The notes below the pieces were generated by a model. That model saw nothing but the letters and a program-made list of their open reading frames with translations, was not told the DNA's origin and did not search any database. 64,000 nt of DNA. It comes from Aotearoamyces nothofagi. Taxonomy: Eukaryota > Ascomycota > Leotiomycetes > Leotiales > Tympanidaceae. The position numbers and the translations under genes are program-made. The DNA is taken from NCBI GenBank assembly GCA_015345905.1, contig JADDTR010000024.1:62001-126000 (forward strand), in the 5' to 3' direction. Below, one piece after another: positions 1-64,000 of the stretch (position 1 is the first letter of the stretch; the number at the start of each line of letters is the position of its first letter).

Positions 1-883
1 AAGACAGTTTATCTCAATGGTATAATAGAAGTCGCTATTTGATATATTTACACTTCTTGTCTTTGACTAGGTATGTAAGGCTATAATAGAGCGTTCTAGA
101 AAAGAAGGGTAGTTATACTGTCTTCAGTGTGACTTAAATCTTAAGTGAGCTTGAGTTCTGTTCTGCTCCGTAGTACTACCGTACAATACGAAGATATAAA
201 CCAACAAAGGAAATCTCCCGCGGGTTCAAGGCACGGCTGAAATGACAATCTATAGAGATTCTACATCGCTCCATCGCACTGGAAATTCTTTTGATGGTTG
301 AAATTCGAGGATTGATAGAAGATTTCTCCATGATTCTCATATTCTGGAACGTATTAGCAACATCATGTACTCGAATGAAGACATTAAAACCATCAATTCA
401 CGTATGACGTCGCTTGAGGTTATGATTCCTCTCAACAATTTCAATTTAACAAAGAGATCCCAAAATTGTGATCCGTTCGATTATATTTGCGACACGCCGT
501 CATCCGTAGTCTTTATTCTATCCTTTGAGCTTGTTTCTTACCCCGCGCAATGTTTCAATTCTGCACTTCTGAAATGGAGGCAAATCGCGCATTCAGTTAT
601 CACTGCTCTTTGTAGCTAAATCATTGAATATGCCAGGTCTATCTCTTCTCACCTGGAGTGTCAGGGTGTTTCAACGGCAGTACAGTTTTTGATTAAGCCG
701 GGCTCTGATAATTCTAGAAGGTTGCTGATATTAGTAGACTCTTTCTTATGGAGTTCATAAAGCTTCATCTTGGCCCATTATAATCTGGACCACCGCTGAG
801 ATTTCGTCACGATATTGTTGCCTACGTTCAACAACCTTCCAGCGAAAAGTCGGAACTTCTTTCCCAGAGGCCACTCTCAATAC
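1..883. other. Intergenic, no gene seen
   Basis: I see no conserved protein here. Short open frames lack any recognisable domain and have unremarkable composition. The last part is probably the promoter and 5' leader of the gene starting near 884. A small upstream exon of that gene cannot be excluded, because its frame stays open upstream to about 815 without an ATG. Confidence 0.5.
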
Positions 884-1717
884 ATGAATAATTATGGCAG
901 GCGTGCGAGCTATTGCAATGATAACTCAGCGGCCTTGATCAACGGTTTCGAAGGACCCAATGTCATTCCATTTAGAGCCTCACAATACCGTCCATATAGG
1001 CCCGATCAATTCCAACCCAGTCGTCTAGGATTTAACGAACAGCCAAGAACGTTTGAGGAACTTCATACTGAGCGAGAATACCTCATCAACACCCTCCAGC
1101 ACGAAGATATCAAAGCCACAGAGTTGTTGAAGAGAATTTCCAAGCTTGAAGAGAGTCTCCATCGCGATCGCGTCCATCCGGCGAGGGGAAAGGTCAAAAG
1201 GACCATTGGATGGATGAAGAACCGCATAGGCGAGGCAACTAAGCAGGAGAAATCTATACTTGCACGACTCGGGCAAGTGACCTACGAGATCCAGAATAAG
1301 GAGAGATGGTACCGGGTATTGCATGAACGCCAGCAGCAAGAATCTAGATTCCGTCAGGGCTTTCAGCACTTGCAACTCGATGCGTCGTGTCCAGAATTCA
1401 CTCCTCGGTACAATAAACCATCTCAACACTTTGGACGCAATGATGGTGCTTACTTGCACGGACACTCACTGACAATGCCGATTCATGAGTCTGTGTCGGA
1501 ATTACCTGCACCTTTCGAGTATCAGCTGCAGACCTTTCTTCCGATCAGCAATACGCCGGTTCATGGGCATCCCCGATCAAGTTCGTTGGGCGATGTTACG
1601 CCTCCTTCCAAGGACAGGCGATTGAGTATGCCTGTTCTTCCTACGGGATGGACCGATAATAAGGAAGAGGATGGTCCGGAGTATCTCGGATATTTTATCA
1701 ACGGACCGGAGAACTAG
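884..1717 (+). CDS. Hypothetical coiled-coil protein
   Basis: I do not recognise this protein. From the ATG at 884 it has 277 residues. The same frame is open back to 815 but only with TTG codons, so I chose the first ATG; a spliced upstream exon is possible. The N-terminal third is rich in Asn, Arg, Tyr and Gln. The middle (roughly residues 60-170) is strongly charged, with heptad-like spacing (EELHTEREYLINTL, LLKRISKLEESL), and should form a coiled coil. The C-terminal third is Pro/Ser-rich and probably disordered. No signal peptide, membrane segment or catalytic motif is visible. The gene ends 123 bases from the convergent NECAP-like gene. Confidence 0.55.
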   Translation: MNNYGRRASYCNDNSAALINGFEGPNVIPFRASQYRPYRPDQFQPSRLGFNEQPRTFEELHTEREYLINTLQHEDIKATELLKRISKLEESLHRDRVHPARGKVKRTIGWMKNRIGEATKQEKSILARLGQVTYEIQNKERWYRVLHERQQQESRFRQGFQHLQLDASCPEFTPRYNKPSQHFGRNDGAYLHGHSLTMPIHESVSELPAPFEYQLQTFLPISNTPVHGHPRSSSLGDVTPPSKDRRLSMPVLPTGWTDNKEEDGPEYLGYFINGPEN

Positions 1718-1840
1718 ATGCCATAAATAAGTCTAGAGTGTTTATGATAGTTAAGAGATGGGTCTTGGTCTACGAATGCACTACATCAGAATAGCGCTAT
1801 AGAATAAATGAGATTGCCAACTAATATGAAGCCCAAATAC

Positions 1841-2629
1841 TTATTGAAATTCGCCAAATTCTCCGTCGTCAAATCCCAAATCCTCTATTGATCCCGGCGC
1901 CGGCGCCGTAATTGTTTGGCTTAGTCTCTTCTGTGCCTTGACTTCCTGCGCACTTGGTGGAGGCGGCAAGAATACACCTCCTCCAGGGCCCGGTGGTGGT
2001 GGTAATGAGAATCCTCCTATATTTGTCTCACCAATCTTCGTCACACTTCTTCTTCCCTTCCCTTTACCTCCGATATTTACAGTGATTGTTTGGCCCTCCT
2101 TTAAGCTAAAGTCCTTCTTCTCAGCTATCTTCTCCTTCTTCTCGGACCTCTTTCCTCCACCGGGAGCTCCGATCTCAAGTCCTAGTGTCTTTCGAACCTC
2201 CTGCAGCGCAACACTGAAATCGAATGCTTCAGACCTTTCTTCGAAGCCAATTCCAAGGACCGCCTTCCTACCACCCTCGCCCTGGACTCGTACCGCAAAG
2301 AATCTCGACGAATCTAGAACCTGTTCTACCACCGTGCTAGATATATACGGGGCAGCAGCAAACAGGTCACCGGTCTTAGGGTCTTCGAGAAGGATATCTG
2401 TCTTCACTGTTTCAGAGTCTTTGGTTGGGATGGCAGTTTCGAGGATTCGTAACCTCGCTGTGAAGATTTGACGCGCGTTATTATTTTCAGTCCATGATGC
2501 AGCAACGTAGCCTTTTGTGCTGGTGAGCGGTGGAATGTTGTAGACGTGCACGGCAGGAGATATGAAGAGGATACGTTGAATGGCATCTGCGGGGAGAGGT
2601 TGACCGGTCGCCGGGTCAATTGTTTCCAT
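1841..2629 (-). CDS. NECAP-like adaptin-ear-binding coat protein
   Basis: A 262-residue single-exon protein matching the NECAP (DUF1681) family, clathrin-coat accessory proteins that bind AP adaptor appendages during endocytosis. The N-terminal half is the PH-like PHear domain: IQRILFISPAVHVYNIPP opens it, with the typical YVAASW and a later FFAVRVQGEGGRKAVLGIGF segment before about residue 150. The second half is low complexity, with a Lys/Glu-rich stretch, a Gly/Lys basic patch and the proline clusters LPPPPGPGGG and LPPPPS. The acidic aromatic tail DDGEFGEFQ resembles short ear-binding peptides. Length agrees with the family (about 260-280). The ATG at 2629 fits the usual N-terminus. It is divergent from the eIF2B-alpha gene. 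Confidence 0.9.
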   Translation of the reverse strand: METIDPATGQPLPADAIQRILFISPAVHVYNIPPLTSTKGYVAASWTENNNARQIFTARLRILETAIPTKDSETVKTDILLEDPKTGDLFAAAPYISSTVVEQVLDSSRFFAVRVQGEGGRKAVLGIGFEERSEAFDFSVALQEVRKTLGLEIGAPGGGKRSEKKEKIAEKKDFSLKEGQTITVNIGGKGKGRRSVTKIGETNIGGFSLPPPPGPGGGVFLPPPPSAQEVKAQKRLSQTITAPAPGSIEDLGFDDGEFGEFQ

Positions 2630-2991
2630 GGCTTCGTATATGGCGATGGTCTTTGTTGAGACTGGAGCTATTTGTTTGTCGATATCATTGCTAACGCGAC
2701 AACCTCATGACTGTATATAACAGAAACAATTGAGCTGTGAATATGTTGAGAAGTTGCCAATTGCGGCTCATCGATAGGAACGTGGGGTCGCAGGACCGAC
2801 CCCTTGACGGCCGCTAGTGCGATCTCGAGTAATAATAAGATCGAGTTGACAGATCAGCGAAGTCATGTGATATTCCGACAAGGATCCTTAATTTGTGACT
2901 TCATCGTCAGGTTCTATATCTCCAAGTCCCCGCCTTCGCAGCTTCTTCCCTCTCCGCCCATTCATACATCTCAAGTATCGATTCTGGCATC
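2630..2991. promoter_or_regulatory. Divergent promoter region, NECAP-like / eIF2B-alpha
   Basis: 362 bases separate the two divergent start codons, so both promoters must lie here or extend into the leaders. There is a pyrimidine-rich stretch (ccttcgcagcttcttccctc) just upstream of the eIF2B-alpha ATG, common in ascomycete leaders. I see no specific operator. Confidence 0.5.
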
Positions 2992-4368
2992 ATGGCGGAC
3001 AACATCGCTGAAGGCTCTTCAGGTACTGTCTCCCAATTTAACTTTCCCGTCAGCCTCCTAGTGCGCCTCTAACCTCAGCCTTGTAACTAAGGGAATAATC
3101 GTACTGACTCAAAATTCCAGCGACAATATCGAGGCCTTTTACTCCGCCAGATCAAATCAGCACCACTCCCCCTCCACTCATAGGACATCCCCCAGCCATC
3201 GAAAGAATGGCAACAGTTGGCAATGTCCCAGTTTCGAAGAATTCAAAACCCTTCGAGTAAGATACATCCGATTTGCGCGACAATTTATGGTAGCTAATAT
3301 GAGCGCGCTGCAGCATTGTCGAGACATACCATCGCCTCTTACGAGAAGATCCCGAGATTACTATGCCCATAGCAGCTATTGAATCCCTCATCTTGCTCCT
3401 TCACCACTCCAATGCTACCACCGTCTTCGAGACTCTCGACCTTCTAGCTGCCCAATCCGCATACCTCAAATCTAAAATCCGAAACCCTATCTCCTTATCA
3501 GCTGGCACAGATCTTTTCCAGCGATACATGATCTCATCTCTCAAAACAAGCGGCGAGAGTAATTTTGAAACCGTTAGACAACATCTGTTGACGAACGGAA
3601 GACTATTCGTGAGCCGTGCGAAGGCGAGCAGAGAGCGCATTGCAGGCTATGGACGGCATTTCGTCAGAGATGGATGCACGGTTCTTACACATGGGGGCAG
3701 TCGAGTTGTTGGGACATTATTAAAGAAGGCGGCGGAAGCAAGCGCAAGTGGCGGAAGTGTACGGTTCAAGGTCATATACGTCATGAACGAAGCAAGGACA
3801 GCAGAGAGCAGAAAGGTTGTTACGAGCTTAAGAGCCAAAGGCGTGCCGGTTGCGACAATATCCGAAGGTGCAGTGGGATATGCTATGGGAAAGGTAGATC
3901 TGGTTATTATGGGCGCAGAAGGTGTAGTTGAGAATGGAGGAATTATTTCACGGCTAGGGACATACCAGATTGGGCTGTTAGCAAAGGCAGCTGGCAAGCC
4001 GTTTTACGTTGTGGCTGAGAGTCATAAGTTTGTCAGGTTATATCCGTTAGGACAGTACGACCTGCCGATTGAGCAGAAGATTATAATTTTTAAGACGAAG
4101 GGCGAGGATTTAGATGAGCCCGAGTTTATTTCGAGGACGCCGGTGGAGGAGAAGTCGGACTATTTCCCAACTGAAAAGACGCTGATTGATACACTGTTGC
4201 CAAAAAGTGCTATCGATGCAGTCGATTATACAGTAAGTCTTTCTCGGTCGATGTATCAGACTATGCTAACCCTTCTAGCCTCCACACCTCATCTCGGCAC
4301 TCATCACGGAATCAGGAGTCTTGACACCCAGTGCGGTCAGCGAAGAGTTGATTAGTGTGTATTTCTGA
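2992..4368 (+). CDS. GCN3: Translation initiation factor eIF2B subunit alpha
   Basis: Four exons (2992-3022, 3121-3256, 3314-4232, 4279-4368), 1176 coding bases, 391 residues. eIF2B is the guanine-nucleotide exchange factor for eIF2. The alpha subunit mediates inhibition by phosphorylated eIF2 in amino-acid starvation (general control). The splices give the family's opening helix (DIVETYHRLLREDPEITMPI), then the Rossmann-like core with VLTHGGSRVV, FKVIYVMNEARTAESRK, VDLVIMGAEGVVENGGI and FYVVAESHKFVR. The last exon supplies the conserved C-terminus ALITESGVLTPSAVSEELIS. All splice sites are GT-AG. The first 50 or so residues are Pro/Thr-rich and longer than in yeast or human (about 305 residues). 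First-exon choice is the least certain part. Confidence 0.93.
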
Positions 4369-4888
4369 AGATCCCTGTTGACGAGATTTTATTGGCGACG
4401 AGGTCCTAGAACCTACCAACGATAGACTAGGAGGTGCAGTAATTGTCTAGTAGGGGGGTCCGAATCATAGGGGATCCGGAGCCCGAAATTATATCAGAGT
4501 CATGGCCCGAAAGGCATCTGATTGAGCTATAGATGAAGCTAGCCAGACAGTCTATTTATGGCTGGAGCTCTATATCAAACTATGCCGTCGGAGGTCTTGG
4601 CACGTATGTTTGTAAGATAGATAGCCTATCAACAACACAAAGATTCATATACATAATATAGCTGAATCGAGTGCACGCTGCAGAAATGATAGCATATCTT
4701 GGATAGTCGGAGTGCTCGTTGAATGTGTACTGGGCTCTTCTCGTAAATGACCGCATATGAATTTATGGTTGCCTTACGGCCTCATAAACCATGTAGCCTG
4801 GCTTGGGCTATGATGTGGCAGCGCCGAGCACCTGCTTAAGCAATATCACGTGCCCTCCTCGGGGTGGGGGTAGAGACAATACACAGAG
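4369..4888. other. Intergenic, 3' region of eIF2B-alpha and RWD-gene promoter
   Basis: 520 bases with no open frame of note. It should hold the eIF2B-alpha 3' end and the promoter of the following same-strand gene. GC content rises sharply near 4800 as the RWD gene begins. Confidence 0.5.
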
Positions 4889-5760
4889 ATGGCTGCGGAG
4901 ACGTACCCCCTACCAAGAGACATGATCGAGTCGCAGCTCTCCACGATCGATCTCCTGTCGTCCATGTATCCGGACGAGCTCGACATCCCCAGCCCAACAG
5001 CGGAGTCCATCGAGAAGCTGAGAGCCTGGTGCGGCCAGACCGCCGGCGAGCCGTCCCCGAGCCAGCGCCTCGGAGCCTGTTCTTTGCCGTCAGCCTGCCG
5101 GTTGGCGAGGGGGGATCCCGCACCGTCCAGCTCAGCATCGCAGTTCCGCTGCGCTCGAAGGTGGCAGAACCCTCCGAGGCGCCGCCTTTGGGGTATGTGC
5201 TGAGACAGCCGTCGTGGCTCTCAAAGGCCGAGCTGGCCGACCTGGCCGCGGAGCTGCCGCAAGGCGATATCTTCGTCGCCTTTGAGTATTTGCAGTGCGA
5301 GGGCCCACGCTTCCTCAAGCCAGCAGGAGCGCTGCAGGATCCGTCCGCAGACAGGAGTGCGGGCCCTCTCGTCCGCGTCTGGTTCTACTTCCCGTCCCTG
5401 TCGACCAGGGCGAAGCGCGACGATCTCGTGAACCAGGCGCCGAGATATGGCCTGACGGGCTTTGTGCTGGCAGGGAAACCGGGCGTCCTCTGTCTGGAAG
5501 GTACGCTATCTGACATAGACGGCTATATGAAATACATCAAGACGGAAAGCTGGGGAGACATCCCGAGCTACCAGAAGAAGGTTAGCGAGCGGTACAGGGA
5601 GGAGTCGGATGTCGAGAGGAGGTTCGACGGGATGCAGGAGATCACGAATAGTTTGGGCGAAATGGGTGGTGCGAGGGCTAATCGTGGAGATATGCAAGCT
5701 TTAGAGGCCTGGCTGACGCAGAAGGGGCTAGGAGAGGCGTTTGAGAGGGTTCTCTTCTGA
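4889..5760 (+). CDS. RWD-domain protein with DUF1115 (RWDD2-like)
   Basis: The start MAAETYPLPRDMIESQLSTI continues into LLSSMYPDE, an RWD-domain N-terminus. The conserved remainder (LFFAVSLPVGEGG, RTVQLSIAVPL, PQGDIFVAFEYLQ, VRVWFYFPSLST, GFVLAGKPGVLCLEG, the last part DUF1115) lies in a different frame. A 47-base GT-AG intron at 5029-5075 restores one frame: 825 coding bases, 274 residues, close to animal RWDD2 (about 290). The proposed junction reads KLRACLFFAVS. The intron is GC-rich and has no clear branch site, so a frameshift or an assembly error is the alternative. RWDD2 proteins have no settled function; the RWD fold is used for protein-protein contacts. GC content is well above that of the neighbours. 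Confidence 0.75.
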
Positions 5761-6639
5761 TACATATAATACAACGCTACGAGCCTCGTAGAGGTATTGG
5801 ATATTGGGTGACTTGATACGCATACTGTACTAGAAGCTCCCTAATCTGATCAGAACATCATATCTAAAACTCCGACGACGCGTCTCGAGCATCCGGTTCC
5901 GTCTAGTAATGTCGGCAGGACTATAAGCAGCTCAATTATCGTGGAAGAAGTAGACATAGAGCGTTCTTCACTATATCAGATTATAATCAAGACTTCGCTG
6001 AGCTGTCTGGATTTAATCCTCATACCGCGCCGATATGTAACGAGCCGGATTCTGAGGTTTGGTTCGAGCGGGGGAGTGTAGAGTTGCCTCAACCAGCAGA
6101 GCTTACTCATAGCTTAGAAGCCCTTAATCCCGGTTGATATTGTTGACAGAAGGACGCATCACTGGAGGTTAGCCCATCGTACCTCGACATCTGCACAGCC
6201 CAGTTGATACAGCCTCGCGGTCAGCCACCAAGGCGGATCGCAAAAGCGATGGAACACCTATCAAGCGGACCGAGAATACATTACAATTAGCACGTTGGTA
6301 AAATAACAACGAATTCATTGAAGAGGTAAAAAATTCGCATTCTAATAGATGTGCTTCTTCTCAATGGGCCTTGCACATATCAGAGATATTGGGAAGACGT
6401 CAAGGCTCCAGGCTACGATTTGAGAGGTATAAGTTCTTCTAGCCATCGTACGCGTGCCGACAATCCTGCAAACCGCAGAAAACATCAAGTATTCAGACAT
6501 TCGAGAACCCTGTTCGAGACAATGTCATTCGGGGAAAGGGGCGGTCGTTTACCAGTCGAGGGTTGGTTTTCCAAGCCTTGGCGTTATTCTGCAGCTGGGC
6601 GTTATTTTCCATTACCGTCTTTCTCGAGAGCCGGGTAAT
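5761..6639. other. Intergenic, no gene seen
   Basis: About 880 bases with stops in all frames and no protein resembling a known family. It starts in the 3' region of the RWD gene and grades into the simple-repeat belt that follows. I see no RNA gene. Confidence 0.45.
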
Positions 6640-9241
6640 GGACTCGCAGCGCGGCCTGGCGAGCAGGGAAGGAGAGGAAGGAGGAAGGAGGAAGGAGGAA
6701 GGAGGAAGGAGGAAGAAAAGATCCGACGAGGGTCGTAGTAGCAGTAGTAGTAGCAGCGCGCGCGGCAGTAGCACGTGCCGCGCCTCTCCTCGAGGCATCT
6801 CACTGTGGCAGTGCAGTCATCCCCCGCAGCCGCTCTCTTCTCGTCTGTTACTTCTCGCCGGCGTGAGCGCCCGCAATGGATCTTTCGATTCCTGGCTGGC
6901 TGGCTGGCAGGCAGCAGCGAGTCTAGTGACAATGAGTCACGTGACCAGAACTAGGCTGGATCTCGAGGGGGAGCAGGGCTGTGAGAATGTGCATCGCGAC
7001 TCGGGACCTGGATCCGGAGGGGCGGTGAAGGGAAGGGAAGAGAAGAGAAGAGAGGATGATGGTGCGATAAGAGGTGAGCAGGATCAGGGCAAGATGCAAT
7101 CAACGAAAGCCTCCTCTACTTCTACTCCTGCCAGCGCAGCGGTTAGGTGACAGGTCAGTCCGGCTGTTCACATTGAGCATCGCGATCTCTGCTCTTCCAC
7201 GTTGCCTTCTGGAGGTCGGGCTGGGTGGTTGGTTGGCTGCGGCGGCTTGAGGCGGGTCGGGGATGGGGGAGCGTCGAAACCGGACAGGATGTTGTACAAC
7301 AGGGGGGGGAGAGGAAAGGGAGATGCGCGATGAGGTCGTGGAGGTGCAGGGTGGGGCTGGGAGTGGCTGGGGCTGGAAAGGGGATCCTGGAGGTCAGGAG
7401 AGGGTTGTTTGTGTGGATGTGTGAAGCGGGTGGATATATAACTGTTCGCTATACCGCCGTGTCAGAGTGCACGACGTCACTCCCCTTGCAGACGGTCGGT
7501 CGGTGGGAGTAGGAGTAGGAGTGGAAGTGGAAGCACAACTGGAAGCACAACTGTATAGGATATAGTGATTCTCGTACAGTTTGCAGCTGCAGCATACCCT
7601 CTCTCTCTGCATCCATCCTGTCCTGTCCCTGGCAGAGTCGAGTCTATGCTGCTGTGCTGCTGTAGGAAACCAAATGTCAACAGCCGAAGCGCCAAGTCTG
7701 ACAGCGCGGCCAGAACAGACACAATGTCGTTGCGGCCTGGGCGCCAAGACACTTGGAAACAGCGGACAAGCTTCAGCGCCAGAGGGCCAAGAGGGCCAAG
7801 AGGGCCCAGCAGAAGCTTCAAGAGGCTTGATTGCACACGGCGGATGATGCTCTGCTACAGCACAGTACTATCTACTGCTCCCCTCCTCCAGCCGCAGCTT
7901 GGAAACGCGACCGGGTGGAGTGGAGTGGAGTAAAGTTAAGTGAAGTTGAAGCTATACAGCAGCAACAGAGATGTACAGCGACGCATGTTTTAAATTACAA
8001 GGGCGGGCGGTAGGTAGATGGGCGCAATCTCTCGCTGAGACATCGTGCCCAGCAGCCGGTAAATCATCACGGCGGCAGGCTGGCTGGCCGGCCGCGTCAG
8101 AGAGGGAGCCACTTTCACTTTGGGCACTGGAGATTGTACATGGAGGGTTGGACAGCGTGTACAGTACAGTGCAGTGCAGGGCAGTAGGGAGAGGGAGAGA
8201 GGGAGAGGGAGAGAGGGAGCAGCGACAGAAACAGGAACAGGACAGTGCCCGCAGTGACCTCAGCGGGTGGGTCGCAGGGTCTTTTATCGTGCAGACAAGT
8301 GGAGTGGCGCCGGGAGTGGCATTGGTGACATTAGTGGCATTAGGGGACATTAGTGGACATGAGTTAGTGGACAGTAGTGACATTACAGTCGTGGCTGTAG
8401 CGATGTAGCGGCTGTACAGTAGCGACTGTACAGTGGCTGTACTGTACGGTCTCTGTAGACGGCAGCAACATTAGTGACTGACTGCCCTGGACTGGCTCGC
8501 GGACGGCGACTGATTCCCCGCCGGGGCTGTGCAGGAGGCGCAGATGCCGCGTCTCGGGCTCTCTCTACAGCACAGTCCAGTCGGGCTCTAGGGCTCTTGG
8601 GCTCTTGGGCTCTAGGGCTGGCGGGTTCCAGGGTTCCAGGGGCTCAGCAGCTCAGCAGCTCTGCAGGCTTGCCGCTGCGCAGGTTTAGGGTGACTAGGGT
8701 ACGGTGTACGGACTTACAGTACAGTACCCTACGGCCGCTACCCTGTACTCCGCCTCTGAGCTGTCACTACCGCTGCCGCTGCCTCCCTCCTGTGCTTGTA
8801 CACGCCCCGCGACCGCCAGCAGTGCTTCGCCGTAGTATATACGGCACTGCAAGCGCCACAACAACTTCTTGTTTTCCCTCCCATTCACTCACCCAGCACC
8901 CACTGCCCTGCCCTGCCCTGCCCTGCCTGCAATCTCTTTCTTTCAGCTTCCTTTCTGACTCTACATCCCAAACAGAATACAGTACTTGCCATTGCATCGG
9001 CGCAGCCCGTGAATTGATCAGAGCCGCGAATTACGACAAAGAGCCTACAAGCCACAAGGCCTCATCTCGTCGCCTATCTGTCGACGTCAACCTCGCCTTC
9101 GTTCAGCCCCCAACTCACCTTTTCACCCATACGCCTGCAGCTGTTCCCGGTAATCAACACCCTCGCCATCGGTCGCATTGAGGCTGAAAGTGCTGCCTTG
9201 AGCCTGCCAGAGTCCGTGTTACATGAAGCGGAGGAAACGCA
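6640..9241. repeat. Belt of simple and short tandem repeats upstream of the Ca2+/H+ exchanger
   Basis: About 2.6 kb in which most of the sequence is short tandem or cryptic repeat: ggaagga units near 6672-6715, agtagc near 6735-6760, ggct near 6893-6910, gggaagagaa near 7028-7055, aggagt/ggaagt near 7507-7550, a nine-base agagggcca triplet near 7777-7806, ggagt near 7917-7930, gggaga near 8190-8220, degenerate ggacattagt near 8310-8390, gggctct near 8586-8625 and ccctg near 8905-8930. Open frames here (for example 8474-9181) are made of these repeats, have no family match and are probably not genes. The last few hundred bases are C/T-rich and should be the promoter and leader of the exchanger gene. 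Confidence 0.7.
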
Positions 9242-11178
9242 ATGGGTTCTGAAGGAAGCGCGATGGGTTCCTTCAACATACGTGAGTTGGATCGGCCTGG
9301 CTCTGGTCGGAGGATGCTAACATGCTTGCGCTAGACAAGATGAAGAGCGCGGCGCGACGAGAGGCATGGTCAGATAGGAACGGGTGGAACATCTTTCGGA
9401 GGTGGAAGATCAGTGGTGGCAGGGATAGAGGGCCCAATGCGACGCAGGATCTGGAGGGCGAAGGCGACATCACAAGGACGCCGACGGAGCAGGCACAAGA
9501 TGGAGCGTATGGGGGATCAAACGATGGCGTCTCGCCCACGACCGCCGGGGCTGCGAGAACATCCAGGGAGAGCGAGAAGCATGTCATGTCCGGCGCAGGA
9601 GGGCGCGACGTTGGCGGAGAGAAGCCCGTGTCGAGTGAGGATACGGTGATTGAGTCGCAATCGAGCCAGCGACCGGTCAGCGCAGAGCAGACTGCTCGTC
9701 AAAGATTCCTGGGGAGGTTCCATCGAAATGCCGAGGGCAATAGCGAGGCCTCAGAGTCAGCGGAGAAGACTGCAACTGGCCTGTCGAAGAAGTCGTCGAG
9801 GAAGTCGTTGAAGCACAAGAAGTTTACCGTGCGGAATCAGATCCAGGCAACGCTGTTCAACTCTTGGCTGAATGTCCTTCTCCTCGCCGCGCCCGTTGGA
9901 ATAGCACTCCATTTCACGAGCGTTCCATCCGTGGCCATCTTCGTCGTCAACTTTGTCGCAATCATCCCATTGGCAGCTCTCCTGTCGTATGCCACGGAGG
10001 AGATTGCTCTCCGCGTTGGAGAGACCCTCGGTGGACTCCTCAACGCCAGTTTCGGGTTCGCATATCCTTCCCTTTATGACAGAACATCGCTAACTCGGTT
10101 AGGAATGCCGTTGAACTGATTGTTGCCATTATTGCTCTCCTGAAGGACGAGGTTCTCATTGTCAAAACCTCCCTTATCGGTAGTATCCTGTCCAACCTGC
10201 TCCTTGTCATGGGCATGTGCTTCTTCTTCGGTGGGCTGCATCGAACAGAGCAGTTCTTCAACACGACCGCTGCTACAACCGCAGCCAGTCTCCTAGCACT
10301 TGCCATTGCCAGCGTCATCATTCCTACCACCTTCGACTTGTATACTGACACCACTGATGTGCCGATCGCCGCCATCTCGCGCGGTACCTCTGTCATCCTG
10401 CTTGTCGTCTACGGGTGCTACCTCTACTTCCAGCTCAAGACCCACGCTGCTATGTATAACGAAGAGAGCCAGAAGGTTGCCAAGAGACCTCGCAAGAATA
10501 GAGTTCCGCCGGGAGCCATTGCGAAGACGCTGGCAGCAGCTGGAGGTGTCGGAGCAGCCCAGGGCAGAACTCACGACGCAGAGAAGGATCGGCCACCACA
10601 CGATGAGATTATGAATCCAAATGCATACGAGGATGCCGACGACGAGGCAGACGAGCCGCAACTTCATATCTGGGTTGCCGTGTTCCTCCTGGCTGCGTCG
10701 ACTACCGTTGTTGCTGTCTGCGCGGAATTCTTGGTCAGCAGCATCGACGATCTGACGGCGACTGGGAATATCTCTACCGAGTTTGTCGGCCTCATCTTAC
10801 TTCCTATCGTGGGCAACGCCGCAGAGCACGTGACTTCCGTAACCTGTGCAGTCCGCGACAAAATGGATCTGGCTATTGGTATTGCCGTTGGTTCGAGTAT
10901 GCAGATAGCCCTACTGGTTATCCCATTATCGGTAATTCTTGGTTGGATCCTTGGAAAAGACGACATGAACCTCAGCTTTGATGGATTCCAGGTTGCCGTG
11001 CTGTTCGTTTCGGTACTGCTCGTCAACTATCTGATAGGCGATGGCAAATCACATTGGTTGGAAGGCGTACTGCTTCAGTGCCTGTACGTGATTATTGCCG
11101 TCACGTAAGTCTATCAATCAAACTCGCTGATGAAGGAAGTCTGCTGACATGTATAGTGCCTGGTTCTACCCCTCATAG
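9242..11178 (+). CDS. VCX1: Vacuolar Ca2+/H+ exchanger (CAX family)
   Basis: Four exons (9242-9281, 9335-10055, 10103-11104, 11157-11178), 594 residues. CAX proteins move cytosolic Ca2+ into the vacuole in exchange for protons. Residues 1-170 are a hydrophilic, Ser/Glu-rich cytosolic region. The membrane part follows with about eleven hydrophobic segments. Both cation-binding repeats are present: GNAVELIVAIIALLKDE (restored by splicing at 10055/10103) and GNAAEHVTSVTCAVRDKMD. Between the two halves is an acidic loop (DADDEADEPQ), as in the family. The first intron has a good branch site (tgctaacat); the second has an atypical donor (gttcgc). The tail AWFYPS comes from a tiny last exon. The symbol is by similarity to the yeast gene; paralogues are common in fungi. 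Confidence 0.92.
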
Positions 11179-12330
11179 ACAGTCAGAATCAACAGCGTAG
11201 CCTCGGCTCGTACGCTCTACCTTTCACGCCTCCTGTGGAAATCCGCGTGTGCGTCCAAGTACGCATTTCAAGTCTTGCGTCGAGGACCTGGTGCTGGAAT
11301 CTCTCCAGCGTGATATAGCCCTGCCAATACGACGAGAGCAGCACTACACTATGAAAAATAATATACCCACTAAGACAATTCATATGCAATTACTTTCTTT
11401 CTGAACGAGATGTGCCTCGTTTTCCGGATGTCATACCTACGCTACTACTTCGATCTTCAATGCGTTACCAGCGAAATCTAGGAGTTATCAGACAGCCAGG
11501 AACCCTTTCAACTCGACCCTCTTTAATACAAATCGACGGGCGGCGAAAACTAGACCGCAGCGTCTCCCTTTTTCTTGCCAAACTGTAGCAATCTCCTTTT
11601 TTTTTCTTTTTTTTTCCTGGATAGATCTCCGCCTCGACTCGATTGTAATTGTAGGCTTAGCGTGGGGCTCAGCTATGCCTCTTCTTGATCTCGATTCTAG
11701 CTCTCAAATCTGAGGGAGATGGCGCCTCCTCTGTTGCGAAATAGAGTGTGGTTTTATCTCTTCTCGATGTCGGTTGGAGGCGTCGATCTCGTCGCTGGAT
11801 GGGACCTTACGGGTGGAGGACCTGATCTCGATGGATCTTCGAAATAGGATCTTCTTAATGGATGATCTGATCGGACCTGATCTTGATGGGAATGGGATAT
11901 ATTGATTCCGAAAAAAGAAATTGTACCTGTACACACTGCCAATGGCGTTGGCGTTTCCTTTTTTTTATTTTTTTTTGTTTCTTCTCCCGAAGTGGAGATC
12001 GAGATGAGCACACTGACTACTACAAGTCCACCGGGTGGTTACCCTTGATTTTAAATAGAAAAATTGCAAGTTGAGGAAAGAAATGCAAGTTGAGGAAAGA
12101 AAGGAGAAGGCGGAGGCTGAGTGTGCGAATACATGCGCATGGATTTAGAATAACAAGGAATAGGCATAGAATCCAATGAGTTTTAATGTTTTAAGATGCG
12201 ATATGATGGGGTTCTGAGCAGGATGTCTCGCTGAGCGGTGTTATACTATAATTCGTAGACGTAGATGTAGATGTAGATGTATAGATGTATATTGAGCGGG
12301 CTAGGCTAGGCCTGGGCCGGGATTATTATA
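11179..12330. other. Intergenic 3' of the exchanger, no gene seen
   Basis: No convincing coding region. Visible features are long T runs near 11597-11617 and 11960-11977, a 17-18-base near-direct repeat (ggacctgatctcgatgga, 11818 and 11873), two copies of gcaagttgaggaaagaaa near 12066-12100, and a GTAGAT microsatellite near 12256-12290. It leads into a purine tract and the AT-rich island. Confidence 0.5.
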
Positions 12331-12626
12331 GAGCGGAGAAAAGAGAGTGGGACGGTGATGTTAGAGAAGGAAGAGAAAAGAGAGAGGGACGGTGATATAA
12401 AAAGAGAAGAAAACAATAGCAGAGATAATAATAGCAGAGAGAAGAGGGGATAGAGGTAGAAGAGAGAGGAAGAGGAGGAGGAAGAAGAGAAAGAGAAAGG
12501 AGAAGAGAAAAGAAAGAGGAGAGAATGAAGAAGAGGATAAAAGAAGAGCACTAAATAAAAGACAAAGAAGATATATAGAAGAGAGAAGGATTATAAGATA
12601 CAAAGAGAAGAACAAGAGATAAAGAC
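12331..12626. repeat. Polypurine tract (GA-rich on the + strand)
   Basis: About 300 bases almost wholly A and G on the + strand, including two copies of a gggacggtgat segment about 40 bases apart (near 12350 and 12390). Any open frame on the minus strand here codes only Ser/Phe/Leu low complexity. It sits at the edge between ordinary DNA and the AT-rich island. Long homopurine runs can adopt triplex or nucleosome-poor structures; that is general knowledge, not shown here. Confidence 0.7.
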
Positions 12627-15404
12627 TGTCTTAAAATTATAGAAGTAATACTTTTAGACTATAAGCTAGAATACTACTATCAACTAAACTAGTAATCTCT
12701 TTTTAAGAGAGTAGAATAGTTCTTACTATCTAAGCAATTAAACAAGGCTGTAATTGAAGTATTTAGAATATAGCTAGTTTATATAATATAAATAGTAATC
12801 TAAGTATAAATTGTAACTTAAATACAATTGGTAAATATATTATAATTAGCAAATATAGTATAGTTAATAAACTAAATAGAAATAGTAAAGATATAGTACT
12901 TTTAGTAATTAGAATATTATCTATAAACTATAATACTATTAGAGACTACTATAGTAGAAATAGTAGTCTAAATATAGAAGACAGCTAGAGTAGAAATAAT
13001 AGTTTAAAAAAAGAAATAACTAAGAGAAGTAGAGATTTAAATCTAATAGATTATATCTACTAATTTGCAATTTAGTTAGTTCTATAGCAAGTTAGTCAAT
13101 TATTACTATATTTCAGATAATATAGCAATTAGCAAGTTATATAACTAGAATTAAATTAGACAATAGAAATAAAATAGCTACAAATTATAAAAAAAGCTAC
13201 AAGGTCTTCTAACTCTAGACTCAATAATAGACTCAATAATTGTAAGAGGGACGTGGTAAAAGAAGGCCCTGGTAGCGAAAATACAAGGCAATTACAAGGG
13301 GAAAAGTAGATAGAAAGGTGTAGCTTGGGAATAGTCTTGTTATAAAGCTAAAGAGCAAAGAGTAGCAGAGGTAAGTCTGCTATCTATAGTCCTAGAGACA
13401 TCTAGCTAGGCACTTTGTCTTTAGAAGCAAACTAGACAAACAACAAACAGCAAAGTGCAAACTATAAACAGAAGAGAAGCAAACAAGGCAAATATAGCAA
13501 ACAACAAACAGAGGACTCTTAGAGTCTTACTCTAGTTCCTATACTGTTCTGTAACAATAATAGACTTAGAGTCAACTTTAAAAGGCTTAATTTCTCTATA
13601 ACCTCTTTTCTATTCTACTCTTTATAGACTTACTACTATTTCTTAGCTCTAAGTTAGCTATATTATCTTTGATATTGTAATCTTAATAGCTTTACTATTA
13701 CAATTCTAAAGCAATTACTCTAGTATTAATATTAAACTAGAGATTACTAGATTAAACTCTAAAGCTTGATAAATTCTATTCAATTCTCTATATTTAGAAA
13801 GTAAAGTATAATTCCAACTGTTAATCTTAAATAATATAACAAACTAGCCAAGTAGATTCTTTTATAAGATAAAGTTTCTTATAAATCTTAAGATAGACAA
13901 TATCTCTAAGATTAAAGCTCTAGAGTTCTAGAGTTCTAGCTATTTGTAAAACAACTCTTCTATTATTTATAACAACTCTTAAGTCAATTTCTAATAGTAG
14001 AAAGTCTTTGTCTTTATTAGTTGACTAAATATTACTTTCAGTATTAGAATTGAGAGTAAAACTCTTATCAGTCTTATATATCTAATAAGGTTTTTATCTA
14101 AATCAAATCTTAAAAGAAATTTGTTTTAAAACTAATTCTCTAGATCTAGTAGTATTGATAACAATTGCTAGTTCTAGTAATAAATGAATCTAGTTAGAAT
14201 ATTGATATTCAGTTTAAGCAGCTATTAATCAACATTTGAATATATAATTAACAACTTCAACTGAGCCTTGAGTTTAAGGTTAATAAATATATCTATTAAT
14301 TATATAAATCTTTAGATAAATAGAATCTAAAAGTTCAAGTACTTTTCCTTTGAACTCTATACTATTATTATAATATCTAACTTCAATTAGTATTATTCTT
14401 TAAATAGAGACTATAGAATATAACTTATAGCTTTCTTAGATATCTATTTTAACCAAATCAGCTTTTTAATACTAATGATAATTCTTCTAAACTCTTGTTC
14501 TTAAGTATAAATAAAGCAATATAACAAGAGAAATAATCTTTGATCTATAGAATCTAATAGAAGTTTTTATCTCTCTTTATATAAAAATCTATAAGATCTA
14601 TATAGATTCTATCTAAGTATCTATTGCTAATAATTGGAATTAAAGTAGATAGTAGTTGATTTACAGCTTATAGCTGACAATATAAATACTTCTCAATAAT
14701 CTATTTAATATCTGCTTAAGAAATTCTATAGTATAATTCATGAATTCTTTTATAGGTCTTATTAATTCCTATAAAGATCAGTATAAATATAAGTATTTAA
14801 ATAGAAAGAAGAATATAAACTATAGTACTTTAAGCTTTAGTAGACTTTACAAATGATCTCAAATGCATTATAAGTATATATAGTATATCTTGTATTTAAG
14901 TAGAGCTCTAGTTCTAGACTTCTCAGCTTGTCTATAGACTTGGTTGTCTTGGAGTTCAAAATGGTACAAAGCTTGAGTTTTGAAGTTGGCATCTTTGGCT
15001 TTCTCTTTGTATAATATACTACAAGCTGGTAGGTTTCTATTATTTAGATGATATCTATAAGCTTTACACTTTCTTCTAGTTAGAATACCTCTATTGCTGC
15101 TTTGTTCAATATAGTCTATAAATCCTCTGGCTAAAGTAGAAGGCCAATATTTATATTCTTCATTATCAGGGATAGGTGATGATAGTATAAAGCGAGTACT
15201 ATATAGCGATGAAGATGATAAAGTGATATCTATAATTGTTAATACTTTAGAAGTTGATTTAGATCTGTAGAACACTTTATATATACTTTATATCTACTTT
15301 AAAAGATATCTAGCAAGCAGCAACTACTTTAAACTTACCTTATAAGATATTTTACAGAGACTTTATAGAGACTTTACAGAGGCTTTGTAGAAAAACTTAT
15401 AAAA
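12627..15404. mobile_element. AT-rich relic island, RIP-like, transposon fossil
   Basis: About 2.8 kb of very AT-rich DNA, full of TpA and with stops throughout, sharply bounded near 15405 by ordinary DNA. It encloses an LTR-like repeat at 13338-13556. This is what RIP-mutated transposons look like in Pezizomycotina. It is broken many times over, and no intact protein survives. Family is unassigned; an LTR retrotransposon origin is inferred from the enclosed terminal repeat only. The heavy decay suggests an old insertion, though RIP can act fast. Confidence 0.65.
13338..13556. mobile_element. LTR-like repeat, copy 1 (fossil)
   Basis: A 219-base unit beginning TGTTAT and ending GTAACA, clearly related along most of its length to 31353-31594. 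The TG...CA ends and the near-perfect short inverted termini are typical of long terminal repeats. No target-site duplication is visible, and both copies share the five bases agtct just before the start. This copy is more AT-rich than the other, consistent with more RIP. Orientation and superfamily are unknown. Confidence 0.65.
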
Positions 15405-16995
15405 AGTGCAGAGACCTAAGAAAACTTATATTTCTAAGTTTCATAACGTTGGAAATTGCCCAATTAGGCGAGTTACCCAGCAACACACCGGAATTGGTCA
15501 ACTCGCTGTGGAATTGACCAAATCGCAAATTGGCGGGTACAATCTATCAGATCCAACCTGCCTAGGTTGTTCGTTGGGGACAGAGTCGGCTAGCTGCTGC
15601 AGATAGACCCATCCTTTCATGATCCATCGCTGGCTGGCTCCTGTGACGCTATCCACAATCTGATCTGACATATACACTCCCAACACCACAGAGTCTAGCC
15701 ATCCCAGCCGTACATCCCGTCAGCGAGACGGGCGTTAGCAGATGTCCTACCCCGCCAGCTGCATCCCGCTGCCCGACGACTGCAGATTCAGCCATATCTC
15801 TCTCTCACGCGCTGCACTGGGCCTCTCTTGCAGTGGTGTTTGCGATACACCATGCCACGTCCAGATATCCTGGCGGCGAATACTCTTACCGGACAGACCT
15901 TGGCGAGAGATCTGTTAGTCGACTTGGGTCGAGGTTCGTCGTCGTCTGCGAGATGAGAGGACTGCTAGGCTTACACGGTCTGGTGTAGTCTGTTCGAGCG
16001 GCTTCGAAGACGATGCTGTAGATAGGGTAGGTCGGGCGTTTGGGTTACCTCTCCTCGTCGCGGATTATTGGAACAGCTACGTCTTCCTCTCCTTGTCTGA
16101 TCTTCGGCAACACTATCTTCAATCTACTATCCTACCGTCAGTCCAACTTATCACTACCCTTCCACCACCGTCCCCCGACCTCTATCTCTAATCTACCAAC
16201 CACCCTGCTCAGCCCTCCATCTCCACTTCACCACCAACCAGCTCTCCTCCTACCAAAGCGCATCCAACTCCCCCAACTCCTTCATCTCCTTCTTAGAGCA
16301 GCGCAGCTACAGAATACAGTATAAGATTTTGAGACAGCCAAATAGGCACATTGAGATTTCCAGAGTAAGTTCTGTACCTTTTGGTTGCGATTGATGTTTT
16401 GTCACTTTGCGTCGCCATCACATTTTGCTGAATCTTTGGAGTTCTGCTGCTGGTGAGCTTGCTGGGTTGGGGTCTTTGCTGTGGGAGCTTCGGTGCTGTT
16501 GTTTTGTTCGGCGTCACTTGACTCGGTGTCACTTGGTCTACCGTCACTTTGTTTTGCTCTACGTTCAATACCGTCATATATCTCGATGTTAAATCAAGCC
16601 CTGACATATGATTTATCATCATCTACGATTATGCTACCTTTCTATATGCCCCTACAAGACATCACCCTGGCTACCATCACTCTCTTTCTCTTCTATGTTT
16701 ATTATTGCTCTACAATCCTTAATTCTTTGAAGAAAGTGGCCTTAAAGATATAGAGATCATTTATATCATATATGACTTGTATATGTATTTGATACAAGAC
16801 TTGGTATTAAAACCCCTTCTATCTAACCCTATCACGATCATTATTATACTCATCACTAATTCTACTACCTTACAAATTATCTCTACTAACACATTAGACA
16901 TCGACTATCCAATATACCCTAAAAGCTATCGTTATTTACTGACAAAAGGATTGTGGCCAAGTCAATACCTTGAAATCAACACCCTTATCGTTATA
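15405..16995. other. Intergenic, promoter side of the SNF2 gene
   Basis: Composition returns to normal at about 15405. No conserved protein is visible. There is a pyrimidine-rich stretch from about 16110 to 16290 (ccaccaacc and ctcctcc runs), and an open frame on the minus strand (16293-16622) with repeated VTxxQVTP-like residues that I judge spurious. The frame of the SNF2 protein is open back to 16777, but the homology-like acidic N-terminus begins at 16996. Confidence 0.5.
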
Positions 16996-19900
16996 ATGTC
17001 CTCTTCGGCTGAAGTTCAAGAAGGATACGATGATTACGATTCATTAACTGGTGACCAAATTCCGTCTGAGCTATTGAGCGACGGTGAGCGAACTGCTCCT
17101 CGATCAGATTACTATATGAACCACGAAGAGGACTTCGATATCTACGGATTTCCTCGGGTATCTCAAGAAGACATTCCACTTCCTACCACCGAGTCTGATT
17201 CTGCAATGGAAGAGCCCGTACCAAGCAATGGTGGTCTGTTTGTATCTCCTGAACCAGAGGCTCAGGAGCACTTTGCCAGTCATAAAATAGCAGCGACGAT
17301 ATGTAAGCCAGCATCCCAGCGTTCCGATTCATCTACCAGCCGTCTCGACAACAACAGTCGTATTTTGGCAATTGATGACGATGCTTCTGATGACGATTTC
17401 TGCATGATTGAAGCGGCTCAGGCTACACCACAAGCACAAGAGAAATGGTCTCGAAACTCAAAAAGTATCTCTCAAGATCCAATCGTCATTTATGATGACG
17501 ATAAAGTTGAGATCAAAGAAGAGCCCTCGACAGATAATGAAAGGCCGAGTCCAGTTCCAAATGGAAATAGAATCCGGGCAGCTCAGCAGGCGCTGCTAAG
17601 GAACATGATCACTTCGAGATGCCAAACGGGAGCATCGTCAATATTTGGCCCTCAAACATTGCTTGGCAATGCCGAGAAGAGCAAGATTGGGGTCAAGACT
17701 GAGCCTAAGATTTTGGCTCATGGCATGTCATCAGTGAATGATGTGGCACACATGAATGAAAGGAAGGAGCTAGAGCAGCTGATGGCAATCAATCACTTGG
17801 AAGATCATAGTTGGATGCATGGAGTCGACGACCCTGATGAGATAGATGAACTCGAAAATCTCAAGACGCTAAAGCAATCTATTATTGCACGACAGAAGAG
17901 CAAAGGGCTGTCAGGTGGTGAAAATATTGAGCTTATCAGACTAAATGATCGGATAGGTACCATTAACAGACGAAAGGCTGCAGCAGATAGGATGAGCGGA
18001 GTCGACGAGGGACCATCTTCGTCATCTGTCGGCGAAGGCTCTGGGCGTATTACTAGTGTGGACAGTGATTCAGACGATGAAGATGATCCACGCCGTCGCA
18101 TGTATCAGGAAGAAGCTGATAAGACCCTCGCACAAGCTCTTCACGATGACATTATTCGACGAGATGAAGAGGCTGGCCGGAAGAGCAAGAAGCGACAGTC
18201 CACTACTGTAAAGACCAAAAAGCGGCGTAACAAGACAGCACGAGAAGTTGAAGATGCTCGTCGTGAGAAGGAGCGTGAGAAGGAGCGGAAAAAAAGAAAC
18301 CGGCCGGGAGCATCAAAGAAAGCCTCCAAAACGGTTCCAGTTCCAAAGAATGGCAAAGCCTCTAAAAAGGCACCAGCAGGTAAAAATGGCGGAAAGAATA
18401 AGAATGGTCATAAGCGTCATATGCTCAATAACGTGGGTGGAGGAGATGACCCGTTGCAAGAGATGCTAAATAGCTTGGTGAATGACGATATGATTACCAA
18501 TCGATTGGAGCAGGGTGAGTACGGCGAAGCACCTGAGATCCGCACGCGAAACAAGAAAACCCAGTTGGATGAGCTTATTGCCTCAGTTCCGAAGGATTAT
18601 AATACTCACAGGGCAAAGGTGGAGAGAACGGACCTGCATCGGGCTTCTAAAAGATTCGGCCATGGAAAGGTTTCAGGAAGGGACGGGATGTGGCTAATGA
18701 AGGGAATGAAATCTAGTCTTTACCACCACCAGTAAGTCTCGAAGCTCTCCCAGATGATTTTCTAACAAGCTTAGGCTACTCGCTGCTGATTGGATGGTTG
18801 GGCGTGAAATGTCCAGACGCCCACCTCGCGGAGGTCTACTCGCAGACGCTATGGGACTGGGGAAAACCCTTGAGATGCTCGCGACAATGGTTGGGAATCC
18901 CCCAGATGAGAAACATATCAAGAAAAAAGTCAAGTCGACACTGATTGTGGTACCGTCGAGCGTAGTCAAGCAGTGGATGGACGAGATCCGAACTCACGTC
19001 GACGAGAAGGTCTTCCCCCGAGTCATCCACTACAAAGCATCAAAGGAAATCCCCACACTTATGCTCCAGGATGCCGATATCGTGCTGACGAGTTATGCCG
19101 AGGTTCTCATGTCATACCCATATCCTGATAAAGATGAGATGAAGCAGGTAATCGCAACTGGTGGGATGGAAGCCTGGAACAAAAGGTGCAAAGACCTAAC
19201 TGGCAATCTGCATACCTTTGAATGGTATCGTGTAGTGCTGGATGAAGCGTAAGTTTTCTGATTCTTCATAAGATGTGTACTTACAGTACCTAGCCATGCT
19301 GTCAAGAACTACAAGGCCAGGACGTCCGTTGCCTGCCTGAATCTCACTGCCAAGTATCGCTGGGCGCTTTCCGGTACTCCGATCCAGAATCAGCTCGACG
19401 AGCTCTACCCATACTTTCGATTTCTCCGTGCGGAGTGGACTAGCACTTTTGAAGATTTCCGGAAGCATTTCTGCGATCCTGACGCCCACGATGCTTCTGC
19501 TAGAGTGGCAGTTGTTCTTAGCATTGTGATGCTGTAAGTGAATCATGAAGCTATCAGACCGTGTACTGATCTTCACAGGCGTCGTACAATGAAGGATAAG
19601 ATACTCGGCCGTCCAATTGTAAAATTACCTAAGATCCACCCGTCGACGCAGTTTATCTCTTTCTCTAGAGAAGAGCGTGTAATCTACCGCCTGCTCGAGG
19701 GCAGATTCCGAGAACTCATGAACATCCACTTCAGACAAGGCACAGCTCAGAAGAACTACGGCTGTTTCATGGTCCAACTTCTCCGGTACGTTAATAGTCC
19801 CAGATGATTTTCGTCAGTAACTAACGACATGTAGACTAAGACAATGTACTGCTCATCCTTTTCTCCTAGAGCAAGTCTTCAGAGAGGTATTCACATTAGA

Positions 19901-21526
19901 AGATATTCGTGGCCTCCAAAGGGAGCTCCAGAAGTATCGTAGGAACACGACGCCTATTTACGAACAGATCTCTCAGTGGCTTCAAGCTACCGAAGCAGAC
20001 AAAGAAGCTGCGAGAGAGCGAGGCGAAGCTACTCTAGAATATGGCGAAACCGTTCCGTTTGGACAGTCTGATTTCGGGAAGTACTTCAAGATGGACAAAT
20101 TCCTTGGAAACCTAGATTCGACTCAGATGCTGGAGCGAGTTGTGTGTCGTCTTTGCGGAGACGTTCCTCAGAATCCTCAGATTACAGACGTGAGCTTTCA
20201 ATTAAACGACCGGAGTTGTTTACTGACGAAAGAAATCTAGTGCCAGCATATCTTCTGCTCGGAATGTCTCAGGAACTATATTCATCGTCAAGCTGCACAG
20301 AGCGAAGGTTCAGACGTAAGTTCTGTTTCTTGCTTCCTGGTCCAGCCAAACCTTCTCTGACTTGGAAATAGTATACCGAATGTCCAGCTTGCAAGAAAGT
20401 CTTTGCCCAAGCAAATCCTTAGTGAGTTCTAGATATCCAACGCCACTCCAGTAGACTGATGTCCAACAGCAAGGATCTTACCCTGATCGATGACGATAGC
20501 AGCGCCTCAGAGGAGCCCGGATCTCAACGCTCGGCGGGCGGTTCTCGCTCGAGGACGAAGTCCAAGGACAGTTTCTATAATGGTCCACGGATCCGCGGAT
20601 CTACCTGGCTCTCTATGTGTCTCCGAGATAAAGTTCCTCTGCTCCCAAGCGCTAAGATGATTGCCTTGAAAGCCCAAATCCTCAAATGGATCGACGAGGC
20701 TCCAGATGACAAAATCTTGAGTATATCCTCCCCCAACTGCATCTTTCAACCAACGAACAGAGCTAATATCATGTCGATAGTATTCACACAATTCCGCATG
20801 GTGGCCAAGATCATTGGAATGATTGCAGAGCAGGAGAAATGGGGCGTCGTTTATTTCGTCGTAAGTGTCTCTATTCAATGTCGCTTTGTTGGTTGGGAAG
20901 GAGTCCTCGGTTATTGACGAGAGCTTCTCAGGGAGATATGAATGCGACTCAGCGACATACGGCTGTGAAAACGTTTCATGATAACAAGGAGGTCAAGATT
21001 ATGATCGCTGGGTTGAAATGTGGTGGTCAGGCGCTTAATCTGACTTGTGCAAACCGCTGTATTTCTGTAAGTTCTCCCTTTCTCCTTGTCCTTCTCTGTC
21101 TGGTCCAGGCTCAGCTACTCTCATTACTCTACTTTATATTTCTCGCTTTACTACTGTCCTCGCTATCTTCACTCTTCTTCTTGCTCCGGCTAACTCTAGC
21201 CCTCCTCTCAGATCGATCTTTGGTGGAATCACAGCGTCGAGCAGCAAGCGTTTGGTCGTATTTTCCGAATCGGACAGCTCAAAGAAACCCACGTCGTTCG
21301 GTTCGTCGTCAAGAACACCGTCGATGGCCGTCTGCTCGGCATGCAGGCCGACAAGGTCCGGACCATCGATGCAGCAATGCAGGATAGCGGAGATGCGATC
21401 ACTCCGCTGAGCATCAAGGACCTCGCGACTCTGTTCGGCCACCTCAAGGAAGATGATCAGGGCAACTTGACCGTCGAGGCTGACTACGATGATTCTGTAG
21501 AGGAGGTGGACGAGGCACAGGGGTAG
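16996..21526 (+). CDS. SNF2-family ATPase with RING finger (Rad5/Rad16/Uls1-like)
   Basis: Eleven exons: 16996-18731, 18775-19248, 19294-19533, 19579-19785, 19835-20189, 20241-20315, 20372-20421, 20470-20720, 20781-20860, 20932-21066 and 21212-21526; 1305 residues. A dsDNA-translocating ATPase of the RING-containing group, which acts in chromatin remodelling, repair or SUMO/ubiquitin control. Residues 1-570 are acidic and disordered with a Lys-rich basic block. Then SLYHHQLLAADW, Walker A ADAMGLGKTLE (about 600), DEAH (about 735, split by intron 2), LSGTPIQNQLDELYP, a RING (CRLC, CQHIFCSEC, CPAC, about 989-1036), and helicase C with IFTQF, GGQALNLTCANR and QQAFGRIFRIGQ. All motifs look intact. 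Exact orthology to Rad16 or Uls1 is not decided. Confidence 0.9.
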
Positions 21527-21625
21527 GAAAGGAGTAGAGCGGGAAAAGAGGTAGCGGCAAATATTTATAGAACTGCTTTATATTAGACAATGACGGCACA
21601 GATAATGCATTCCAAATTTCAGCAG

Positions 21626-22297
21626 AAAAAGCTTTCACCGTTTACTGATAAACGCTGTCGCTCAGTCCAAAGGCTGTCGTGCTAATCCCGGTCGCCAATA
21701 ATCGACGAGTGTTTTCCACCCGTCCGACTGAAAAAGTCGTCGCCAGTAAACGACGAGAGCTTTTCATTCATCAGCGCATATTCCGCATCCCCACGTCAAA
21801 AGCTGTCGCCGGTTATCGACAAGCATTCTCTCGCAGCCCGACTCAAGAAAGACGCCGTCAGTTATCGGCGACAGCTTCTCATTCAATTGATTGCAACGTG
21901 TGCTCGGCACGCCTATGCCAAAAGCTGTCGCCAGCAACTGACAAGCGTTTTATGACGACTCGGGCGGACCGACGCGACAAGACGGCGCCGGTGAACGACG
22001 AGAGGTATTGATTGAAGTCTGAAAATTTGCACAAGAAAAGCTCTTGTCGATTATCGACAGCTGCTTTGGAAGTAGCTGCCGTGATCTCAACGACGAGGCT
22101 GCCATCGGGCGCCGGCGAGGTTTCCAGACGATCCCGGTGGCCTGAGCCGGGAAGCCGTCTCCAGGTATCGGCGACGGCTGTTCTAGGAATGCAGACTGTT
22201 GTAGTAGAGGTGTCTCTCAGTTGCCGGCGGTAGGGCTGGCTTTTAGTTTGGCGCTCTTGTGCCAGCCACGCCTCGGCATTATCGACGAGGGATTCTC
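21626..22297. repeat. Degenerate array of about 13 hairpin-forming units
   Basis: The 865-base gap between the convergent SNF2 and ESF1 genes is mostly made of related units of about 33 bases spaced roughly 45-75 bases apart. The best unit (21798-21830) has the halves aaaagctgtcgccgg and ttatcgacaagcattctc. Others start near 21626, 21691, 21731, 21847, 21919, 21976, 22033, 22070, 22106, 22151, 22213 and 22270. Each has a left arm like GTCG/GCCG and a right arm like CGAC/CGGC around a short spacer. Arms often vary together: TCGTCG with CGACGA at 21736, GCCG with CGGC at 21854, GTCGAT with ATCGAC at 22045, AGCCGTC with GACGGCT at 22153. I know no named family. See findings. Confidence 0.75.
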
Positions 22298-22391
22298 GAG
22301 TGGCTTCAGCAGTTTATGGAACATGCGGTCATCAGCGATTAAGGGTCATGTGCTGATAGAATGATCATTCTTATTGCGTTAATAGGCGTAT

Positions 22392-24551
22392 CTACCTCTT
22401 GGCCTTCTTCTTTACACTTTCTACTAAGCTCGACAATTCCTGCTCCTGCGCAGCTTTCCTCCCAGATTTCTCCTTTCTTACGACCTCTCCGGCCTCTTCC
22501 TCTCCGTCATCCAGCTTCCGCTTCTTTCTTCCCTCCTCCAACAGTTTCTTCATCCCCTCAGTTCCGCGGAACCTCGGGTTGCTAGGATCAATGGCGAACT
22601 CGTGACTCTCGAATACAGCCTTGAATCGAGGATCTTCCACGTTCATCTCAAAGCTCTCCTGCATGCCACCTCGTTTACTCTCCTCGACTTCGCCCTTTGC
22701 AAGCTTCTTTGACCGTTGTCTCTTCTTCTTCGCCTTCTCGGCGCGCGCAATCTCGTTGATATCAAAGTGTTCCAGCTTCTCTTTTGGCGCATCGGTGCCA
22801 TCCACCATCAATAATTCCAGCTCCGCACGATTCGACGCTTTCTCTGCGGCTTCGGCGATTTTAGCTTCGCGACGCTTCAGGCGCGCCTCCTTGCGAAGCG
22901 ATTTAGAGGCTTTCTCTTTCACCGCTTCGTCATTCGCGAAGAACGGATCATCAAAGCCAAGGTCCTCGGCTGGTTGCTCTTCTTCTTTATCGTCCGCATC
23001 AGCAGCCTCAGGATCACGGCCTTCGCGGATAGCTCTGGCCTTTTCCTTACGGCGTGCTTTACGCTCCTTTTCTTTGCGGATATAGGCTTCGGCTGTAGTT
23101 TCGTCTTTGATCGGTTCGTTTTCAAACACACCGCCTTTAGCTTTGGAACTGAGTCCCGCCGAAAAGGTAATCTCCATATCGCCAACTGGGCCTGATTTGG
23201 TGGCTTTGGAAGACTTGGTCGGCGCGTCTGAAAGACCTAGCGCTGCACGCATCTTCTGCCGGGCGAGCTCTTTCTTTGTAAGTTTTGGTACGTCAGTTGC
23301 ATCGACTTCGGGGATATCTTCTTCTTCGTCTGAGGAGCTATCGCTGCCTAGGTATGCCTTGAGGTCATTTTCGCCGATTTCTGCACGACTACCGCTAAAT
23401 GCACGATTGATGACATCTCTGCGTGATGAGTCCTCAGCATCCCAAGTCAACTTGACCTTGGAATGTTGTAAAGCATCCGTGACAAACTCTGTAGGCCTAT
23501 ATCCTGATGGAACACTATCACACTCGTCTCTCGGCTTATCGTCAAATTCGACGTCGTCGGGAATGAATCGTAAATCAAAGAAGTTAGCTGATGTAAGGTA
23601 CTCTGTCCCATCCGTAGACTCGTAGATATGCCGTGCCGTCTCAATGTCCGAACAGACCATAACCGCATAGTAGTAACGTAATCGGTCGAGCTGATACTGT
23701 CTCAGTGCCCCACTATCAAACTCCTCTCCATTATCTGCTTTGAGGAGATCTTTCTTAATCTTCTCATCTGCACCCTCGTCATCTTCGCTATCGTCCTCCG
23801 AGTCTACTTCTGGATCTTCATCATCTTCCTCTGTTTGTCCTTGTCTACCAAAAATCTCTCTAGGTGGACCTTCCATCTCTTCTCTCTCCATACGCTCTCG
23901 TCCATATTCACTCTTGAATACCGAGAGCTTTTCGATCTTACCGCCTGCCTTCACGAAGCTTGAAAACACTGCCATGAGATCCACAGCTCTGATATTGTCC
24001 CAATCCAGATTCACAATGGCTATCCGATTGGATACTTCTCCCATAGGTACTTCGCTGGACTCAGCTTGTAGATCTGGGAATGCACCAACCTCTTCGACTT
24101 CGGCTTTGCCATCTTCCTCTTCTTCTTCTTCATCAGAATCATCTTCGCTGGAAGAAAACCCGCCACCTCTTGCAGGATCATAAGAAGCTTCGGCTCTCTT
24201 CAATTCCTTCGCTACAACTTCATCATCCTCCACTTCCACATCCGCCTTTTCATCGTCGCCTGTATCCTCATCCTCAGATTCATCCGGTTGGTATAATCGC
24301 TGAAGTGCTTCTTTCTTTGCATTGCTATTAAGTTTCCGTCCATATCGGTCAACTTTAGCAGTGTCTGCAAAGTCATCGTCTTTTAGCATGCGAGAGAACC
24401 TTTTGTCGACCTTCGTGCGCGCGTACTTTTTGGATGGTAGTCGAAAGCGTGGATCGGTGCTAAATGAGGCAAAACGTGGGTCTGTAATCGTTTCTTGAGC
24501 GGCGACTGCAGCTGAAGCTGCAGCGCCTTTAGGGGTCTTTTGTTTCGCCAT
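22392..24551 (-). CDS. ESF1: Pre-rRNA processing protein Esf1
   Basis: A single-exon protein of 719 residues. Esf1 is a nucleolar factor needed for 18S rRNA maturation within the small-subunit processome. The N-terminus has the family's DPRF repeats (ITDPRFASFSTDPRFRLP), then KVDKRFSRMLKDDDF and VDRYGRKLN. An RRM-like region starts at IAIVNLDWDNIRAVDLMAVFSS near residue 178 with long acidic inserts. The C-terminal NUC153 motif is EDPRFKAVFESHEFAIDPS, followed by NPRF and a Lys-rich nuclear/nucleolar tail. Length agrees with fungal Esf1 (about 630-750). It is divergent from IML1 with 309 bases between the start codons, and convergent with the SNF2 gene across the hairpin array. Confidence 0.95.
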   Translation of the reverse strand: MAKQKTPKGAAASAAVAAQETITDPRFASFSTDPRFRLPSKKYARTKVDKRFSRMLKDDDFADTAKVDRYGRKLNSNAKKEALQRLYQPDESEDEDTGDDEKADVEVEDDEVVAKELKRAEASYDPARGGGFSSSEDDSDEEEEEEDGKAEVEEVGAFPDLQAESSEVPMGEVSNRIAIVNLDWDNIRAVDLMAVFSSFVKAGGKIEKLSVFKSEYGRERMEREEMEGPPREIFGRQGQTEEDDEDPEVDSEDDSEDDEGADEKIKKDLLKADNGEEFDSGALRQYQLDRLRYYYAVMVCSDIETARHIYESTDGTEYLTSANFFDLRFIPDDVEFDDKPRDECDSVPSGYRPTEFVTDALQHSKVKLTWDAEDSSRRDVINRAFSGSRAEIGENDLKAYLGSDSSSDEEEDIPEVDATDVPKLTKKELARQKMRAALGLSDAPTKSSKATKSGPVGDMEITFSAGLSSKAKGGVFENEPIKDETTAEAYIRKEKERKARRKEKARAIREGRDPEAADADDKEEEQPAEDLGFDDPFFANDEAVKEKASKSLRKEARLKRREAKIAEAAEKASNRAELELLMVDGTDAPKEKLEHFDINEIARAEKAKKKRQRSKKLAKGEVEESKRGGMQESFEMNVEDPRFKAVFESHEFAIDPSNPRFRGTEGMKKLLEEGRKKRKLDDGEEEAGEVVRKEKSGRKAAQEQELSSLVESVKKKAKR

Positions 24552-24860
24552 TGTGGGTGGGAGTGAACGTGTTCAAAGAAGACAGTGAGAGACAGCGAGA
24601 CTACGGCGGGAACTCTTGATTTCCAGGAACTTTTTCTGCCGGGCGGTAACTTTGATTGTAGTGGGTGAGTTGATCGCCTGAGGCACAACTAGCAGGTAGA
24701 GGGCGGTGAGGTTCTAAAGTGGAGTGCTCCTCATTATCTTTCTAAGATTAGCGGCGGCAGAACTGAAAGCTATCGCGCCGACGAACTCGACGAAGCCTCA
24801 AATAATAAATCATGAATGTATATGATTCAGCAACACTTTCGTGCTGGTTGATGTTGCTCT
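24552..24860. promoter_or_regulatory. Divergent promoter region, ESF1 / IML1
   Basis: 309 bases lie between the two start codons. The region holds both promoters and leaders. I see no recognisable binding site that I would defend. The pairing of a ribosome-assembly gene with a TORC1 inhibitor gene is noted under findings. Confidence 0.5.
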
Positions 24861-27800
24861 ATGCCTATGAGTGCTCAGGCTACTCCACGTCGTGGAGGTA
24901 CTGTGCGTCCGGCGCAGCCTAGAAGGCCTAGCACAGTCAATATCGATCCTAACCAGGGTCTTTCCAATGGCGACACTCGAACCCCAACGTCAATTCCTAG
25001 CATTACAGGGCCAAAGGGTCATATTGCACTACGATGTGTTATATGGGTCCATGATGATCACTTCTCAAAGGATGAGGCCATCTTCAATCTCTCGCTGTTG
25101 CCGCCGTACTGCGTAAAGCCGGGACAATTGATGTCTATCGTGCCATTGAAGTCAGAATCGGCTGGCCGAGGTCATCATGGGAGGAGCCCACAACCCAAGC
25201 GTGGTACAGAAGGTCTCTCGGTATCGAGAGAGTTAAATGCTAGTAATACAGACCTAAGATCCTTAGAAGATTTAGGAACAAACGACCACGACGGTGTGGC
25301 TCTAGAACAGCAATACTTGTTTGCTGTTAAAGATATGAGCAAGGAGATGAGGGCGAAAAGTCCAAACTTAGAGATATCAGTTGCCAAACATATTGCAGAC
25401 GTATTCGGATTCAAGCATCGGTCTAATGTTATAGTAACTACAGTATGTTTTCACCCACTTTATGGCAACAAGTTTAACCGTTATTTAGATTTCGGCCGAA
25501 GCAACTACGGCGTCGCATGTCGAAATGTCATTCAAGGATCAATTTCTGTCACGTGCGGATATGTGGCGACTTACTCTGTCAGAACTTAGCAATAAGACCG
25601 TCCACAAAGGCCAGAAGATCGTATTTATGGGGACCATCAAAGCGCAGATTACGAGAGTTTATATAGCCGGCAAAAAAGTGCAGTCTGCATTCTTCTCAAC
25701 GAGCACTAAGCCGGTTTTTCGGAGTGAATCAGCTCGCTATGTTCTATTTATTCAAATGTCTAGAGAGATGTGGGATTTCGATTCTGAAGGCTCTGGAGAG
25801 ATAATGTTTACCAAGGTTGTTAACGGCTTTCTTCCAGCATTGTTCAAAAGATGGATAGCTCTAAAAGCCCGACATTTAGTTAGCATTGTTCTGTTCACTC
25901 GAGTGGAATATGATTCTGGCCTAACCACCCAGATGAACACGGACCGCGAGAGTACCTACTACACTGGCATCCAGGGTGGAGCCTCAAGAAAGCCATATAA
26001 GGATTTCTACAGGGTGGTAGTAAGTGAAATGTCTAGTGGGGAGTGGACCGGAATTTTATATCAACTCAAGCGGGAATTTCGCTTTTTCCGACGCGATATT
26101 ACCATGCACCGCCTCGATACAATGGTGGAGATGCCTAGTCCTGTTACTGCTGAGCAAGGAATGGGAACCGTTCCTGGTACACGGATAGAAGCTGAGCCAA
26201 CGTTCGCCATACATGGGAATGTTCTAGAGGCCATAAATCTCGCTTCAGCTCAATTTGCTTCAGATTATATTGACCGCGACCTTGTGCGGACCGGCATATC
26301 TATCGTCGTGATATCTCCAGGACCGGGTTTATTCGAAGTTGACTACCATACTCTAAAGATCACTACTGAAGCTCTAGTTGGAAGTGGTATAGCTATCGAT
26401 ATCGTTTGTTTACCCAAGATACCTTTGCATTCCGTCCCCCTCTTTCGATATCGAAATCCGCAATATATTGCATATCATGACAGCCTTAGGGTGAAAGCAA
26501 ATGGAAGTGAAAGCAGCACCCCAAGACAGGGTGGTGCTGTTTTTGGCAGCTTCTCGACGCTACACGAGTCTATATCTCCTTCCAAGGGTGCTAGTCACGA
26601 ACTCAGCCACCGATCGGGCTTACTGACCCCAGGAAGTTCCCTTGAGGAGTGGAGTTATGCGATACCTCATTGGGCGGATGTTTCGTTCTGGACAGGCGCT
26701 TCGCAAGACACTCTCTCGCGACCCGGTGCAATTGTTCAAGGTAGCCAGACACGGCGTGGGATTATAAAGGAGCCCACTACCTTTGCTATCAGATGTAAGA
26801 TGTATGAGGTAGAGATGCTAGGAAATGTAGAAAATGCTGAGATAATTGTTGCGCCACTACCGGATTATTTGACGCGTTCACCAGCGGCACTGGCATCAGA
26901 AGTTCCTTCGGAGGGCCTTACCTTTCAGAAGGAACTTAAGCGGCACGCGGGCCTTTCCGAAACCGTGGCTGGGCCTACCAGGCCAGTTATTGATAAAAGG
27001 TCAAGCAAAGAGGAAAGAGAGTTCTTCGATGCTCTGGACGCATTTGATGAAAAGGCAGCAATCATATTAAAACCTCTCCAGACCAGCCAGTCCAGAAACG
27101 AGTTGAGAAACAGGCATAAACTTCCAATCGAACATACTACCAAGAAGATCCTTGCTGAGGACTCAAAGGTTTTTGGGACATCATTCAGAGAAGGAAAGGA
27201 TGCACCGAAAGCTTTAAGCCTTGTTGGAGCAGCGCTCGAGGCGAGGAAGAAGTACGAGCCACATGGCATCGAGCACATAACACCGCTCGCTCGGAAGAGT
27301 AGTATCAGTAGTACCATCTCAAAATCATCAACATTATTATCACCAAGACCACCAAAGGCGCTCCGTCAGATAAGCCTCGGTAATCGAGGATTTGGCGTTG
27401 CAGCACCCAAAGCAGCCATTGCTGAACTCCAGACAGAGAATGCAAATGCAGCAAAACTGTCAAACCTTACTCCACAAGGGAGCGGCCAGCCCAGCAGCTC
27501 TAGCGCCATGGCTAGCCATTTATTTGCATCTCCTCGACTTGATAAGACTAGTGAGAGGCCTAGTTCATCAGGTGGAAGTCTTCGTTCCACTAAAGATATA
27601 CCTCGTGTGATTGAAGAGCCCATCGGCGATGATATTGATAAAGGACCGTCGAGCCGTCCCATCGCTATTAAAACAGCAATACCAGCAACGGAATCAAGCT
27701 CTCAAACCAAAGCTAGATCAATTCTAGGCTCACTTTATGAGGGGGTTAATCTGAACGGTGATTCAGATGACCTACCAGTTATGCAGAAGCTCAAGTCTAG

Positions 27801-30594
27801 CGATAATGTAAGAGCATCAAACTCAAAGCTTTTGGCCGGCGCGGTCCCCGAAGTGACCACTCTTTCTCCGACGACTGCTCTTTCCCCCTGGCTCAATGTT
27901 CTAAACCCGTCAAATCCAAAAATTGAAAATGATATCGCCAGCCAATATAAGCGCTGGCAGCATGTATTTCCTCGTCCAGTAAACACAAAGGCCATGAAGT
28001 GGAAATCTCTTTGTTCACCTGCATCTGTTCCACTCACTACTGAATATTTTCCAACCAAACATCAATTGGATACGGAATATCAGCAGATGCCATATAACAT
28101 CTCTCAAAACGTTGAAGATGAACTTAACGAAGAAATCAAGACTAGGGAGGAGTTTCTTAGAGAGCTTATTAGCTCACGCCTCTCCCAAAGTTTTCAAATT
28201 GTTGTGGGACCCGCAGTGGCAGAAGCTTTTGGCCAAAAGTCACTAAAGATAGCAAACGCCTTTGATCCCTATCACATCGCAGAGGATGGATCAAGTGTGT
28301 TCATGTCGATGGGTAACATCATACACCAGCTCTCTTGTGTAAATGGAACTGAAGTAGAGGTCAACATGTTTGTAAGGAAGTCTGCAGCATCTGCTGATAA
28401 CGAGAAGCATGATCCATCTCTAGGCTATAACCCTGCTGTTTGCACCACTCTCGAAAAGACCTATAGGTCTCGAGAGATAGTTCTAAACAAGACCCCAGAG
28501 GAGTATAACTGGAACTACGTGGATTCCTTTATTTCCGGTCATGATGTCGAGATGTCGGAAACTCTTCGTTATTGGCGTGCACGTTTCGTCCTTATACCAG
28601 TTGACCCACCGTCATTTAGCAATCAACGAAAAGGCGAAGATACGCCAGAGGAGACTCGGTTGGAAGGTATCAGGATTCTTACCCAACTATGGCAGCGGAA
28701 TCGATATATTCCGCCATCTGAACGTGGATTTCAAAATCTCTCGTTGCGCAAGAGGAAAGATCATAACCCTCTAGATGTTGTCTACCAGACACAGGATCCC
28801 TCGGTTGTCGTTAATGCGGAATTAGAGACCCTTAGTTTAGTCGAAACAGGAGAGGCTCAAATCAGACGCGGCCAACTTCTATCTGAAGGTGAACGTTTCC
28901 GGAAATCACCTTTAAATATTACGGCTCTTGCAGAAGCAATTCAAGCACCGGTGGAGAAAGGTGGCGTTAGAATGCAGAATAGAAGGTGGCATTTCATACT
29001 CCACTACAACTGTTTCATTGGTTCTGATATGACTACCTGGCTTTTTGAGAACTTTGAGGATGTCGAGTCTCGCGAAGAGGCAGTCGAGCTCGGCAATTTG
29101 CTAATGGCCAAAGACGAGGAAAGAAAGACAAAAGAGAAGGAGGAAGTCAAAGACAAAGAAAAGGACAAGGATACTGGGATATTTGTTCATGTTGAGAAAC
29201 GTCATCCTTTCCGGGACGGTCAATATTTTTACCAACTTGTTGGGGACTATGCAAAGCCACGTCCCGAGACGCGAAGTGGATGGCCATTTGGGACTCGTCG
29301 TCGAGACGCCTCTATACCGTCAACTCCAATGTCTGAAACTGCCATCAAGGACTCTCCAAAGCCTGAAAGGGCTAGATCCAGCTCTAACAATGATGAAAAG
29401 CCAAGCGACTCTGGAAATGCTACTCCGACCACCACTTCTTCTAGGAAGCCAAAGGTTTGGCTTAGCAAAGTCATGAAATATGACGTTGATCCTCGAAAAC
29501 GATCATACCGTTCAGAACGCATTAACCTACATTATGATAGACTTCATAATCCGGATAACTGCTACCATATCCGGTTAGATTGGATGAATGTCACACCGAA
29601 GTTGATTGAGGATGCGATTCAATCCTGGGCGTCTACTTCAGAAAAATACGGCTTGAAGCTTGTAGAAGTTCCAATCGGTGAAGCATGCGCAATTACAGAT
29701 GTTCATCCATTCAGAACTCCTTATCTGGTAAAACTCGCTGTTTCTCCACCTAGAAAACAGCCACCTGTATATTTGGACGCGACATCTCTAGTTCCACAAC
29801 CCTCAAATAATAAGCATTACTACCAAAAGGCCATCCTTAAGAAATACGACTTTGTCTTGGACGTCGAAGCTGCTCATAATTTCCCAGCAAATGTGGACGT
29901 GACTTATTCTTGGGGTCGCCCAGACTATAGATATACACAATATATCCACAAGTCTGGTATTGGCCTTGCGCAAATCACTGATGATGGCGACTTCTTGCTT
30001 CTTGCTAATAAACTCTACAACAACCGTTCTATCGCATCCAGAGACCAAGAACGATTTGTCAAACCGGACCATCTTGATCGTAGCGTTCGTATGTCTTCCG
30101 CTCCTAATTATGGCTCCGGACAGTCACAAACCCCAATCTCCTCACCAATGCTACGTGCCAATCTTACTTCCCCACATTTGCGTGCAGTCTCCACCTCTGC
30201 ATCGTCAGACGTCCTCGGCCCGTCAAGCGCGTTTTTCCCTTGGAACAGAAAGCCCATGTTGACTCCCGACAAACTCAAAGATGAGCTCGACTCCTTCTGC
30301 CACAGTGCCTCAGCCCTCCAGAACTTTTACCAAGAAGTTCTGGAAAAGGCCATGCCACCAAATGTCACGCCTCCTACATTTCAACGAGCAACGCATAGAG
30401 AAAGCTTCTTAGATACAAATATTCCAACACTTGGGTTAGGACCGGGAATATTGAGTAGAGAGGGTAGTCCAAGTCCGATGAGGTTGGTGGGAATGGTACC
30501 ACCTATTAGGAAGCAGAGTCATCATCAAAGTGATGCAGGGAATAGTACTGGCAGTGCACAAGATAGCCCAAGAGGTAGTATGTTGAGCGAATAA
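24861..30594 (+). CDS. IML1: SEACIT/GATOR1 subunit Iml1 (DEPDC5 homologue)
   Basis: Two exons (24861-25442, 25489-30594), 1895 residues. Iml1 is the GTPase-activating subunit of the vacuolar SEACIT (GATOR1) complex that restrains TORC1 and promotes autophagy when nitrogen is low. The splice (actaca/gtatgt to ttatttag/attt) joins VIVTT to a short bridge ending ASHVEMSFKDQ, the expected family sequence. Next come DMWRLTLSELSNKTV, VQSAFFSTSTKPVFRSESAR and YVLFIQMSREMWDFD. A long disordered Ser/Pro part spans about 700-950. The DEP domain is near 1350-1440 (RWHFILHYNCFIGSDMTTWL), and the C-terminal domain near 1550-1720 (HIRLDWMNVTPKLIEDAIQ). The tail is Ser/Pro-rich. Length is normal for filamentous fungi. 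Confidence 0.95.
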
Positions 30595-31242
30595 TAGTGC
30601 ATATGGTAGTTAAATGGCGTTTGGGGATCTGGATTTTACGAGTAGCTCTGCAGGATGGGAACCGGAGGCTCTGGATACATAACTGTATTTTACCACTATA
30701 ATCTCAGACGACAAGTGAGCCCACCAAAGTCCATTCACGTCTTTGGACCTGAGCAGTCGCTGCTCTAACCTGAGCCGAGCCCTGAGCCCTGGTGAGCCCT
30801 TAGCAAGCTGATGAGTCAGCTGGATTCTGCTCAGGGGGTCCTCTTCTGGCTCCCTAGAGAATCGATTACAGTTTCCATATTTTCTAAATATAAATCTTAA
30901 TGCCTGGAACACAGCCACATTTCCCAACCTATTAAGATATCGTTATGGTATCCATTCTCGCCCTCCCTGTCAAACTTACAAGGATCCCTGCCGGAGCCGA
31001 TTTTGGATCCAGTCACACGTGACTATACGTGAGTTAATACGGTACCCCACACTTTCTAGAGCCTCAGGCACTTAGCACTCGCCGCCACCCCAGCCAAGGT
31101 TCTTTCCCTCTCTGCCTCCTTCAGCATCTTACCTACCTCGACGCTCCGCAGTGTTGTATTCATTGATCTACCACAACTCACGACTTCTTCTAAACACGAA
31201 GGTTACAGATTTCCGATTCACGACATGCCATGGGCGGAGGTG
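30595..31242. other. Intergenic 3' of IML1
   Basis: No conserved protein. Near 30750-30810 there is a short cryptic repeat of cctgagc/gagccct units. From about 31000 the DNA leads into a GGTCCGG-rich hairpin and an LTR-like repeat. Confidence 0.45.
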
Positions 31243-31340
31243 GGAATTATTTACAGTCCGGTCCAGTCCAGACCTAAACGGTCCGGTCTTTGAAACGGTC
31301 TACAAATTACCCTCGAGACCGGACCGGACCGGACCGTTGG
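31243..31340. repeat. GGTCC/GGACC repeat with 12-base inverted repeat
   Basis: Multiple ggtcc and ggacc units. The 12-base arm aacggtccggtc at 31277-31288 is the exact reverse complement of 31327-31338, with a 38-base loop, and the right arm extends into four tandem ggacc units. It ends 14 bases before the LTR-like repeat at 31353. Confidence 0.75.
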
Positions 31341-31352
31341 ACAGTCTAGTCT

Positions 31353-31594
31353 TGTCATAAAGCTAAAGAGCGAAGAGTAGCGAAGGTAAGCCTGCTATCT
31401 ATAGTCTTAGAGACGTCTAGCTAGGCGCTTTGTTATAGTGAAACAAACAAGCTAAACAACAAACACCTAAAGTGCAAACTATAAACAGAAGGTAAGCAAA
31501 TAGCAAACAGGTACTACAAATGCCTACTACAAGTGGAGACAGTAAATAGAGAACTCTCAGAGTCTCGCTCCAGTTCCTATACTGTCCTATAACA
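31353..31594. mobile_element. LTR-like repeat, copy 2 (fossil, probably solo)
   Basis: A 242-base unit starting TGTCAT and ending ATAACA, related to 13338-13556 in the same orientation. The first 90 bases and the last 50 are most alike; the middle differs by short insertions. It is less AT-rich than copy 1. No flanking duplication and no partner repeat were found in the window, so it looks like a solo or truncated LTR. Superfamily unassigned. The AT-rich DNA after it may be a relic of the same element. Confidence 0.65.
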
Positions 31595-32552
31595 GTTGTA
31601 AATTTTACCTGGTTGGCAATCTGCATTAGAATTGACAGCTGATATTATATAGTTATAGAAACCAAAAGTATTATTAATTTCCTTAGAGGGTTTATAGTTG
31701 TAGTATCTACTATTTGATTTGAATTTATGAAAATTTAGCTGGAGCTGAATACTCTAAGAGAAAATAGAGAGATAACTTTGTTCAACAAGGGAGCAAATAG
31801 TCGATAGATAATTCAGTCGAAGAGTATTATAGTGAAACTTCTTAGCCTCAATTTTTTGATATTTTTTATTACTGGATCTGTTACTAACAATTCTAAGAAG
31901 GCTCCTCTAGCTATTATTTGGCATTTGATATAATAGATTAAGATAAAACTCAGTGATCTAGATATCTATATTACAATTAGTTGAAGCTGTCTATTCAGAT
32001 ATAGACTTGATCTTATAAAATCTTTTTTTCTAGTCTGTCTTTGTTTCTTTATTGAACTTTAAAAAAGCCAGTATCTACAATAATAATAATGATGATAAAG
32101 GATGAAATAGAATGATAAATGATTTGATTCAATTATAAAAGTCGAATTATAATCAAATCATCTTTCTTTTAGACAAACTAGTTATCTAAAATCGAGATGT
32201 TTTAAATTTACTACTATAAATAATCAAATTTTTGTTAAGTTCTTGATTTTTTTAAGTATCCTGTATATAAATTAAATTATTTTTCGAGCATCCTCTAGTA
32301 TAGGTAAACACTAGGAACATAACTGGAGCTTAGAAGATCTTGCCAGTTGTTGTCATTGGCGAGATATACAGTACGACCATTTATTCTTTTGCTCCTCTGA
32401 GCAAGATAGCTGAGCTAAATACACGCCCGGAGTGCCAATACGACAACACTATAAATAGCCGGCGACCGACCCCGATTTTTCGAACTCCAACTGGAACGAC
32501 GACATCGTCGCCAGTACCATCCCATCTACACCAGCTGAGACCCTATATCAGC
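31595..32552. other. AT-rich intergenic DNA, RIP-like relic, then F-box promoter
   Basis: From 31600 to about 32300 the DNA is AT-rich and stop-dense, resembling the island at 12.6-15.4 kb, and is probably decayed mobile DNA. From about 32330 normal composition returns, and the last 220 bases should be the promoter and leader of the F-box gene. Confidence 0.5.
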
Positions 32553-33978
32553 ATGGCTATTCTACCGGCGGAATTGCTGGAGCTCATCATAGGCTTCGTT
32601 GCCAATAGCAACCTTCCCAACATTCGGCTAGTTTGTAAATCGTTCGAAGCCCAAGCATCGCCGCGTCTATTTAGCAGCGTGCTAATCTGGCTTGAGCGAA
32701 GTAGCTTACGGAGGTTTGAACAGATCTTTGGCCTAATAAAAGACCCTGCTAATCGATATCAGACTTGTTAAGTTGTCTCAAAATAAGAATATTGCCTGTC
32801 ATGTGACCAGCATCAAGATCTCTGCGCAGACGTTGCCAACCAACGCTGAATTCTACAAGAATTACGACAACTATTTGAATCTGCTAAGGCCCAAAGCACG
32901 GAATAAAGATGGGGACGAAGTCTCTCTTCCCTTGCTCGATGGCCAAAAAAATATTATACCCGAAGAGGCTACGTGGGGCTTTACTCCGGCTGCGATCGTT
33001 GCTGGCTACAGAGCACTTTTGGCCATATTAGAGGAACAAGCTGATATGGAAGCTACCCAAACACATATATCTATGCTCTCGACCGCCTTTACGCAGTTTC
33101 CTAAGCTTTGCAAAGCTACGATTGGTGGCCGTGAACTGCCGATAGACATGGCAATCAATCTTTCTCCGAATGTGCACTCGATCAAGCGAGTAACGTTACT
33201 GGGAGATAATCTCAGCAAGATCATCAAGAGGCAAGAACATGGGTCTTGTGGTCTACAAATAGATTGCCTCCGACGGGCGCTGTCTGCAAGCCGTCTTCCT
33301 TTACAGAGCCTCGAGCTTCTGGAAAGTCATACAGACCTTATCGGTCTGCCGGGAAGATGGGTGATACCAGACTTTGAAGAGATCACGCTCTCGATAGAAG
33401 CATTTTCTTCCCTCAAACATCTCAGACTCGAACTGCCAAATCATGGCCTGGATTTTGGCTTGAGCTCACTGCCTATACTTGAACAGGTCTTGCAAACAAT
33501 GCCGCTTCTCGAGACTCTAGAATTGATCTCCACTGAAGGGCCGTATCCGGGAGTGTGGCATGAAGGTATGGATTGTCTCTCTATGATCATGGGCAATATC
33601 GGATTGGATCATCTTCGCGAACTCCGCCTTTGCCGCTTTGCCCTGTACGACCATACGTTTGTTCAATTTCTTGCTCGGCATTCGGAGAGTCTGGAAGCCA
33701 TCACCCTCTCCGAGTTTACAGTTTTGCAATCGGGTAGCTTTGAATACTTGTTCAGTCAAATACGGGACCGCCTCAATTTGCAAACATTGCATGTCGAAGG
33801 AGAACTATTCGAGCCTATGACTGGATCTTACGGCTTCATTTGTGGACCTAGTTGTCGGGTGCTGCAAGACTTTGTAGTGAACAAATTATCAGATTTCCCT
33901 CACCGGGCGATTTACTGGGAAACCGACATCAATGAGAGTGACATTGACGAGGGTGATTTTGATCAGCTGAGAATATAG
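32553..33978 (+). CDS. F-box protein with leucine-rich C-terminal region
   Basis: Two exons (32553-32713, 32763-33978), 458 residues. The N-terminal F-box is plain: MAILPAELLELIIGFV, LPNIRLVCKSFEAQASPRLF. F-box proteins recruit targets to SCF ubiquitin ligases through Skp1. The two halves lie in different frames. A 49-base intron (gtttga ... tgctaat ... tatcag) with a good branch site joins them as SLRRLVKLSQNKNIACHV, so I prefer splicing to a frameshift. The rest contains leucine-spaced segments (LQSLELLESH, LKHLRLELPNHGL, LETLELIS, LRELRLCRFALYDHTF, LEAITLSEFTVL) that look like degenerate leucine-rich repeats, and an acidic tail. Such F-box genes are expanded and variable in Pezizomycotina. 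Its target is unknown. Confidence 0.82.
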
Positions 33979-34426
33979 CTAATCAAGTGACGAAAGCGTT
34001 GGTTTAAGAACAGCTATAAACAAGATACAGATGTCGGTCATTGACGTACACCTCTTTTCTTTATTTCGGCATTTGATTTACGGCTAGACATTATAATAAA
34101 ACACTTCGTCGAGATACGATGTTTCTAATCCATTGTCGGCTTGTTAGATGCTTTACAGACTTCGGTGGGGATAGAGATTAGATATCATATAGAAGGTTTT
34201 GAAGACATTTTTACTTGAACAAATTGAGCAATGCAATAATGTAGCGAGCGACCTGTATCTCTATTGCCGAAACAACCTTCCAACGCCGTCATTTCGCCAA
34301 ATATGTGAATATCCCATTCTTCACCGATCCCCACGAAGTATCTCCATATCCTTTCTATTTTCCCTATATCCTCTCCCTAGCTCCCTAGCTCCCCATCTTC
34401 CCAACTCCCAATCATCCCACAGTTCT
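33979..34426. other. Intergenic between convergent F-box and microprotein genes
   Basis: About 450 bases with no supported gene. It includes a C/T-rich stretch near 34340-34440 that runs up to the last exon of the microprotein gene. Confidence 0.45.
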
Positions 34427-34774
34427 TCAAATCCCCCCTCCTACAGCAGCACACATCAGTCTCCCAACATCCCCACAGCTTAAAACGCAAGAACACAACA
34501 CTCACCAGTCCGTCCCGCAACAACCGTATAATTCTCCTCCCTACTATTCGCCCTCTTCGCAGCCTCGCTGCGCGCCATGACAGCGCGCCATTTCAAGCCC
34601 AGGAACAACGACGCCCCGCCGATGAAGCCCACCACCAGGAGTGGCGTGCGCTGGCGCCTACGTCTCGCAATACCACATGTCAGCAAAAGCACACCTGCCA
34701 ATCCCCAATCCCTCCCAGCAACAGGTGCTCGTAGTGACGTACGAGAAGAAGCTCTGCCGTGGAGCCGTCGCCAT
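34427..34774 (-). CDS. 65-residue single-span membrane microprotein
   Basis: Three exons on the minus strand: 34774-34743, 34657-34506 and 34440-34427; 198 coding bases, 65 residues. Splice sites are GT-AG (donors gtacgt and gtgagt; acceptors cgtag and tgtag). The protein begins MATAPRQSFFSRQRTP, then the hydrophobic segment LLVVGFIGGASLFLGL, a basic stretch KWRAVMARSEAAKR, and ends GRTGGGI. The layout (basic N-terminus, one membrane segment, basic then polar tail) would suit a mitochondrial or ER membrane protein, but this is inference. It resembles small uncharacterised proteins I recall from other filamentous ascomycetes with a similar Gly-rich end. The longest uninterrupted frame lacks an ATG, which explains why simple ORF finding misses it. 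Function unknown. Confidence 0.75.
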
Positions 34775-35607
34775 TTCTTTCTTTCTTTCTTTCTCCTTCC
34801 TTCCCGTCTTCCGCAGACAGCGAATCTGGAATCTGGTATCCGCGTTCCCGGATCTGCGTGAATGGAAGGGATGGCTGAGCTTTCCGTCGATGGGTTTATC
34901 TGTAATAATATAAATATTACACGATATTGTGTAGCGCAATTATCGTGACGACGACGGGAAGAATGAGAAGCAGGAGAAGCAAAGATACAATGGCATCAAG
35001 CGGGGTCACGACAGGAATCTGTGCTGTGGCGTGAGCTCCTTCCCGATTTAGCGGAACCTTCTCGTGCTTCCCCAGCTTTTTGGCGCGAAGCTTGAGCTTG
35101 GACCGCTTTTCTCAACCCGACAATCCTCGTCCCGGCAGCCCGACTTTCTCGCTATGCGGGGCGGGGCGGGGCGGAGAGGGGAGGGTCGGCTAGGATCGGC
35201 TGACTTTGCAGAGGTGGACCTGGAGGACTGCATCGTGGTATATAGATGGGCGTGGATTGATGGGGAAGAGAAGATGGGCTGGAGGATGGGCGTTATATTG
35301 CTGTGATGGGACGGGGGGGAGAGAGAAACTTTGTCTACTGTGGTCCGGCACCGCGATGTCACTTAGGTGTCGAAGAGTTATTCTCTATTTAATGGAGACT
35401 CGGATAGGCATTGAATTATGCAAAATACAGAAGTTCCTATTACCAAGTAGCACCAGCTTTGCGACGATAAGAGCCACCAGGTAGGTATCTGACTACTAAA
35501 ACAAGATGCTTAATCTGACATGCGACCAGCGAAATAAGAAACAAAAGTAAAGTACATTGCTGGCCAAGAGGTATATGTAATCGCCTAGTGCTATGCAGTA
35601 AACACAA
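34775..35607. other. Intergenic, microprotein promoter and 3' side of the channel gene
   Basis: No supported gene. Features are a ttct microsatellite at about 34775-34800 directly upstream of the microprotein ATG, and a ggggc tandem run near 35157-35176. Confidence 0.5.
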
Positions 35608-38600
35608 TTAGTACGAGCTCCCCTTCTTCGTATACGTCCCGATAATCAAATCGCCGGGTGTCTTTCTCTCTCTAGGGACATCACTCTCTCTTTCCGCCAC
35701 TTCTAATTCCTTGCTAGCACGACTTGCTGGCCGACTCTTCCTCCTCGCGACTTTCTTCCCCTTAGCTCTTACTGCTCTCCTATAGTCGCTAGTGTCTGAT
35801 GGCGTGTTACCCTTTACGGGTGAGTTGGTCTGAGTGCGCATCTCCTTGAACTCTCGCATAACCTCCTGGATTCCCTCTTCGAGTGTCTTCATCCTCGCAA
35901 GTAGAAGACGTCCCATCATCCGATCCGTGCTGCTGCCATCGCTACCAGTGCGTTTCGCCATACTGGTTGCCATCGCCATCTGCGTTGCAAAGCTAGCGGG
36001 TATGGCTCCAATTAGATTATTATGGTCAAGGCCCATATCGGATGTGATGTCCATGTCCGATGGCGAGCGCCGATGTCGCACTTGCCTTCGAGCCTGGATG
36101 CGAGAGTCGAGATTGAACATTGCGGCACGGTTCGAAGCAGATTGAAATTGGGAACGAGAAGGCATAATTGGGCGTGGCTTGGCAGTGGCTTCGGTAGAAC
36201 GCTTTGGCGTATTGGCAGCTGTGGTTGTTGGAGTATACTTTGCAGTTGTTGGACGCGTTTTTGGTGATGATGGTGAAGATGAGATCCTCAGAGCATCTGC
36301 CCGGATTGGGTTGTAGAGGATGGTATTGGTAGACAAGGTGCGATCATGAGGACGACGGGAAGGTTTATACTTAGGCGGTGTTTGCGTTCCCATTAGTCTA
36401 GAAGAGCGAGGTCGTTGTGAAGACGATACGGATGAAGAGAGGCGTTGTGCACCGAGTCGAGCTGCGGTTGGGGTGTGGAAATAGTCTTCCTCTTCGCCAT
36501 CACCACCACCAAGCAACCTTTCTCGAGCGTTACTCCGCGTTTCTCTACTGCGCTTGTCAAGGGTCATATTTTCGTCTTCTTCATTCGTAACAAGCTCATC
36601 ATCTCCATCATCTTCAGTTTCGCCCAGACCATCAACAGCAAGCGTCGGTAAATCAGCTGCTGAGTGAGGATGGGGAAAGTCTTGATATCCGCTGGCTCCA
36701 ATAGACACAAAATCTGCGGGATCAGACGTGGCAGATCTTGCGCCAGATAATCTCCTGCTGAGTATATCTCGTTTTATCATATCTGCTTTCTGGGAAGCTT
36801 TCTTATTCCTTTCAAGACGGTTGACAATGGATATATCTTGCTCCGAAGGAGGGCTAGCAATACCCTCGTACTGATTCATCCAGTTGTGCACAACATTTGA
36901 CGTCTTTCTTCGTTCTTGGCTCTTCATCGTGGATCTTAGATTATTTCTTGGTGTTAATCGGAAGACTTCTTCTAGAGCTCTGTCTTTCTGGAAGCCAGCC
37001 ATAGATTCTTGCTTCACACGTATGGATGGGCTAAAAAATCCGGTCCTATTCGCGGGATCTAGGAAAGAAATTGTACGCTGATCTACTCGTCCTCGATTCT
37101 CTATCAAATCTGTCGGTTCGTATACACTCCGAGCTAGGAATATTTTCTCGTACGAAAATATACTGAAGAGGAGTGGGAAATGTGTGACCTTAATGACATA
37201 TCGGTTGATCTTGACAAATTGACGAAATGGCATGACATATCGCAAAGGAGTAAGAATCCATGCTAGAAGATTGGTAGGAGCCATGTAGGAGAACAAGGCA
37301 TCGTTCTTGACCATTGCAATTGTATTGACAGCGAAAAGGAATTGATGCTCTTCGTTGGCGTTAGAAACGATAGCCATAAACGAATTTGTGAGCACAGTGA
37401 TCAGAATCGTGACAATCAAAAAATGACAGATGAAAAGGAACAACGTCAGAATGGCCTTCCCAAGGATATTGTATGTGGGCCAGGCTTCCCACGCAGCGGG
37501 GGCTATCTTAGTTAGTATAGTTTGTGCAGCTGGACATTTCCTATTTGAACTTACTGAAGCCCATTAACACTGCAACGATGTTAGTTAATCCTCGACAATG
37601 TTTCTAAAGGGGGCCTTACTCTGAAATAACGCATACGCAACACCAGCTGCATCATACTCGTTCTTTCCAAATGACAACGTGAATGCAACAAAGAACCCGC
37701 TGCAGCTGATTATGATCAATATGAACACAGCAGCTAGATCAACCGCCATTAGCCTGAATGCGATCAAAAGTTGCGAGAAATAGCGGTAGTGATCTAGGAC
37801 ACTGAAGAGACGAGGAAATAGAAGAACTGCATTGGCAGCTAAAACATCATATGCCATGCTATTCCACTGATGTCTGCCGGTACCAACTAAGAAGATGCCA
37901 TAGAGTCGCATGCAGTAGTAAATGATCAACAAGAGAAGAATCCCAAGGTCAAATGTATTCCAAAAGCTCATAATATAGAGCGAAAAGCCCTGTTCGTTAA
38001 ATCCTACAATCTCATCAAGCATGAATCCGGCACTCCATAGCCAGAAGACAACTTCCAGCAAGGCAATTTCAATCGACCGCTCGCTCAGGACAGCTAGGAA
38101 CAAGCCTAGTAGGACGGCTAACGAACAAGTAGAGAAGAACTGGCGATATCGAGGAACCCGTAGTCTTGATAATTTAAATAGAGATGCGTCTCGAGGATCA
38201 TATAGAGTGACCGTCCTCCTCTGCGATAACTGGACAGCGTCTTGACGCTCTCGTGAGGCTCTAGATTGTAACTTGTCTGGCGAATTTCTAAATTGAGGGC
38301 TACTTTCATGAGTAGCACCATATCCATGAATCTGAGTTGGCTGTTGCGTAGGCGGCTGCCGGTGTAGGTGGTCGGCGGTTGAGTGAAAGACGATAGTTCC
38401 AGCCCATATAGCTTCCAGTTGCTGCACAACGAGAGGATGTGCTAGAAATCGTTTTGCTTGTGCTCGGATAGCGACTTCTAGAGTGGATATTCGGGCTGCA
38501 GCTGGCATTGCCTTGTTTCTTGCCTCTCTACCTAACCTGATAGACGTATCGGTATCTTGAAGTAAACCTTGCAACGGAAAGAAACTAGAGTTGACGGTTA

Positions 38601-39370
38601 ATAAGGTTTAAGTCGATGATCTGCCCTATCTTGCTCAACTTACTCATAGGAGAGAGCATCAATCAACTCCCGTATATTGTACTCCTTTAATAACTTGATT
38701 GCAAGAAGTTCACAAACCATGGCTCTTGTACGGCTATTTCCAGCATTCCCTGGGTTCATGTGGCCCTCCTTTCCAAATTGCAAGCAGTTCGCCATCAACG
38801 CATATAGGGTAGCTCTAGAAAAATGCGAGGTTCGGATCTGCTGCTGCATAGGCTTAACAAGAAATTGTGATACCTGCGGGGATCTTAGTTGGTCATATGT
38901 CAAGGTCGTCTCACATCTAGAAACAATGATAAGTCGGATCGCATGAGTAAGATTGTAAACAGGGAGGCCATCTAGAGTATAACGGTCAGCACACACAGGC
39001 CTGAGCATAAGGGATGAAAGTAGTCTTCAATCACCGGGAGTCTCTATGGCCTGAGATGAGACTTACCAAGGTATGCAGCGGAGAAGATTGGCAGAAGAGG
39101 TGTTGTGTCTGCACCATCCTCATCGCCGTCGTGGTCTTCATGGGGCTCGTCATCATCTTCCTCATGATTGTCATGGCCATAATGGCCTCCTTCTCCTTCA
39201 GTCTCTTCGTCGTTATCTTCCGTCTCCGTCCAATCTGCTGCTGAATTTCGAACTCCACGAGTATCTTCTCGAGCAATGATCGGACTCGATTCGTCAATAA
39301 AGCGAGAGGAAGGGGTTTGCTGTTTGTGAACGCGTCGCCCATGCTTTGGCCGCAATAACGACGACAGCAT
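35608..39370 (-). CDS. TRP-type vacuolar cation channel (Yvc1-like)
   Basis: Five exons on the minus strand: 39370-39067, 38971-38644, 38584-37620, 37569-37555 and 37502-35608; 3507 coding bases, 1168 residues. TRPY/Yvc1-type channels release Ca2+ from the vacuole on stretch or Ca2+. Residues 1-100 are acidic with an Asp/Glu/His cluster. The conserved N-terminal domain follows (LPVYNLTHAIRLIIVSRCET, YDQLRSPQVSQFLVKPM, ANCLQFGKEGH). Membrane segments run from about 350 to 610 and include LIAFRLMAVDLAAVFILIII. The pore-side sequence ends YALFQMLMGFTPAAWEAW and crosses two introns around a 15-base microexon. The last 500 residues are cytosolic, Ser/Arg-rich, with a coiled coil (ARMKTLEEGIQEVMREFKEM). 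Much longer than yeast Yvc1 (675) but usual for the filamentous-fungal group. Confidence 0.9.
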
Positions 39371-40292
39371 CCTGAAAGTTCTCCACTACAACAATCCTAG
39401 CCCTGCAGACTCAGGAAGACTGTAGCGGTCAGGACGCTTGATAATCGCCACCCAGAGACATCTACAGCAGCATATACAAGATCCCCAAGATAAGGCGTAT
39501 CGAGCCCCGACGCGTCGGGATTATTTAAGGATGGGAGAAGGGCCACTAGACAATTCACTGCGGAAGGCAGGCCTGAAGGAGAGGTGTTTCGAGATGGAGA
39601 CCAGAGCATGCGTCCTCTTCTCCCTTATCTCGAAGATCGCCAGGCCTCCCTCTGCAGAATGGTGTGCTGCAGCCCACCTGCACGTAGATCTGGGAGATGC
39701 ACTGTTGAGATACCATTGGCCAATCACACGGCTCGCATTCTGCATGCTCCCTTTTCGGTCATGCAAGGCTGCCAGGCCTCGCAAGGTGTACTGGGCAATG
39801 AGATCACACCGCAATCCTCACGGAGACATGATTCTGAGTCTTCACCAGCCGAAGCTTGACTTTTCAGTATATATTTGATATGTCTAATACTAGGGCATTG
39901 CACCACACTGCAAGCCGGGCATATCACAATTCTGATTGCCCTTTTACTTATTGTTTTTACTCATTGCGACATTTTGCGCCAAATGAACCTTGCCGCCTCC
40001 GGTCCTTAGCCGTCCAATCAGCAAGGCCTTACCGAATTAAGCTCATTCAGCAGATCAGCAAGGTTCATCAAAATTTTGGCAGAACGCGTGAATTATTTTC
40101 TTTACTCTTCTTCAATTTATCCTTCACTTTGCTTCGCACAAACGCTGCATCGTTGGAACTGTTGTGCTCTGATGTTCGTCTTGCTCAATTGGCCACATCA
40201 CTTTGTCACTGGGTGACTCTATCTCGAGGCCTTTTCCGGGGTTCGGAAGCTACAGCGTTCAAAGCCGACAAACTTGTCTTTATCCCCTCGAA
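39371..40292. promoter_or_regulatory. Divergent intergenic region, channel / pyrimidine enzyme
   Basis: About 920 bases between two divergent start codons. Short open frames (for example 39438-39878) overlap on both strands and show no family features, so I leave them out. Both promoters must be here. No specific site is claimed. Confidence 0.5.
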
Positions 40293-43200
40293 ATGTCGAC
40301 ACGAGACGTCGAGATGGCACCAATGCCATATCCCCCAGTATCTGCCCAGCTGCCCAATTCCCAAGATGAAGGACTCGTAAGCCTTGAGCTCGAAGATGGC
40401 GTTGTCTATCAGGGTTATAGTTTTGGCGCGCGTAAAAGCGTTGCTGGAGAATTGGTTTTTCAAACTGGCATGGTTGGGTACCCAGAATCAGTCACAGACC
40501 CTTCATATCGTGGCCAAATTCTGGTCATCACTTTCCCTCTGGTCGGAAATTATGGTGTGCCATCTCGCGAAACGATGGACGAGCTGATGAAAGACCTGCC
40601 TGCGCATTTCGAAGCGTCGGAAATACACATCGCAGGACTTGTCGTAGCATCCTATACGGGCGAAGATTATTCTCATTATCTCGCCACATCATCTCTGGGC
40701 ACATGGCTTAAAGAACAAGGTGTCCCGGCAATATATGGAGTAGACACGAGGGCTTTGACGAAAAGAATTCGAAATGAAGGAAGTATGCTCGGACGACTAC
40801 TGATGCAGAAACAAAACCTCACAAATGGGCACTCCGCTTCTCTAGTATCGTCAGCGAACTGGCGAGATGGCTTTGAAGCTATAGATTGGATCAACCCAAA
40901 TGCAAAGAATCTCGTAGCAGATGGTGAGTCTATACTCGAATGACCCTTTGTGAACATATCTGACATGTATATAAGTCTCTATCAAGGCTCCTAAACTCTA
41001 TCATCCCGATCCATCGAATGCCCTCAAACATCCCTCCGGTAGACCCATACGTGTGTTATGTCTTGATGTTGGTCTCAAATATAACCAATTGCGTTGCTTC
41101 CTCAAACGTGGGGTTGAAGTACTCGTCTGCCCTTGGAATTACGACTTCCCCGCCCTTGCTGGTAAAAATTATGACGGCCTTTTTATATCAAATGGTCCCG
41201 GAGACCCTGCTATAATGACAGAGACTGTGGAACATATTCAATCAGCGCTGGAGGAGAATCGCACACCAATTTTTGGTATTTGTCTTGGTCACCAACTCCT
41301 CGCTAGAGCAGCAGGCGCAAGCACGAAGAAAATGAAATTTGGAAACCGCGGCCATAATATCCCATGTACCAATATGTTGACGGGTCAATGCCACATTACT
41401 TCGCAGAACCATGGGTTCGAGGTCGATGTTCAGAGCTTGCCAGTAGAGTGGAGCGAACTCTTTGTCAATGCCAATGATGGTAGTAACGAAGGTATTAGAC
41501 ATGGCACTAAACCATACTTCAGTGTGCAATTTCACCCTGAAAGCACTCCTGGTCCTCGGGATACCGAATTCCTCTTTGATGTCTTCATAGACACCATTCA
41601 GGCGACACTCAAAGATACAAAGCTTCTAGAAGCACCTGTAAAGTTCCCAGGTGGGGATGCAGCTGAAACCGAAAGACTCAATCCCAAAGTTGATGTCAAG
41701 AAAGTACTTGTTCTCGGTAGTGGTGGACTCAGTATCGGCCAGGCCGGAGAATTTGATTACTCTGGAAGCCAGGCAATCAAAGCTCTCAAGGAGGAGGGTA
41801 TCTACACTGTGCTCATTAACCCTAACATCGCCACTATTCAAACTTCCAAAGGATTGGCCGATAAGGTATATTTCTTGCCTGTCACTGCGGAGTTTGTTCG
41901 AAAGGTCATTGTCTATGAGCGTCCGGATGCTATATACGTCACATTCGGTGGCCAAACAGCCTTGCAGGTCGGTATTCAATTGAAGGATGAATTCGAGGAG
42001 CTCGGTGTTAAGGTTCTCGGAACGCCAATCGATACTATCATAACGACTGAAGATCGAGAGCTTTTCGCTCGAAGCATGGAATCTATTGGCGAAAAATGTG
42101 CAAAGTCTGCTTCCGCAAGCACAGTTGAGGAAGCCATGCGGGTGGTCAAGGACATCGGATTTCCGGTCATTGTTCGAGCTGCCTATGCCTTGGGAGGTCT
42201 TGGGAGTGGTTTCGCAGATAATGAAGCCCAGCTTTTGGATCTCTGCAACAAGGCATTCGCTGCCAGTCCTCAAGTTCTCATTGAGCGCAGTATGAAAGGA
42301 TGGAAAGAAATTGAGTACGAAGTTGTGAGAGACGCAAGAGATAACTGCATTACTGTTTGCAACATGGAGAATTTCGATCCTCTAGGTATCCATACTGGAG
42401 ATTCGATCGTTGTTGCACCTTCGCAGACTCTATCCGACGAGGATTACAACATGCTGCGAACAACTGCCGTCAATGTTATTCGCCATCTCGGCGTTGTCGG
42501 AGAGTGTAATATTCAATACGCTCTAAACCCCTTCTCCAGAGAATACTGCATTATCGAAGTCAACGCAAGATTGTCTCGTTCTTCTGCATTGGCTTCAAAA
42601 GCCACTGGCTATCCCTTGGCATTTATTGCTGCCAAATTGGGTCTAGGTATTCCATTGAACAAGATCTCGAACTCTGTCACGAAGGTTACATGTGCCTGCT
42701 TTGAACCTTCCCTAGATTATGTCGTGGTAAAGATGCCAAGATGGGATTTGAAGAAGTTCACCCGTGTTTCCACTCAACTTGGATCTTCAATGAAGAGTGT
42801 TGGTGAAGTTATGAGTATCGGAAGGACGTTTGAAGAAGCCATTCAGAAGGCTATCCGAGCAATCGACTTCCATAACTTGGGTTTCAACGACACCAAGGCT
42901 CTGATGTCTATTGATGATGAGCTTCAGACGCCATCGGACCAACGGCTGTTTGCAATCGCCAATGCTATGCACTCTGGATACTCTGTAGAGAAGATTTGGG
43001 AGATGACTAAGATCGACAAATGGTTCTTGAGTAAATTGAAGGGTCTAAACGACTTTGGCAAGATGATGACCACCTACAATGCAACCACTATCTCCACAAG
43101 TCTCCTCAGGCAAGCGAAGCAACTTGGATTCTGCGATCGTCAACTAGCAAAATTCTGGAGTTCTAACGAACTGGCCGTACGAAGACTTCGTTTGGAACAT

Positions 43201-46200
43201 GGCATCATGCCATTCGTGAAGCAAATTGATACCGTCGCTGCTGAGTTCCCTGCATTCACAAACTACTTATATATGACATACAATGGCTCTGAGCATGATA
43301 TTAAATTCGACGATCATGGTGTCATGGTTCTTGGCTCAGGTGTTTATCGTATCGGATCTTCCGTTGAATTCGATTGGTGTTCGGTTAGAGCCATTCGAAC
43401 TCTGCGTGAATCAGGATTCAAGACTGTCATGGTGAACTATAACCCAGAAACGGTTAGTACTGATTACGATGAAGCGGACAGGCTCTACTTTGAAAATATC
43501 AACCTTGAGACAATTTTGGATATTTATGAGCTTGAGTCTTCAAGTGGAGTTATGATTGCGATGGGTGGACAAACACCTAACAACATCGCACTACCTCTAC
43601 ATCGTTTGAATGTTAAAGTTCTCGGAACATCTCCTGAGATGATTGATACTGCTGAGAACCGCTATAAGTTCTCCCGAATGCTGGACAGAATTGGAGTTGA
43701 TCAACCAACGTGGAAGGAATTGACAAGCTTTGAGGAGGCTAAGCACTTTTGTAACAAAGTCTCATACCCTGTGCTTGTACGCCCTTCATATGTACTGTCC
43801 GGTGCTGCTATGAACACTGTGTACTCAGAAGCCGATCTTGAGGCATATTTGAAACAGGCCGCCGAAGTTTCGCGAGAACATCCAGTGGTCATCACTAAAT
43901 ATATCGAAAATGCCAAAGAAATCGAGATGGATGCAGTTGCTAAGCGTGGTGAAATGGTCGGACATTTCATCTCTGAGCACGTAGAGAATGCTGGTGTTCA
44001 CTCTGGTGATGCTACATTGATTTTGCCGCCACAAGATCTGGAAGAAACCACAATTCAACGAATTGAGGAGGCTACCAGCAAAATTGGACGTGCTCTGAAT
44101 ATCACTGGACCTTTCAACATCCAATTCATCGCAAAGGACAATGATATCAAAGTTATTGAATGTAACGTCAGAGCCTCCAGATCTTTCCCATTTATCTCTA
44201 AAGTCATGGGCGTGGATCTCATCGAGATGGCTACTCAGGCTATCATGGATGTTCCATTTGTGCCATATCCACCGACTGATCTTGCACTTGGCACTGTTGG
44301 TGTAAAAGTTCCTCAGTTCAGCTTCTCTAGACTTTCAGGCGCAGATCCTGTGCTTGGTGTAGAGATGGCATCAACTGGAGAGGTTGCCTGTTTCGGTAAG
44401 GACAAGTACGAAGCATACATCAAAGCGTTAATATCTACCGGCTTTAAACTTCCAAAACGGAATATCCTTCTCTCCATCGGATCTTTCAAAGACAAGAACG
44501 AAATGCTTCCTTCAATTATTAAACTCCAAACATTAGGATACAAGCTATTCGCTACAGCCGGAACTGCTGATTTCTTACAAGAACATGGTGTCACAGTTCA
44601 ATACCTTGAAATCTTGGCTCAGGATCAAGATGATCAGAAGTCGGAGTTCTCCTTGACGCAGCATCTTGCCAACAACATGATAGATTTGTACATCAACTTG
44701 CCATCGAGCAACCGCTACAGACGACCAGCAAACTATATGAGCAAGGGCTATATGACAAGAAGAATGGCTGTGGACTACCAGACTCCGCTAGTTACCAACG
44801 TTAAGAACGCAAAGATCCTCATTGAGGCTATTGCTAGACACTTTGATCTAGATATTAGTATCCGTGATTACCAGACAAGCCATCGCTCGGTTTTTCTACC
44901 TGGGCTCATTAATATTGCGGCATTTGTACCAGGTGTAGCTACCCCAGGTAGCCGTGACATTCAGGTTGTTACCAAGGCCTCAATCGCAGCAGGTTTCAGC
45001 ATGATCCGTATCATGCCTCTAGGGCTGGATGACTCTATCACCGATGCTCGAGCATTAAAGACCGCTCAAGCGAATTCCAAGTGTGGATCAAGTTGTGACT
45101 ACAATTTCTCAGTAGCTGCCACCTCTGACAATGCTGATCAGATCAGTAAAGTTACTGGCGAGGTCGGCGCTCTCTTTATACCCTTCAACCATCTGTCAGA
45201 CAATATCAATAAAGTTGCTGCAGTCACTGCTCACTTCGGTGCCTGGCCCAACTTCAAGCCTATCATTACGGACGCAAAAATGACGGATTTGGCTTCAATA
45301 TTGCTACTTGCTAGTCTACACGGTAGAAAGATCCACGTTACTAGTGTGACTACGAAAGACGACATTGAATTGATCGCTTTGAGCAAGGAGAAGGGTCTGA
45401 AGGTCACCTGTGATGTTTCGGTTTATGCTCTCTTCCTTTCGCAAGACGAGTATCCGAAATGCCAGTTCCTCCCTTCTGCTGCTGATCAGAAGGCTCTTTG
45501 GGAAAATATGAACGTTATCGATGTTTTCTCCGTTGGTAGTATTCCCTATCAGCTTGCTCACGCCATGGGAGAGGAGGTTACAGCTGCAGTTGGAATCGCA
45601 GACACATTGCCTCTTTTATTCTCTGCTATGGCTGATGGTAGACTAACGGTCGATGGCATCAAGCAGCGCTTACACGATAACCCAATAGAGATTTTTGAGC
45701 TTCATGAACAACACGGAGCCTCTGTGGAGGTTGAGATTGATAGGCCTTACACAACCGCCCCAACATCTGTATGGTCACCTTTCGTCGGAAAGGTCATGCG
45801 TGGCGCTGTCCAAAGAGTTACCTTCCAAGGAAAGACTGCCTGCTTAGATGGCGAGGTGTGCAGTGATGGTGCTGAGGGTAGAGATATGTCTTCGCATACG
45901 CTTATTCCAGCGTCACCTGTTATCAAAGCTCAAATCCAGTCGCCGTTGCAAAGCCCCCGACAAGAGAGTTCTCCTAAGAATACTAGGACGTCTCTTCTTG
46001 GAGCACCTGCAGTCCGTCCATTCAATAGACAAAAGTTCTCTGATGGGTCTATAATTGCAGCACAATATCCAGTCAGAGGATCTGCAGTTTCTGAAGACTT
46101 TGGGTCGACCTTGTTTCAACAACCAACCCTTTCCCCATCGTTAAAGTCACTCCTTGCACAATCGCCATTCAAGAACCAGCATATTCTGACGGTGAACCAG

Positions 46201-47133
46201 TTCAAGCGACAAGATCTGCACTTACTGTTCACGGTCGCTCAAGAGATGAGACTCGGTGTGCAACGAGAGGGTGTTTTAGATATTCTCAAAGGTCGTGTCC
46301 TTTGCACCATGTTTTATGAACCTTCTACCCGGACATCTGCTTCCTTTGATACAGCTATGCAACGTCTAGGTGGTCGAACCGTTGCCATTGCTACCCAGCA
46401 GTCCAGCATGATCAAGGGCGAGAGTCTCCAAGACAGCATCCGTACTCTAGGATGCTATGCTGATGCAATTGTGCTGAGGCATCCTGATGGAGCTTCTGCT
46501 GATATCGCAGCGAAGTTCTCTCTAGTTCCAGTCATCAATGGAGGAAATGGCAGTAGAGAGCACCCAACCCAAGCATTCCTAGACCTCTACACTATCCGTG
46601 AGGAACTAGGAACCGTCACTGGTCTCACCATCACCTTCACTGGTGATCTCCGCTTCGGCCGGCCAGTTCACTCCCTTGTCAAGCTCCTTCAACACTACGA
46701 TGTCCAGATTCAACTTGTCTCCCCAGCCGCACTAGCTCTCCCAACCGAGCTCCTCAACATGCTCAAAGCCTCTGGCCAGCTGATCGCCGTGTCTACTTCT
46801 CTAACGCCCGAGATTGTCGCCCGTAGCGACGTTCTCTATTGTACGCGCGTGCAGAAAGAGCGATTCGAAAATGTTGATGAGTATGAAAGTCTTAAGGATA
46901 GTTTCATTATCGATAACAAGACCTTGAAGAATGCGAAGGCGCAGATGATTGTGATGCATCCACTCCCTAGGAATGCAGAGATTGGAGAAGAGGTTGATTT
47001 CGATCAAAGGGCTGCATATTTTAGACAGGTAAGTCTCATTGCACCATACTGTAGAAGAGAAACTAACAATCTTTAGATGAGATATGGCCTGTACTGCCGC
47101 ATGGCTCTTCTGGCATTGGTCATGGCCCCTTAG
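40293..47133 (+). CDS. URA2: Multifunctional carbamoyl-phosphate synthase / aspartate transcarbamylase
   Basis: Three exons (40293-40923, 40976-47028, 47077-47133), 2246 residues, matching Ura2/PyrABCN (2214-2275). It makes carbamoyl phosphate from glutamine, bicarbonate and ATP, then carbamoyl aspartate, the first steps of UMP synthesis. Order: small CPSase domain; class I glutamine amidotransferase (nucleophile Cys in GICLGHQ, about 313, and FHPES); CPSase large chain from [20 protein letters not shown] (about 455) to a regulatory MGS-like domain (about 1373-1470); a dihydroorotase-like domain ([12 protein letters not shown], about 1515) lacking the metal-binding HxH, hence inactive as in all fungi; a Ser/Pro linker; ATCase (about 1944-2240) with STRTSASFD. 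Exon 3 supplies [21 protein letters not shown] feedback is known for the family. Confidence 0.98.
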
Positions 47134-48035
47134 ACAACAGAATAGGCTTCTGCTTATCCTTGCGTTATCATTATCATTGATTTGTAAAAAGTTTTTGCAT
47201 CTAAAACATTTCGCATTTACACTACATAGGTGGTCAAAATAGAAGTAGTGTAGAACTCTTGGGTGGTTCTGTAGTTGTTTTTTTAGAATACTGTATCTGT
47301 AGGCATGGCATGGTATAGATTATGTTATGTCGTCTACGACGTATTATGCGTTACGTATTATGACGTTATGTATTATGAATATTATGAATCAATGAGTTAT
47401 GTTTATTGATGCGTGTGCGTGTGTATGTGTATATGCGTATGTGTATGTATTCCCATCACCCCTATCCATCACCTCCAGGCCCCGTCTCCCCCCCCAGCGG
47501 CCCGTCTTAGCGCGATAACGACGCCAGAACCGAACCCGCCACTCGACAAATAACAAGGCCCCGGGTCCAAGCTCCCAGCAGATTTCTTCGCGGGATACTC
47601 TGTAGGCAGTCTCCAGACCAACTCGGGCATGAGTCTCGGTGGAGATTCTGGGGTGTTTTAGCGCGTCACCATACGCAACGCCCAATCCCAATCAAGGCCG
47701 TCCCTCGCATTACAGGCACGTCATATCGCAGTTCGGTCCGGCTCTGTTCAGTATTTATATATACATATATATATATATCTAATAATAATAATGATAATAC
47801 CATACCCATCACGGTATACTAGCCCATCACAGTATACAATATCCCCTGCTCTCAGTCGCTGCGCTTACATATGCGGCTCAGCTCTATTTTAGAGTAACGG
47901 CGTCATCCAAGTCTACAAACGCCTTCCTTGCCTTCCGTTGTCTAGACTCCATTCCATTCATTGCCATCCAGAAAGGGAGGATGGGCCACCAAAGAAATAA
48001 GGGAGCATAGCAGAAGAAACAGCTACACGAAAGTA
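47134..48035. other. Intergenic between convergent genes, repeat-rich
   Basis: No supported gene. The 3' side of URA2 has degenerate ttatg/gacgt repeats near 47320-47395, a (GT)-type microsatellite near 47409-47450, a TA microsatellite near 47755-47780, and a 14-base near-direct repeat ccatcacggtatac / ccatcacagtatac near 47806-47836. Confidence 0.55.
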
Positions 48036-50563
48036 CTATTCCCTCACGCTCATCTTCGCCAACCTATCCGCCAAAGCCCCCGTTCCTCTCCCGGCCTCCA
48101 TTCTATCATTTCTATTACCTCTCTCCCTCCCCGCCTCAACCCCTTCAAACCTGCGCGGCTGCGCTACCTTCATAGCCCACTCACTACCATCCGTCATCCC
48201 AGCATTCCCCTTACGCGCTTCACCATTCACGGCATTCGGACTTTTTTGATTCAGCCCAGGCAGCTGACCGAAGCCATATCCCGTCTCGCGAAAAAGCGGC
48301 TCGTGCGCCGCGGTGGCTCTCGGGCTGTAAGAGTCGTCAGAACCGGAAAATTCTTCGTCATCAACACAGTTCATCCTCAATGGGACAGTGGGATTGTTTG
48401 TAGTATTGATAGGCTCGAGCTCGGGTGCATGGCGCCAGACTGTTTCGGTCTTTTGGATGCCGGATGCGGTTGTGTATTTGCGTTCGCTGGTTTTTGTAGG
48501 CAGGGAGGCATGGTGGGCGTGGTGGTTTATGGGTAAGATGGTGGTTGTCGTTGATGATGGAAGTTTTTGTGTGATTTCCCAGTTATTCTGGCCCGGGAGG
48601 GAGGGAGCTGGGATCTCGATGAGGGCGTTGGGGATCGTCGGGTGCGGGGCGTAGTGCTTGGTAGGGAGCACCTCGACTTGAATAACGGGTTGGATGCGGT
48701 GGAAGATGTCGTGGGTGTGGATTTCGCGTGTAATGACTTCTTCATTGATATGGTGGACTGTGGGAAGGACCTTTTCGTGGATGACGGCTGGAAGCAAAAT
48801 AATGTTAATATTAATTGTAGTAAGAATTTTGCTGCCGCCTACGAACCTGGTCGGTGGTGTGTGATGACCTCGGTATCAGTAGAGTTAGACAGATCTACGA
48901 CGCCTTCGAGAGATGGAGGTTCTGATGCACCTTCGACAATCAAGTCTACTCGTTCAGGGCCATCTAATGCATGTAGTCGTGGGTTTTGATCGTTTGAATG
49001 TTCTTTACTTGTACTGTCTGGTAGTTTATTAGACGTTTGAGTTGATTTATTGCTATATTGTTGAGGAAAGACTGAATAGGTTGCTGAATTACCTCTAGAT
49101 CTGGCTGGTGCTGGTGGCAATGGTTTATCTCGGCTGGCTGGCGACAGAGGACTCCTTGGAGAAGGTGGCGCCGAAGCTGGAGACATTGGAGGTGTGGGTA
49201 GGTATGAATTTCCGGTATAGTACTTGTCCTTTGGAGGTACTGGAGGTGCCGATGTATAATATCGGGCTCCACGATCTCGAAAGCTTCGTTGTTTGTGGGT
49301 TGTGAGGCCTTCTCTCGCAGCGTGTACACTTCCGCGTCGGGTCGATAGAGACGATCGACGTTCACCAACAATTGGCGGTTGCGAGAAATGTTCGTTAGGA
49401 ATGAGCGACTGTGAAATTCGATTTCTAGAAGGGCCTGCAGTGTCTCTCAAGCTGGAAGCCTCGGTTGATCCATGAGACGGGATATGAGATTTTAAAGGTT
49501 GGGGTTTAGGACGAGCGTAGACGGCCGGTTCCTGTGGAACTGAGGAGCTCGCTGGTGACAGAGGTGACTTAGGTGAGCCAGCTTTTAGATGAGAGGTATT
49601 CATCAGAGAAATAGCGTCTTCAGCATCATCGTCAACAGCCACATCAGTGTAGGAGTCTAGCAGCTGCTGCGGAAGCTTGGATGCCCTAGCCTGCAAAGAA
49701 ACGGACCTCGGTGGGTGAATTGAGTTCCTCTGGAGGGTCAGGGTCGGGGTCTGTGGCAGTGGTGATGGAGGTAAAGTTCGAGCTGGAGTTGCCCTTTCTT
49801 CGCCAACCGGTGGTGCGCTGCTAGCTGTTGGAATGTCCCGCTTATGTGGCAACAAGCTCTCTTCCACTGCAGCCACACCTGTGTCATGGCCGCAGCCTCG
49901 ACTTGATCGCAAATGGTTAGGTTTGGATTTGGATTGCGTAGATTCCACGTCCACGTCGCCCCCGCCAAAATCAGCGAGGTTGCGATCCGCTACAGCCTCT
50001 CCATAGTCGCGCTTCCCTGGTGCGTTGGATGCTTTCCCGGACGCATTGCTCGTCGACACCGCATCCAGAAGATCAATATGCACTGACTGGTTCCGGGCAG
50101 GCCCTGGGAGTGCGGGACGACCGCTGGAGCTTCGAGGATGGCATTGTTCATCTCGCGAGCTGTTTTCCGCTCTCCGCACTGCCGGATCAATACTAGATCT
50201 GTGCCTAGAAATCCGGGGTGTTTTTATGGAGAATCCTGATCTTGTCCGCCCCGAAGACTCTGGATGCGCGAATGTAGATGGACCGTGAGGAGCCGTCTTT
50301 GGCCTGGCACCGTGCGAATCCCTTCTTGCTAGAGATACAGTACGAGCTGCCGCTGAACCTTCTATTGACGGTTGCACGCCATTCTGTGCTCTTCTCCGCT
50401 GGATCTGTTCCAGCACCACAGGACCATTTCCGGCTACTCGACATGTCCCTCTTCGTGGAGCATCGCCGGCTCTTGTGTCTTCGTATGCTTGCGCTTTGAG
50501 ATTCGGCGTGTTCGTACTTGCCGTCGACCCTTTGGTGAACAGACTGCGAATCCTTGTCTCCAT
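48036..50563 (-). CDS. Disordered protein with a C-terminal His-rich allergen-like motif
   Basis: Two exons on the minus strand (50563-48847, 48787-48036), 822 residues. Splicing joins DTEVITHHRP to AVIHEKVLPTVHHI. The first 540 residues are Ser/Pro/Arg-rich and look disordered, with PPKDK and PPMSPASAPPSPRSPLSP runs that could bind SH3 or be phosphorylated. The region around residues 565-625 is the recognisable part: EKVLPTVHHINEEVITREI, then HTHDIFHRIQPVIQVEVLP. This resembles a family usually labelled allergen-like in filamentous fungi, and the nearby gene at 53232-54147 has related segments. The remainder is low complexity. No signal peptide or membrane span is visible. Function unknown. 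Confidence 0.75.
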
Positions 50564-53231
50564 GGGTATTTATGCTTCGAACAACCATTGGACGCCCTCT
50601 CGTTAATCCGGAGATCTGGAATGGCCTGAACCCGATGAACAGGGACCCTGGGGCAGCGAGCGTATGCTGCGGAGAATTTGCACGCGCTTCTGGGATGAGG
50701 TTATGATGTCAAATGGCGGGCCGCAGATGTCATCGAGACACGCCGGTACGGTACTCTACGAGATATGCAATGCGACAGCGAGGTCAGTTCACGGCAAGTC
50801 ACACGGGCGGTCTGGTTTCTGTGAGGTGATTATTTCTCCTGAGGCTGAATTCTAACCATATCGAGGGTGTTTTGCACCGATCGCACGCTCTATCACCATA
50901 ACGAGTAACGGCAAGATAATAACCGTGCACGGATGTTGACCAATTAGGAAGTTTTGAAGAAGATACAATATGAAATATATCAAGGCAGAGTGTAGTAAAC
51001 ACGTTATGACTTTTTGAGGAGCCATGACAGTGACAATATAAGGTATATTTATTACAGGGTCTCATCTCAAATAATATAGCTATTACAGTATCCTCCTAGT
51101 TACCCGGGGTAGCAAGGTACCTCCAGGAGCGTACTGTTGTAATTGTAATACTTAGTAGAATACATGTTCTGTCGGTACTCGATAAGGCTGGCAGCTCTGG
51201 TGCTCTATTAGCAATACTGGCTGACGGAACGAATGGCCCACGCTCAATCGCATGTGCCCCCGTTCTGATATCGAGCGAGATTTCTCTGCCGGATGATAAG
51301 TCAGGATTCACAGATAGGGAGATCGCCGGTGAACTCGCCAAAATATCAACGTCATCTAAACAGCCACATATCAACACGTCCGAAACAACAGCAATGCGAA
51401 TAAGCTCGAAAGGGCGAGTTGGCTGGAACGGATCTGCAATTGCCATGAAAAGTTGGATGGTAGCACGGACAGAGACAGATCAAACCCTTATGAAAAAAGT
51501 AAGCTTTGCAGCGCAGCATTAGAGAGTCGTGTAGCTCCGATGGCAGATAGACTTTTACATCTACATCCAGACCTACACACCTTACTGGAGTAGGGACCTA
51601 CCTTAGCCCGCCCTGGCTCGGCTTGTAGTGTTCCCGTGGCTCCGTCATGATGCTTCGGGTCTAGATGGTCACTAAACAGGTTTGTGTTTATAGACGGATC
51701 TGTATGGTAGACAGATCTGGACTTTGCTATAGATTCCTGGGGTAGAGATATCGCAAATATGCATAGCTGTGAAAGAGGTGGCTGCTTAAGTCCTCTCTCA
51801 GCTGTACAGGCATTGTTGGCGGGGCAGTCGTTCGGATCGTTATGGCAGTATGACGGCCGTGATCTCCTTGCGCCTCGCACAGGACGGACGTAAAGTCAGC
51901 GAGGGGCACGGGAATGCACAATGGATGATAAGGATGGGGGATGGAAGATGCAGTTCTCGTCATCTAGATGCTCTGTCCCGGCATCCCTCGCATCCCCTCT
52001 TCATGCCCACTTCATCGCTTGATGCCCTTTCGAGGAATTGGCCACCACAAAACCTCGCAGACCGTCTTGTCTCGCTCGACATTCGACTCATGGTTCGCCG
52101 CATCTTGCCAGCGAGTTTCAGTTGGTTCTGGCGTGCTAAACGGGATGTATTGTGCTATGGCATAATAGCAGAGTGACATCGTACCATATCATAACGGAAC
52201 CTCTCCACATGCCATGTTGTGCATCAGCATTGCATCTGTCACTTCCTTGATTTATGCCAAAGCCACAGACCGCAAACTTGCCCATGCCCGCTCTACTGAA
52301 GGAGTCTGGCTCCGAAAACATCCAGACCCAGCATCTAGACATCCTGAGCATTTGACGAACGCGGTAACCAAGTCACGGGGACTTGCGAGGTACAACATAA
52401 TGGATAGCACATCGTTTGTCCCGCCCAGTCTCATCTCACCAGGAATTGCTTCGGTGACTGTGCCACGTCACGTTTTCGGCTGCCATCAGTGAGAATGGGG
52501 ATATCAGATAGTAATTACTCGGCATCCTCGACCGGCCAGCAACAAGCATCTCGTTTCTCGGTCTTGCCGTGCACGGAAGGACGGAATAACCTTAACGCAC
52601 AGCGGCGCACATGTCTCGGCACTTGGCGAAGAAGCCTGGCTGGGCTCCTCGTTCCTGTGCTGGTGCTGGTGCAGAGCGACAGAACAGACCAGCGACTTGG
52701 GCTTCACGCGTTGCTCTGCCAGTGCCGTTCACAGGAAGGCATGTCGGATATGGCGTCTACGGCTTTCCAACTCTATATGCTCCTGCCTCCTGGGACCAGC
52801 ACGACGGGCTTGACTGTTGGAATATCGCCACTTCCAACCTCTGTCCCAGTGCGAGTAAAGCAGTCAAGCCTCACATGGCTAAGGAAGGTAGGTCGGCAGC
52901 TGTGGCTGGTTCTGCATTCGATTTGTGCAAGCTTTCAGCTTTCGTCATTGATGATGTAGCTAGGAAGCTGTCAAGATTCGTCGTCTCATATTGGAAGGAG
53001 GGGTCCTGTCTACCTAGATTCCTGAGGTAGGACCGTTCATGCTTATATGGCTCCTGCCGCTCAGTCACTTCGACTGCTTCTCCTGTTTAAATACCTCATT
53101 GTCCCCCCGACCTTTACTTGTCTTCTTATCTTCAAATACTTCATCATCCCAAGACCCTTCACTCCAATACACAACATCCTCACTACAACCTTTCACCTCT
53201 AATATTACAAAACAATACCATAATCATCATA
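50564..53231. other. Long intergenic region, no supported gene
   Basis: About 2.7 kb between the two genes with the His-rich motif, transcribed away from each other. Open frames up to about 155 codons occur on both strands but overlap, lack family features and do not splice into anything I recognise. The last 200 bases are a C/T-rich leader before the ATG at 53232, with many tcatc and acttc units. An AGGGG stress-element-like sequence lies at 52998-53002; a five-base match alone is weak evidence. Confidence 0.45.
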
Positions 53232-54147
53232 ATGGAGAAGGCCAAGGCAGCAGTTTCTTCCTTCCTTGCTAAGGATGGTAAGCACGACACCACCGTCCAC
53301 GAGACCGTCAACCCTGCTGTCCAAAATGAGCACATCACCCGTACCAAGCACGAGGAGGCACAGAAGGTCATTGATCGTGAAGTCCACCAAGATCACCACC
53401 ACACCACGGTCCAGCCCATCCTCGACCGAGAGGTTCTCCCAGAGGAGCACTCCCACAATCTCGTTGGTGTTGAGCATCGCGAGATCCATCATGGTGATGA
53501 TAACCATATCAAGCAAAGGCTAGAAACTGAAGCTGCTCAATTCAAGAACACTCGTGAGATTGGTGAGACTCAACACAGTGCCTCGGCTGCTCCAACCGTA
53601 GCTGGCGAGCACATCCATCACCGTGAGTCTATCCTAACCCGTCTCTCACCAATATATCAAGCTAACTAACGCCATCAAAGATGTTCACGAACATATTCAA
53701 CCCGTTATCCAAAAAGAAACCGTTCAGTCATCTGTTGTCCACACCACCATTCCCGTCCATGAAGTTCATCACAACGAAGCCAAGCATCACACTGCCTCGG
53801 CCCTCCCAGCCGTCAGCCTAGCCGAGTTTCAGAAACAGGGTGGCTCCCTCAGCGGCCGCGATGAGCGCACCGATGCATTTGCCGGCGAGCCACGCGCTGT
53901 CGGAAGTACTCTCTCTGGCAAGAACAAGCATACGACTATTGGAGGCAAGGGAGCTGACGGTACGACATCTTTGACCACTCCTAGCAAGGATTTGAGAAAG
54001 GATTCTGGTGTTGATGGCGTTGATGGGTTTGATCGGAAGACAGCTCGTGATGCAACTTCGACTGGTAACAAGAAGGTATCACTGCTAGATAAAATTAACC
54101 CCAAGGTTGATTCTAATGGTGATGGCCAGGCTGGGTTCATGAAGTAG
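53232..54147 (+). CDS. Allergen-like His-rich repeat protein
   Basis: Two exons (53232-53622, 53681-54147), 285 residues. The protein starts MEKAKAAVSSFLAKDGKHDT. Repeated segments follow with many His and Glu: TVHETVNPAVQNEHITRTKH, VDREVHQDHHHTT-like and VQPILDREVLPEEH patterns, then HVHEHIQPVIQKETVQSS after the splice. The pattern x-QP-[IV]-[IL]-x-x-E recurs at intervals. The last third is Gly/Ser/Thr/Lys-rich and ends DSNGDGQAGFMK. Proteins of this type are common in Pezizomycotina and often carry the name allergen without known function. There is no signal peptide, so it is probably intracellular. The His clusters could bind metal, which is inference. The intron has a good branch site (gctaactaac). 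Confidence 0.85.
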
Positions 54148-54751
54148 ATTATTGTCTACTTAGTCTAGTTGAAGACTCACTAGTACTGAAGCTGTAGTAC
54201 TATGGATCGAATGGATGCCGTTATGGCGATTAATACATGCAGACAGGCTGCAGGCCGAGTAAGAAAAAGAGTAAGATTAGATGTCTAATTAGCTGAATCA
54301 GAATCGATGATGTCGATGTTGTAGCTCTGTGGATGTGATTCATGATTCGTGATTTGTGAGGTGCTTATTTTGTTATGTAGTACAGCATGATGATGAATTA
54401 ATAATATTTCAATACTCGTGGTAAACTTATATCCTTCTGTACGGAAGGGGGCTCTATGGATTGAGAGGTGGAAAGATAGACTAAGGGGATGGATAGGTGG
54501 ACTAAGTGATAGAATAGCTAGACTAAAGAACACAGCACAGCCACCTACGAGTCCAGTATGTAAAGCTATGCTATCGCATCAGGCATATAAACCAAATTCA
54601 CTTTCGAATCTTACAGAAGAGGGTGTCAGATGTCAGATCCCAGATGTCAGATGCCATCCATCATATCAGTGATGGGGCAATAATAGAACAGGATACCGGA
54701 GAAAAGGAAGAGCGAGAATTGTATGGCATTAGATTGGACGGATCACTACAG
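54148..54751. other. Intergenic between convergent genes
   Basis: About 600 bases, no supported gene. It should contain the 3' ends of the allergen-like gene and URB1. A short repeat of tcagatgcc/cagatgtcagat units lies near 54626-54655. Confidence 0.5.
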
Positions 54752-57700
54752 CTAGCACTGATCACGCGTTACAAGATCCTCAATCTTACACCCGGCCCAG
54801 GCCTCGACGCGCTCGCGATCGCACGTCGCCAGGATCCTCTCCAGCAAGACCGTGAGCAGCAGGCCGTCCTTCCCACCGAGCTTGATCTGCGCCTGCAGCC
54901 AGCTCAGGATGCTGAAGCGCGTCACGAGCGTGGTGCTGCCGCCCTCGATACCAGTAGCGCGGTACAGGACGGCGGCGATCTTCTCGCGCAGGCCGAGGGC
55001 CGGCGGGAGGTACTGGTTCTCGAAGACCGAGGGCAACTTCTCGAAGATCTTGCGCCTGTGGAAGATGCGGAGGTCGGCGGGCGTGCGGAGCGAAGCGAGG
55101 AGGGACACGAGGAGCCAGGCCATCTCGGTGTAGTAGTTGTCATTTTCCGACGGCGACTCGCTCATGACGGAGCGGAAGAGGGGGATTTTGGAGAGGTCCC
55201 AGAGGGGGCCGGCGAGGATGAAGCGGTTGACCTTGGCGTAGAGGGGGTGGAGGGGGTCTTGTAGGACTTCCAGGGCTCGGGTTGCGAACACGGAGAGGGT
55301 CGTCGGGAGAGGGCCTTCGCTGATTTGAGGACGAGATGTTTCTAATACTTCCATGAGTAGAAAGTAGACTTGTTTGCTATCGGGATAGGTCGAGTCTTTG
55401 ACTTTGTGGGCAAGCTTGGCGATGTTTGTCAAGGCCTCCTTTCGTGCGCTTAGGTGTTGTGAAGAGAGGAGAGAAATGAGAGCAGAAACGTGACCATCTT
55501 CAATGGCTTCGGCGATTTCTTTGGTGGACCAACGTGTGAGTGCACTATGATCTTCCGGAGTAGGTTGGCTTAATGCAGCGAGTGATGCTTCTATAGCCAA
55601 TTTTTTATCGTCCTGGCTCTCTTGAGTAGAAAGGGTTTGTGTTACGCTGATAGGTGCAGTCTCTGCTTCTGGCGCATCGAGACTATCCACAAGCTTTGGT
55701 GATTTCTTAATAGCTTTTTGTGCTGATGACCCTTCAGGTGCTTCAGCAGCGAGACTCTTGATCAAGGACTTTATGATCTTTTTGTCCTCGAGAATTAATA
55801 GTGACTCTGCCATATAATTGGCAATGAATCGGGCCACATGATCAATCTTCTCGACGTCGCCCGACTTGATGAGGAAAGGCCACTGCTCTGCGATAGCCAG
55901 ATGCAAAAGACTGACGGGAAGAATCTGTACCGAAATTTCGTCAACATGAGCAGTTGAGGAAATCCGCTCCAGCGCGTCAATATATTTGATAGACGTCGTA
56001 GTGCATCTAAGTGCACAGTTGTCCAGGAATTCATAGATGTCGGCTGAGCCACCATTTTTGACTGATGCCTTCAAAGCAATTATCAATGCGCCGACAGAGG
56101 GTTGAACTGTCTGGGACTGCATGATCCCATTCTCTTTCACAAGGGAATCTAAAATTGACCTAATCTTTGGAAGTGGGATATCAGAAGCAGCCTCGGCTGA
56201 TAGCTTAAGCATTGCCGTAAAGGGAGATATGGAAAGGGATTCAGCCTTGTTGAACCACCGCATTCCTGGTGAGCAATGAGCAATGTGAAATAGATTTTCG
56301 ACCTCCATAACCCGCATGACGGAATCACTAGGTTCTGCAGTGGGCTTCTCCAAGAGCTGTAAGGCGTTGGCCAAAGGGCCAGAGACGTCGAATTTAGATT
56401 CTAGCGCAATTTGTGGGACCACCTCGTAATACATGACAAGTAATTTACTCGCGGCTTGTCTCTGAATAAGGTTTCCTTCCGGTGTGCTTCTAAAAGCATT
56501 GATGGCATCCTTCATCGCTGGACATCTGCGGCAGAATTCATCGGTGAGCTTTGTCGCTGCTTGATTCCATATTGGATTATCAACGGATGCTTCTCGATAG
56601 CGACTGAGAACATCCTGCAATTTTTGAAACGCGACAGTGAGAAGGCGAGTGGCGAAGAACGTAATCAGCTCAACCTTTTGATTGGACAGGCATCTAGTCA
56701 AAACCTTCTGATTCAGAGGTTGAGGTAGTATACTCTCAATTACGATCGATGATGGTGGTGGAAGGCGGGCGTATTGATCTTGGTGTCCAAAATAATCTGG
56801 GACTGGCAACTGAAGCGTAGAAAAGAGGACAGCAGACCATCCGATCCATGTAGCAGTGAGCTTAGGCTCAAATGTGAAAGATTTCTTGCCGAAGAAATAG
56901 TCTGCAACAAGTTCAGGTGCTGCTTTAAATATGGCGAGTAAGAGTTCAGATTGCTTTGTGTTAGACCATGGTCGTAAGGTCTGGATAAACTCGGAGAGTA
57001 CAGTATTCTTTACTGGCACTTTCTCTGTGAAACGGTCGGCCCATTCAAGACTATCAAGCCCAAGGTCAATAAATCCTTTGGATCCAGAACTGCCACCATT
57101 CGGGTTGACGCCCCGAGGATAAAATCCTGCTTGACGATGAAGGAGTCCCAACTCGGAAGATGTACATGCCAGCATGAGGAATTCGTGGACTAGTGAATCT
57201 ATTGGCTTCTTCCCAGCTGGAATTTCATCATCCTGCTGATCGTAGCCATAGAGAAAAACGAGTCGTCCAAGATTCGCTGCATTCAAAAGCTTCGATTTGG
57301 CGTCTCGAGGGAGTTTTTCATCCTGAAGTATATGTATTTTTGAGATTTCCAGAAATTCTACTACCAAAAACGGAGGATCATGACTGATATCCCGTGTAAC
57401 ACCTGAGATAATATCCCGCTGGCTGAGGAGCTCTTTTTTTCCCTCAGCCGGAAGAAACTTCACGCAGGAAAGGAAGAATAAGAGTGCATTTGTTCTGACT
57501 GATGGCTTTCTGATATCTTCAGCTCCTTCACCAGTGAAGCGAAGTCCCAAGTTTCGTGCCAGTCCTTTCAATGTTGAGTCTCTTGCTCGAAAGACCTGTT
57601 TTGCGAGTGCTCCACCGTCAAAGGTTGTGACTGCTCGAAGGAGGCGTAAAGATGGCGATATGACGAATTCTTTCCTCTTATCCGCTGTTATTCCTCGAGA

Positions 57701-58225
57701 AAAGAGTTCTAGCTGGCGTTTTTGTAACAAAGTACGACCTAGTCGCAATCCGAATTCTGAGAGGTCCAACCGGCCAGACAATATCTTCAGCAGCAGTGCG
57801 AGGACAGCTGGTACAGCCGATAACAAAGATTCATTGTTCGATTGGGAGGCAAAACTCCAAGTCTGCATAATATCCGCTAAGTAAATATCTGTCTTGTCTT
57901 CCTCATCTTGCGGTACTTGAGCTTGGAGGTATTCTTTGAGTATCGCAAGTCGATTGGATTGATTTTCTTCAAGACCGTCGAGGAATGCCTTGAAGGATTG
58001 GATTCCTAGTTGGATGTTAGAAATTTACCAGTAATAGAGACGATTGAACTTGCCATGTTTTGCTCGCCCTACATCTTGATCGAAAGCCAAAAGTTGTTGG
58101 ATCTGTCGTGACGATTGGATCTCCTCAGTCGATGTTGTAGTAGTTTGTGAAACATGCTTTATTTTTTGGCGCTTCAAATAGGCCTGACTACCGTCCTCGA
58201 CGCCTTCTACAGTACGTTTAGACAT
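54752..58225 (-). CDS. URB1: Nucleolar pre-ribosomal protein Urb1/Npa1
   Basis: Two exons on the minus strand (58225-58054, 58005-54752), 1141 residues. Urb1/Npa1 acts early in assembly of the large ribosomal subunit in the nucleolus, with Urb2, Nop8, Rsa3 and Dbp6. The N-terminus is MSKRTVEGVEDGSQAYLKRQ. The first intron uses a GC donor (catG/gcaagt) and an ordinary AG acceptor with a ttctaac branch site; it joins AKH to GIQSFKAFLDGL, the family's conserved start. Further conserved parts are GRTLLQKRQLELFSRGI, FRARDSTLKGLARNLGLRFT, VRTNALLFFLSCVKFLPAEG, DGLLLTVLLERILATCDRER and the end AWAGCKIEDLV. The protein is largely helical-repeat-like. Shorter than yeast (1764) but usual for filamentous fungi. 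Confidence 0.92.
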
Positions 58226-58699
58226 CGTGAGATATCTTTAAACTGTAAAATTAACAGCGAGTTTCTTTACATTTGCGGTCAAGAAAAGTATAGTTGGAAA
58301 TGTCAGTTCAAGGCGGTGTAGGCAACTTTCAGTGGCAGAATACAAGGCTAAACGGACCCTGATCCGAAAATTATTAGTGTGAGTTCTGCCGTATACTACC
58401 GCCTAACTACCTATCTAATCGATGTTTTCTAGTCGCACCCCTTAATCTCGATGATATACTCACCTACAGGTTCAGTATCTAGCTGTGTAAGTTTAAATCA
58501 GCATACTGTTAATACCTCTTACCGATGACAGACACAAGCTTTTATCCTTTTCAATAGCTTATTACGCAGAATGGCATTTATGACCAAAATTCAAAAGGCT
58601 CTTATCAGTGATCACAGATAGGTTCTTAATTTGCTGCCAGGTGGGCGTATAATTTTCATTTAACCTCAGTCCTAAGATCACTGGTTGTCTAACTCAAAG
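58226..58699. other. Intergenic, URB1 promoter and 3' side of the ammonium transporter
   Basis: 474 bases, no gene seen. It includes the URB1 promoter and leader on the minus strand and the 3' end of the ammonium transporter transcript. Confidence 0.5.
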
Positions 58700-60350
58700 C
58701 TACTTGGTGTCTATAGATACCGGCTCCTGGACCTCCTTCGTAGCAGGTGTGGCGGACAATGCTGGTGTGAGAGGTGATGCATCAGTATCCCTAGCATGGC
58801 CTAATGTCCTATTTGCCATCTCATCGAGCATGCTCCAATCCCCAATCTGCTCATCAAAAAATTGATCCATATCGAGTCCTAGAATCTCGGCCTCCTCGCT
58901 AACACGGAGATGCATGCCTGGGATATACTTGAGGATATAGAGCAAGGCGCAGGAGACGACGAAGGAGTATGCAGAAATGGCAGTAATTTCGGCGAATTGC
59001 TTGCCAATTTGAAGACCATTTCCATCAAGACCACCTGTGGCAGCGGTGAAGCCGTCAAGCATAGAAACTAAAGCCATTGTCAATAGCGTTTCTGCAAGTG
59101 TAATGGCACAACTTACTCTTTTGAGTTGCAAAGATACCGGTTAAGAATGAACCAACCATGCCACCAATTCCGTGTAACTTGAAGACGTCTAGGCCTTCAT
59201 CAACGCCGAGCCATTCATTAACATTTTGACACAATGCACAGACAACAGCAGTTATGAAGCCGATCGCTGCAGCAGGCCAAACAGCCACATAACCAGCAGC
59301 TGGAGTAATGCCAACGAGCCCAGCAATTGCACCTTCACATGCTCCAACAACGCTGAAGCGGCGATTGTGCTTGATATAGTCGACAAGAACCCAACCTAAC
59401 ACACCCGCACTAGCGGCAGTGTTTGTGTTGAAAGCGGCGAGCATTGCACGAACAGTTCCATTCAATGCAGATCCACCATTAAAGCCGAACCATCCAAACC
59501 AAATCAGAATCGTGCCGAGGAATACTAGAGTCGTGTTGTGGGGTTTTCCATGGCTCTTTTCACCAGTGTGCTTGCGTTTCCCGAGCACAAAGGCATATGC
59601 CAATGCGCTCCATCCACTCGAGATATGGACGGGTCCACCTCCAGCAAAGTCCAAGGACGGGAGTTTATATAGCCATCCATTTGCGTTCCATGTCCAACAT
59701 GCAATAGGACAGTAGACAATAGTAGCCCACCAGAAGCCGAAAATGATAGATGGTAGGATACGACCTCTCTCAAATGAACCACCCACAACGATTTGTACAG
59801 TACAGGCACTAGTGTTGTCAGTATCTGTAGAGGGAGATATGCATTAAAGCTAGTTAACATACCAGAAGAGCATCTGATAAAGGCAGAATACAATTTCAGG
59901 AATTACTGGACTTCCACCTGAAGGGGCTGACATGACGTTCTTCATTCCAAAATTGGCAAAGTCGCCAATGAAAGGGCCAGCTGTCCTCGAATAGGCCAAC
60001 GAGTAGCCCCAGAACATCCATTGTATAGTCACCATAGATCCTATGAAGAGCGACTGGAACAGCATCGCAAGCGACGACTTGCGCCGCGAGAGGCCTCCAT
60101 ATAAGAAGCCAAGACCCGGAATGATAAGCCATACGATAAAGCCACAGAATATGAGATAGGTATAATGGAACTCGACGCCTGTATATTGGACGTTTACATC
60201 GACCAGCATAGTATCGCCTCCGCCAGGCTCGCTCTCATTGTACGAAGGCCACTGCAAGAGAAATTAGTACAAAACTAAGCTCCTTGAGAAGCCCAAACTT
60301 TGTGAAAAAGGACAGTTACTGGACGGGACACTCACCACTGCAGCACTCAT
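58700..60350 (-). CDS. Ammonium transporter (Amt/Mep family, Mep2-like)
   Basis: Four exons on the minus strand: 60350-60336, 60251-59863, 59808-59117 and 59067-58700; 1464 coding bases, 487 residues. It imports ammonium across the plasma membrane. The first exon gives only MSAAV. Eleven membrane segments follow, beginning YTYLIFCGFIVWLIIPGLGF then LYGGLSRRKSS. Both pore histidines of the Amt family are present: GGGPVHISSGW and DVFKLHGIGGMVGSF. The first is His rather than the Glu of yeast Mep1/Mep3, so the protein is Mep2-like. The conserved GFNGGSALN and GACEGAIAGLVGITPAAGYV motifs are intact. The cytosolic tail has EEAEILGLDMDQFFDEQ, the region that in Mep2 takes part in gating. Three GATA sites upstream suggest nitrogen control. 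Confidence 0.95.
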
Positions 60351-62351
60351 TTTGCTCTGCTATGAGTATGACAATGGCTGGTCTGGAATCTCACGATATG
60401 CAAGCAACAGCAGGCCAAAAGCTGTGCACGAGAGAGGGCGCGCCCCTTAAGTACCTCGGCCTCTGAGGGCCATCGGGTACGGCCTCATATCCCGGGACTC
60501 CGGCATAACAGGTCAGGCATATTTCTTATCAAAGATTGATTATATTTCATCCAATAGCCTGTAACAACATTGCCATCATCCTGCTTGGCAAAATCCCCCA
60601 GGGCAATTTCGACAATTTCCAAGACTTTTGATGGTGTCTGGGGAGAGCTTGGCGGCGCTTCTCAGTCGCTGTTGTCGGCTTCCGCCCTGTAGCGGGGAGT
60701 GGAGGAGGCTCCACTCCTGCAGCTCCGAGAGATAAGCAAGCGAAAACATGGACTTGATAACCACTTTTGGACTTGGTCGGGCTCTGCTTGGGTGCTTGAC
60801 ACATTCGTCTGGTTAATACAGGACAGCATGAGGAATTCTGCAGTGGGAAACCTTATCTGACGACTTGTCGCGCGAATTCACCCTGCAAGTGGGAGGTAAC
60901 GGAGTGGCGGATGGGAATATCCTCATCTTTAGTTCAGAAGACAAGCATAAGCCTGCGCGACCTACGCAAGTGTGCATGTTCCATCCGAACTGGAGGGCGC
61001 ATCTTAGGGCTCGATGTGGTCCGTGATATTGCAGAAGAGGTTGTTCTTTGTAGCCAGCAGCCAAAGCTCCGCGAGATTTTCTTGAGAGGACTCTATCAAG
61101 GCTCTCAAGGTTGGTGGTACTGTATCACAACATCGAGACCATCTTTCGTAGCACCAAGAAGAGATGGGCTCCAGTTGTCGGTCCGAGAGGTAAAATGATT
61201 ACCTCGTCAAGCCCAACATCAACCGGAAGTAATGCTCCATCTTCTTTTATTTATTAATTTGGTATTGTACAGCTGAATAGCCTCAAAATCACCTTCAAAG
61301 TCCAAACGCCGAAGAATAGGCTGCGTTCGGAAAGATTGCTCGGGTATATTTACAGTTTCTTAATTTTAAAGCCTTAGGCAAAAAGATCAACTGTGGCTGG
61401 AGGAGGAGCATTGGTGCCGAGACGCTTCTACATTAGGCCAACCATTGAAGCCCAGATCCTTACTAAGCAATTCTGATGTGCTCGAAGACTCCAATCCTCA
61501 ATCCTACTACTCCCCTCTACGTCCAGCACCCTTGAACGGCTCCATCAACACAAACTATTATCCGGCCTCCTTCCGTTGTCCTTGATTTATGTACATCTCT
61601 GCTATGTTACCCTGCTGGCCAGCGTAGAAGAACACTCTCCGCCCAGCAGTGTATTGCAGATCTCCTCCTTGCCATCCCTTGAATCCTTATATTGCAAGAC
61701 GTCTTGGTTGGCCGAGAAAGGTTCAGCCCTTCCACCAAAGACCAATGTAAGTATGTGAAAGCCGCTGATTTCGAAGTTATTTACATTATTGCCAGAACAG
61801 GTGCTATATGGATACATATAGCATCTAGACTGTCCAGAGTTTGCGTATGATAGTCCATAAGCATCTATCGTTATAAGCTAGGTCTATAACAATGATCCTA
61901 AGCCTACGGGTATATCTAATTATAGAGTGAAAGCTTGGCCAATATTTAAAGAATATATTTACCAACAATAAGGTTAAGTCACGACTTGAGAAGGCAAAGC
62001 TACCAGAGATGAACGAGTTGTCTTTAAACTGTTCTCTAACGTCGTTTGCATTGTGCAGATAATCGCCACTGTGCCAGCTCTCAGCAACACCGTTACAGAA
62101 AGGCTCATCATTGAGCCACGTCTGCAAATCGCGGTCCTGGCTAAGAGCTAGATTTGCTCCCGGAGTCTTGCAGACACGTTCTTTGATGCCAGCCTAGCCA
62201 CTTGCATTTATCCTTTCCGGAAAATGGTTTGGCTTTCGGGTAGTGCTCACTCCGATTGCAATCCGAAGTCGATTACCAGTATCTAGGTATGTTTAAGATA
62301 AGTTGCTGTATACACCGATTCATCTCCTGTTCCAAATCCTACGAGCAAATA
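60351..62351. other. Intergenic, no supported gene
   Basis: 2 kb between the ammonium transporter start and the end of the CmcJ/AsaB-like gene. The first 500 bases hold the transporter promoter. Short frames elsewhere (for example 60911-61198, 61825-62127) lack family features. An unrecognised small gene cannot be excluded. Confidence 0.45.
60525..60857. promoter_or_regulatory. Three GATAAG sites upstream of the ammonium transporter
   Basis: Perfect GATAAG hexamers lie at 60525-60530 (minus), 60731-60736 (plus) and 60852-60857 (minus), 175-510 bases upstream of the ATG at 60350. AreA/NIT2 GATA factors activate ammonium transporter genes in fungi when nitrogen is limiting, and paired sites are typical. 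Function here is inferred; single hexamers also occur by chance. Confidence 0.5.
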
Positions 62352-63428
62352 TCACCAAATAACCCACGCCCTAACCTCCACACTCTTCCTCGGGCCCCCC
62401 TGAGCAACGTCATCGTTAAGCGCGAATGCACTGTGGGCAGTATACTCTGGTACGTCCTGTCCCAGCGCAGCAATTGAAGATGCGTTGTCAAACAATTTGA
62501 TAGCCCAGACCTCTTCAGGCGTCTGCTCCGAGATCCAATACCAGCGTTGGCTTTGGCCGGACTGAGGTGGGCGAAGCATCAGGTTAGCAGACTTGAAACT
62601 GCTGGTATGGCCAGGCCGGTCCCGATAAACCCTGGGCAAGGACAAAGCCTGAGTCTCGTGCACATCTCGGCCATCCAGGATAGCTAGAGGATCGCGCCGA
62701 ATCGTCTCGAGGGGACGCCAGATGGAGAATAGGGCGTAGCGCGGACCATTATAGGATCCAGTTCGCCCGTCCCACGACCAGAATGCGAGAGGATCAGATT
62801 CCGGATCAAGACCTGATCTTATCATAGCAGCGTCTTCCTCCCTGATTACTTCGGCCTTTAGGTCATTGAATGTTTTGATCTCGGTGGCCGAGAGGTCGGA
62901 TCCAGAGAAGCCGGACCCAGGAGAGAAGAATTCTGGCAGCATGTTGCGGAAGTCTGCTCGCGCACCGGGAGGGTTTTTGTCTGCGTGGACAAGGGTGATT
63001 GGTGCCGATGCTGGTGAGTCGTCGCAGCCTCGGGCGATGACGTGTATGGCACCTGCGGCTCTGGCTCCCAATGCCTCCTTAAGGAGCGCGGTTACCTCTG
63101 GGAAGTAGTGCTTTTGGAGATAGGCTTCGTCATGCCAGTCTATTGCCGGAGCCTGAGGAGATAGAAGGGAGCTGGCATGATGAAGTAGTTGAATGCCTTC
63201 TTTTTTGAGGGTGAAGGTCGAAGAGTCGTTGCGGATGTCTCTGATGGGAAGGACGACTTTTGTCGCAGCTGAGTTATCCTTAAAGAGAAACAGGTCGTCT
63301 TGAGCTGGTTCTTTATTTTGCGGGAAGTAGTTGAACGTTGCGTGCGTTTTGATACACTTCGTCTGGTTGGAATTGGACTCTAGAACCACGCCGGTGGTGT
63401 CCAGGGCTGGCGTTATTGAGTCTGTCAT
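62352..63428 (-). CDS. CmcJ/AsaB-like oxidoreductase family protein
   Basis: A single-exon protein of 358 residues resembling the family labelled GA4 desaturase, CmcJ-like or AsaB-like hydroxylase/desaturase, found in many fungal secondary-metabolite clusters and also alone. Signature segments in order: ATFNYFPQNKE near the N-terminus, ITLVHADKNPPGARADFRN (His-Asp, possible metal ligands), YALFSIWRPLETIRRDPLA, LPRVYRDR, QRWYWISEQTPEEVWAIK, AHSAFALND and the end RKSVEVRAWVIW. The family is related to 2-oxoglutarate/Fe-type enzymes, but the reaction is known for few members. No other biosynthetic gene is visible within the window, so I cannot say whether it belongs to a cluster to the right. 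The ATG at 63428 (MTDSITPALD) is a plausible start. Confidence 0.85.
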   Translation of the reverse strand: MTDSITPALDTTGVVLESNSNQTKCIKTHATFNYFPQNKEPAQDDLFLFKDNSAATKVVLPIRDIRNDSSTFTLKKEGIQLLHHASSLLSPQAPAIDWHDEAYLQKHYFPEVTALLKEALGARAAGAIHVIARGCDDSPASAPITLVHADKNPPGARADFRNMLPEFFSPGSGFSGSDLSATEIKTFNDLKAEVIREEDAAMIRSGLDPESDPLAFWSWDGRTGSYNGPRYALFSIWRPLETIRRDPLAILDGRDVHETQALSLPRVYRDRPGHTSSFKSANLMLRPPQSGQSQRWYWISEQTPEEVWAIKLFDNASSIAALGQDVPEYTAHSAFALNDDVAQGGPRKSVEVRAWVIW

Positions 63429-64000
63429 ATTTGCCGATGTACACTACAATGTTCTGACTTCTCGCGATTGCGACTTGAAAAGTACTTTGAAGGTGCGGAC
63501 AAGTAGAAATATCTTGACCAAAGCACTTTCAGCCAGCCGTTTGTTATCAGTCTTGCGATATACGGGCGGCGTGCTCAAAATGATATCGGCGTGCCCAAAA
63601 AGGCATCGGTGTACTCGGGAGTGGCGTCGGTGTGCTTAGAAGGGCAATGGCGTAAGACCTATGTCACCATGAGAGTGGTGGGAGTAGCTGCGGGGCAAAT
63701 GGATATCTCCTGATAAACAACTTGCTTGAGTCACAACTTTCGGACTGCAAGTTTATGTATACTAATTGGCATATTCTTGATGAAGCAAAGAGGGCGAAGG
63801 CGTCGAAGCAGTTCCTGCTGCAGAGGTCTGAGATCTAAGGTTATAGCTACTTTACACGTAGAAGGCTCGTCGATGCGGACCGCGGCTCTCCACTTGAATT
63901 CTTTTATTTTCCTCCAACACACTTGGACCATCCTGGCAGGCCACATCCAAATCCCACGAAAAGATAGATCAAGAAGATGACCACGAAAATCAACAAGGCC
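63429..64000. other. Upstream region of the AsaB-like gene, window end
   Basis: The promoter region of the AsaB-like gene with a short tandem repeat. From 63650 to the end no gene is recognised; a frame at 63726-63980 has no family features. The window ends inside unassigned DNA. Confidence 0.45.
63568..63648. repeat. Four 20-21-base tandem repeats upstream of the AsaB-like gene
   Basis: Units ggcgtgctcaaaatgatatc (63568-63587), ggcgtgcccaaaaaggcatc (63588-63607), ggtgtactcgggagtggcgtc (63608-63628) and ggtgtgcttagaagggcaat (63629-63648). They lie 140-220 bases upstream of the start codon, so in or near the promoter. Confidence 0.7.

Follow-up and report, generated by a model that had tools for sequence, protein, structure and literature searches.

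An array of short imperfect palindromes lies between two convergent genes in a 64 kb stretch of DNA (the window, i.e., the whole stretch analysed), and in several of its units the arms depart from the consensus while still pairing. The question raised by the locus is whether this pairing is maintained, as in a structured RNA, or was inherited from a palindromic ancestor and is being lost. We favour, with a probability of about 0.6, the view that the array is a minisatellite of the fungal nucleus, a tandem repeat both old and decayed, derived from a ~115 bp segment with two palindromes that was duplicated head to tail. Judged by its genes, the window is fungal nuclear DNA, and all statements on the palindrome family rest on these 64 kb. 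The genes that situate the array are as follows:

16996 to 21526, forward strand: gene interrupted by several short introns, with an SNF2-related domain; its end is 100 bases short of the array
22392 to 24551, reverse strand: ESF1 gene, converging on the array (Pfam RRM_ESF1, 2.3e-52, and NUC153)
24861 to 30594: IML1 domains, following ESF1, one of them a fungal N-terminal model
41053 to 47076: CAD-type pyrimidine gene

Both flanking genes had been named correctly in the preliminary description, with ESF1 recognised by Pfam, which also detected the SNF2-related domain (2e-25 and 2e-15) in two of five stretches of exon sequence. The SNF2-domain gene likely starts at ATG 16996 and stops at 21524-21526, and its frame is still open upstream of this ATG, with a further ATG at 16783. 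From stop to stop, the gap between this gene and ESF1 measures 865 bases, most of which is filled by the array. AT-rich stretches on both sides of the array could, as read from the sequence, serve poly(A) formation, and the array may therefore lie outside both the SNF2 and ESF1 mRNAs. A tRNA gene search at the bacterial-code setting returned none in the window. The ESF1 protein gave 590 and 563 pattern matches in prokaryote and virus contig collections, with no relatives among them, which says little given the collections; its RRM part, compared with the first of these collections, gave 93 stretches with no relatives and no syntenic locus, which again says little. The core pattern of the array had no matches in viral contigs.

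The array and its first unit were delimited as follows:

21624 to 22184, no strand assigned: array of nine clear imperfect palindromes of ~33-36 bp (U1-U8 and U10)
21627 to 21658, forward strand: unit U1, preceding the first full higher-order copy and having the lowest leave-one-out score of the nine

The units were first found as nine ungapped 24-base matches and extended to cores of ~33-36 bases. They start at 21627, 21684, 21732, 21798, 21847, 21920, 21977, 22036, and 22150, with successive spacings of 57, 48, 66, 49, 73, 57, 59, and 114 bases, and their majority consensus, including an intron copy described below, is AAAAGCnGTCGCCGGTTATCGACGAGnGCTTTT. The units differ much from one another (mean column identity 66%), with leave-one-out scores ranging from 12.3 bits (U1) to 28.6 bits (U4), and between 0 and 6 of the 126,458 position and strand combinations outside the array matched the left-out unit. 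The regions of U9, U11, and U12 reached only 6.6, 3.3, and 7.7 bits (chance expectation per region 0.03, 0.09, and 0.02) and are at most faint, representing three positions too decayed to call. The array of about 13 units noted earlier is thus real, with nine clear units; the count of 13 is too high, up to three more being doubtful. A coding repeat was ruled out given that some of the spacings cannot be divided by three. The symmetric centre of the palindrome is not sharply defined, and we also discarded the idea that each A-spacer-B block forms a single inverted-repeat element, as inverted halves were significant in only part of the ten blocks tested (U4-U5, U5-U6, U3-U4, U7-U8, and U1-U3; weak in U2-U3; not significant in U6-U7, U8-U9, U10-U11, and U1-U2).

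Autocorrelation of positions 21601-22320 peaks at lags of 115, 114, and 122, and the duplicated unit is a ~115 bp segment with two palindromic cores, not a single hairpin. Among the four readings offered in the preliminary description, it is the old minisatellite with a palindromic unit that gains support, with a unit of ~115 bp instead of ~58 bp. The higher-order copies are:

21684 to 21797, forward strand: copy H1, comprising U2 and U3 with spacers
21798 to 21919, forward strand: copy H2, comprising U4 and U5
21920 to 22035, forward strand: copy H3, comprising U6 and U7
22036 to 22378, forward strand: segments H4-H6, keeping the ~115 bp phase and far more decayed, with H6 doubtful

Spacer homology was assessed by comparing global alignment scores with those of 300 shuffles of the spacer letters only. 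H1 and H2 align full-length with a score of 103 (78.8 ± 6.5 when shuffled), which none of the 300 shuffles reached, and the scores of H1/H3 (81) and H2/H3 (76) were reached by five and four shuffles, respectively. The spacers of H1-H3 are homologous in phase, part of the signal being located right beside the cores in the alignments. Among the 21 pairs of the seven segments H0-H6, H2/H6 (1/300) and H5/H6 (3/300) also stand out, while no spacer homology was found for H1/H4 (232/300), H3/H4 (152/300), or H0, which holds U1, against H1, H2, and H3 (147, 147, and 250 of 300). Head-to-tail copies in one phase, spacers included, are accordingly seen in H1-H3 and only partly in H4-H6, where the H1-H3 profile recognises mostly core fragments. 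Tandem Repeats Finder reported no row over the array, as the copies fall below the similarity usually needed.

One observation counts against neutral tandem decay, namely that the cores (21.25 versus 10.92 when shuffled, 0/300) are clearly better conserved than the ten spacers pooled (10.24 versus 9.96, 62/300). The pooled comparison is null because it mixes two kinds of spacer, and the proposal that the spacers are unrelated and the cores hence selected was dropped once the comparison had been made with the spacers in their 115 bp phase. The units themselves fall into two alternating classes, {U1, U4, U6, U8} and {U3, U5, U7, U10}, as defined by core pair 10/27 and by pairwise scores; the alternation runs from U3 to U8, and U2 belongs to neither class by core pair 10/27.

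These classes bear directly on whether the arms change together. All four arm pairs singled out earlier (near 21736, 21854, 22045, and 22153) are present at those places, and the claim built on them, that pairing is kept amid divergence, is not supported. When every left arm was combined with the right arms of all other units, own arms had mean energies of -7.9, -8.6, and -10.2 kcal/mol in three settings, compared with -8.6, -9.7, and -11.5 kcal/mol for permuted arms, and 74%, 88%, and 91% of permutations equalled or surpassed the pairing of own arms (77% in a fourth setting with the intron copy added). There is thus no detectable coupling of the arms, own arms being no better than swapped ones in all four settings. 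In a five-pair core, 40 of 45 cells are paired versus 36.7 under block permutation (P = 0.006), or 37 versus 29.6 when only Watson-Crick pairs are counted (P = 0.002). The main source of this covariation is a single pair, T-A in U1, U4, U6, and U8 and C-G in U3, U5, U7, and U10, and since alternating classes are what duplication of a two-core unit is expected to give, one old difference may be counted repeatedly. Consistent with this, the covariation is lost when permutation is confined to within classes with U2 fixed (P 0.19-0.33; 0.25 for cells paired and 0.19 for Watson-Crick pairs), although four units per class give little power. The covariation in the core can therefore be explained by shared descent of the two unit classes, a form of phylogenetic covariation of which a published report warns (PMC11234323).

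Other measures of the core are more favourable to pairing. Both sides have changed in four of six core pairs, the named register beats all six slid versions on both cells paired and covariation score, and, of five covariation measures set against a simple shuffle, three were reached in 0/500, a fourth in 11/500, and the fifth in 340/500. Weak selection on unit structure is possible, given that the within-class tests on four units are weak; nine units give little power, and among them we found no covariation beyond descent.

The expectation that paired stems would outnumber those of shuffled sequence was borne out for short arms and failed for longer ones. Perfect stems (loops 3-16) in 21626-22297 with arms of at least 5 number 20 versus 10.6 in dinucleotide shuffles (reached by 5/200), and those with arms of at least 6 number 7 versus 2.5 (10/200), while there is no excess for arms of at least 7 (1 versus 0.7; 94/200) or at least 8 (0 versus 0.2; 200/200). 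The fold of 21600-22320 has z-scores of -5.4 and -4.9 on the two strands, with 0/20 shuffles as good on each. At the level of single units, folding is mildly better than in shuffles (mean z -1.07 on the forward strand and -1.67 on the reverse). Forward-strand hairpins stand out in U3, U5, U8, and U10 (1-8 of 200 shuffles as stable) and less so in U4 (16), and those of U1, U2, U6, and U7 are no better than shuffles (80-191 of 200); on the reverse strand, U3, U4, U5, U8, and U10 lie at 0-12 of 200 and the remaining units at 30-97.

Profiles built from the nine units find three further loci outside the array, single palindromes of which the preliminary description made no mention:

20893 to 20931, scoring on both strands: copy in the SNF2-domain gene, within its 71-base intron 20861-20931
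58508 to 58546, scoring on both strands: copy between two reverse-strand genes, 36 kb from the array
16918 to 16956, scoring on both strands: copy preceding the likely SNF2-domain start (ATG 16996) by 40-78 bases

The near-palindromic nature of the site accounts for the scores on both strands. Removal of intron 20861-20931 leaves the frame open, and the copy at 20893, as read from the sequence, covers the likely branch-point region and the acceptor, i.e., the 3′ part of the intron. The copy at 58508 lies ~150 bases past the stop of an ammonium transporter gene (58700-58702) and, ~280 bases further on, an Npa1/NopRA1-type gene likely starts (58225). For the copy at 16918-16956, which is borderline in the covariance models, a coding position is possible given the open frame with its ATG at 16783.

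Four profile widths were tried (24, 30, 32, and 36 columns). With 36 columns, the three loci score 22.5 (20893), 19.8 (58508), and 18.8 (16918), the next locus reaching 12.6. In 1000 free column permutations, their P values were 0.001, 0.010, and 0.018, with 0/1000 permutations giving three positions at 16 or more, and 1000 pair-keeping permutations gave 0.001, 0.009, and 0.015. The best locus with 30 and 32 columns had P values of 0.0025 and 0/400, and the best outside match (20.3) exceeded the maximum of 18.2 in 60 dinucleotide shuffles. Covariance models, in which the tool's E-values are rough, returned E-values of 0.002, 0.0035, and 0.039 with a stem (R1) and 0.0021, 0.11, and 0.07 without one (R2). 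Support is weaker with 24 columns (P 0.0175 and 0.04), and other widths raise lower-scoring loci at 55132 (15.8), 60655 (15.2), and 32332 (14.9), the first of which is coding DNA within the ORF of the Npa1/NopRA1-type gene. Copies beyond chance are thus present at three loci in the 64 kb window. The H1-H3 profile matches these loci around one core only (positions 52-97, 52-84, and 60-82 of 114; E 0.0023, 5.1, and 7.2), so that it is the palindrome that is dispersed and not the tandem unit, which suggests a small dispersed palindromic repeat family that was tandemised locally.

Two weaker resemblances were also noted. One is a palindrome relative at 34018-34058 (10.6 bits at 34027, reverse strand, 32-column model), shortly past the stop of an ORF ending at 33978, and the other is a weak reverse-strand match at 19806-19837 in an intron of the SNF2-domain gene (11.8 bits; E 1.3 in the model without a stem), which a branch-point-like motif may explain.

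Three other explanations were weighed against a decayed tandem repeat. The palindrome could be an ultra-short element, dispersed and possibly mobile, with the array formed by a cluster of its insertions, a reading we consider unlikely even though it accommodates the three outside copies, with their both-strand scores beyond the permutation and shuffle controls. Independent insertions would not give the common 115 bp phase and homologous spacers of H1-H3, seven of the spacings (without the 114) are spread more evenly than insertion at random predicts, if marginally (P 0.052), and, of the three single copies, two are located within or next to the gene adjoining the array. The drop in support with 24 columns, the E-values of two copies without a stem, and the lower-scoring loci at other widths, at least one of them coding, also weigh against it. 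Less probable again is that the cores are putative sites for a DNA-binding protein (the palindrome being a dimer site), with the array kept between convergent genes for, e.g., transcription termination or replication-fork arrest. The location of the array, the single sites in an intron and in gene flanks, and the conservation of the cores over the pooled spacers all agree with such sites; however, core conservation partly reflects the pooling, given that the H1-H3 spacers are homologous in phase, and the units differ much (mean column identity 66%).

The least probable explanation, and in our view a very improbable one, is a structured RNA with selected hairpins, either in the 3′ UTR of the SNF2-domain or ESF1 mRNA or as a non-coding RNA. 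The z-scores of about -5 for the whole region, the 40 of 45 paired core cells, and the four of six pairs changed on both sides speak for it, but folding on both strands is what inverted or palindromic repeats give anyway. The arm swaps reveal no coupling, the covariation is gone within unit classes, four of nine units have no forward-strand hairpin better than shuffles, and none of the 4227 Rfam families compared with the window matches at the gathering score.

A decayed tandem repeat, by comparison, needs no function to account for the observations, and the array would be old and without retained function. A short palindromic repeat may first have been present near the SNF2 gene, and one or two copies of the dispersed family probably gave rise to the array after the 3′ end of this gene. 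Two palindrome copies with their flanks would have been duplicated in tandem, by slippage or unequal crossing-over aided by the palindromes, and then decayed, leaving three copies that align full-length and about three that are presumably older or faster-decayed. Palindromes provoke slippage and breaks, and this tendency could account for the duplications as well as for the uneven lengths of the spacers. The pairing within units would be inherited from the palindromic ancestor and in the course of being lost, not maintained.

Degenerate minisatellites are tandem repeats with units of tens to more than 100 bp, and the array resembles them in its head-to-tail copies, common phase, and decay of some copies; it differs in that its unit is built of two near-palindromes, with related single palindromes outside. 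Among the palindromic elements of fungal mitochondria are double-hairpin elements. Mitochondrial palindromes, as described in PMC7218506, are likewise short and in noncoding DNA, whereas the array is nuclear, beside ESF1, SNF2, and CAD-type genes, and its unit lacks the (A)n/(T)n form. In Volvox carteri, short palindromic repeats (average ~50 nt) are reported from intergenic and intronic organelle and nuclear DNA, with many nuclear copies degenerate and an organelle origin suggested by the authors (PMC2670323). The intergenic and intronic setting is shared with the fungal locus; the tandem array is found in the fungus, while an organelle source is suggested for the Volvox nuclear copies (PMC2670323). 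Introner-like elements of fungi are described as whole, near-identical introns (PMC4457414, PMC8469720), and one of our palindrome copies does fill the 3′ part of a short intron, but within the window the similarity is mainly limited to the palindrome (the intron match spans only positions 52-97 of 114 of the H1-H3 profile), and no donor is seen at the array units. In the titles and abstract openings of the matches listed in our literature search, neither this array nor such a family in the fungal nucleus is described.

Other repeats in the window include two diverged AT-rich copies ~18 kb apart, at 13332-13567 and 31347-31605, with 91% identity over 87 nt and 78% over 67 nt. The AT-rich tracts holding them have TpA/ApT ratios of 1.35 and 1.19, compared with 0.63 in the array's neighbouring genes, and in this resemble transposon remnants mutated by RIP. 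RIP mutation of the array was considered and rejected, as its ratio of 0.67 is like that of the neighbouring genes and unlike that of the AT-rich tracts; its second RIP index (1.04) lies between those of the genes (1.28) and the tracts (0.81 and 0.92). Tandem Repeats Finder also reported 14-16 bp tandem units at 8384-8457 containing the palindrome CTGTACAG. The 7-mer GAGGAAG is repeated six times without mismatch at 6674-6715, inside a mechanically listed ORF (6563-7150); its period is not a multiple of three.

Taken as a decayed minisatellite, the array is nothing unusual and offers a clean example of how shared descent of repeat copies can mimic RNA covariation. It is conceivable, though we hold it rather doubtful, that the single copies mark a genome-wide family of ~36 bp near-palindromic nuclear elements in introns and gene flanks, which can enter introns as the branch-point and acceptor region and, where convergent genes meet, multiply in place into tandem arrays; they would be the nuclear equivalent of the hairpin elements of organelles. 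The comparable elements described in PMC2670323 and PMC7218506 are organellar or of suggested organellar origin. If true, such a family would mean that ultra-short palindromic elements are spreading in a fungal nucleus, introns included.
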